Shown here one piece after another: positions 1 to 64,000 of a stretch of 64,000 nucleotides of DNA. Source of the DNA: Sanderia malayensis (lineage: Eukaryota; Cnidaria; Scyphozoa; Semaeostomeae; Pelagiidae); the NCBI GenBank assembly GCA_013076295.1, contig RQOL01000532.1:2914001-2978000 (forward strand). The letters run 5' to 3'. Within the stretch, counting starts at the first letter, position 1. Every line of letters begins with the position of its first letter. The notes beneath the pieces are model-generated. The model saw only the letters and a list, made by a program, of their open reading frames with translations. It ran no database searches and was not told the DNA's origin. The translations under genes were made by a program, and so were the position numbers.

Positions 1-546
1 CACTACCAGTGACGTAATCGCAGAAAGACGACTAGTAGCTAATCCTCCATCACCTTCTGACTTAAACGTGTTTGACAATCAATGCTCAGAAACAATGGAT
101 TTCTAATTAATTCCAATTTTAATTAATCGAATAATTCAGTTGCATTTGGAATAAGGTACATAGAATGTAGAGAAGTTTATGTTAGTGAAATTAATAATAA
201 TTTTCTTGAAAAGTTTTTTTTTCTTCGAATGTCAGATGGCTCAACGATGTTCCAGTCTTTGAACAAACTTGACCGAACGGAATTATGATACATTTTAGTG
301 GAATTCTCACTATCGCATTTTTGGTCCAAATATGGATGAGTTTGGACCAAAAATGCGAACAAATGTCCATGCCTTATTTGGTATCAAGTATGTCATTACG
401 TCATTAATCTGCTCATCAGGTGGTCACTTCCGCATTTCTTGTCATCAGCAGCGGTGAGTTTTGATTTAGTCAGCCTTTCTTTTTGCCGGCTGCAGAGAGA
501 GAATCTTGTTATCAAAGTAAATTTGCATCAAAACAAGACTCTGAAC
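1..546. other. Intergenic/5' flank, no gene seen
   Basis: No convincing coding segment. It ends in the 5' leader of the DD3-3-like gene. The one notable structure is a perfect 18-bp inverted repeat with a 10-nt loop at 313-358, listed separately. Confidence 0.6.
313..358. repeat. Perfect 18-bp stem hairpin, 10-nt loop
   Basis: The left arm at 313-330 and the right arm at 341-358 are exact reverse complements. The stem begins TCGCATTTTTGGTCC. It lies about 190 bases upstream of the DD3-3-like start codon. No transcript is implied by the sequence alone. Confidence 0.9.
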
Positions 547-3500
547 ATGAAGGCTGGATTCTTATTGCTTTTGGTTGCGTCTGTCATCAATGGCGACATG
601 TATCTTCACAATCCAAGGTACGTATTTTATTTTTGGTCGTTTATAAAGTTGACTTTTCCAGCTTAGGCCCTTCCTGTTTGGCCTAGCCAAAATTTTGCTC
701 GCTCGAACTACAATTAATTTGACGAGCTTTGTTCCCCAAGATACAGAGAAAAGTGAATTGATACTAGCACTTGGATATTTCTCTGTAAAATATCAACGCA
801 TCATTGATATATTGCAAGGAGGAAACATCCCCCCCTCCCCCAGCCCCACCCCAGGCTTCATCTGATTTATGGTATATTTAATTTGTTTTGCAGGGGAAGT
901 AATAACAGATTAGACGAAAGAGGAAGGGCGAGAAATAATGGAAACAGGTATGCTTATATCTTATTGTATCGTGAATTTGACAAGAAAGGTTGTGGCAAAA
1001 TTATTAGAAAAATTCATTAATAATAACATTTTTACTTTAATACTCACTGCATCTAAAATGCTTTATTAAATTTGAAAATGTATTAAGCTTTATTAAGACT
1101 CCTTTATGAAGATGTGGAACTGCATCCTCCAGCAATTACTCTTCAAGTTTATCACATTAACTTATCAAAACATGCTCCTTTAGGATGTTCGATTCTCAAA
1201 ACAACAACAGAGGAGGCTACAACGTCGGAAGTTTATATTACTATTCAGGCTCAGTATTACCAATTGAGTGGACCAACCAACATTCATGTGCCGACCCAAA
1301 TAACAACTGTGAAGTCATCATTCAGTACATGTGTGCTAACAGACTGAGAGATGGTACTACCACTACGTAAGTCTTGCTCTAAACTGTATGTCCTGGCATA
1401 TGCTCCCAGGGGTTTGTTAGCAAAAGTTAATTTTAAGGTGGGGGTTAATTTTAGGTGGGGCTTATTTGGGAATTGAAGGTATAGCTCAAGTACAAGTGTG
1501 CAAGTGTTATCACAGGTTTTGTTCATCGCAATTGTGTCAAATGAATGGTCGTCTCTTTTCATTGCAGAACAATTCCAGATAATCCAGCTCAGTGTAAGAA
1601 ATATGACTGCACCAATGATCTCAAGTAAGACATGCAATTATGTCTACATTTTACCAAAGCTCATAGCATCTTAGTCTAGTTGCAACTCACTAAACAACAG
1701 CAACAACAACAACTCCAAACTTCCAACGTCCAACATGCAACTCCACTGTAAATTTCCTTTGACGCTCATTAAACAACCAGATAAAATTAGATTTCATTAT
1801 TCTCACCCTTTGCTCAATGCTGGAAAAAGATATTCCTAAACACTTGTGTTTATGATGTGACAAAGCATTCTCTTTATTATCACCTGGTCTACTTCTCTCT
1901 TATCTTTTTGTCATTTGCTCTATGTCTAGAATTGATGAAAAATCAATCAATCAATCTTGGCTTTCAGGTATGGGATGCACGAAGACTACAATTACTACAT
2001 GGACTGCAAGTACAGACAGAGAAACAATGGTCTTTTCACAGCAGATCAGGTAAACAGTTGATAGTCATGTGTATTTATGCATTTAGTGGCCAGCATACAT
2101 TGCTTTTTACACCAGACACAGCTTCTTTATTAACTATAAAATTTCATACATTCAGAAACTTAGAGGAAAGACATCAAAATACACACGTCAAAATCCAGGA
2201 GGCACAAGACGAGGCTATGAATGCCCGGAGGAAAGGGATTATTACCCTTACTGGAGCTCAAGTCCATGGAAGGTGGTTGAAAAAGATTCTTCAACTTCAT
2301 TTTTAACTAGAACATTCTTATTTCGACCTTCATTTATTCTTACCCTGCATTATCAAAGCATTTTTAACAACTTATTTCCTTTATGCTTTGCAGGATATTG
2401 TTGTCATGACAAACGACGTCAAAAGATGTAAATACTACCAATCAGAAAGCCAAAATGTCAAAGAGAGATATGTATGTAAACCACCTTATCAATATGTAGC
2501 ATATGCAAGGAAAAGGAACATGCCAATACCAATTAACAAAGAACAATGCGAGGTAATAATGTTCAATTTGCTAATAATCAATTGTGTATAACTCTTATTG
2601 TATTCTACTGTAATATTCTCATTTGTTTTGCATCATATTTTAGCGAAAACCAAAATTGGGCTTTCCATGCAATAGTACTGGGCCCCAGAGATCATTAGCG
2701 TTGTTATATAACTTTTGCATCGCTTTATATAAGCCTTCTTAGCTTTTTTTCTTTTTAGTCTTCACTAGCTTTGCTTCTAGCTCGGTAGTAACTCAAGATG
2801 GAAGGCATCCATTCTTCCAATATCACTCAGTCAACCGCTAATGATAGTTTTCAATTTGTTTTGCAGAAAATTGTCTGGCCCGTTGGTATCGTCAATGGCA
2901 CGAAAGCCAAGTGGACCAAAATAGCCCCCCACGGAATCAAAGCTCCGGAATGCCGCGAGACAATGTGGTCACGTGATAATCACCTTGGCAACGGGAAGGG
3001 TGGGTTCACAAATAAATACAACTGGACGTTACCTGAGATTGCTGAAGAAAACTGCGCAATCAGAATAAGGTAACGGCAGAAGTTTACAGACGTCACATTT
3101 AGCGCTAATTTCTGTGCATTGAAACTCGATAATGCAAGCATATAATGTTAGACTTGTTACCTAAACTGATGGATTGTTTTCAGTTTAAAATATTTCTGTG
3201 CCATGCCTTTAAATTTCTCGTGCTTAGATACAACATTTCCACGAAAGACTACGATAGCTGGAACACGAATTCGTCTAAAAATGGAAATCCCACAACGAAA
3301 ATCGATATTGGCAAAACGTTTGGTCTCGATCCCACAACTGCTTCACAACGAGGCTACGTATTTAAAAACAACCCTGTTGTACAGCCATTTAGTGGAACAA
3401 TTGGTAGCAAATTACAACTTCGCCTCGCTATAAACACTGCACAATACGGAAGGACATTTCAAGATAGGTAAGAGTTGATATCTAATCAATAACAAATCTA

Positions 3501-6474
3501 TGCTTACCCCCGTCATGGAGTATTGGGACCCCTTAAAATCATATTGGATGATATTAGGCTCCAGGGGGTAAAGTAAGACAACCATATTGCATCAGTATCG
3601 GGATTGCTATCATTTTTATACTGTTACTAGATATTATTCTGTCTTACTTTTTGCAGATCGCACAGCTTTGCGATTAGAAAGCGGCCTTCTGAACTAGCCA
3701 GTGCACGCATTCTCAACATGAACGTGCGTGGCAAGCGTGGAAACATCGTGCAAGTTTATCCGGCAGTCGAGTACGATTTCGTGCCTAACAGACTTGTCGC
3801 AAGCAAAGGAGACCATATACATTTCCAGTAAGACTCGTTTAGAGAGCACATACAGTAAACACCCGCGTATAAGAACCTGTGAATTCTGCATCCAGCCTAT
3901 TGTTCAAATACAATTGCCTATTGTCTCTTCTATTGTTGGTTTTAGCCTGGATGGTTCTTAATTCACTGTTTCTTATATGCGGGTGTTTATTGTACCTTAT
4001 TCCATTCGTACCCCCCATTTGAGTATGAATACGCAACTTCGATTCTTGCTTTGTTTGCGAATGTGAATCTCTGGTTCATTTCCAGATGGACCGGCTCAAA
4101 TACGAACCCGAACAACAACGACGGACAGGGCTTGGCCGGTACAGATCGGTCAAATGTTCTCTTGCTAGAAGCGCAGAGATATAACGAAGGAAAATCCGTC
4201 CAATCTGAAACCAGGTTCGGACATTTTGGTAATAATCACCCGGAACATTTGGACAAGGTGAAATTTTTTGGTTTAAGTAGAAGCGACCTGGTTTCATTGG
4301 CCATGTTAAGACCTGGTGAGTGTTATGATTGCATTACAAACACGGTCATTTTGTGTGCGGGTGGTGTACTAATGGTGCAGAATACAGAATCAGAAACAAG
4401 GTCAACTAAAGTAGTCGATCACAGCGGATTGGCTCAGCGGAGTTTGAGAGAGTACAGTGGAGCTTAATAGAGTACAGTTGAGTTTGATAGAGTACAGTGG
4501 AGTTTAATAGAGTAAAGTGGAGCTTAATACAGTACAGTGGAGTTTGATAGAGTACAGTGGAGTTTAATAGAGTACAGTGGAGTGCAATAGATTACAGTTG
4601 AGTGCAGTTAGACCATAATTTAGTACAACGGAGTGCGGTTAGAGTACAGTTGATTACGGTAGAGTACATTTGGGTGGGGTTATAATGGATAACATGCGCA
4701 GCTATCAATACGTTTTTTGAATATGCCTTTCTAGGCCAGCTTGGAGGCGAGATGTCTGAGCTGGATGATGCTGGCACATACTTCGACCTGGGACCGCGAA
4801 AGATCACAGGAACTGGCACTTATTTCTACATGAGCACAAGAAACAATAATTTCTCGAATCGAAGTCAGAAAGGCAAGATCGTTATTCTGCCCAATCCTAC
4901 ATCTCAGATGCAGGTTGGCTGGGGAGGAGGAAATATCGTATTGCGGGATGGGTAAGATGAGGCTTTTGTTTTTTCTAACAATTTCACGCCGAATTAGTGG
5001 CATTTATGTATTGGTGCTCATCATATTCACTAATATGCCAATGCCTTTTTATGTTCTTGCTGCTTTTTCACTGCATTTACGACATAACTTTCTTCTGTTA
5101 CATCAACAATGCACGGCGAAAAAATATTAACAATATGTAAGTAGTTCAAATAGGGTCTACGCATGGTAGACGAGAGACCAGCTTTGACTCCATGATTATT
5201 TTTGGAATAACTGAACAGAAGAGTCTGTATTTGTGTTTGCTTTACTTACTATCACAGAATGAACGTGAGGTGAATAAAGAATGTAATATAAAGAACAGGG
5301 CGACGGGGGTTACAACAGATTACAACAGTAGCAATGGTAGAAAGTTTTCCTGGCTCCTTTTGAGGCTCTTTCGGGGCTTGGGACCCTGGACCCCCCTCTC
5401 GCACACCGGACAGTGTTGGGACTACGATACAACAGAGCTTTTCGTTTTGATTCGATAGTAATTCGATGTAAACACAACAGAGAAAACAATAATTTAGTTT
5501 GTTAATCGAATTTTTCACGTTTTCTTCCTAGACGTCAGGGTGTGTGGATAAAAGAAGATACAATGAACGGAGTTCAATCGATAACAGTTGAAGAATGGAC
5601 GGTTGACGCTGGCGATAATCAAGTTAAGCAGAAAGGAGGAAAGATCAATGTTGGAGATGGTTTTGCAAGTAAATTCATCGCTATTCACCCCATGCAACAA
5701 CTTGCCCAGAGTGGCAAAACATTCACTGTGAAAATGAAGGTAGACGATGGTGGGTCAAACAGTCGAATTTATCATTCAGTTGACATGAAGATCTGGACAA
5801 GAGTGGCGGATGTCAGCTATGATGGCAATGTGGCAAGTTTTCAGGCCTCATCTGGTAAGTCTGATGTCTATATGTGGTATCATTCAGTCTGCAGAATATC
5901 GCAGTTTTCGACAATGCCTCCCCCTTCTTGTGTGAGATCCTTCTTGCGTGAGATCCTTCTTGCGTGAGATCCTTCTTGTGTGAGATCCTTCTTGTGTAAG
6001 ATCCTTTTTGTGTGAGATCCTTCTTGTGCGAGATCCTTCTTGCGTGAGATCCTTGTTGTGTGAGATCCTTGTTGTGTGAGATCCTTCTTGTGTAAGATCC
6101 TTCTTGCTTGAGATCCTTCTTTTGTGAGATCCTTCTTGTGTAAAATCCTTCTTGTGTGAGATTTCTATTTTTTTCTTCTGTTTTTTATTGTTCCATTCTT
6201 GTGTACCAGTGTCAAGCTCGATGATGATAATTAGCCATGGTAAATGCAAAAGTGTTGTTATTCACACGTCAAATCTTTCTTATCTTCAGGAGGCGTTTAC
6301 GTGGCAAGAAAACACGCAAATGTCGGAATGATAGCAGGGATTACAGTTGCTTGCATTGTCTTGCTTGTCGTCGTCATAGGAACAGTGATCTACTGTCGCA
6401 AGAAGCCGGGAACTTATGAGCGAGCAACAACAAGACTGAGAAACCTGCCAAGGAGCTTAAAATCAGAAATCTGA
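547..6474 (+). CDS. DD3-3-like secreted / type I membrane protein, 763 aa, 14 exons
   Basis: Exons: 547-617, 894-947, 1184-1366, 1568-1624, 1968-2049, 2156-2272, 2394-2552, 2867-3069, 3228-3467, 3657-3827, 4086-4315, 4735-4951, 5532-5854, 6290-6474. They sum to 764 codons including the stop. The start ATG opens a signal peptide (about residues 1-16, ending VING) followed by [16 protein letters not shown], which I recognise as the hallmark N-terminus of Dictyostelium protein DD3-3 and its animal homologues. The large extracellular part is rich in Asn and Tyr, with Cys-containing segments such as [10 protein letters not shown]. The last exon encodes a membrane helix at about 713-735 and a short basic tail. 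The molecular function of this family is not known to me. Introns carry a MITE (3851-3994) and two minisatellites. The spliced frame is continuous throughout, with no break. Confidence 0.88.
3851..3994. mobile_element. MITE, TIR ending ACAGTAAACACCCGC, in intron 10
   Basis: The element begins TACAGTAAACACCCGC and ends with the inverted GCGGGTGTTTATTGTA. Related copies occur at 10152-10282 and, in opposite orientation, 54386-54530. They share internal blocks such as CCTATTGTTC. No coding capacity; non-autonomous DNA transposon of unassigned superfamily. Confidence 0.8.
4440..4675. repeat. Minisatellite, about 20-bp unit
   Basis: Roughly eleven degenerate copies of a unit near AGAGTACAGTGGAGTTTAAT in intron 11 of the DD3-3-like gene. 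Divergence rises toward the right end. Confidence 0.9.
5926..6171. repeat. Minisatellite, 16-bp unit
   Basis: About 15 copies of TTCTTGTGTGAGATCC with GCG/GTG variants, in the last intron of the DD3-3-like gene. Confidence 0.92.
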
Positions 6475-13355
<6,881 letters not shown>

Positions 13356-14573
13356 TTGATTAACTTATTTTCGAAAGAAATTATACTTTTAAATGCTTGA
13401 AAATTAATTTAAGTTACCCGTGCTTTCAATGTGTTTCTGTCTTTCAGAATTACTTTTGAGACTATTTAAGTCTCTTGTGTGCAGTATTATATTTACAGTT
13501 TTCATTTTGAAACATAACCGAATTTATAACAGCTAATAATTGTCATAAATGTATGTATATAAATTTTATTGAGATTCTGCGAATAATGTAATGTATTGGG
13601 CTTTTGAATGGAAAATAGTTTGTGTGGCATTGTTGAATTATCAACTATATAACTTGGGATCAAAAGTTGTTTTTTTTCATGTTATTTCCATTCTTAGCAA
13701 AGCAAGAAGATTTTTACGACTAAACCCCGACGTGTTCCATTTCAGCATTGATAAATATTGCTGTGTGATTAATTTCCAGGGGGTAAATTTGCCATGGCTC
13801 GGGTTCAAAAGCCCCAAGTGACTCTAGCAAGTTATAGTTCACTATTTTTTAGCACAGAGCAACAACTTATGCTCCCATGAGGACTGGTAGGTGTAGAGTT
13901 GGCAGATCGTAATATGGTTGGCCATTTCTGTTTTTTGACCACTCGAGCAATGGTTGAAATCAAACGCCTTCTTGGTCTTGTTTTGTATCATGAAGAAGTC
14001 AAGAAGCAAAATAGCTTCGAAGAAGAAACTTCGTATTCCTTGCCAGTGGAAGTTTATCCATGTTTTGAAACCTGAGAATCTTAAGTAGAGGTAAGAACTT
14101 TCAATATTTCATTATTTGTTTGTAGCATATTGGCCGCTTTCGCTTGCTTAATTCATGTTCGCACATGGGTCACTGAGTTTTTGCCGATGGGCCTAAATTT
14201 TGCAAGGGGGCGTGGCGTGGCGTGGCTTGCGCATTTTTCATGGTTCATGTGAAGTAGTTTACACTATTCATAACTGAACAGAGTTTGACAGAAAACAAAT
14301 ACTCTAATATATAGTATTAAATGTCTATGAATGCAGTATAGTTAATTTAAGTTATCGAATACAATCTAACATGCATTGCATTATAACTTATTATCCAATG
14401 TATGTATTTTGATACACTTACATCACTAATATACTTTGTTAAATATAATAATATTAAATAAATAAACTCTAATAAAATGAATTTACGGACAACGTTAGCT
14501 TGTGGAACACAATTCCTTCCTACTAAACTAAAATACCTACTAAAATACAGTGAAAGATCCCAATGCTTGGGCA
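13356..14573. other. Convergent intergenic spacer, no gene seen
   Basis: Lies between the PFKFB stop codon and the stop codon of the minus-strand gene at 14574. It should hold both 3' UTRs and is AT-rich. No coding exon recognised. Confidence 0.6.
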
Positions 14574-16398
14574 TTAAACTACGAATTGTTCTTGAAGCTC
14601 TGACCTGACGACATTTGCAGCTTTTATCAAATCTCTAACAAAAACATAGTCTCTAACCGCTTGGATTTCTTTCAACGATAATGTCAAGGTCGGGTGAACT
14701 TGAACCTGAAAAATAATATTTCGTTCAGTTGCAATGCTTTTCTTTGTGCAGAATGAATAGAGTAACACACACATTTTAATAAGAATAATTTAACTTTTGC
14801 AGAGCCTCTATATTGTTCAGAATAATTCTTAAATGATCATTATTTTTGAACAAGGCCTTCCCATTCGCATTTAGAAATTTCTCATCAAAGGAAATCAACA
14901 AGAGTATATTTTATAAAGGACTTACCAGATATTCCCGTGTTCTTTGCGTCATTTCGCTAGAGGTTGTTGACGATACACCTTTGCTGGCAATCGTAAGAAA
15001 GCTTGATACCAGTTTATTGTAGGCAACCATGATCCTTTCAAATGTTACTCTCATTTGAGAGAATTCGGCGACTAAATTTTGCATGCTTTGATCTCGGCTC
15101 AGTTGCACCAAGATTGATTGCATTGGCCCGTCGAACTTTTGCAATGCTTCTTGTTGTTCTACGATCCTTTTCGTCAGCTGAACGAAAATGAATCAATTGC
15201 AAAATTAGAATAAAATATTAATATAAAAACCATCATATAACGCGCTGTGAGTAACGAGTTAAGCGCAGATAGCTTCTTGTACTATCTCATAAAGCCCTCT
15301 CTGCCCTGATACTCTACAAACCCTTATATACACGTGGACTCACTACATCGCGTGCGCGTCCCTATGCCTTGCTCGTAACTCGTTCACCACCAGTGAACTC
15401 CATATAAGAAGTATAAGATCTATTTGTTTCTAGTGAAACTCTATAAGACTTCTTATATAGAGTTCACTGTTCACAACAACCGACCAATCAACAACGAGTG
15501 AGGCACAGGGACGCAATGTAGTCTAATTTACACAAGCATTATGTTCAGAGTGAAATGTAGCTATGTACCTGGTGTGGGGAGCATTGCACTGAGTTGAAGT
15601 TCAATGAAGCAAACGACAGTAGTATGCTATCAGAGTTGATGTGTACAAGGTGACTTGCAGCCTGCAAGAGAATTATCATTGCATAAATTAGCTATCACGG
15701 TGACTCTTCAAGGTGCTGATTTGTAATGAAAATAGAAGTAACTTTTGCTATGATTCGATAATGCATTTCGAAGTTTAGTCTCACTTACCAGTGTTGCTTT
15801 AAATCGTTGGCTGCTCTGAGTGAGATAGATTAAGCCGTCTTTCACTGACGTGACAAGGTCTTCCAACTTCTCAGAATTCGAAAATGCAAAACTCTGAGTC
15901 GTTGTTGTTGCAGTCGAATTGAGATTGGCTATAGAGCCTCTTAGTGGAATAGCCTCGATTTGGAGGAAGAAAAGGGCCAATATCACGGTGATGACTGAAA
16001 TAAGAAAAAAAATTTTGAATCAAGTGTCTTGTTGTATCCAGGTATACTTCTCTATAAACCAACTGTGGAACCATGATGTAGTAAAAATTCCTGATAATTC
16101 GAATCAATTTATCTTAGAAAACTCAGCTAATACTTTCTAACCCTCGATAATTCGAACTTTTGTTAGAACCATTTTCATTGCTGCCTTGCAGGCATAAGTT
16201 ATCGGGACTTTACTTCATAGCAAAACAAATTAACGTGCAACAAATTAAACATTTGATTATTTGATTAACTGTCTTTAATTCTCAATGCAATGATTGCAGC
16301 TCTCCATATCAAGATTCAATTGTATTAATATAACTCAAGGGTTGATTCTCTATCATAGACAATGATAATTATGGTTGCTTACCTGCGTAAAACTCCAT
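14574..16398 (-). CDS. Secreted helical protein A, class I cytokine-like, 232 aa, 5 exons
   Basis: Exons in transcript order: 16383-16398, 15789-15994, 15569-15661, 14926-15177, 14574-14705 (699 nt with stop). Intron phases are 1-0-0-0. Residues 1-20 form a signal peptide (FYAVITVILALFFLQIEA); the mature chain probably starts at IPLRG. The rest lacks globular-enzyme motifs and reads as several amphipathic helices (about 45-74, 78-95, 106-135, 137-170, 195-225) with one Cys and one NST glycosylation site. The next-but-one gene on this strand, protein B, shares exon junctions and C-terminal similarity (TREYL versus TRNYL at the last phase-0 intron). No family was recognised by sequence. The tiny first exon and the phases resemble growth hormone/IL-6-type cytokine genes, so cytokine-like is my inference. 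Another secreted helical bundle remains possible. Confidence 0.78.
15335..15524. mobile_element. Foldback element with nested palindrome, intron 3 of gene A
   Basis: Outer arms (GGACTCACTACATCGCG ... GCAATGTAGTCT) match the foldback at 10317-10508. An inner imperfect inverted repeat occupies 15392-15468 (AGTGAACTCCATATAAGAAG and its partner). It looks like one element inserted into another. Confidence 0.75.
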
Positions 16399-17993
16399 AA
16401 TATCTTTTTCCTTTCTTTCTGGACTTGAAATATTCAATTGAACTTCGTTTATTACAAGCTTTTTTTCTTTGTGTAGTTGCTTTAGCTGCTTTGAGCACGA
16501 ACGTACTGAACAGCATCTTGCCCCTCTTTTTATATGTTCTCCAAATCTCTGTTACATTGGTGCTTCAGTGGCTCAGATCATCGGGCTTTCCTAACTGAAA
16601 CGGGATCTCGTACCATTCTGTAGCAGGGAAAGTCACCACGTGCCCAAGGGTGCGGCCAAAAATAGATTACGATGTTTACTGTTGCTTATGTGTTTTCTTG
16701 AGAAGTACATGCCGCTTGCTTTTAGCTATACTTGCCACTGTTGTGTGGAGAAGGGTTTGGCTAGTTGGTTCTCGGAATTCCATTCCATAGTGTTGCTAAT
16801 CAAGCAGTGACTTCATTCAGAGGGTTTCACGTTTTAGTTATCAGCACCACGTGGTACCTGCCATATCATAGCAGGGCACTTAAGAATGTCAAAAAGAACC
16901 GCTCGGTAACCTATCGTTCTAGTTATAGAGATGACGTTACAAACAATACCCTTACCGAATATGCACATGCGCATTGGGAACTCTCATCAAGTCGAACCAA
17001 AATTATTTCTTTTCAACGAACGGCCAAATAGCTTAGTTTTTATGCTGAAATGATTGTCATAAGACTGAAATTTATATTAAGTAAACAAACAAGGTTGATT
17101 AGAATCCAAAGAGAAATCAAAATAGAAATTAAATTATGTGAATTTGTAATGCCATATTTGCAATTCCCCTTGTCATGTTGAATATCAAGTTTCATCTCTC
17201 CACAGGATTGGTCAAACATGATGAGCGAAGCTTGGGCACGACATGGATTCTAAGAAATCGATTCCTGGAATTATGCTTGGTAAGTAACCTAACCCAGTTA
17301 ACATATGCGGAAAGCGGCAACTTTAAGTTTTTGATGTAATTTTGGAAAGAACAGTTCAGTAACCGAGTGGACTAATGGTTTGTTTTTCTCCGTACCCCCA
17401 ACACGTGAAACAGGCTTCAGAAAGAGAGAAGGGAAGTCATCTCTAATGACTAAAAACTTTCGATCCAAGGTGAACAGCGCTCGTCAACAAATGTTGAATT
17501 TGTCAAGAAACGTTTCAAATGTATTTTTCTTTAAATACACGCCAAAACTGACTGTTTTCAAGTGTATTGTTAATTAAATACATGCGAAAATTCGATTCTT
17601 TTATCTGACTACGCCCATTTTTATTCACTGAAAATAAGAAAGGTTTTATTGGGGAACTTTTTCAGCCAGAGGAAGGTGGGCCAATATTCTGGATTCCAAA
17701 TTCTAAATTTGACCATTTGCAAAATAAATTGTATGACCCATTTGAGGAGCGAAGCACTCCTTGTATTTATCTTATTAAAAAACTTTCCTTCCAAAAGTTT
17801 TCCACATAAAAACTCAATTTTCAACGATATTTTTTATAAATCTGGAGAAAAATGTATTTACAATTTCGTTATTTACAAGGCTTTCTATCACAGTTAAAAA
17901 AGTCATTGTATTCACAATATATAAACAGGATATAGCAACTTATTGCACAAACAAATGCAAAATTCTCTGCAAAATCTAAAAATAGCTCAGTTT
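16399..17993. other. Spacer between helical A and HES A
   Basis: Holds the promoter of gene A (TATA at 16526-16534) and the 3' flank of HES A. A degenerate AATTCGAA-rich relic at about 16075-16160, just inside gene A, resembles the MITE at 24246-24440. No additional exon recognised. Confidence 0.55.
16526..16534 (-). promoter_or_regulatory. TATA box of helical protein A
   Basis: On the minus strand the sequence reads CATATAAAAAGAGGGG, about 130 bases upstream of the ATG at 16398. Gene B has a similar CATATAAATAAGAG element. Confidence 0.6.
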
Positions 17994-20180
17994 CTACATG
18001 GAAACCCAAGGGCGCCATATTGATTTATCGGACAACGGTTGCTTCTTCTTCGTGGGTGCAGGCGTGACGTAAGAATGTTGAAAATTCGATGCTTTGTTCT
18101 CTGACGAATAGCACATTTGCATATTTGGCGCACTAGCATTCATCATCATCATCATTAATGGACGATTGTGTTGGTTGGAAACAGGGCTCGCTGGTGGTGA
18201 TGGGTAAACAGAAGTAGCTTGCTGTTGTGCATAGCTTGTTTTGACAAATGAATGCTGTGTTAGTGGTGTCGTTGTGGATATGGCGTTCTCCTTCGGTGAA
18301 CACTCCATCAAGGGACTGGACGGTTGGTCAGGTGGCGAAGTTGAAATGTGCGTTAACATTCGCGCCTTTATTGTTGGGCTGACGTCATCAGTGCGCAGTA
18401 GATATTGTTGCACTTCTCGTGCGCATTCGTTGTAGCCAGCAAGAAAGTTTCTGTGTTGATCGAATTCTGAAAGTGGAAATGATTCAAATCATCATCAATC
18501 TGAATGAATGGGGAACAGAAACTGAATGAATTTGATTTGATGCGAAGAGTGACGCTGTGGTGGCGGGCGGAGAGCAACAGTCGCGATGATACAAAAGAGA
18601 GATGAGCTTTGAAAGTGAAAATAATTACACGCGCTATGCCGCATGACTCATTTACAATCCATGATATTACCGAACGTAGTTCCTCAACCCCTACGTGCCT
18701 GCTGTACAGATTAGGGTTGTACTGGCAATTTAGCTTAATTCGCATGCATTTCTGGAATGCTGGTTTGTGTAGTCCTTACCCTTTCTTTTCGACAAATCTT
18801 GCGCAAGGCACGCGTTGACTGATGGCGTGCGAACAAAAGAAAAAAGCGCGGGAAAACTTCCAGATGTATAACAGACAAACGAAATATTATCAATGTAATT
18901 TTCTTTTCTTTCAACGCAAAAGACCAATTTATTCGAAATTCGAATGATAATGGAAGCAGTGCGCAAACTCTGTGTACGTATTGTTCTCCAAACGAACAGT
19001 TGAAGGAATCATTTCCGATTCATTGTTTTCCACAATGGAACATGTTAAATTATTTTATATCGCATTCTGTTTGACACCGATGAACACAAATATGAGAATT
19101 CGGAGAATTTAGTATCCATAACTGCAAAATATTTAAGCAAGTGTGTGTTGTTTTCCCTCTTTGGCATCAGCACATACCATGACCGCCCTTTTGCGAAGAA
19201 CGCGGGAAAACATGTTCACTCCCATGGGATGGGCCTAGAGGTGCAATGTCGACTCCAGCAATTCACAAGATTTTCCATAGTGCGCAGGCGTGTTATGTCG
19301 TGATTATTAACAATAAAGCATCATAATAATCATGTTCTTACCATTAACGGTTTGTTGCTCTTTCGTGTCCAATGTCTTTAAGTAATTGACGGTGAGTTCC
19401 AGCACGTCTGCTTTTTCCATTTTCGTAAACTTCGAGTGGTCTTTGTTCATGGAGGATAGGACAAGAGCTTTTAACTCGTGGAGACTTTCGTTGATCCTAG
19501 CCCTTCTCCTTCTCTCCATCAGTGGCTTGCTGAACTAAAACAAAAACGAGAAACGTAAAATCTTCTCATTCATTGAGCCACCAAATTGTCTCATCCTCAT
19601 CATATTTGGGTACCAAACAATGTGCGACTCATTCTGCGACTCAAACACTCGTTTCTAATCACAGCTACATGACATTGTCTGTTCTATAGTTTACATTGCT
19701 ATACACCGAGGCGAAGAACATCGTTTGACAAAAGGACCCCTGCAAATTTATCAAGAGACTCTCGGTTCATGCTTCAGTGCCCAAAATTTCCCAAAATAGC
19801 TCCGAGGAACAGTTGCAAATTATTTGTTCTAAAGCAGAATATTGCCAAAGGCGAAACCCCAATCCAATACTCAACAGTTGGGTGAGGGGTGCATTTTGCA
19901 ATTTTCCCCCAAAAATGAAGAGAAATGTGCCGCGAGACAAAATCCCCAACTTTGGACGAATGTTACACTCCACTTGGGCTGCAAGCTCTTTGAAGCCCTC
20001 GGAGATATTTGTAGAGAGTTTGGGTCTACGAAGGGAGTTCTAGATCACTCTGAAATAATTCAATAATTCAAGTCGAAAATTTAAGAGAAAGGAAGGCTAA
20101 AATGAGAAATTTCAAAATACCTTTTTCTTTCCTGATGTATCAGTGACAACGCTTTCTTGCGCGGTGGAGTTTGGCTTCAT
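17994..20180 (-). CDS. HES: HES-family bHLH-Orange transcriptional repressor A, 241 aa
   Basis: Exons: 20121-20180, 19342-19534, 17994-18466 (726 nt with stop). The basic region [13 protein letters not shown] (about 23-35) has the HES-specific proline. The helix-loop-helix runs to about residue 80. The Orange domain starts near [20 protein letters not shown] Ser/Pro/Gln/Met-rich linker leads to the C-terminal Groucho/TLE-binding WRPW, here followed by VSM. Known role of the family: DNA-binding repressors of class C/N-box sites, usually direct Notch targets. The upstream region supports this (TATA box, three CSL sites). Introns fall just before the basic region (phase 0) and before the Orange domain (phase 1), the same as in HES B. 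All domains appear intact. Confidence 0.96.
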
Positions 20181-20242
20181 CGTCGTTTGCAATTAATAGC
20201 CTCAACTTGTTATGTTGTATGCTCACAATAAGCGTTTTGTAC

Positions 20243-20250
20243 TATATATA
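20243..20250 (-). promoter_or_regulatory. TATA box of HES A
   Basis: A symmetric GTACTATATATAGTAC block about 65 bases upstream of the ATG at 20180 predicts a very short 5' UTR, typical of HES genes. Confidence 0.65.
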
Positions 20251-20314
20251 GTACGCCTTTGCTTTGATATTACTGTATATGTATTACTGCGTTTATATGT
20301 GCGTGCGTTCTGTG

Positions 20315-20356
20315 CACGAGCTGGGCATAAACTGAAAGAAGTGTGTCACTCGCGTG
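20315..20356. promoter_or_regulatory. HES-type binding sites in HES A promoter (N-box, class C)
   Basis: CACGAG at 20315-20320 is an N-box. CGCGTG at 20351-20356 (CACGCG on the minus strand) is a class C site. Another CGCGTG lies at 20515-20520. HES proteins bind such sites and often repress their own gene; occupancy is inferred. Confidence 0.45.
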
Positions 20357-20388
20357 GCAGAAAAGCATTTATGTTGAGGCGCGCGAAC

Positions 20389-20396
20389 CGTGGGAA
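20389..20396 (+). promoter_or_regulatory. CSL/Su(H) site 1, CGTGGGAA
   Basis: Perfect match to the high-affinity CSL (RBPJ/Su(H)) consensus, about 210 bases upstream of the HES A ATG. Confidence 0.65.
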
Positions 20397-20473
20397 AAAC
20401 TCAAGATTTTTGATTGCCAAATGTGGCTGTGCAGATTAATTAGATTACAGAGTTGACCGCAGTCACCCGTAGC

Positions 20474-20498
20474 CGTGGGAAAGCTTGCTTGTGATTGG
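20474..20498 (+). promoter_or_regulatory. CSL site 2 in composite element with inverted CCAAT
   Basis: CGTGGGAA, then 9 bases, then GTGATTGG. The same arrangement with the same 9-base spacing recurs at 20567-20591. Confidence 0.65.
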
Positions 20499-20566
20499 TC
20501 GATACGTCTCTCGTCGCGTGCTACACCTTACTATTTACATAACAGTGGATTTCAGGCCTCGAGAAC

Positions 20567-20591
20567 CGTGGGAACCGGCCAACGTGATTGG
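20567..20591 (+). promoter_or_regulatory. CSL site 3 in composite element with inverted CCAAT
   Basis: CGTGGGAA, then 9 bases, then GTGATTGG. The 9-base spacers of the two composites differ, so the shared spacing is not merely a copied block. Confidence 0.65.
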
Positions 20592-22444
20592 CTAGTGCTC
20601 GCCGGACCAAAACAATGGACTAGCCATAACAGCGCGATTATAATTGCTCGCACAAAGGCGTGCATTGTGCATAATCAAGGCATTATCGCTTTAATAATGT
20701 CTATTGAATTGATATTTGCTTTGTTGGTCAACCAATCAGTATGGTTGCATAGGTGTCAATTGGGGTCTGTTTATTCCTCCTCCAATGGCCGTAATTTTCC
20801 TACTCTTTGCTTTTACTCAGAGTCAGACAACATCGACTGTAAAGCAAGCCTGTGTTGTGTTCTGTGTGGACTTGCCTTTCATTTGAATGATGGGCAAGAT
20901 AACCCTCTGCTGGAAGCGGTGTGCTGTATAAACAGTGTCCATCTCAGTATGGACTGTTTTGTTTCATTTGCATGTTTCATTCACACAGCCGATTTGGCAG
21001 GACAAGTCAAGGCATGCATGCACACGCTTTCCCCGACTCAATTCAAACCAATGACTATCAATTGACTTTGGCATATACTATTTCTTTTGTTACACGAATT
21101 GACATTGTTCAAGCAGAACAACATTTACATTAACAAGCATATGCTCAATTTAAATATGTTTATGTCCATATCGATGCAAGCAGCCGTACATAAGAAAAGG
21201 CAAGGTTTTTCAAACAATAAACAATGCGACACACTGTTTGGCAGCCTGCTTGTGAGCCTGCTTGTGGCCATATCGCGTTATTACATTCATGCATTGTCCA
21301 TTTATATCATTTAGGCGACATCTAAGGTGAGACGCTTGGGATGGCTCGTGCCATTTTGAATAGGGACATACTCCATTTGCTAACTGTCCCTCCCTACCCT
21401 GGACTTCCCAAATAATTACAATGCTGAAGAGGTACGCTTGGTGAGATTCTCTCTCACCCTCGTCGATAGATTAAAGAAAGACTCTCTGGGAGATCACAGG
21501 GACTTTTCTAGAAAGCAACCGAATTTCCGGACAACAATTAAACTGTCTTCATCAACAGACAATACGACTCGGCAGAGCAATACATATATCTTTTGTGCTG
21601 TTCACTCTACACCAAGCCTGGATTTGCCCCTGTCGCTAACCTTGTGTGACACTACAAAGCATACTTAGCGACGCATGCGTAGCATTGGCAATCCTGGGTT
21701 TGCTCCGACTTTGTTCCACCACATTACAAAACATAAAGATCAATTGTGGACAAAATGGGATTCGCTCTGGGTTAAATTCAACTCGGGTCGAACCTGGGTT
21801 AGTTTGTGTAGGTGTGGACAGGGCTTATATCTAGAACTGATCATATCCACTGTTGATATCGGTGGAATCATGTGGAATTATTTATTCAATGAGTGGGTCT
21901 TGTGGTGTTTCCAAACGGTTGACCTTTTTGGCTTTGTGGTCCAACTTGGCCTGAAGGCGTTCCTTGTCTGCTTCTAGCCTTCTAATCCTTGAATACATTG
22001 CGTGATCTTGAAAAATCACCAAATAATATTATATGTTTACACCTTGTCTGTATAAATGTGACAGCAATTATTATTTTTAGGCAAGTTGATCATATGATGG
22101 TTTACGTGATATGTTTGACAGCTCTTGTAGCCCTGTGTGCGACATAATGCTTTGCGAGCTTACGCGGCGAGAAAGTGGCGCGTGCCTCATTTCAGAAATA
22201 ACGCCATCCAAGTTTTAATTTCATTTTTCATGAAAAACTTTTTAATCGCTGTTCTACGTATACTATTTTGTTTTTCTTCAAACAGAAACTAATGATATAT
22301 CCTAGAAATATTTAAAGATCTTTTCGGTTACTAATATTACAAATTTGGTAAAGAATTACAGCCAAGAAAGAAAGCACATTTCAAAATAGGAATATTGGAG
22401 AAAATGTTTGAATCGATCCATGTTCATAACAATAGAATTGGCCT

Positions 22445-24835
22445 TTATATGACCTGGTTGCTTTGTGTTGCCGAAGATGTAAATCTTTGCATTGCAGCTC
22501 GATCCTTCTGCAGCACAACAGCTGTCACATATAACTCCTTCAGCAATGCCACGCTAAACTCCGACATTATTTCATCATCCGAGGGTTGCTTGTTTGCATA
22601 TTGTGGTAGGCTTTTCTGTAATCGCAAAATAAATAGATAACGGTTAATAAGAAAGTCTAGTTCTTCCCTTTCTCCATGAAACTACAATACATGTCTTTTC
22701 AGGTCTTGCAGCAACAACTCCAAAAATAACCGAAACAATATAGCAATTTGCTGTATGTGTTGTTGCAGGTAACTTTGTTGCTGAACCTTTCCTCGTGTCG
22801 CAACAATTCATTGCCTCGTTCTGAGATTTTATTGTGCCTCGTCCTGCAGAACTTCACACGAACGAGACACTGCATTTTTGCTTTTCTATTTGCAGAAATA
22901 CAGTGTCTGAAGCTTTGTCATACCTTTTCAGCCTACCCCTTTCTATAATTATAAAGCACTTCCCTCCCAGCTAGACGTATTGTATTCATTATCTTTTACC
23001 TACCAAATAATTTCTTGTAATGGCCTTCAGGCTATCAGTCGATGCGGGTTGATGCTTACTCGCAGTGATGGGTGGGATCTGAAAAACAGAGAAACAATAC
23101 TTCAGGAAACAATACTCGAGTATGACAGTTAAGGAATTTTTAAGGAAACTTTTGGAAACAGTGCTTAGAGTACCTGGATTTCCGCAAGTGCTTTCAGTGT
23201 ATATAAAACGTGCTGCACATTGCGAACACAGGTCTTGAGCTGGTTATAAGGCCCGTTGATTTCAAACGCATAAACATCGATAATTGGCTGCACAAACAGC
23301 ATTATTGATTTGTGAATGCGAACCAAATGCTGCTGGAGCTAAGAAAACAATTGCATGTGAAACAGTTATTTGGGCAAACACAGATCATGTATTTGCTATA
23401 ATGTTTTCGTGCAAGTGAGTACGAGAGAGTACTGTGAAGCATATACAGCAAAAATGGGCGTTTATGGAAAGGTCTGTGTGTTTAAAGCATAATATTTACG
23501 TTTAGATTTTGGCAAAACGTGCAGTTTGGTGCCAGTTTGAAATCTAGTGATGTATTTGTCTTGGCATTAAATCGTGTGACAGCCTACAAAACAGAAGAAT
23601 TAAGCCTAGTATCCATATAGTCGTTGAGGGTCGTTGGCAGTCTTTATGAGTCGCTGAAAATTAGGATCAGCGATGTGTATCCATATAGTCGTTGAGGGTC
23701 GTTGAGGGTCTTTGAGGGTCGTTGGCAGTCTTTCGCAGTCGTCGAGAGAATGTGATAAGAAAGCGCGCACAATAACAAAGTGACGCCAAATTTGTACGTT
23801 TGAAACATGACAGAGGCACACACGGAATTTTTGTTGCTGTTTTTCGCAAATATCATGTGTGTAAAAAGACCGAATACTTCTGCCATAAATTCGGACAAAC
23901 CTAAGGCTCCAAAATTGCTATTTTGTAGCGAGTCAAACATCTCGAAATACCCCCACGTGGCCTTTGGCATCTTTACTTTGGCAAGAAAACATATCATATT
24001 ACCATAAATCAAAGGATTCTCAGTCGTTTTATAGGTGTTGACGGTCGTTGAGGGTCGCTGAGATAGAAACTTTTCTATCTCGACGACCCTCAAAGACCCA
24101 GTCGTTTTGGGTCGCTGGAAGGATTAAAATCAATTTTTGACAGGTCTCTGCGTGATCGTTAATCTTTTCAGCGACTCCCAAAGACTGCCAAAGACCCTCA
24201 ACGACCCTCAACGACTATATGGATACTAGGCTTTAAAAAAATAGATATACAGTCAAATCTGCATAGTTCGAGCTCGTGTAATTCGAACTCTATCTAATTC
24301 GAACGACATTCTCTGTCCCTTCAAGGATCATTAATAAACCAATTCTTATAAAACAAACCTCCATAATTCGAACTTGTTGTAATTCGAACATTTTGATGCT
24401 CCCCCGGGGGTGTTCGAATTAGACAGAGTTGACTGTATATATAATTTCCTTTCTAATCAATTTGGGTTGATTCTAGTGAGGTAAATCACGTCAAGCGATG
24501 CAGAGAGGTTAAAGTTAGCCGAAATGCAGGAATAAGACAATTGATGAATCATAATAAATTTACACAAAGTATCTTAAGAGAATCATATTGGAACAGTGCA
24601 AGTCTGATGATCTAACTTCGGAGCTCTATCACTCTAACTTGATCAAGAATAAAGATCATATTGCAGTCAGACACAGAATGGTCATCACAGAACTTACATA
24701 TTCATTTTTGCACGACTCTGTCTCCGTTTTAAACGTGTGAAGTTTCAGGATGGTGTAGGACAGAGCGTTGTAGTTTTGGCCTTCTGCATGCACCAAACAA
24801 CACGCAACTATAAAAGTCAGTGAAATTGCCAGCAT
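22445..24835 (-). CDS. Secreted helical protein B, class I cytokine-like, 210 aa, 5 coding exons
   Basis: Coding exons: 24698-24835, 23500-23583, 23174-23338, 23004-23078, 22445-22615 (633 nt with stop). All introns between coding exons are phase 0. A splice acceptor at 24841/24842, six bases before the ATG, implies a non-coding first exon ending near 24948. The signal peptide is MLAISLTFIVACCLVHA; the mature chain has four Cys (SCKNEY, NCTFC, KTCV) and two N-glycosylation sites (NTS, NCT), with helical segments and a long amphipathic C-terminal helix. Exons encoding 28, 55+25 and 56 aa match the 31, 84 and 43 aa exons of protein A; junctions fall at CQNLN|L versus CSPHQ|L and at TRNYL versus TREYL. 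Paralogue of A; cytokine-like function is inferred. A foldback element and a MITE occupy the intron between the first two coding exons. Confidence 0.78.
23602..24233. mobile_element. 632-bp foldback transposon with repeat-rich arms
   Basis: The left end AAGCCTAGTATCCATATAG is exactly inverted at the right end (CTATATGGATACTAGGCTT). Each arm carries several copies of GTCGTTGAGGG or GTCTTTGAGGG. The middle is unrelated and has no ORF of note. Flanks are T/TAA-rich; the target duplication is unclear. Confidence 0.85.
24246..24440. mobile_element. MITE with ATACAGTCAA termini, Tc1/mariner-like
   Basis: Ends ATACAGTCAAATCTG and its inverted partner CAGAGTTGACTGTAT sit in TA-rich flanks. The interior repeats AATTCGAAC, a feature I associate with pogo/Tigger-like non-autonomous elements. 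Superfamily assignment is inference. Confidence 0.7.
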
Positions 24836-26598
24836 GTTTCTCTGTAAAGTGTAAGAATATGTAACACAGTGAAGAAAATATATCATGGCATGAAAGCAAG
24901 ACAAGCTTCCACAACTATAGAGTTTTGATAATATTCTGTCTCTACTTACTCGTTTTGTTCCCAATGTTTCTTTTCGTTGTGAGCACTTCTGAGTTTTATA
25001 TTGAACTCCGAAATTATCTGATATCTGTACACCTCTTCCTCTCTCTTATTTATATGCCCTCGCTCAGTCTCAGCACCATGCTATGAACCCATGTAACAGC
25101 TATTATTGGAAACACGTTTTTCACCTGCAGTGACAGAAATGTAGTTTTCAGTAGCCTTTCGGTTTTGTAAGTTGAAAAAGATACATATAACAAGGTAATA
25201 TTTATTTTCACTTTTCTTAGAAGTTCCTAAAATGTGGAGACTCGTTAAACGTGTAAAGAGAGACAGAGGGGAACCACAAAGCGGTGCTCTTTAAAGTGAG
25301 GCCTGGAGGGACGTGGCACTTTGAAATAACTGTTTTGCTTGTTGACTGAAAGTAATGAAGCTGAACCAAAGACGGTTTCATTTTCTGCTTTGCTCTTGCG
25401 ACAGAAACCCGTCTCCTTTGATGTAGCGTGGCTTAAAACTAGTATCAATTTATTATAATGTATCATTGCGTGGTATATTCAGGTCTTAACCTGTCACACG
25501 CAGCTTGAACGAGCTTTCGTGTTTTTCATCGGCGAGACGAGTTTCCAACGTTGTTCCTTGTTTTGTTTCGAAGGGGGAATCTTGACCTAGGTACCTTTCG
25601 GACCATCATTCTCAAGTAGGATCTAAAAATGCGTTGATCTATTTTTAAATTCAGTAAGAAACATTCAAAAAATCGATAAAAATCTTCAACCTACATGCCA
25701 TTTATCTACAATACAAGATTTTCAATTGCTTCAGACACCTCTAGAACAAGTGTCAGGTAAATAAAAATCTGTCCGCTATTGTCCGACTTGTGCATACTCT
25801 ACATTTGTCCGCTAGCAAACATTAAAATACAACAGCTAATTATCGAAGTAAAGCAAAAATATCAAACCGTAAATACAAAATTCTATATATCTACAAACTA
25901 GGTAACGCATTACAAAAAGGTAAACGTATACATACTCTAAACAAAACAACTAAAACTAAATACAAAACTCGAATTCATGGATAGATGAATGACCAGACAA
26001 GAGATCTTATTGGCTAAGAGAAGTACCGCACTCGGATTACTATTTTTACCAACTGCGCATGCACCAGGCCTGACAGTTTTGGCGCAAACTATTAAATTTC
26101 AAGTATTCTTGTTTGTACTCAACTGTTTCAAAGTATTGATATCAAATTTAATTACATATTTGTTTATATGTTAGATTGATAACACATGCATCTCATTTAA
26201 TTCACAGATACAAAGAGAACCGGAGATACCCGCAGTTCAAGGCGAATGTTATGGTTGGATACAGATTACCAATCCACAGGTATTTTTGTGATTTTTGCAC
26301 AAGGCACATGATTGTTTCTCTAATTTATTACTACAGTTATTTTCAAAACGAGGTTCGGATCGGTGGACTAGTACGTGACGTAAAAACATAGTTGACAACA
26401 CTTTGCTTGAAGTACTTAAAGTCAATCAAAACTTGGGAAAGCATGGTCGAGGGTGTATGGCGAGCCATAAAAACTCCAATTTTCAATTAACCTCTTATCA
26501 CCTGTATCTACACTGTGGATTGGTAATATGTTAGCTTATGCAATGCGCGAAGTTGAGTCAAGCCTATTATGCCAAATGAGAAATTTTGCTAAATGCAT
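24836..26598. other. Upstream region of helical B / spacer to HES B
   Basis: Contains the probable non-coding exon 1 and TATA box of gene B. Further on, a short inverted pair (ATTACCAATCCACAG near 26266 and its complement near 26515) spans about 250 bases and may be an old MITE. No further coding exon seen. Confidence 0.5.
25047..25054 (-). promoter_or_regulatory. TATA box of helical protein B
   Basis: The minus strand reads GGGCATATAAATAAGAG about 100 bases upstream of the predicted first splice donor (near 24948). It is very similar in context to the gene A TATA box. Confidence 0.6.
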
Positions 26599-27983
26599 TC
26601 ATTCTAAAAATGAGCACATATGAGGCAATCCGACCATGTCTGCCACTGTCTCCTCGTTCCCAGACAGATCAGTCAGTTCCAATTTGATTCCGGCTCCAAC
26701 TGCTTCCCCGAGAGATGTCTCCAGACTTGCATCATAAAAAACAGAGTCCAAAATATTTCCAAACGAAGGTTCTATCTCTTCTGTTTGTGTCGGGGTTAGC
26801 TCATCGCTCAGCCATGATACGGTTGACAGCGGTGATGGGCTCGAGTCGGAGACAGTGCTGGAAACAGAGCCTCGGTTTGAGATTGTTGTTGATGTAGAGC
26901 TGTGACAGATTGGTGCGTGAATTGGTGGCGTCACAACATTCGTGATTGGTTGGAGAGGCTGTCTTTGTAGCCTCGGAATGGGGATTTTTCCATTGACTTG
27001 TTGATTGATAGGTCTGTTGGCTATTGTAGGTAGGGGTGTGGGACTGAAGGATGATGGGATTGGTTGCGGTGTGTTTTCATCCTCAACTTTGACTCCACAT
27101 AGGACATTTGACATGCCAGCTAAAAGCTTGGCTTTGTCGTCAGCTTTGACATTTTCGAGCGAAACTAAGAACTGGACAAATTCGCTCACACACTGATTGT
27201 ATCCTGCTCGAAACTTTGGATTTTGTTGATACTCTGAAATAAAAACAATGACTTTGTAACAGGTTTATTCAATAACATTCAATAACTTTTCACACTGTGT
27301 TGACATGCGTAAAGAAAGTCTTTCACATCTTGGTTATTCATGTGATTCAATTCAATTCATTGATAAGCATTGTACTTGATACTTTTCAAATGTTTAACAT
27401 GAATTAAAGTATACAGTCTTCAACCAAAGTCTAAATTTGAAAGTCTTGACACTACTTACCAACAACTCTCGCATTTCGAACAAAGTTCACCGTAGCTTCA
27501 AGAATATCTGCCTTGTCAAGTTTGTCTTGCTACAAGAGAGGCATTTAATCATTCAGTAAAACTATCGATCTATCTAATCTCTAAATTGTAATGTTTCTTG
27601 CTGAAAGGCATTTGCTCAAGAAAACAGTGTTATGCAATGGCGTAACGCACGGTGTGCACCTTTAAGCACAAAACTAAGGGCCCCCAAACAATTGGGCCTC
27701 GAGGGGGGCCCGCGCGAAATTTTGTGAACAATTATTAATTTATGCAGTTAAGGCCAATCTCGGCCTGTAAACTTGATTTGCAAAAAATAGGGCCCCAAAA
27801 CCACTGCTTTGATTAAGGGCCCCACACTGCTCAACTACGCCACTGGTATGTTATGACTTAGTGTGTGCAGTAAATGCTGTGCTAAGGTACCTTTTCTTCT
27901 CCTTTGCAAACCAGGGTTTTCAACTCATCAAGGGATGAATTTATTCTCTCTCTTCTGACCCTTTCTGTTTTTTGTTTTCGAGA
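26599..27983 (-). CDS. HES-family bHLH-Orange protein B, partial (first exon not located), 265 aa seen
   Basis: Exons: 27891-27983, 27460-27529, 26599-27233 (798 nt with stop). The first recognised exon opens at a splice acceptor with SRKQKTERVRRERINSS, so an upstream in-phase exon with the ATG must exist; I could not find it. The basic region has Gln where HES A has the diagnostic Pro. The helix-loop-helix ends LEATVNFVRNARVV and the Orange domain starts EYQQNPKFRAGYNQCVSEF. The Ser/Thr/Pro-rich tail ends CSFLE with no WRPW-type motif. It shares two intron positions and phases with HES A and has one extra intron in the loop. Probably a divergent bHLH-O regulator; DNA specificity and Groucho binding may differ. 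Confidence 0.85.
27635..27845. mobile_element. MITE with CARTGGCGTA-type inverted ends, HES B intron
   Basis: Starts CAATGGCGTAAC and ends CTACGCCACTG, with GGGCCCC-rich interior blocks. It resembles widespread non-autonomous hAT-type elements beginning CAGTGGCGTAG. Target duplication is not clear. Confidence 0.65.
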
Positions 27984-30900
27984 CTAAAAGCAGAATTGAA
28001 AATAAGCATTAATTAAAAGAATAGACCCGAGTTTTATTCAGCTGGGCCAACTTAAAAAAACAGCGCTTTGCTGTGCAAGAAATCGTAAACAAGCAACCAC
28101 AACAAATGAAAGCCCTTGGTTATAGTTGATTTCACCGCTTGCCAGTTGGTTGGATGCAATACAATGCTCACATAACATCGTTTATTATGGATGAATCAGT
28201 TGGACTTTATCCTTCAGGTCTGTCTTTGACTATTCAAATAGATTGTGGATGAAGAACAAAGGATCTTAATTCAAAAAGAGTACCGTTTCAGAAGGCCAGG
28301 TGGCAAAATCAAAGAAACTATAAGGAGTCTATCAAAAAGGGGCTTAGCGGCCGCGTTAAAGAATTTCAATTTCATACAATTCCATTGAAGAAATTAATAG
28401 GTAGACATGTTTATAAATATCAGGTCAAATAGCTTGTTTTGTATATAATTCCTGAATATCATAGTTCAGTCATGTTTTCGTATCTCTTAGATTTGTCAGA
28501 GTCGGGCAAACGTTGAGTTTAAACGAATGTCGAGCTTGTGGAAGCTCTCTTTTGTTGTAAGTTACAACAATACTGATAGAATTCAATTCGAGTTTCATTG
28601 CATTTACCTCGACCAAAAATGTTGATTCTTCGCGCGTGATTTGTCAACGTGCTTGTGCGAAGACTTTCAATGGATGTTTTCATTTCATTCATGAAAATGA
28701 CTGGGTGTAATGATGGACCAAAGGAAATCGTAATTTGAATAACGCTATTCTTAATCCACGCGTTCCTGCACACGCCATCATGAACCGCGAGCTAACGAGC
28801 TCCATCTTGTTTGCTTGCGATGTTTGTTGCGAGCGGCGTTTAGGCTTAACGTCACTTCAAGCTAAGCTAATATCCAGGAGACCCAGAAAACCGACCCATA
28901 TAACAACTCTGGTCATAAAGCCTTTAAAAGCAAATACTATGCTGTGGTTTCATCTTATTTTGTGTAATATTAGTAATCGAGAGAAGCAAATTATTGGCGA
29001 CAAAGAAACAAAACTAATAAGCTTGTCTCTCGGCTTTAAAGATAAGTCAATTTGGAAGAAAATAGACAATTGTGATCTACACGTGGCTGGGAGGAGATTT
29101 ACAGTTCGCAATCTTATTATGTAACCAACTATTTTTTCCTCGATTGTTTCCACCAATATTTTTTAGCAAATGACGTAGATAGTGCTACTTTACGAGTATT
29201 TTATAGTGCGGAAAACACCACACTTTAGCTATGGCCTGGCTGTAGCTCCCAAGAACCTTTCAAATTTGCCTTGCCAATGTGACAGTCCCAGAGAGACCGT
29301 GCTTAATTAGGAGTGTTGTCCAAATTATTTAGTTTGTAAGCAAACAGATTAACCAGGCCTGGGCCTTCTTGTGGCAGATGAAATGTGAAAAATAAGCAAT
29401 CATTATCCGAAGAGGATAAGTATATTGTCATAAACGGAAACGTATGTCGAAATAATAAAAATAAAATTTCAGCCGTTAATTGTTGCTTGTTGGCTCACAC
29501 GTTTTTGAAAGCATTCAGCCTTGTTAGAAGAGACAGCAGGATTTCGGCCTTATAAATTTTCCAACTAGTTAGGCCTTCAAATTTATGATATTTAACCCAT
29601 TTCGTATTATTGTCCCAAAACTTTGTCCAATTGTGCCAATAGTGCCAAGAGTGCCAATTGTGTCGCCTACCACAATGTCCAAATTTACACCCCGTTCAAG
29701 AATGTTTTCTGCAGGGTTTAAAAAGTCGCTAAGTGGGAGAAAACGGGGGTATGGTGTGAATGGCAGTTGAACTATACTTCTGCTCGGGGGTTGACACATA
29801 TCGACTTTGAACAGATTTCTCAAGAGCTTTAGATAATGTTCCGTCACTATTTGAATGATGAAGCATCGATAAGCCCTCACACGAGCCACGTCTCTCGAAA
29901 AGTAAAATCATAAGTCGCAAAATCTCGGATTTCTATCAACGTATATATCTTTGAGATATGTATACAAACAGGGGCGCAAATGAGGGGGTGTGGGGGTATG
30001 ACCACCCAAGTTTTTAAAACCCGGTCCCTGTTGATATTTTTAGTGATAACGTCAGTCCCGATCCAGTTTGAACTGTTTTTTTTCAATAGTTATAAAACGA
30101 ATTCTACCCTGCGGTGTACAATTTGAAAAACTTTGTTATTTATCTAAAAAACTGCCCCCTCGTGGAAATAGCATGGTCTTTTAATCGCACACCTGCCTGA
30201 AAAATTTTGCATTTGCGCCCCCGTATACAAATTTGATATGCAAACATCGTTGCTTGTAGCGATGTAGCCGAGAGGCTTTGAAACAATGTTAATTACGATG
30301 ATAGTGATGATGATGATATTGTCTTTTCATTAAAGCAATTGTTCACAGTCACTGCAAGTCTAATTACTAAATTTTGTTGTACCTTGCGTTAACACAAGTC
30401 GTAAACAACGCAGACAATAAAGCTGATGTACATATTGTTGATTGCACCTGGCCTTGTATGGCTGATGAATTGATTGTTGCAAGTCGCTGCAAATCACAAC
30501 ACAACAACGCAACAAGAGGCCAATTGAATCGTTTATCACGCGCGCCACTGGACGCCTTTAAATCAAATATAGGGAATTGTTTTGTTACACTGTTTTCCAA
30601 GGAGGCCACCATGGTATGCACTGCTCTTAGTGTCTGGCCGAGAAATAAATCAAGTATATTGATAAATTAGAACTCGTGCCGAGCCGTGGGTGATTTCAAA
30701 AGGACATAGCTTTTTATTAATGTTCATCTTTATATGACTTTATAGTCAATTGTGACACGAGCACACAATAAGCATCATTCAGTGAGATTTCATGTCAATT
30801 GATTTTTGCAGAGATTCCAATACTATCAGCCAAACAAATATTTGTGAGTTCCACCATCTCTTGAAACAATACGATTTCCTAAACTTTTTGCTGATTACAG

Positions 30901-33900
30901 GAAGGCTCTTTTCGCTCTCTAAATCCGGATGTTGTCGGAAAATGGGCGAATTTCAATGAAATGAATCAAGATTCTCTCTATTCGATTTCAAACCAACGCT
31001 TACTAAAACGTTGAAGTTGACAAATTATTGAAAACTATTTTAAACGACGTGTTCCAAGCAATTTCATGTGAATTTTAGAGATATTTTTGATGTTGATATG
31101 ACCCCATCAATAGCAATGGTGGTTCATTTTCAAAAGTTGTAAAAAATCCCCCCCCCCCGCACCCTGGAACAAAACGCCCCAGCACCACGCCACCCATCTC
31201 GCTCTGCACAAAGTTCAACAAACCCCATTGTCAGCTTCTTCGGATAAACAGAAACGCTTGCCTATGTAATTCGACTCAACAACTTTCCAAAAACGAATCA
31301 TTACAATGGCTTCCTTCCGACAACCCTCTATATAAGGAGAGAAATCTGAACCCGAAGCCAGTGGGATGACATAGAAACTCTGATTGTGCCCTTGAAGCAA
31401 TTACAACGCCCATCCACGCGTACGACACGCTCTCTCAATTAAACGTCAGAAAAACGCATTGGAAATGATTTTGTTGTCAAGAGATTCTCAAATTTGATCC
31501 AGTTAGGTCAAAGTGATTTTCTTTAAACATTTATGCAATTAAAGCCATATAATTTTCTTCCTGATTAGTTCAGATCAAATCGATAACTGAAAGAATCGCA
31601 CCACCTTTTCTTCAATTTACATACAAATTTAGCCTCTACGAACGTCATGTGTTATACAAGGTCAAACTCTTGACATATTTGGAACATAATTCTACCAATG
31701 TTTTACTGTAACTCAAACAATATTTCCCTTTTATCTTTCTCGTAACTGAGAGTCACTACATATCAAAACATGCGTATACAATTGATAAATAATTCTTCAG
31801 GCTTGTCAGCTCTCAGCGAAGCTCATAAATCTAACAACCCGTGCGATAAAATACGCAGCAAGTGATAAGTTGTTCATCTTCCATTAAACCTATTTGATAG
31901 CAAGTGTACAAACAGACATACCGCTTCTTAAACGTCCATAAAATACTTTATCCGCTGACCATTTTCGCTAGAAAGTTAACCAAAGCATCGTTCCCGCCAA
32001 AAACAAGAGACAAAAAACTTTTCCCAAAGCGCCCGTGTCACAGAGTCGAAGGAGACATTAATGTGGGTCAGCGGAATCGATAAAAATTGACAAGTATGCT
32101 TAACGTGAAATTGTATGAAATTTCAAACTCACCAATCTAGTTATACCTCTAGAGGTTCGCTTCTCCAACTTGTTTTCTGACATCTCCAGGTATCAACTAC
32201 TCCTCTCGGCATAAAAAACACCCTTTCTCTAACTCTAACTCTCGTGGTTTGTTCAGTTTTCCACCACAGACTGAAGGCAGCATACAATGCGACACGAGGC
32301 TTATTGTTTACGATTCTATCATATTATTTCAAAGACAATTGGCATATCATTCAAGCCTTTGTTATGGCACGCAAGCCCAGGTGCAGGATGTCAGGGCTCA
32401 CTTCAAACATAAACATTCTAGCCTTATGAATAATCAGCCTTCTGTAATTACCAGCCCCCAAGCCGCAAAATCTGTTTTGTACATGCAAATAATCTCGAGA
32501 ATTATGATTATTTCAAATACAAGCAACTCGACTGTTGATCACTACTCAAAGTTACATTTAAATATCTGAAATTCCAGCTTTTGAAGTTGCTAAGCTTAAC
32601 CAGATAAGCAGGTCCAACTGACCAGCACTCCCTAGTGGAAACAATTTGCAACATAACAAATAGGTTGATAAGTAAACTTGGACCAAATCTGGTCACATTT
32701 GTCCTCAGTTTTATATCTTCCTCTAGTGCCAGTCAATGCAATTTCTTTTGCTATGTGTATTGCGGAGTTACTTATAGCTTCTGTCATGAGTTTTCAAGTT
32801 GCTTAAATTTTTCTAACCCCAACACTTGTTCCTTATTAACCGCTTGCTAAAAAATGTAATATCTCAAATACGAATTTCAATTTGGATTTCACCAGCTGAC
32901 GAGGAATATGCTTAAAATCAAACACTATGACATAACTGTGTCTGTTTAAAAATTTAGTAAATATTACATGATCTAAATCTAAAATGCATACTAAAAATGG
33001 ACGTGACGTGTCTGAGGCGAATCACTTCAAACAGGAACCTCGGCTATGCCTGAAAAGAACCACAAGAATTTATGTTTTTGGACAATATTTTGATTCAAGC
33101 TTCAAACGTGACCATAAGTGACAGGTATCTTATCAACATCCCACACAGGAGTAGTAAAGATAGCTTGTTGTTTACATAAACTGTATCAATGGTTTTACAA
33201 AGACATTTCAGTTTGGTTTTGTTTATTTTTAACCCCCTGAAGATTAATAAAAATGTATTTTATACCAATGAAAAGGTGGATCTCTCTGGGGGGAGAGTTT
33301 GCAAGTGCTCACAAATAACATTTATAATTTCGAATTGCACATGAATGTCTCTCTGGGCTGTGAAAGATGAATCATTTCTCTCTCTTACACTTCTCAATTT
33401 CCTTTCACTTGATATATAAGGTTTAAATGGATAATCTTCACCAAACTGAAGTCCATAAGATTTCAAGAATGTAATTTATATAGGTGTGTTTAATGTGAGT
33501 GTAACACTATTCTATTATCGACATGAATCAGAATGTATATGTCAAACGATATGAATCTGAATGGAAGTCAAAAGATCTAGGTTTGTGTTATATATCACCA
33601 TAATGACTTCTAACTAAAATATTAATTCTTGTTGGTACATTCAGCGTGGCACCATTTAATGGAACTCGGGCCACTGCCTTGTTGGAGGCTAATGGCCCAG
33701 GTAGGAGAGGCTATCTTGCTCAACCGAAGTCCCCCGTAGCGAAATATTGTTCAGGAACGTGCCTACACAAGAAAGCATCGAATTTCAATTAATTCGTGCA
33801 AATCCCCTATCAAATACAAGAGTAAGCTTTGAGAAAATCTCCAGTAATTCCTAAAGGAGGACGGTCGCGTGTGCTTTGAATTTGGCCATGAAACAGCTTT

Positions 33901-34859
33901 GCATACGATGAATAAAAACGGATTTCGTCTTAAATTGTGCTGCGTTATGCTTTGGGGCTGTGTGTGCTGTTGAATGACAATGGAAATCATTTCATAGGTC
34001 ATTTGGATATAATCGAGGAAATGCAAGTGTGGGGGTTGATATTTTTGGCAGGCCTTTTTAAACACGTTATTTTTGCTTTAGTTCAGCGACTTCAAAATAA
34101 AATTCCTAGACTTGTTTGTTATTGCGCGTGTGCAAGTCATGCGAGCCTCGCTCGCGTGTCGTTGTGATTCAACAGCCCATCTCTATCAGGTGTACTGTGC
34201 AGACACGCGAGTGGCGTTGCTCAGTGTCTGCTATAAGATAAGCGAACAACTGCCGGCAAATCAATTGGCCGCCGTTGTGAACTCTTAGATAAGCCAGGAT
34301 TCAAGCCATTAGCAAGAACAAACATCCATGCCAGGTCCAATATTCTTTATTTAGATCGGGGCGCGTGTAGGTAATTACAAGAGACACACGACTATCCAAA
34401 GAAAGGGAAAATCGCTATCTTTCTGTCAATAATATTTACCCGCTTCTAATTACGAAGATGTTATTCAACTGGTCCACTGGTATCTTTGGATATTAATAAT
34501 CATGGAATGTAGAATGCTGGAAAATTGGGCCATGGGAATCACATTTCTTAAGGTTTCAGTTGTGTTAGAAAGTACATATTTAGTAGCTTTACTTAGTAGC
34601 TTAGGAGAATACAACTTGTTTCCAATTTTCCGAAGTTTGAGTCATCGGGGGCACTAATGGTTTCTACTCTACTTTTAGGTTATAAGGTACATCAGTAAGA
34701 TTCGTTACAGTTTTTCAACGCTTTGGTCTTCCAGTATTCCAACAATCCAATATTTTGCGTTCCATTTTTTACCTATAATGATCTCATTTCTGAGTTTAGT
34801 TGTCTTCGTCCAATCGAAAGGAAAGGTCAATGTCCCACATTCCATTAACGCATTGGGAA
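27984..34859. other. Gene-poor region upstream of HES B
   Basis: I find no supportable gene here. The missing first exon and promoter of HES B should lie within the first part. A hAT-type MITE at 29969-30223 is the only defined element. The short open frames look like chance. Confidence 0.5.
29969..30223. mobile_element. hAT-type MITE, 255 bp, with 8-bp target duplication
   Basis: Termini CAGGGGCGCAAATG and the inverse CATTTGCGCCCCCG differ at one base. Both sides carry the exact 8-bp TATACAAA (29961-29968 and 30224-30231). An 8-bp duplication and CAGGGGCGC ends are typical of hAT elements. No transposase. Confidence 0.9.
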
Positions 34860-37800
34860 TTTGACATAACAAAATTGTAATGCTCAGATTAAATTAGAAT
34901 GTCCTATCATACATTACCTACATTACATTACCTATACATTACCTATCATACATAAAGCTAGGGTTAGAAAAATCAAATTTGAAAATACATCGAAATGTCA
35001 ACCACAAGGAGTCGAATCCTACTTATTAGGACCTTCTGATCAGCTTGAAACCATTCCCAGCTTCTAACATAAATATTTCAAAAGTTGGCCCCTGGCGAGG
35101 TCTTGCCCCAACTGAAACATATTACCTATCATACATAAAGCTAGGGTTAGAAAAATCAAATTTGGAAATACATCGAAATGTCAACCACAACGGGTCGAAT
35201 CCTACTAAATAGGACCTTCTGATCAGTTTAAGACCATTCCCAGTCTTCTAGCATAAATATCTCAATAGTTGGCCCCTGGCGAGGTTTTGCCCCAAATGAA
35301 ATACATTACCTATCATACATAAAGCTAGGGTTAGAAAAATCAAATTTGGAAATACATCGAAATGTCACCCACAAGGGGTCGAATCCTACTAGTTAGGACC
35401 TTCTGATCAGTTTGAGACCATTCCCAGCCTTCTAGCACAAATATTTCAAAAGTTGGTCCCTGGCGAGATCTTGCCCCAACTGAAATACATTACCTATCAT
35501 ACATATAGCTAGGGTTAGAAAAATCAAATTTGGAAATACATCGAAATGTCAACCACAAGGGGTCGAATCCTACTAGTTAGGACCTTCTGATCAGTTTGAG
35601 ACCATTCCCAGCCTTCTAGCATAAATATTTCAAAAGTTGGTCCCTGGCGAGGTCTTGTCCCAACTGAAATACATTACCTATCATACATAAAGCTAGGGTT
35701 AGAAAAATCAAATTCGGAAATACATCGAAATGTCAACCACAAGGGGTCGAATGCTACTAATTAGGACCTTCTGATCAGTTTGAGACCATTCCCAGTCTTC
35801 TAGGATAAATATTTTAAAAGTTGGCCCCTTGCGATGTCTTGCCCCAGCTGAAATACATTACCTATCATACATAAAGCTAGGGTTAGAAAAATCAAATTTG
35901 GAAATACATCGAAATGTCAACCACAAGGGGTCGAATGCTACTAATTAGGACCTTCTGATCAGCTTGAGACCATTCCCAGCCTTCTAGCATAAATATTTCA
36001 AAAGTTGGTCCCTGGCGAGGTCTTGTCCCAACTGAAATACATTACCTATGATACATAAAGCTAGGGTTAGAAAAATCAAATTCGGAAATACATCGAAATG
36101 TCAACCACAAGGAGTCGAATCCTACTAATTAGGACCTTCTGATCAGTTTGAGACCATTCCCAGTCTTCTAGGATAAATATTTCAAAAGTTGGCCCCTTGC
36201 GATGTCTTGCCCCAGCTGAAATACATTACCTATCATACATAAAGCTAGGGTTAGAAAAATCAAATTTGGAAATACATCGAAATGTCAACCACAAGGGGTC
36301 GAATGCTACTAATTAGGACCTTCTGATCAGCTTGAGACCATTCCCAGCCTTCTAGCATAATTATTTCAGAAGTTGGCCCCTGGCGAGGTCTTGTCCCAAC
36401 TGAAACATATTACCTATCATACATAAAGCTAGGGTTAGAAAAATCAAATTTGAAAATACATCGAAATGTCAACCACAATGAGTCGAATGCTACTAATTAG
36501 GACCTTCTGATCAGCTTGAGACCATTCCCAGCCTTCTAGCATAAATATTTCAAAAGTTGGCCCCTGGCGAGGTCTTGCCCCAACTGAAACATATTACCTA
36601 CCATACATAAAGCTAGGGTTAGAAAAATCAAATTTGGAAATACATCGAAATGTCAACCACAATGAGTCGAATGCTACTAATTAGGACCTTCTGATCAGCT
36701 TGAGACCATTCCCAGCCTTCTAGCATAAATATTTCAAAAGTTGGCCCCTGGCGAGGTCTTGCCCCAACTGAAACATATTACCTACCATACATAAAGCTAG
36801 GGTTAGAAAAATCAAATTTGGAAATACATCGAAATGTCAACCACAAGGGGTCGAATGCTACTAATTAGGACCTTCTGATCAGCTTGAGACCATTCCCAGC
36901 GTTCTAGCATAATTATTTCAAAAGTTGGCCCCTGGCGAGGTCTTGCCCCAACTGAAACATATTACCTATCATACATAAAGCTAGGGTTAGAAAAATCAAA
37001 TTTGGAAATACATCGAAATGTCAACCACAAGGAGTCGAATCCTACTAATTAGGACCTTCTGATCAGTTTGAGACCATTCCCAGTCTTCTAGCATAAATAT
37101 TTCAGAAGTTGGCCCCTGGCGAGGTCTTGTCCCAACTGAAATACATTACCTATACCTATCATACATAAAGCTAGGGTTAGAAAAATCCAATTTGAAAATA
37201 CATCGAAATGTCAACCACAATGAGTCGAATCCTACTAATTAGGACCTTCTGATCAGCTTGAGACCATTCCCAGCCTTCTAGCATAAATATTTCAAAAGTT
37301 GGCCCCTGGCGAGGTCTTGCCCCAACTGAAACATATTACCTATCATACATAAAGCTAGGGTTAGAAAAATCAAATTTGGAAATACATCGAAATGTCAACC
37401 ACAAGGGGTCGAATGCTACTAATTAGGACCTTCTGATCAGCTTGAGACCATTCCCAGCCTTCTAGCATAAATATTTCAAAAGTTGGCCCCTGGCGAGGTC
37501 TTGCCCCAACTGAAACATATTACCTACCATACATAAAGCTAGGGTTAGAAAAATCAAATTTGGAAATACATCGAAATGTCAACCACAAGGAGTCGAATCC
37601 TACCAATTAGGACCTTCTGATGAGTTTGAGACCATTCCCAGCCTTCTAGCATAAATATTTCAAAAGTTGGTCCCTGTCGAGGTCTTGTCCCAACTGAAAT
37701 ACATTACCTATCATACATAAAGCTAGGGTTAGAAAAGTCAAATTTGGAAATACATCGAAATGTCAACCACAAGGAGTCGAATCCTACTAATTAGGACCTT

Positions 37801-37896
37801 CTGATCAGTTTGAAACCATTCCCAGTCTTCTAGGATAAATATTTCAAAAGTTGGCCCCTTGCGATGTCTTGCCCCAACTGAAATACATTACCTATC
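34860..37896. repeat. 184-bp tandem satellite, 16 copies
   Basis: Anchoring on GCTAGGGTTAGAAAAA, copies start at 34957, 35140, 35324, 35508, 35692, 35876, 36060, 36244, 36428, 36612, 36796, 36980, 37170, 37354, 37538 and 37722. The period is 184 except one 183 and one 190 (a 6-bp CTATAC-type duplication). Copies are highly similar, with shared variants that define subtypes. No reading frame persists. Confidence 0.97.
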
Positions 37897-37908
37897 CTAA
37901 ATTAAGGA

Positions 37909-38135
37909 CCATGTTCCAGTTTTTGGCCCGTAGGCCACAGTTCTTAAAAATTTTCAACTATTTTTGGAAATTGCTGTTCTTCATAGGTTCATTCAGAACA
38001 AATTTTGTTCGGTCTCTCTAGCAGTACTGCGAGCCCCAACCTGAAATCTAGCGACATTATCACCACCTAGATCAAAAACCTACAACCAGGTAAGAACCAT
38101 GTTCTAGTTCTTGGCCTATAGGTCACAATTTTTAT
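37909..38135. repeat. Pair of about 43-bp direct repeats, 178 bp apart
   Basis: AAGGACCATGTTCCAG at 37913 recurs as AAGAACCATGTTCTAG at 38091, followed in both by TTTTTGGCC/TTCTTGGCC and a matching downstream block. It directly abuts the 184-bp array but shares no obvious sequence with it. Confidence 0.7.
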
Positions 38136-38490
38136 ATGTTATCCCACTCAGCCCTTTTTTTCTGGAACATCGAAATTTTGATGAGACCCCCTGGTTTTAA
38201 TAGAAATTTTACCGCATATAAAACCCCTGTTTAATTTTGTTAATTCAGAATGAGTTGGCATAATCAATAATCGGGTACCAGCAATAGGAAAGCGATATTG
38301 AATGTGTTCATGCATTCATGCTTGTTGGGAGAAATAAATTATGCATTCTCGTTTTCATCCAAGCCCAAGTCTCCTCTAACATCGAACAAGAGTTGATAAA
38401 AATGAAAAGAAGTGACGAAATTTAATAACGATTCATAAATAACTGGAAGAGTTTAGTAATTTGAGTTTTGAGTTTTCGATCTGATGAGAT

Positions 38491-39438
38491 ATGGAATGCG
38501 ATATAGAACTCGACAAATCTTTGCTCTGCCATCTTTTGGCCTTATTTCTCTTCAGAGGATGCACAATTGCTGGCTATTACTTCATGTTTATGGACGCTTT
38601 CATGTCGGGCTTTAGTCGCTATATTCAAATTGAGAAAAAATATATAAGAGGAGGCTTTGGCAACGTCACAACCAAATCGAACAGCAAAGATTTGTACTGT
38701 AATTTTAAAAAGTTATGGAAAAAGAGCGAATTGACAACCATGTTTGGTGTGTACAAAATGACCACTTCGATTTTCGTTGGATTTCTCGGCTTCTTAGCTG
38801 TCGTTTTCGTTATCCAAATTGTCGTCAACATTCGGTGTCTGCTGTTTCCAATTCCAGAGAAGCTAGACAAAAAAGGCCTGCCCATTATCAGCAGATGGAC
38901 CTGGCTCCAAACATGGACCTACCGAATGTCAACATTGCTAGGCGATCTTCCTGGTGTTGCAACTGCGGTGGCATTGTATGCAATGATACGTGGTAAAAAC
39001 GGCATTGGTTGCTTCGAATGCCAAATCACACCGACATGCATAAACAAAGTTACCTTTGAAGAACTGATATTCCCAAGTGAGATGGCCTTACGAATTCTTT
39101 ATCCCTCAACAATCGTCCTGGTATTTTATAAAAGTTTCTACACGTACTACATCTGGAGTAATCCAATGCTGTGTGAGTGTTACTGCAAGCCTTTGCGTTG
39201 CTGTACTGGTACGTTTCTTTCCACGATTGTTACAATGTTGATGATGACACCGGGCTGGATGGTGCTTAACAATTACTATTACACGAAAGCTGGTATAAAG
39301 AAAGATATCGTGTCAGCTTTGACTGAGAATCTTATGCTTATGGGTGTGATCATATGGGCAGTGATTGGATTTTTGGCATTGTGTATACCGGTGAAAAATT
39401 ACTTGCTTGCTGAGAAAAAGGACGAAAAAAAGAAATGA
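38491..39438 (+). CDS. Intronless orphan multi-pass membrane protein, 315 aa
   Basis: A single uninterrupted frame from ATG to TGA. I do not recognise the family. Hydrophobic stretches suggest about six membrane helices (approximately 10-33, 90-113, 148-166, 203-222, 240-259, 280-303). A loop between the third and fourth has GCFECQITPTC. The next loop is Cys-rich (LCECYCKPLRCC), which could bind metal or be palmitoylated. The conserved-looking PIPEKLDKKGLP segment follows helix two. The tail is very basic (AEKKDEKKK). Length, codon use and hydrophobic pattern make chance unlikely. It lies just downstream of the satellite and upstream of TMEM209; nothing in the context reveals its role. It could be a retrocopy or a lineage-specific gene. 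Confidence 0.8.
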   Translation: MECDIELDKSLLCHLLALFLFRGCTIAGYYFMFMDAFMSGFSRYIQIEKKYIRGGFGNVTTKSNSKDLYCNFKKLWKKSELTTMFGVYKMTTSIFVGFLGFLAVVFVIQIVVNIRCLLFPIPEKLDKKGLPIISRWTWLQTWTYRMSTLLGDLPGVATAVALYAMIRGKNGIGCFECQITPTCINKVTFEELIFPSEMALRILYPSTIVLVFYKSFYTYYIWSNPMLCECYCKPLRCCTGTFLSTIVTMLMMTPGWMVLNNYYYTKAGIKKDIVSALTENLMLMGVIIWAVIGFLALCIPVKNYLLAEKKDEKKK

Positions 39439-40164
39439 CGACTGTACACTGAGATCGTTGCAGTTAACTCAAGGCAGCAAAAACAAGGACCGAATGCAAT
39501 ACTTCAAGTTAAAGTGTATATTCAAGGAAGAAAATTTAACGGACGCAATGGTTTTATTATATTATCTTGATATACGTTATAACTATCCAGAGAGCATCAT
39601 AACTGTTTTGAGAAGTGATACACTAAGCAATCACGAAGGCAAGATTGACATTTTAATAGAATAGCATACTCATATAACAATTTGCAAATTGTGCATCCAG
39701 TCTATTGTTAAAAGTCAATAGCCTATTTTTTTCATTGTAAGTTTCCAATCAATTGGCTCTTATTTCTGGACTTGCTAGCCTAGTAAATGATAGTTACCGA
39801 TTAAGTGCCATAAGGAATCTAATTTTGACTTTGTTGGGAGTGAAGCATGGCCCACAAATAATAAGCCTACTAATTAGCGCCTTCTGACACCTTCTGACTG
39901 CTTTGAAACAAGTTGCAGCAGACAAAGTTTTTCGTTTTTTCTGCATTCACCGGAGCACAGGCTTTGACCTCAATCCAATTCATTGGATTTCTTTTCTTTT
40001 GTCTTCTTCACATGGCATGGCATGCATGTTTCAGTTGATATGAATTGAATTGGACAACTCTTTTAGTTAAAGTTGTTACTTTATAAGATACATTTGAATA
40101 AACCTAATTGACTTGTATATTTATTTTGTTTTCTACATATCAATTTTTCTTTTGGTTGGTGAAG
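39439..40164. other. Spacer between orphan membrane gene and TMEM209
   Basis: No gene. A degenerate stretch near 39665-39790 (GCATCCAGTCTATTG, CAATAGCCTATT) looks like a decayed copy of the 3851-3994 MITE family. An AATAAA at 40097-40102 could serve the upstream gene. Confidence 0.5.
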
Positions 40165-43100
40165 ATGAGCTGCAGCTCTCTGTTGGACAACACTGATAGC
40201 CCGATTAGGCCCAAGGAGTTTGAAATGAGCCATCGCCATGGCGGTAGTCCTTGCAAGTTTTCAAAATATCGATCACCAACTTTAGATGAAGCAAGTGAGG
40301 TTTTCAAGCAGCGAAGATCATCACAAATGTCATGGAAATGGATACTTGCAGACTTAATCCTAGCTCTGATTTTTCAATTTGGAGTGTAAGAAGTTATTGT
40401 GTTTGTTTAAACCCGATTATAAATTTTCTAGAATTTATACCTCTAATTTGAATAGCACCATAACATCTATTTGAATGAGTGCTAACCGTTTTTTTGCAGA
40501 TTTCAAAGATTTGGAGAATTATACTTTCCTGTCAATGTTATATACTTCCAATATGCAGACCATGGCATGAGTTTATTTTTCCTGTGGAATACTCTTGTCA
40601 ATTTGTATATCTACTTGCTGCCAAACATGAGAAGTGATATCATTGCTGTAAGTCCACAACAGAAAAAGCTGTTTGGTTTAAAAGACACAGGTTCGTAAAA
40701 CTATTCCCAACACAATTGTTCACTTGTTACTAAGTGCAGTATTTTATATACAACAGCGGGAAAAGTCCTTGGGGCACTATCAACCCATACACTTGTTGAT
40801 TTGTTGTTTGAGGAGTGTAAAAATAAGTACTTATAACACATATTATCTTTGAGCAGATAAATCATTTGTGGTTCATACACCAGTGGACAGGAATACAACA
40901 AGTTCAACTCCTGTCTGTAATAGTGGCTCGTGGCCAAAAAGACGCATTTCCTCAAGAACAACCCCAGGTGGTTCCATGTTTACTGACACGTCACCAGACA
41001 AGACTTCATTATCTCAATGCACACCGAATTCAAGGACTGGATTCAACCAAGCATCGCCTTCTAAGGTATCTCATCACTTTCAAATTAGCGCATCATTATT
41101 CAAGCAAAATATTTAAGAATTCAGTCGCAAAAGCAGAGCAAGATAAAGAAATGCTCTATAATTCCCCCAAGCTTCCTTTTCAAAACGAGATTTTGATTTA
41201 AGTTCACTGTTAAGCTCTTTGTTTTTTTAATTTGCTAATTGATGACTGAATTAAGGTTGATTCAACCATCATGAAAGTTGTTTTGCAGTTATTTCACATG
41301 AGCATTATTTTCAAGTTTATTTGAGAGTTTATTAAGTTCTCCATCTTTGCTAAGCTCTTCTTTGTAGGCTCAAAAATTAAACAAACCCCTTTGGGGCTTA
41401 ATAGAGCTTTTACAGTATCTACATTATTTTGTTTTCTTTTATACACAGTCAATGTTGACCGCACAAGCTCGTATTTTTCTTTAATGAATGTTCATGCAAA
41501 AACGATTGTCCTATTTATTGCTATCTATTTGAATAGATCATTGGTAAGTCATTGGAGAAAACACCAACATCACCATCTGTAGTTTACAGGGCCAATACTT
41601 CGACAAGCAGGTATGAAGTATTTTTATTTGGTTGTAACTAATTCCTTCGCCTTTCTGGCAATGCTTTGTTTTATATAAATTAATTTATTTTCTATTTGTA
41701 GCTTAAAAGGCTTTCAGAGTTCACCTGGCAGATCACCAGGTAGGATTAAAAAGCAAATTGCAAATGTTTTTGTCTATTAATACTTTTGCACTTGACTATA
41801 TCAGATGGAAACATGTTAATGCAATATAACATGGCCTGGTATAACATGTTGCCAAGTCTTTCTGCAGTGGGTCTGCCATTATAGTGCAATGCATGTTTGA
41901 GCTTTACTGATTATGGATGCAGATGCATGTTCATTAATATATTGCATGTATTTTTTTAGTCAACATTGACAGTCAGATATTTGACTCAGAATCGCTTGAC
42001 AAATATTTAAAAAGTGAAGAAGAGAAAGAGTATATGATAAGACGAGGTGAGTGACCAATTTCATTGATGAACCCGTTAATTGCTTAATTATTTCATCAGT
42101 TAATAGCTGATCATTCTTTGTATATGATTGATCTTTTTGTGTTTTAGCTCAAGTTGATGTTAACCAAACCTCACCCCATTCATTTTGGAGTTACGGTAGA
42201 GAAGCACTCGATTTTGTGCCAATTTTTGGCTCATATCAACTGGCTACAAAGTAAGCATAATCAACTTGAATGGAACCAAACTGTTCCTCATTTCAATTAT
42301 TTTATTCTTATCTGAATTTTATTACATTGGCTTTCCCAAGGTCTCCTCAGTCATCAAGTCAAAAAGACGAAGATCTACCCTCAGCTAATTTCGACTATGA
42401 AAAGGTAGATTAGCGTGTCTTGCTACTCTGAGACAATCTTAAGAAGTTATTCCAATTTCAACTCCTACAACACTGTTGCAACATTAATCATGTTTCTTAT
42501 TTATCTTCAGTTGTGGAGAAATCTAAAGATCAGCCATGAAGACCTTGATCTGTGGACAGAAAACCTACGAAAGGTAAAAAATATGCTAACAGCTTTGTTT
42601 TTATTTACCAGCAAAAGTAAATAAAAACAAAGCTGTTAGCATATTTTATATATTTCATTTTTCTTGGCATTGTTCAATTTTTATTCCACGTTGATTTGTT
42701 GATAGTTGATTACAATTTCGGTGATCACTGGTTGTGTTTGTAGTGGTTAAGAGTGATTGATATTGATTGCTTTTTTCAGTGGCTTGCGGAAACTATTGTT
42801 GAAAAACTCGTCAATGAAATCAACACCATTAACGACAGCCTTGTGCAGAGTGGTTGCTCTGAATTGCAGATTGGAGGTGAATAATGTCCTCCTGCACTTT
42901 CCTTAACTATCATTGTAATTTAATACAAAGTCTCTCCCGAGACGGGGGTAATCAAATTCATCGTATTAATAATTGTTTTGCTTTTGTAGCTCTGAGCTTG
43001 AATTCTCTTCGAAACGTTGCCGCGACGAAAACACAACTCTTACCCTCTCTCAAGTCGTTGATACCTTATCTTGAAGTAACCGTCAACCAAGAATATCTCA

Positions 43101-44749
43101 TAAGTCGATTAAAAGGTGCGTAATTATACGTAACTACCTATAGCCAGCCTTTAGTATATCATAACTACTACAATAGTGTACAAACGTTCTTGGGACACTG
43201 GAGGAAGTGCGTTGAAATTTCTCCCTGTAAGCTTCATTTTATGTGTGCACCATTTTCACCCGACTTTTGTGATCACTGTGGAAGTGAACTTTTCGATATC
43301 ATATATGTTATTATGACTATGACTGCTACTATCTTCTTTTTCGCATATCCAAGTAGGTCTTGTTTATTTCGTTCGATGTTTTTCATGGCAATTGCAAGAG
43401 GCTTCAAAGAGAAACTTTTCTTGCTTGAAGCATGCTTACCCTTTTTCAATGCAATTATTTAAAGTTTTTATTCTTCTGTAGAATTAGCAACTGGCGGCTG
43501 CCTGCGTCTGTATAAATGGGACTCAGGTGGAAGTTTCAAAGGCAAGTCATGGGACCAAGAGTTACCCACTGACGCGCAGGTCATTCTTAATACTTTACCC
43601 CCTGGAAATCAGTCGTTTGACATTATTGACAATGAATTGTGCGGTTTTTCAAGGGGGTTTGAAAGCTTGATATCCCCTGTTTCCATTTCAGATTGTGGCT
43701 CATTTGTTTTGCACGTACATGGATACTCACTTGCCTTCAAATCCGAGATACCTCGATGGAAAATGCTTCAGTGGATTGCATTTCTTGAAGCCGCCCAGCA
43801 AGTCGAGTAAGCACTTTTCTAAATTTCCAGTTACCACGTTAGTTTAGCGACCCACACTTATCGATGTTCTTAGCAAATCAGTGAATCGATGTCCCAAATA
43901 TATTTGTGTTTGCTGGTTGGCAAAAGTCCTTGGGGCCAAAATAGGCTAACAACTCGTAAACGTTTTTATTTGTGCGCTATATCAAACCCTTATTTTTCCT
44001 AAAATAATGTTGTTTTCTGAATAAGAACCTTGTGATCATGGTACAAATGAAATTTATCGTTACTGTGTAAAACTGTCTTTAGAAACAACATTGTTTTGGA
44101 GAGGAGGGGGTGACGAATGCGAGTAAAATTTACGAGAGTCGCACGTAAGTGTCCCAGGACTTTTGTCCCATATTGCAGCCGTCATCTCATTAATGTGCTG
44201 TTCTTATCCGTATAGGCGATAGAAAGAGTAGCATTTGCATCATGCAAACTCGTACCCATCCACCCCACTTCAAAGTGATCAAAGAAGACGACACTCATGA
44301 TGTACCAATGGTAAGACTTCAATTCGTCAATATACCCCCGTGTTGAACTTTGAAATTCAATGTAGAGTACCTGCTTGTCGTGTCTCAACCAGGGGGGTAC
44401 ATCATTGCTTCCAGTTGAAATGTGTTATTTTGATGAATTGTTTTGCTTTCAGGGTCGACATAATATCTTTGCAGCAATTGCGATATTCCTTTATCTTGTG
44501 AAAATGAAGTACCATGGAATGTTAGAGTGAGTTTCGGCGTATTTGCATCTCTCTATCCCCATATTATTTCTAATTAGTAATTAGTGATACATAATTAGCA
44601 ATTATTAACATTTGTCTCTCTGGTATAATTAGCACAAGAATTATTAGTAATAATTAGTAATTATTAACATTTGTTTGTCTGGTATTTACAGGCGTGTAAA
44701 TCTTGGATTATCAGGAATAAACATCCTATGGATCTTGAACAAGAATTAA
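40165..44749 (+). CDS. TMEM209: TMEM209 homologue, nuclear-envelope membrane protein, 566 aa
   Basis: Exons: 40165-40385, 40500-40690, 40857-41065, 41549-41610, 41702-41739, 41960-42046, 42148-42250, 42341-42404, 42511-42573, 42780-42876, 42990-43115, 43482-43579, 43692-43806, 44216-44310, 44453-44526, 44692-44749 (567 codons with stop). Exon 4 may instead start at 41537, adding four residues in frame. Two membrane helices lie near residues 52-75 and 93-112, then a Ser/Thr/Pro-rich linker, then the conserved C-terminal domain (Cytochrom_B561_N family in Pfam) containing SFWSYG, LWRNLKISHEDLDLWTENLR, YMDTHLPSNPRYLDG and the terminal VNLGLSGINILWIL. The human protein is about 560 aa and associates with nucleoporins such as NUP205. 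Length and architecture match the family. An AATAAA poly(A) signal follows the stop by 37 bases. Confidence 0.93.
42578..42647. repeat. Perfect 30-bp inverted repeat, 10-nt loop, at a splice donor
   Basis: Arms 42578-42607 and 42618-42647 are exactly complementary over 30 bases. The left arm starts four bases after the exon 9 boundary of TMEM209 (exon end 42573, donor GTAAAAAA). The structure could sequester the donor in RNA. Confidence 0.92.
43919..44169. mobile_element. MITE with GGGACAAAAGTCC-type ends, TMEM209 intron 13
   Basis: Begins GGCAAAAGTCCTTGGGGCC and ends GTGTCCCAGGACTTTTGTCCC. It shares an internal ACAACATTGTTTTGG / GGAGGGGGTGA block with 62520-62783. A solo end-like fragment occurs at about 40758-40780. 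Confidence 0.7.
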
Positions 44750-45347
44750 AGGCACACGATACGTCGTTGTTTTAATATCGATATAAATAAAATTATGAAC
44801 TATTAACTTTAACTTGACCTAGCCATAAAGCCTATAAGACTTGTTGGTATGACATTGTTGTATTCTTTAGGTGCGAAAACGTTAAACTTTACTGCCTTTC
44901 TACTCCCTTAGTTTTAGTACCTTATGTTTTGTTTAAACCAAATTTTGTTTTGATTATTTAAAGTTTATTCAATATTTTTTTTTAATGAACCTTTGTATTT
45001 TGAAACTGGATACAATGGTATCGTAGCAACCTTTCGAAATCTATTGTTTTTCTCGCGTTCAGTGTGGGCCGCGAAGTCGTAAGCAAAATGGCTGCATGAT
45101 TTTGTAACGGTTTCACAACAAACCTTACGCAGTGAAGACTCTATTGTTCACTTCTGAAAGCATTTGTCAAGGCATTAAAGCTACTGAGCCGCAGTTTTAT
45201 GAAAGGGTGGCTTATTTGTTTGTTTATTGACCTTATTGCTGAGGTATTGTAGTGTTCACAGTTTCAAAAAAGTCGCATTTAATCACTGCTGTTCGCTGTT
45301 TGGTCTTTAGGCCTGTTTAGGCCATTATAAACGAACGCCTGGATAAA
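44750..45347. other. Spacer between TMEM209 and ANKRD26-like gene
   Basis: About 600 bases holding the TMEM209 3' UTR and the 5' leader/promoter of the next gene. No exon or clear repeat seen. Confidence 0.6.
44786..44791 (+). terminator. Poly(A) signal AATAAA of TMEM209
   Basis: Canonical AATAAA 37 bases after the TAA stop. Confidence 0.6.
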
Positions 45348-48300
45348 ATGTCCGGATTAAAAAAGTTTCTTCCTGGAAAGAAGAAGTCAAAGAAGTCTAG
45401 TGCAGCATCTTTGCAGTCAGCTACAAGTGAGCAGAATATTCCAGATGGAAACTCGGAGCCAGGCTATAGGAATGTTAAGGAAAAGGACCTGCCGAAATTG
45501 CACAAAGCTGTATGGAATGGAGACTTTGCTAAAGTTAAACAACTCACGAAAAAAGGAGATGTTAACCAGATGGACAAACATCACAGGTAACTTGTATAAT
45601 AACTCAATAATATTAGTAAGATTTTAGGGGATCTAACGTTTCTCTAAAAACGGAAGTATCTCTGGGATTTCCAGGAAACGAAACAAGAACGCCCCCTCCC
45701 CCTCCACTTAAAGCAGGTGCACGGGGCTTTCTCCATCGTGTGATTTCTACCCCGAGTTTGCATCTGAGGAGAACAAAAACTTGTTTTGCGGTAAATTTTC
45801 TTATGCAGCTGTAAAAAAACAGCACTGCGAGTAATAGGCAATTAGCATTGATTATTTAATACCAGGTGCAAGGTTGGAAAACATGCAAATGCTCGCAGTG
45901 ACGCTACGCTGCTCGTAGTTTTGAGTCGCAGCTACGAACAAAAGCATCGGCCATTCACTCGCAGCTCGCAGCCCGCAGCAGCCAGTATTTTGTTCAAACA
46001 ACTGCGGTTGCTCGCACCACAAAAGTCTTTTGCTCGCAGGTCGCAGCCCACAATTTACGTTTGCTCGCTACGACGTGTCCGCGAAAATCGACATGTTTTC
46101 CAACCTGGCAGGTGCTAAATAATTAAATTGTTTGCACTGCAAAATTGTTTGTGCTAAGCATAAGTGATGCCCGCAAGATTGATTGCCACTGAAATGCTTC
46201 CTATACCGGATTGTATAGCTTGGGTGCCCTTAGAAGATATCTTTACAATGAAAACCCATGCTAATAGTTAGCTTGGCATCACAAGGGTAGGTAAGACAGT
46301 TGAGCTGACTATTTCTACTGCAGATGGGGAATCTGGAATAGCCGCAATTATAAGAATACTTGCATAAAATTGAGCTCTCTAGCATTGAGCTACCTTCTGC
46401 TAAATTCCGCATTTTGCTTCTAGTATCTATGTTTTCATCCAGGTTTCAGCTGGGATGGCAATGAAATTGACTTTGAAATTTATCTTTCAGAACGCCACTG
46501 CATTATGCATGTGTTCGTGGCTCTAACGATATTGTTGAATGGCTTTGCGGAAACAGAGCCAAGCTTGGAATTTGTGATGCAGAAGGTAGAACAGCCCTCA
46601 TGAAGGTATTAATTACATTTCACTTTGACATCCTGCTCTTCTCTTGCTTCCATGCTCTGGTTAATGATGTCTTGACTGAATGCTTTATTTTTTTGTATAA
46701 TTCCTTATCATCTTCCCCATTACTTTATTACCTTGTCAAATGCTTTATTCTTTAACCTAACTCCTTCTACTCCTGTCTGATGCTATATTCTCTAGCCTAA
46801 CTCCTTCAACTCCTGTCTGATGCTATATTCTCTAGCCTAACTGCTTCTACTCCCGTCTGATGCTATACTCTCTAACCTAATACCTTCCATGTTTTTTCAC
46901 TTTGCCTAGAACCTCATATAATGTCTTGAGTATTGTTTTTCATGCAGGCTGTAGAGTGTGCAAAGCAGAACTGTGTGCAGACATTATTGGCTCATGGTGC
47001 AGAGACCAATGTTGTTGATGTTAGTTTAGTCACTCCTCTGCATCTCACAGCCACTCACGGCAGCACAGTTATTGGTGCAATGCTTCTTGAAAGAGACGCG
47101 AGGGTCAATGCAGCAGATACAGTGAGTTGCAAGCATGTTTGCTTGGTATAGCACAATTAGGTATCACACTGTTTGGTTTATTTGCTTTTTGCATTTTCTA
47201 TCTTTAGGAGAAACTTACACCACTGCATGTTGCTGCAACTCTTGGATTTCCGGAATTTGTTGAATTCCTTCTGAAAGAGTTTGCACTTGTGGATGAAGTA
47301 GATGTTTATGGGAGGTAGTTTTTCTATTCAACTTCAGAATCTTTCATTTTATATGTCGCAATTTGTTACTTGGCCGGTTTTTCTCATTGCCATTTTTTAT
47401 TTAGAACTCCCTTGATAGCTTCCTCAATGGAAGGTCATATAGCGATTGTTAAACAACTGCTGGATGCAGGGGCAGACACGGAAGTCAAAGACAATGAAGG
47501 ATGGAAGGCTGCTGATCATGCTGCAATGTCAGGCTATCACAGGTAATCATTAGTGATTGTGATCATAGTGATTCTTATCACTCTTCTCATAGTGATTATG
47601 ATTATAATGATTTTGATTGTGATTATAGTGATTGTGATTGTGATTATAGTGATTGCGACTGTGATTATAGTGATTGATGCTTGTGATTATAGTGATTAGT
47701 GCTTGTGATGATAGTGATTAGTGATTATGATCATAGTGATTCTGATTGTGATTATAGTGATTCTGATGGTGATAGTTGTGATCATGATGCACCCATTGTT
47801 TTAACCTTACGTGGCTATGATCATTACTATTTTTTTTTAGCATTTCGAATTTGATCGAAGAGTCAACAAATGATCAGAATCAGCCGCAGTCTCCGCACCA
47901 AAACGCGGGCTCGAACTTCGGCAGTGGAACTGGCACTCCGTTCAAGTCAAGCAGCACACAACCAGTGTCGAGTATATTTGGTGGACCAGCTATTAACGTC
48001 AATGGTATGCGAGCAACCTGATAGAAACTATTTGAATACACTAACATTCTGTAGCTGCTCCAAGTTTTTCCACGCCGTCTTAACACGCCTTTTCAATGCT
48101 TCTTGCTCCCCTTTTCTAGTTGACACTGATGACGAATCTACGGAACACGACTCGCCAAGCAGGTATGCATAAACTCTGATAACTTTCTGAATAATGTTTG
48201 CCTTGGGCTTTGGTCCACGTTTTACATATATCTACGTGCATTTTTGTGACGTTCAAATCTTTTTAGGCATGATTTTCATGATTCCTGGGCAGACTCAGAC

Positions 48301-51300
48301 ATTGGTGACGCTGAGGAGGAGCGTGTAAGAGATTCACATTTGATTCCCCTTACTTAACCTCTCCTTGACTCTGTAATCTCCATTGCTTTAATGCGACTTA
48401 TGCCGTCCATACCTCAAATTACTGCAACTCAAACTTATTTAACTTGTTAATTTTTCATCACAGGTAACATCCCCAAATCTAGCAAAACTTATCGACAGAA
48501 AGGAATCAACAAACAGCCCGAAAGGTCATTCTATGTTTATCAATCAATGTTGCTATTAAATTCTAATTTCATACCATTCAGTGCTTTGTATTAAGACTCG
48601 ATTGTTTTGATTATTGCTTTAGAGTGTGCAATGAAGGTTGTGTTCTTCTAGAGTGTGCAATGAAGGTTGTGTGCTTCTAGAGTGTGCAATGAAGGTTTTG
48701 TGCTTCTAGAGTGTGCAATGAAGGTTGTGTGCTTCTAGAGTGTGCAATGAAGGTTGTGTGCTTCTAGAGTGTGCAATGAAGGTTGTGTTCTTCTAGAGTG
48801 TGCAATGAAGGTTGTGTGCTTCTAGAGTGTGCAATGAAGGTTTTGTGCTTCTAGAGTGTGCAATGAAGGTTTTGTGCTTCTAGAGTGTGCAATGAAGGTT
48901 GTGTGCTTCTAGAGTGTGCAATGAAGGTTGTGTTCTTCTAGAGTGTGCAATGAAGGTTTTGTGCTTCTAGAGTGTGCAATGAAGGTTTTGTGCTTCTAGA
49001 GTGTGCAATGAAGGTTTTGTGCTTCTAACGTGTGCAATGAAGGTTGTGTGCTTCCAGAGTGTGCAATGAAGGTTGTATTCTTCTAGAGTGTGCAATGAAG
49101 GTTTTGTGCTTCTAGAGTGTGCAATGAAGGTTGTTTATCTTTCATTGCAGCTTCAACAAGCAGAATACCTGTCGTGTCTTCTTCAAAAGAAAATCTGAGC
49201 AATGCTAATAAAGGTAATGGGAAAAACCATATAATCATTTGAGCATACGCTACTAATGACCTAATGACTTAAATATATGTACCGGTGATGTCATTCATTA
49301 CACAGTAACTGTGTAAATGGAAGAAGTCATCGTTACGTGCCACTATTCTTATTTGAGCTTCATGCAGCTCAATTTACCTTTTGTGCACTGCATGCTCTTT
49401 CATTAAGCTCCTTGTCTTTTTAATTTACTAACCATACTTAAGACGACTAATCGGGTTGCATGCTGTCCAGATATGTTTGCATATATTATGAATATGAACA
49501 CGTCTGTCTTTGAAAATGCATTGTTCTTTATTCAAGCTGGTAGCAGCTCAAGCTTGCATGACGTCACAGCATCTGCATCGAACCTCTCCAGGATCCCAAA
49601 GCTCGAGACAACAACAACAACAGCAAAAGCAACATCTCCTAAAGGCAGTGCGTCGAATATTCCTCTACCGGTAGCCGGTCAGAGCAAGATTCCGATGCCC
49701 AAGGGCAAATCTCCATCACCCGAAAAACAGATACTCGGCAAAACCTCGGCTGCAGAGAGTAAGATTCCTCGATTTTCAAATTCCCCATCTCCGACAAAGA
49801 AGGACCTGACCACAGGAAAGGTTGTTGCTGCTGTTGAATCGAAGTCCAAGACCTCCGTGGAAAAGAAAGAACCGAACTTTGCTGGTCCGGCTGACTTCAG
49901 CAACTCGGAATTATCCGGTTGGGATAGCGATGTAAGTATCATATATGTATAACTTCTGGAATAACTAAAACGTCCATCAGCTAACTATGAAGATAGCTAT
50001 GTCTACAAAGGGGATATGTCATTGGTTGTCTCATTATTTCATGGTGGGACTATATAGTACCGGGCGTTTAGTACCCCGTTACCAGCTCCAACTTATCGGT
50101 GTGTTGTCCGGACGATTAAAGAGTTTATCACATCTCATCCCGGCTTGTTTGCATTGCAGAGTGGAGACTTTTCAGAATTAGACCCTCTCGATGCATCAAT
50201 CGGCAGTTCTACTAAAAAGGTATCGTTGAGCAATAACACATTTGATGTTGAAATAATCGACTCTTGTCATGTCCAGTACATATAATTTGAGATGTGTAAT
50301 ATATTTATTTTGATATTAGAAGGAAGATACAGCCAAGCCTGCTAAATTGAACTTGAAGGATAGGTTCAGCTTGTTTCAAGGTAAGTCTTTTTCTATATAT
50401 TTTGCAACACTTCTGCAATATCGATGCTTCTTCACGGTATGTGCATCTTCGTCACTGCCTCATGATTTTACCGATATTTCGTCAAGGTCAGTTGATTGAG
50501 TTGAGTCAATGTTCGTTCCTTAGTCTCATACAACTTTGGTTTAAGATGTTACAAGTAAAGTAGATTGCCACAAATGCTCCAGATTATCTTTTGTTTTGCA
50601 TTGCGAATCCTGTATGCTTTCTTAGCATTGAAATGCCTGTACAATTGACTCTTCTATGTCTTACAAGGAACAAGCTAATAGTATTGTTCATATGATATCA
50701 GATGATTTTTTTTCAGCAAGTAAAGCAGCTAAAGGATCGCCATCAGCAGAGCTGCAAATCAAATCACCACCACCGCAAAGTCAATTGGGAAGTAAAGATG
50801 AGGTTGCAAGCGAGGTCAAACAGCCGCATCAGAACGAGACCGGCCAGGCGAATGAACACCAGAACAAAGCAGAAAGAAACGAGAAATTTGACAATGAATT
50901 CGATAGTTCCACTGATGAGGTATCTACCCCCAGGCCAGTGCTGGAAATGAAGGCGAAAGGCAAGGTTTTGGGCGTGAAGGACGGGGGAGGAAAAGATGAT
51001 TTTGATTTGAATGTGGCGTCACCAGCAATGGCAAATAATGACATACAGGTAAATGAATTGAATTGATTCAAATACACTGAATTGAATTGTTCTTGCTGTT
51101 GAATGAATTGAATTCTTTATAGAATTATCGATGCATCTTTGAGATATTTGCGCATGGCATTATGAAGATTTGTTTTGATTTCTTTTGTTATAGGATGCAG
51201 AGCTACTCGCAGAGGATGGGAAGTTGTCTTTCGAGCCTCCTTTAAGCAAAGAGAAAGATGATGAAAGCGAGTTCAGTGACTTCAGTCTTCAAGAATCGAT

Positions 51301-54300
51301 GGATCCTACCCAAGGAAAACATTTGAACCAAGAAAAACAAGAAGGAAAATCAAAGGAGAAACAAGGTGCGATGGTCCATCATTCATTGCCGGTCTAATCC
51401 AGCTAATCGTCTTTTGTCAAGTAGATATTTAAAGTCATATAATATTCCTTTGCTTTCCGTGAATATATAAACTAAACGAGGTGGAAGACTGAGAGATTGA
51501 ACGATCGTGTTACCAATATGTTAATTCTACCCAATCAAATTCCAGTATCGTTGATGACGCATCAGTATTTCTTTGCTGTGATTGGTTGATTTCCAATCAT
51601 AATGCTTGTCTATTTCCTTTATTTTTCAGATCGAAAGGCAAAGTTAGCGGCCCTCGGCCTTGATCTTGGCAGCTCTGTGAGCTCTGTCTCTGAGATTGAT
51701 GACGTAGGCGAATTTGACACCTCGCTAACCAATCACGATGCTTTATTTTCGCCTCCTAAAACAACACCAAAGGCAAATATGAATGAAATAAACGCAGAGG
51801 TTTGTGTTGACTGTTTGTCTGCATAATTATTCAAGCAACATGTATCACCACCATCTTAAGCAGGTGCAGAACTTTAAAGTCCATGTTGGAGACCAGTTTC
51901 TTCAAGTGGTTCTATGGTGTAATGGTTAGCACTCTGGACTTTGAATCCAGCGATCCGAGTTCAAATCTCGGTAGAACCTATTTGTTGTCAATTTCTCTTA
52001 TTTTAAAAATAAGTCGTCGTATGGTAGGTATGTTTGCGATAAGAAGTTGTATAAGTATTCTTTTCTGTTTCATTGTGAAATTTTTTTGTTTTTTTAGAGT
52101 AATAATGGATCCAGTGTCCAGGGAGAAAACGGTTTGAAAGGTAACTACACGGAATTTTATAGATCGTAAGGAGGAACGATGTGTTAGTTAACTGTGTGAG
52201 GTTAATTTATACCCCAGCGGAAATACAGTTCCCTGCGACCCCTTTGTTCCAAACCAAACGTCTTTATGTATGTCTCTATGTGGGGTAAAATCTGCCCTAA
52301 CACCTCTAAATATATTGATGTGTTGATACGGTTGAAATTTGCTTCTTCTTTAGATACAATAGACAGTGGACTTGGAAGAACTGCAGAGACTCGGGAAGAT
52401 GCGATTGATGCCCAAGCTAAGGCAGCCAAATCTTCATCGAAAGCGCAATTCGATGCTCTCGGTATTGAATTCTCTGATGAAGAAGATTCTTCATTTGTTG
52501 TCAGCGAGTCAGAAAGCGAATGGGAGAAGAGTTTGAGGAAGAAGAAGGAAGAACAGCTCAGGAGAGAAGATGTTAAGAAGATGATGAGTAATGAGATTCA
52601 GGAGAAGAATGTTGAAAATGAAGAAGATAAGACAAGGAAGATCGCGACTGAAGAGTTGTTTGAAGATACGGCAACTGAAACGGAAAGTGAAGATGAGATA
52701 ATCGTGAATGAAGATCCAAAAAAGAAAAATATGCAAGCTGATCGTGAAGAAGCTGTCGAAGAAGAAGATGTTGCAGAGAAGAAGAAGATGGAAGACTTGG
52801 AAAAACGTGATTCGGAGTTTATAAGCGATGAAGATTTTAGTCTTCATACGGAAGATCAATTGGAAGAATTGGAATCGGCAAGACTGAAGGGAGATGATGG
52901 GATTGATGATTTTGACGAAGGTAGCGATTTCAGTTACTTTGAAAGCAAGAAGGATGATGAAGGTGTTGAACATGGTGATGAATCTTCTGCTAGCGATTCT
53001 GAGTCTGAGGTTGACGAATCTGCGTCTGAGATTGAGCTGAGAGCAGATGGGAATAAGATTCGTTTGGATGCGTCAAATGTGGAAGAGGAGGTCGTTGTGC
53101 CAGCTTTTCAAATGAAAAGTGAGACAACACCTGATAGGAAGGAATCTGATAGGAAGACTAAGCAAACCGACGAGGAAAGAATGAGAATTCTACGAAATAT
53201 GGCTGGCTCTAATACTGTTATGAATGGGAATGCTGAAAAGAAAATGTCAGCGGAGAAGAAGAAGAGTAATGAAGATGATGATAGAAGACAGAAACTCGAG
53301 GCGATGGTACAACCTGTGGCTATTCAACAAGTTAACGATGATTTTGTTGAAAGTCTTCCCGAAAGAATGGAGGAGAAGTTGTTGAATGGAGAAGATCCTG
53401 TATCGGCTGCTGTGGAAGAAGAGTTTGAGAGGAAATTGCGAGAAAAGGAAGAAGAAAGTCGCTTGGAGGCACAGCGAAAAGAAGATTTGGCACTGGAAAA
53501 GGAGAAGAAGAGGGTTGAAGAAGATTTAGCAAGGAAGAGAGAAGAAAGCGAGAGGAAGAGAAGAGAAGAAGAGGATCTGTTAAGAATTATGGAGGAAGAA
53601 GTAGAAAGAAAAAGAAGAGAAGAAGATGATCGAAGAAGCAAAAAAGAAGAATCCAAGAGAAGACGAGAGGAAGCAGAACGCAAGGCAAAAGAAGAGGTAA
53701 AAATGTTAACTACTTGCTTATGTTTATCTAATCGCATGCTTATCTATAGACTCTTATTGTCTATACTGGCATCACAGTGCTCGATGTACAGAAGTACAGA
53801 GCAATAATAGAATAGAAGAAAGAAAGTAGACTAGTTCTCTGTTGCTAGAAGTTTCATGCTTTCGCAATCATCAGACAGACTAATCGTATGCTTATGTATA
53901 TATAGTTCATGCAGTCATATGTATATTTTTCGAAGGAGTTTGAAGCGCAGCTGAGGTTGAAGGAAGAGGAAATGCAGCGAGAACAAGAAGCAGCTTCTAA
54001 AAGGACAGTGGATCTAGAGAAGCAGCGAATCCAACAAGAAACCGACGCTCAAATGAAACGATTTGAGGAAGAATTGAAGAAACGAGAAAGGGAATTCGAA
54101 GAGCAGATGAGAAATCGTGAACTTGAAGAGAAAGAGATGAGAGAGCGGAGAATTGTAAATGGAGAAAAGGAGTTGGAAGACATCAAACTGAAGCAGATCA
54201 AGGGAATGGAAGAAGAATATTTTAAGATGCAGCAAGAGAAATTGGATTGGCAAAAGAAGAGGGAAGAACAGGCTGAGAAGATTTTAAAAGAGAAGGAAGA

Positions 54301-57300
54301 ACTAGCTGAGTTATCAAAGAAACGAAGAGAACAAGAACAGAAAGCTATTGAAGCTTCAATCAGGTAACTAGATCGTTGCTGTTATTTAGAGCCACCCGCA
54401 TATAAGAACCAGTAGGTTAAGAGCCTTCCAGGCTGAAATTCCTACTCAAAACAATAGAAGAGACAATAAGCTATTGTATTTGAACAATAGGCTGGAATTC
54501 ACAGGTTCTTATACGTGAGTGTTTACTGTATGTTTTCTTGTAGTGGACAGTAAATATTGTAGCATTCCAGGTTTTTCAATACAGATTAAGCCAGATTCCG
54601 AAGCAGGCTTTTATGCAGTAGCAATATGCATTTCTATCCCCAATGTATCTCTATTCCGGTTTTTAATTTTGAATCAGGACCCCATTCCTATCTTATTCAT
54701 TTTCTTTGTAGACTGAAGGAACAGGAACTACTCTGGCAGCAGAAGCAGACTGAAATGCGGAACGACCCGGACACAGACCTAAGGACGAGGGAACGTGAAG
54801 AGCTGGCACGGATTGATGGATTGTTGAAAGAGAGTTCCAGAAAGGAAGAAGGGAGAAAGAAGAAGGAAAGCTCCATTCTTGAAGATCTTGTATCACAACA
54901 GAGTGTCCCTATCGATCAAGGTAATTCATACTAAGCCCTGTTTTCAATAAATATTACATACATGGGATGCAGTCTCAAGTAATGGGGATACAGTTTGTAA
55001 ATAGTAAGCATCCGCATAAAGGGACCAGCAAATTAAGAACCTTAGAGCCCATGATGTTTCTGATCAAAACAATGGGCTATAGCAATAGGTTGCTTGGAAA
55101 ATCAAGGGTTTTAGACTGTTTAATGTACATGTTTCTTGTGATGTTCACTGCTAATTGAAGGCCGAATGACACTGACACTACCCCCGTAATTCTTAGAAAT
55201 TCTTGGTGCAGTTTTAGGTATTAATACGCGAAACCAGGGTGTCGACTAATGCTTCATTTATTAGAGTGGAGACAGTCTTCATCTTATTAAATTTTCTTTT
55301 GTTCCTATGTCATTATTGTTCTATTACTTTGTCAGCGTCACGTCTGTTGTTTGTGGACGGCTTAGTGTTCTCTTTATTGTTTGCGCATAACGTGATTACG
55401 ATTGCAAACAATAGACATCAGCCATTGTTTACGTCTATTGACATTTGAGAAATTCTGTAATGTTCGCGTCCTTTGTTGCCATGTAGTAAAGACCTCTTGA
55501 GTTTTCATTGAGAACTCAAATATTGGCCTAGATTTATGTGTTGATCATTCACACGATGAGCTTTGCTAGTATATAGTAGAGTACAGAATAGGCCTTGTCG
55601 TAGTAGAAAGTTTTCAACAACGAAACTTGGTGTCAGATGGTTCTTTATTCGGGTAAATGATTATAAAAACGCACGGATGTTCTGTTTGAGTTGTACTTTT
55701 ATGAAACACTTATTTGATGGTTATTTTGGCTTTGCTTCCAGCTGGTCTTTCGCTCGAAGGAGAAGCAAAAACATTTACAAATCCAATGCCAACGAAACTT
55801 GAAGATGAGACGGAAAAGCGTCTCAACCAATCAAAACAGATGCGAGAAGAGGCAGAACAATTGCTACAAGCAGCACGTGATAAAACCAATGCCATGATGA
55901 CTGGAAAACGACAAAAACCTCCTCCGTTGCCCTTCTCTACCTCCCAGTATGCTGCGGAGGCTGATTATGGAAACGAAATAATCGACCAGGATTTCTCTGC
56001 AGGGTATTTATTTGCACGAGTTCTTCATCCCTTTACTTCACGATAAGACGATGTTTTATCACATAAATATCAGCTACTATAAATTATAGTCTATTGCTTT
56101 GCAGTTTCTCCTTATATCAAAGCCCTCCACAACTTATAGACACACATGAATATCTTTCTTTATATGCATTTATTCTTGCAGACCGAACGGAGTTCAAGAC
56201 TTAGCGTATTCAAATTTCGACAAGCCTCGCTCTGATATGGTCAATGTGAACATGAATAACGAGCACGAGGCTATCCTTCCCGCCACCAGCTCTCCTTACG
56301 AACCTTCAAAGCGCAGCCTCGATTCGAAATTTGCTGGCCAAGAGGAACCCAGCCCGATAAAGAGGCCTCAAACGGCACTGGGGATCGCTGACGATCCAAC
56401 ATACACAACAGCCACGCCTCTGGCACTGTATGCATCTCTCAGCAAAACTGGACATTTTAAAGGTTTGTATAGTTTTTGGACATGGATATTTGTATTCAAA
56501 TGAGTCTATTTCAATCGCGTACCCCCGGTTCGCAAGCCATTTGTTATTGAAATGTTGTTGATTGCTAATTAAAACCCGGGGGTGTATCGAAAGGAATAAA
56601 CATGTATTTTTATTGTTTCCCTGATCTATGTATGGCATGTATGGTGTTTTATTGCAGACTCCAAAGCCTTAATGAAGATGCAAGACTCGCTAAGAGAAGC
56701 AAAGAGAGAGTTGGACAGAACTAAAAGCCGGAACACAGCACTTGAGACATCGAAGAGAGAAATGGAAGTCGATATAAGAGAAATGCAAAGGTATTTTATC
56801 TTAATTTCCACTGGTATTGAACAGTTTTCCAGCACCTATTATGACGCATAAGTAAATTGTACACTCTCTCACATTGTGAGGACATGGGGCTTAATTCGCG
56901 ATTAATCTGATGTCATAATTAATGCCTTAACCTAATTTTGACGTCAGTTTATTGTAGCGAATCGAGATTTTTTTGTGGTCTGTAAGCTCAGTATAACAGC
57001 CGAGCACTTTTTCGGCGCTCTCTGTTAAAATATCTATTTGCAAGCATTGATAGTATATATAGTTATATCTTGCCATGTAAGTAATAAACTTGAGTTGTTG
57101 TTGGATTTTGTCTTGTGGTATAAGTAGAGTTTTAAAAGAAAAACAACGATGAAATAATAGACATGAATAGATTAATCAGTGAGCACATCCAGTAACGTAT
57201 AATCGACAAGTTCAATTGGACATTGAAGGTATTGTACTTACAATGCTGAAAGCAGTGAAATTAATCTTGCAGGGCTGTGGATTTGCTGAGCAAATCGCAG

Positions 57301-60300
57301 ACAGATTTTGAGCGGTTTCGCGTCGACGCCGAGATGGAGTTGCGTGAAACGAAGTATCGATTGGAACAAGAATTGGAAGCAAAAGCATCCTTAGAAGGAA
57401 CCAACGTGCAATTGAAAGAACAGCTCAAGAAAGCTGAAAATAAACTCATATCGTAAGTCAACACGTTTTAACATGTTTCATGGTTACGATTATGTATATG
57501 TATTTGTGATCTCAAACTCTGAAGGGAAGTCGAAATTTTATATGTGTGAATATGTTGATTCGGGCATAAAGTTTAATTGCAAAAAGTAATACGAGAAGCT
57601 TCAACATGAATATATAGTTTTAATTTGATCTAATATTAAATCAAACATGTTGAAGCTTCTCGTATATATGCAGAGATAGTAATAATTGGCGTGCAATATG
57701 CTGTGTGTTAGGATGCCCCCGTGCAATAACACATGTCATGCTTGATTTCAATGGTAATATATCACTGTGCAAAGAGATACCGGGGGTTACATAGATATAA
57801 ATTCAACGTGTAAATTAGTCTATTTGGTCTACAGAGAAGGAGAGGCACGTCAAACGATCGAATTGGCCTACAAGACCATGGAAGCCGAGTTTAAAATCCG
57901 AGAAAACGTCATCAACCAACTGGAAAATGACGTCAATGACCTGCGTTTCGCATTGAGTCATGAAAGAGAGGCACGCGTCAACCAGGTAATCTTGGTTTTT
58001 GATCAACGTGAAACAATGATTGCTGCTGATGATGAATCAAAATTCATCAGCAAATGCTTTAATGTCTCTATGGTGTATGTGGTTCTTCTAATCGTTGCTA
58101 TTGTCTTGATGGAAAGTACAGCTATCGTTGTTGATCCCATAGGAGAAGATGTATACAGAACAATTAGAGCAGCACGAAGCGTTGCTTGAAGAAGCCCAGC
58201 ATACGTCATTCCAACATGCGCAGACCGTCGGACAACTTGAAGCGTTGGATCAGAATAGAAAGTCTGCAGAAGCTGCCGTAGATGGCATAAAAGTGGAATT
58301 TGCTAAAGCAAAGGTGAACCATGGAATACAATTGAATAATATCAGTGAACACTCAGTTTTTTCTTGTCAGTAGTTTACTTAGTCTTGCGTTCTCATTGCT
58401 TCTTCGTCTGTGTCTTTCAGGGTGAATTGGTTCGAGTGACAGCCCAGCTCGACGAAACCAAGTCGACATATGAAAACGAAGTTTCGCGGCTGCGCAGAAA
58501 GCTGCAGGAACAAAGCGATGCGCTGGTAAGATTAGATAATAGATAAGATATGTTGCTCGTTGCAATACCTGGTCTAGAATCTGTAACCTGTGTGTTATCC
58601 ATTACTATATCTAATGACACTAATGATGTGTGTTGTGTGATAACCGAAGCGTGTGGCTCTTTTCTTGTCGTCAAGGTCAAAGCAGAACGTGAAAGCTTCC
58701 AAGTACAAATGCAAATGGAGGCTGAAAAGTCCAATGCGAAAGCTGACCATGTCAGACTCGCTTCTAGCCTTGATAACGAGGTAGCCAATAGGAAGAGAGT
58801 CGAAACAGAGGTATTCACATGACCTTTTATTGACATGACTAAGTTGTTGTATTGACTCTTTATCAATCTTCGTATATATTGCTTTGTATACTGGTGAAGG
58901 TTGAACATTGCATGATATCCATGGACATGTTCTCAGGCTTATAGATTGAATCCGCTACTATTACTATCACTCACCTCTTTTCTGATTGGCCAATTTCGAT
59001 CCTCTTCTGGGTATAATTGTTCGTTAGGTTTTCATTTTCGTTCTCTTTCTGACGTACTACTCTGATGAGTGTCAGACGAAAAGCTTTAGTATTTATTATG
59101 TTTCGCTATGTTTCCGATTTTCAAAGCAATTTATTACTTTATTGCAGCTTAATGTTGTCAAGACACAGCTTCATAATGCTAACACTGAACTAGAGCGACT
59201 TACCAAGACTAAATCACTAACTGAAAGGTAAGCAAATACAATTAGCCCTGCTTTACCGACAAGTTATCATTCAGGCCGTTGGCAGAGCCAAGTTCGAGAT
59301 CAAGCATTGACAAGCAATCATATACTTGAAATTGTTTGATTGTATGTGTTTTAGTGAAACAAGTAAGTTTAAAGAGGAAACTTTTAGAGACAAAAGTAAA
59401 CAAGAAAAAGAGCTTGCTGCCGTTAAGGACGAACTGCAGGTATAACTTCTAAAGCTAATGTACAACTTAACATTGCATTACCCTTAAAACGTGGTTAGAA
59501 ATTCTGCGTGCTGTGTTTGTATTCTGCGTGCTTTAGTGTCCAAGTATAACTTGCACCAGTCCGCATTGTTGAACAGTCCGTAAATTATACCTGGATTTTG
59601 TGGCATCTATTTTTCCTGGTTGTTCTTTTTTTTCACACGCTAACAATATCATTCCAGCGTACAATCATGAAACTCGAAAATACGGAACGACGATGTGATG
59701 CGATTGATGCTGAGGTTTTATTATCATTTCAAATTTCACTTTATTTTCTGTTTATTTTTACTAACCAATCTTACAAACCCAAACTAACAATGCAAGAATC
59801 TAACGCCAATTTACCAATTAACTGTTTTCAACGTTTATTTCTGTTTGCATCGGGGCTTAATTTCATTTGATCTTCGTTTAATTTTCTTAACTAACAATTT
59901 ACTTTCGATTTGGCACTTGTGCACCCGGAAAATGAAATCCTCAACGTTTTTCTTTACTTTTGTAATTTCGTACATCTGCTTCTGTCTCCAGTTGCAAAGT
60001 GCCAACATTGCTCTTGCCAACCAATCTGGCCAGGTTGCCATGGCCAGCCGCGAAGTGGATTACAAGAACGGCGTTCTCAAGCAGCTGGAAGATAAAGTTC
60101 GCAGTGAGAAGGTATAAACAACTAAGGCAACGCACCTAGCATGATCCTAATTCATTCATCGCAATGCGAAAACTCTTTATCTCGAACTTGTAACTTTCAA
60201 GTGTCATTCAATCTCGACGTGGTAGCAACAACCACTTTCTCTATGCTATTTCGTTTATATTAAGTAAATAACTCATGGCTTAATTGTTTAGTACAAGGCC

Positions 60301-63300
60301 TTATTATTCTCTTATCGCATTGGCTCGCTCTCATCGTGCAAATCGTAATCCACAGAGGCCTGAAGTTCACTTTCACCTTGTCATCGAGGACACCACTTTC
60401 TTTGTTTACCTTATGCAAAGCATGCACCAGTGTGAGATGAAACGTGCTCTATGCACCACTTCAGATAATTGGAATTACGTCTCTCTCTCTTTTTGATGAA
60501 TCATTTGACTGACTGAACTTCTGATCTACATTTTCAGGAGACAAGTCAACGACTAACAACAAAAATAGAAACTCAAAATGAAAGGTAATCAGAATTTTCA
60601 CTATATCAATGCACACAAGAAGAAGACCAGTAATAAATATTCCATGATGTTAGATTTTGGAGAACAATTGGATTGCTTCAATTTGCATGGAAATTTGCAT
60701 CTGTTATGTTGAAGTGAAAACAATGTAGTCTGTTGAACGACATGGCCTCTCCCCAAATTTGAAAAAATAATTATAAACGTGCATATAGTTGCTTGAGACT
60801 AGTTTTCAATACTTAAAGGTTGAATACTCGAAATTTGGCCACTGATTTGATAATTATGAGTTATCGTCAAGTGTTTAGAGAAGCCCAAATGGTTGATACA
60901 GGTTTTTCTGTAATTATAAAATTATATTTTGAGATTTTATTTTCTTCGAAGGACGGCCATGTTGCAGAGAGAGATTGACAATCTCAGGCGAGAATTGGAT
61001 TCAGCCAATCAGAGATCCGCTGCATATGACAAGTCTGCACGTGACTCTGAAGTGAGTAGTACCCAACCCTCGACTTCTAGAAGTCATATTTCGTAGGATT
61101 TTTAGCAAAATTAGAATTGATCTAATGTTTGCCTTTAGCTCTGTATAGCTGATTCTACTTGTTATCTGTTTTCTAGGAAAAGTTTAAGACACTTCTGGCC
61201 AACACGAGAGATGAACTTGACAAGGTAGGAAGGAATGACGCTATTAACTTATTGTATTGTATACTTATATTGAATACTACTTTGACAAATACCAATGCTG
61301 TACCATGATGGTTGATCATGTAATTGGTGGTACCTCATAGATTAAAGTAACTTTGGTAATCATCCTCTGGTCCGGTAGTTTATTGGTCCGTATTTTACCA
61401 CTTGTTTATCAAATGGTTTTTCCGTTCTATTAGGAACGTGTAAGTACCGAGGCTTTGCTTGAACGTGCAAACGAGGCTTCGCTGCATTATCAAAGCCAAC
61501 TCAGTGAAGCTAAAGATGAAATCAAGAAAAAGGATTTTGATTTACGTCAAGTCGAGAAGGTATGCCGACTATGTTGTTTGATTTGGGGATTGAAGTCGAA
61601 TTCTTACCGAATACGTCATATTCCTAGATCAATATCATATTGACGTCATTTGTATACTTTCTAGGAATTAAGTGAATTGTCAAGAAAATTGTCGGCAGCT
61701 GAAGCTAGCAATGAAGTCCAACTGAAGGTAAGCAACCAAACATTGCATCTTAAGCTTAACGAGCAGTATTTGTTTTGAATGGGCATTAACGGAATATGAC
61801 ATTGATCTGGGCGCAGTCTTAATAGAAGCTCTCTGGCTACAAGACGGCTCTTTTTGAAATGTTATTGTTAGAATGAGGAGGAACGTAATGAATTTTATTC
61901 TTTATAATTTCTCGAATCTTTTCTGGTTGTAGTCTAGGGAGCAGTTGGAAGATATCAAATCCCACTTGAGTCAAGAATGTGCAGTTCTCGAGAAGAATGT
62001 AAGTGTGGCAAAGATGTTTATCTTTCTACACCTAAATTGAACAAGTTGAACATCGAGTTCCTTTACTTCATTAGTTTACAACCCTTTATACTTTGACAAA
62101 TTTTTCTGCTATTTTTGTAATGATAAATAGTTCTATACTCTGAGGGGGTTGGCTTTGAAGTTATCTTGAAATATGCAGTGTCGTATGATAAGAGTTTATT
62201 CTATCACGCCAGGTTTCAGATTTGCAAGCGCAGAGAAATGAATTGCTGGTCAAGGTCGATGATTTGACTGAACAACTTGAGCATACTCTGAAAGTATCCG
62301 ATCACACCAACAACAGATTGGCACAGAAATCTGCAGACGTTCAAGTTGCAAAGAAGACCAGAGTAAGTCTGATTGCCTTGCTTATGCTCGCCCTGTACAT
62401 GATTACACAGATTGGGTTGCCATTTCAGTAGGCTAACCACTCCGCCACTGCACCTTCAAATCTGACTCCATCCAATTCTATTCATCCCATTCTTGTTCCG
62501 ATCCCTGAGGCCACGATAGGGGACAAAGTTCTCTGGGACACCCGAAAATTTCAGTTGATAATGCTATATTTCTGTATACTTTGTTCTCTGTGAGCAGGAT
62601 GCGACCCCCACTCCCCCCAAACAATGCTGTCTTGTGCACCAGGTTTTTCTCATCGCTGGGCCAAAAGAATTGCGGCGATATTGAATATAACCACCGCCAG
62701 AGACAACACTGTTTTAGGGGGAGGGGGGTGAACCATCAGTGTAAAACTTGCAAAAATTATAGGTGTCCCGGGACTTTTGTCCCTGATTGTAGATTACCAA
62801 CTATTTGACTGCAATGTTTTTCCGTGTGTTGTTTTGCCAACATTGCTAGTCCTTCTTCTCTTTACCGCAGGATGAGTTGGAAAAGGCAGTTACAAGATTA
62901 AAAGTCGACAAAGCAGAGTTGGAAAGCGAGCTACGCGAGGAAAGAACACAGAGTGAAATGATTTTGGATGACCTCCGAAAATCAAATGAGGTTAGTTTTG
63001 ACACGCGTTACCCCCCAGACATTCATTGCGTATAGCATTGTTGATCTAAAGGTTTTCTTTACGCATTCAGGGGGTTGTGTCCTCATCAATTGTGCAGTTC
63101 ATTATGCCCTGTGTCTGAATTCACTGGTTCACTGTCATCGTAACAGGTGCTTGTTTTATGCAAGCGCAGATTTGCTGATCATACCCGCAACTATAATTGT
63201 AACCCGCATGTTTTAATGAATACTCTACTGGTCACCCTTTGGTGCCACGAGCTTAGGCCACAGGGTGACCCGTAACTGCTATGACAAATACATGTTTTTG

Positions 63301-63718
63301 TGATTTGAATTCAAAATGGCTTCGGCATCTTGGGAGGATGCAAGCTGCTCTTTTAAGTTTAAAGACATATCTGTGCCGGAAAGTGCTGAGTTGGATGCTG
63401 AATGTGCGAAGGAAGACTTGTTTCAGGTTGAGAGACGCGCTTCACCTAATAAGCAAATAGCCTATAGACATGATTTGGCACATAATGATCTTTCAAAAGT
63501 CTATCCAGAGCTGCGTTTTATTTGACGCGATGTGATTTCCTTTTTAGGCTAAAGAAAGCTTGGAGAAGCTCCTTGTGAACGTGAAGACATCCAACATGCA
63601 CTTGGAGGAGAAGTTGCACTCGGAAACCCTGTCACGTGCCCAGAAAGAACGAGATGCCGATGAACACAAGGACCTCTGGAATTCTGAAATCAAATCGAGG
63701 TCTAAGTTAGGCCTGAAG
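45348..63718 (+). CDS. ANKRD26-like ankyrin-repeat / coiled-coil protein, 2,342 codons in window, 3' end missing
   Basis: Exons: 45348-45586, 46491-46605, 46948-47121, 47208-47314, 47405-47542, 47841-48004, 48120-48162, 48267-48324, 48464-48524, 49151-49213, 49537-49931, 50160-50219, 50320-50380, 50717-51048, 51194-51365, 51630-51799, 52098-52140, 52354-53696, 53936-54363, 54712-54920, 55742-56003, 56182-56462, 56658-56790, 57273-57452, 57835-57985, 58143-58313, 58421-58525, 58676-58810, 59148-59227, 59355-59439, 59658-59714, 59992-60111, 60538-60584, 60952-61051, 61177-61224, 61434-61559, 61665-61727, 61933-61998, 62213-62362, 62871-62990, 63548-63718. The exon at 53936 could start at 53915. 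Residues about 48-258 form six ankyrin repeats (TPLHYACVRG, TPLHLTATHG, TPLHVAATLG). A Ser/Lys/Pro region with five SxIP motifs follows, then acidic and highly charged segments (exon 52354-53696), then long coiled coil. The last exon reads KDLWNSEIKSRSKLGLK, resembling the CCDC144/ANKRD26 C-terminal domain. Vertebrate ANKRD26 acts at centriole distal appendages and membranes. The frame runs out of the window. Confidence 0.9.
46741..46892. repeat. 40-bp tandem repeat, about four copies
   Basis: Unit starts TGCTATATTCTCTAGCCTAA and ends CTCCTGTCTGA, in intron 2 of the ANKRD26-like gene; the outer copies are diverged. Confidence 0.85.
47548..47785. repeat. GTGATTATAGTGATT-type simple repeat
   Basis: Irregular tandem hexamer/dodecamer repeats of GTGATT and ATAGTGATT in intron 5 of the ANKRD26-like gene. 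Confidence 0.85.
48621..49134. repeat. 29-bp minisatellite, about 18 copies
   Basis: Unit starts AGAGTGTGCAATGAAGGTT and ends TGTGCTTCT. Most copies differ only at a G/T position (GGTTGTG versus GGTTTTG) and GTGC/GTTC. It lies in intron 9 of the ANKRD26-like gene and ends a few bases before the acceptor of exon 49151-49213. Confidence 0.95.
49159..49769 (+). other. Cluster of five SxIP microtubule plus-end motifs
   Basis: SRIP at 49159-49170, SRIP at 49587-49598, SNIP at 49653-49664, SKIP at 49683-49694 and SKIP at 49758-49769, all in the reading frame. They sit in a Ser/Pro/Lys-rich, poorly structured segment, the setting in which SxIP motifs bind EB1 family proteins. Binding is inferred. 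Confidence 0.65.
51908..51979 (+). tRNA. tRNA-Gln (anticodon UUG)
   Basis: A 72-nt cloverleaf: acceptor stem GGTTCTA pairs with TAGAACC, followed by discriminator T. The D arm contains TGGTGTAATGGTTAGCA. The anticodon stem CTGGA/TCCAG encloses a loop with TTG at 51941-51943. The T arm CCGAGTTCAAATCTCGG carries the B box GTTCAAATC. No intron; no mismatch seen in the stems. It lies on the same strand as, and inside intron 16 of, the ANKRD26-like gene, and is expected to be transcribed by RNA polymerase III from internal A and B boxes. Confidence 0.97.
54386..54530. mobile_element. MITE copy, 3851-3994 family, reverse orientation
   Basis: Contains CACCCGCATATAAGAACC at the left and GTTCTTATACGTGAGTGTTTACTGTA split across the right end. 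The interior matches the reverse complement of 3851-3994. Lies in the intron after exon 53936-54363. Confidence 0.8.
55004..55152. mobile_element. Degenerate copy of the same MITE family
   Basis: GTAAGCATCCGCATAAAGG at the left and a diverged right end CTTGTGATGTTCACTGCT; the interior has CAATGGGCTATAGCAATAGG. Assigned by layout and partial matches. Confidence 0.55.
57589..57665. repeat. Hairpin with perfect 20-bp stem, 37-nt loop
   Basis: Arms 57589-57608 and 57646-57665 are exact reverse complements (ATACGAGAAGCTTCAACATG). The loop has further potential pairing (TTTGAT with ATCAAA). It lies in an intron of the ANKRD26-like gene; total length is about that of a microRNA precursor. Confidence 0.85.
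62520..62783. mobile_element. MITE with GGGACAAAGTTC...GGACTTTTGTCCC ends
   Basis: Left end GGGACAAAGTTCTCTGGGAC and right end GTGTCCCGGGACTTTTGTCCC form imperfect inverted repeats. Related to 43919-44169. Intronic in the ANKRD26-like gene. Confidence 0.75.
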
Positions 63719-64000
63719 GTAAATCATTTGACTTACAAATATATGTATATATGCCAGTATTCATGCGAGTAGACGGCATGAAACTCTGAGTATTGAAAAA
63801 TACTGTAGTTTTTCTTTGTTTCTACTCTTCATGTGTGCAATGCCAGTATACCTGTATACCTCCTGGGGGGGGGGGGCATTTGGCCCATTGCTGAGCAGTG
63901 AAATCAAGGTCGTCGATTTTAACGGGCCTTGTGTATAGCCAATCTTTAAGGACCTCAGGTGTTTCTTTGACATTACTGGAACATTAATATGTGATCATTT

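Follow-up and report, generated by a model that had tools for sequence, protein, structure and literature searches.

Two neighbouring genes of the jellyfish Sanderia malayensis, here called A and B, encode small proteins with secretion-type N-termini and mainly helical predicted folds, in exon-intron layouts that resemble those of helical cytokine genes. Our leading explanation, which we hold tentatively, is that they are old tandem paralogues encoding small secreted all-alpha proteins that are built like helical cytokines and act as ligands; a cytokine identity is plausible. Helical cytokines are hardly known in cnidarians, and the pair hints, without proof, at their presence there. An earlier note, written from the sequence alone, had suspected such genes in a non-bilaterian host, and the jellyfish origin of the DNA agrees with that suspicion.

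Gene models and neighbourhood

Gene A (14574-16398 of the 64,000-nucleotide stretch analysed, hereafter the window; minus strand) has five coding exons of 16, 206, 93, 252 and 132 nt and encodes 232 amino acids. Its first coding exon (16383..16398) consists of the codons for MEFYA plus 1 nt, is followed by a GT donor and ends in phase 1, within the putative signal peptide. Exon 2 (15789..15994) encodes the remainder of the signal peptide, a Ser/Thr-rich N-terminus and most of predicted helix A. Exon 3 (15569..15661) contributes 31 codons for a loop with a short predicted helix, exon 4 (14926..15177) contributes 84 codons that cover predicted helix D entirely and predicted helices C and E mostly, and exon 5 (14574..14705) adds 43 codons and the stop, with predicted helix F. 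The protein is identical over its full length to EukProt gene6167 (P0001, 100% identity), and the 16-nt first coding exon and intron phases of 1-0-0-0 that had been proposed for this gene are confirmed.

Gene B (22445-24835, minus strand) encodes 210 amino acids in five coding exons of 138, 84, 165, 75 and 171 nt, and all four of its introns are in phase 0 (0-0-0-0). Exon 1 (24698..24835, 46 codons) encodes the signal peptide and predicted helix A, exon 2 (23500..23583, 28 codons) a loop bearing Cys, exon 3 (23174..23338, 55 codons) predicted helices C and D, exon 4 (23004..23078, 25 codons) most of predicted helix E, and exon 5 (22445..22615, 56 codons and the stop) predicted helix F. The protein matches EukProt gene6169 (P0002) at 100% identity over its full length. 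Reading further upstream, we found a putative 5'-UTR intron (24842..24949, minus strand) that lies 6 nt before the ATG and has the borders ACGA/GTAAGT and TTTACAG/AGAAAC-ATG.

These gene models uphold the exon sizes and phase-0 junctions that the earlier note had given for both genes. All eight introns of A and B are GT-AG, and the two are real genes, not artefacts. The precursors (232 and 210 amino acids) begin, by eye, with hydrophobic N-termini of the secretion type, in support of the secreted character that had been assigned to them.

Between A and B, and outside the pair, lies a HES gene with bHLH, Orange and WRPW elements (17994..20180, minus strand). It is gene6168 in EukProt, where the protein has 260 amino acids; our three-exon model has 241. 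The closest named relative of this protein is a HES-2-like protein of the scyphozoan Rhopilema esculentum (49% over the full length), and a 61% relative is present in the large protein collection described below.

The flanks of both genes were screened for 10 motifs in four regions. A TATAAA stands 136 nt before the ATG of gene A (16529..16534, minus strand) and another 219 nt before that of gene B (25049..25054, minus strand); each gene has two in its upstream 1 kb, a count reached by 14% of windows in the screen. Two overlapping AU-rich nonamers (TTATTTATTTAAT, 14453..14465, minus strand) lie 3' of the stop codon of gene A. Gene B has none, and the fraction of 600-base windows with at least two is 0.00 to two decimals. 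Gene A also has four TTC-N3-GAA sites in the 1 kb upstream, and these sites and the nonamers place it within the top 1% of windows. At a threshold of 2% the only motifs to stand out are the AU-rich nonamers, ATTTA and TTC-N3/N4-GAA of gene A, and none of gene B does. Given the 40 tests and the lack of any excess at gene B, we treat the flanking motifs as weak and give them little weight.

Relatives of A and B and their relationship to each other

Our homologue search covered 5.8 billion proteins, among which 427 candidates were scored for A and 55 for B; at E ≤ 10 each protein matched only itself. No Pfam family was matched at E ≤ 10 by either protein, a silence to be read with the caveat that distant members can escape through the HMMER filters and through divergence. 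In a sequence search of the PDB the best matches (E 0.3 for A and 0.86 for B) were both unrelated, and no credible relative appeared there. Protein searches of the jellyfish's own genome (184,004,477 bases in 918 contigs) returned the genes' own exons alone below E 0.9, with no recognisable further copy. Since the HES neighbour has a 61% relative in the same collection, A and B are either faster evolving or younger, or the exact words that they have in common with their relatives are too few for a search of this type. Judged by these searches, A and B appear to be fast evolving and are so far known from this jellyfish alone. Helical cytokines are so divergent that sequence searches often fail (PMC2654155, in extract), and the fast divergence and close linkage of A and B fit cytokines.

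The likeness between A and B is itself faint. Free alignment of the mature proteins is at chance, with 445 of 1000 shuffles as good in global and 605 of 1000 in local alignment; hhalign gives the pair a probability of 0.1, and a full-length MAFFT alignment leaves the shared junctions out of register. All of this favours a view in which two unrelated genes, A and B, flank the HES gene by accident, as does the finding that three of the four exon pairs are unremarkable when anchored on their junctions (p 0.10, 0.20 and 0.49). The fourth pair, exon 4 of A (84 amino acids) with exons 3 and 4 of B (55+25 amino acids), points the other way, with a z of 4.3 and 1 in 3000 shuffles as good in a test that was picked after the match between A and B had been noticed. 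When windows of 15 residues on each side of a junction were ranked among all offset pairs, one of the two proposed junction pairs came within the top 0.2% and the other within the top 0.8%; the two are jointly equalled by 20 of 20,000 random junction sets, with the same caveat of a post hoc choice. The figure of 0.8% is matched by a rival pairing, of the second intron of A with the second intron of B, and the last of the proposed junction pairs, at the end of helix A, comes only within the top 6%.

The genome contains the junction motif TR-x-YL/GTRRG, likewise chosen post hoc, 10 times and a reversed control 7 times. At the eight places other than A and B the junction motif lies in repeated sequence with a stop at most 10 codons upstream, which also tells against two unrelated genes, and so does the position of A and B on the same strand about 8 kb apart. 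On balance we think it fairly unlikely that the two genes are unrelated. The junction-anchored similarity, being better than chance, makes A and B probable old tandem paralogues. The paralogy put forward in the earlier note therefore stands in a weaker form than was implied there, carried by the junction-anchored comparisons and not by free alignment or hhalign.

Predicted structures and signalling components

Single-sequence AlphaFold models of A and B are mainly helical, as the earlier note had predicted, at very low confidence (pLDDT 42.2 and 39.9, pTM 0.37 and 0.29). With short breaks joined by hand in these weak models, helices are predicted at residues 47-78, 84-93, 103-132, 135-170, 178-192 and 200-228 of A and at 21-40, 75-98, 106-127, 143-156 and 173-203 of B; the B model also has a few short strands in a loop. 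The loop spacing is long-short-long in both, as in up-up-down-down bundles, with the low pLDDT leaving the topology unsettled. Run on these weak models with a limit of E ≤ 10, Foldseek gave 202 matches for A and 42 for B; neither the best 50 of the 202 nor the 42 include a cytokine, and no match reached E ≤ 0.001. VIA-align aligned 757 chains with A and 331 with B, and the best 50 entries listed for each held no cytokine. The pLDDT values are so low that the lack of cytokine matches in Foldseek and VIA-align excludes nothing. The structural check that had been suggested thus gave all-helical models with the loop spacing of a four-helix bundle at pLDDT 42 and 40, and no cytokine among the matches listed.

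The predicted helices follow the exons in the same order in A and B: helix A with the signal exon, the loop exon next, then helices C and D, E, and F. In both weak models each long predicted helix lies almost wholly within one exon, with an overhang of at most 4 residues. The IL-10-like placement of the four introns of B is found in 0.46% of random placements, and a stricter test, that all introns lie outside helix cores, fails in A and in B.

A and B may instead be secreted helical proteins that are peculiar to their lineage and unconnected with cytokines, and their layout may resemble that of cytokine genes by chance. Examples of what such proteins could be are structural, digestive, nematocyst or lipid-binding proteins. 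Against this explanation stand the helix-to-exon mapping, which is alike in A and B, and the gene structures of the next section, in which two neighbours each replay a published class II variant. We regard a secreted cytokine-like ligand as about as likely as an unrelated secreted helical family, each being a serious possibility short of probable, and favour the ligand as the most specific reading. If A and B are ligands, signal peptidase would cut the precursor and the mature protein may fold into a four-helix bundle, in which the long helices A, C, D and F would be joined by long crossovers from A to C and from D to F and by a short turn between C and D. A cell-surface receptor would then bind the ligand and feed a STAT-type response.

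The genome does contain a STAT gene. Two exons, when joined, score 45.6 bits against STAT_bind (cut-off 27), and an exon near them scores 27.8 bits against STAT_alpha (cut-off 27.5). The genome search with the STAT_alpha profile (PF01017) was silent although this exon exists, which limits trust in silences. The JAK profiles PF18377 and PF17887 found no match in the genome and none in any control genome, and the same is true of the IL6 profile. For PF01108 the best genome match (22.0 bits) is below the cut-off of 27, and fn3 scores 41.0. The PF09294 match (29.4 bits) exceeds its cut-off of 21, with fn3 scoring 31.2 over this stretch and a TSP_1 domain next to it. There are two equal PF09294 matches, of which the copy on contig C809 was scanned with Pfam and the copy on contig C469 reads identically. 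We read these class II receptor candidates as probable FN3 domains of genes that also carry TSP_1.

A 105-residue open frame on contig C675 has IL6Ra-bind (PF09240) as its sole Pfam match, at 20.9 bits (cut-off 24.3). It lies on the opposite strand to a prolyl-4-hydroxylase exon, a short distance upstream of it, and we keep it as a lead. The earlier note had proposed a search for receptors, JAK and STAT. Its STAT part is borne out; the receptor matches are probably FN3 domains or are below threshold, and the JAK profiles were silent without a working control. On JAK in Coelenterata one source contradicts itself, the extract of its Results reporting detection and that of its Discussion none (PMC13203501).

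Comparison with helical cytokine genes

The intron phases of A and B, set beside published layouts, support the cytokine-like gene structure that had been proposed for the pair. Like gene A, the genes for IL-6 and growth hormone start their coding region with a tiny exon and have intron phases 1-0-0-0, and this was the ground for the earlier comparison with class I cytokines. Gene B differs from them in its layout of 0-0-0-0, with no tiny coding exon, and neither A nor B gives a profile match. Class I helical cytokines of the IL-6/growth hormone type are a special case of our leading explanation, with overlapping odds. The long-short-long helix spacing of the weak models and the sub-threshold IL6Ra-bind frame, which is exon-like and the only one in the genome, also speak for them. 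CRLF3, a class I receptor, has been reported from cnidarians, and the four-helix bundle has been placed in cnidarian ancestors (PMC6797617, in extract and, for the bundle, citing others). A tiny phase-1 exon is equally a trait of IFNL2/3, however, and with gene B and the absent Pfam match also against it we find this assignment decidedly improbable. In layout, gene A fits class I, and class II matches the pair better.

The coding exons of gene B (138/84/165/75/171 nt) can be set against those of human IL10 (165/60/153/66/93 nt); the IL-10 cysteine pattern differs from the cysteines in A and B. All six IL-10 family genes, together with IL3, IL21 and IFNL1, have one common five-exon layout in which introns divide the helices at analogous places and leave codons unsplit (PMC2654155, in extract). 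In fish type I IFN the reading frame is interrupted by four introns, all in phase 0 (extract of PMC4929537), and the features used to look for zebrafish IFN-upsilon were five coding exons, introns in phase zero, a signal peptide and multiple helices (extract of PMC8863823). Gene B has all four of these features, with the signal peptide judged by eye and the helices taken from a weak model. Like the genes of the IL-10 family, fish type I IFN and IFN-upsilon, it encodes about 200 amino acids in five coding exons with four introns, all in phase 0, which is the class II layout. A and B share with these cytokines a predicted signal peptide and predicted helices, and differ from them in having no detectable sequence similarity.

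Gene A shows the class II layout in part, with three of four introns in phase 0, intron 3 absent and a phase-1 intron added within the signal peptide. In human IFNL2 and IFNL3 an extra first exon of 4 codons plus 1 nt is followed by phase-0 introns, and in the same extract IFNL1 is described without it (PMC2654155). Gene A likewise starts with a few codons plus 1 nt (5 codons against 4) and continues with phase-0 introns; it differs from IFNL2/3 in lacking intron 3 and in sequence, where similarity is absent. Gene B, a sister gene without the mini coding exon, stands to gene A much as IFNL1 stands to IFNL2/3. Shark type I IFN genes and IFN-gamma genes lack intron 3, and in many type III IFN genes the start codon is preceded by an intron (PMC5332411, in extract). 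Correspondingly, gene A lacks the counterpart of intron 3 of B, and gene B has its putative intron just upstream of the ATG.

The layout of the pair is closest, among helical cytokines, to class II (IL-10/IFN-lambda/fish IFN-I) and nearer to it than to class I, with the proviso that IL-3 and IL-21, which are class I, share the five-exon layout, so that gene structure alone leaves the class undecided. The boldest reading, which we consider unlikely, is that this cnidarian pair truly belongs to the class II helical cytokines, with an IFNL2/3-type mini-exon and an IFN-gamma/shark-type loss of intron 3; the likelihoods given to these explanations overlap and do not sum to one. If this were nevertheless so, ligands of the interferon/IL-10 type would predate the cnidarian-bilaterian split, against the view that places the IL-10 system in early vertebrates (PMC12652433). 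IL-6-family ligands are placed in vertebrates only in the extract of PMC13203501. STAT, and in some reports JAK too, is far older than the vertebrate IL-6 and IL-10 ligands.

Among the matches listed from the open-licence literature we found no cnidarian helical ligand, which does not imply absence in print. Gene structure aided the recognition of IFN-lambda (PMC2654155) and of IFN-upsilon (PMC8863823), as extracts of both papers state, and a cnidarian pair with cytokine-type structure offers a specific candidate, open to testing, for a ligand older than the vertebrates. As predicted secreted ligands of an invertebrate, A and B would resemble Unpaired of insects, put forward as a JAK-STAT activator (extract of PMC13203501), and the oyster IFN-like protein, put forward as interferon-like (PMC8218723).

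Neighbourhood of the gene pair

The gene pair with the cytokine-like exon layout (A and B) is located among HES genes, since a second HES-type gene (window 26599-27264, minus strand; Hairy_orange match, E 1.2e-6) lies upstream of gene B. Between gene B and the HES gene that separates the pair, an exon-like open stretch on the minus strand (21885-22028), which belongs to none of the assigned genes, encodes the end of a charged coiled coil (...RIRRLEADKERLQAKLDHKAKKVNRLE...). In gene B, the intron that follows the first coding exon contains short GTCGTTGAGGGTCGTTG-type repeats (23610-24225), with copies both direct and inverted. Four STAT-like palindromes (TTC-N3-GAA; 16769-17270) lie in the 1 kb that precedes gene A, a count per 1 kb that falls in the top 1% of windows.

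Elsewhere in the window, an exon of 6-phosphofructo-2-kinase is found at 8027-8257 (plus strand), and an ankyrin-repeat gene followed by long acidic and coiled-coil reading frames occupies 45321-64000 on the same strand. Inspection by eye suggests that this region, whose GC skew is 0.26 at 52-56 kb, is ANKRD26-like.

Matches to cytokine receptor profiles, and a STAT gene

An open frame of 105 residues on contig C675 (locus L015, 1438-1752, minus strand) has IL6Ra-bind as its sole Pfam match, scoring 20.9 bits, under the 24.3 cut-off. The frame lies just upstream of a prolyl-4-hydroxylase exon on the opposite strand. The match may be due to chance, or the frame may be a class I cytokine receptor exon.

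An FN3 domain of a TSP1-FN3 gene scores above the Pfam Interfer-bind cut-off. This stretch of the gene is found on two contigs (L019, C809:185974-186153; L018, C469:4953-5132), perhaps as haplotype copies.

STAT gene exons encoding DNA-binding and coiled-coil parts were located on the minus strand of locus L014 (C405:1740200-1750100) at 4570-6015; reading of their sequence suggests a STAT5-like gene.
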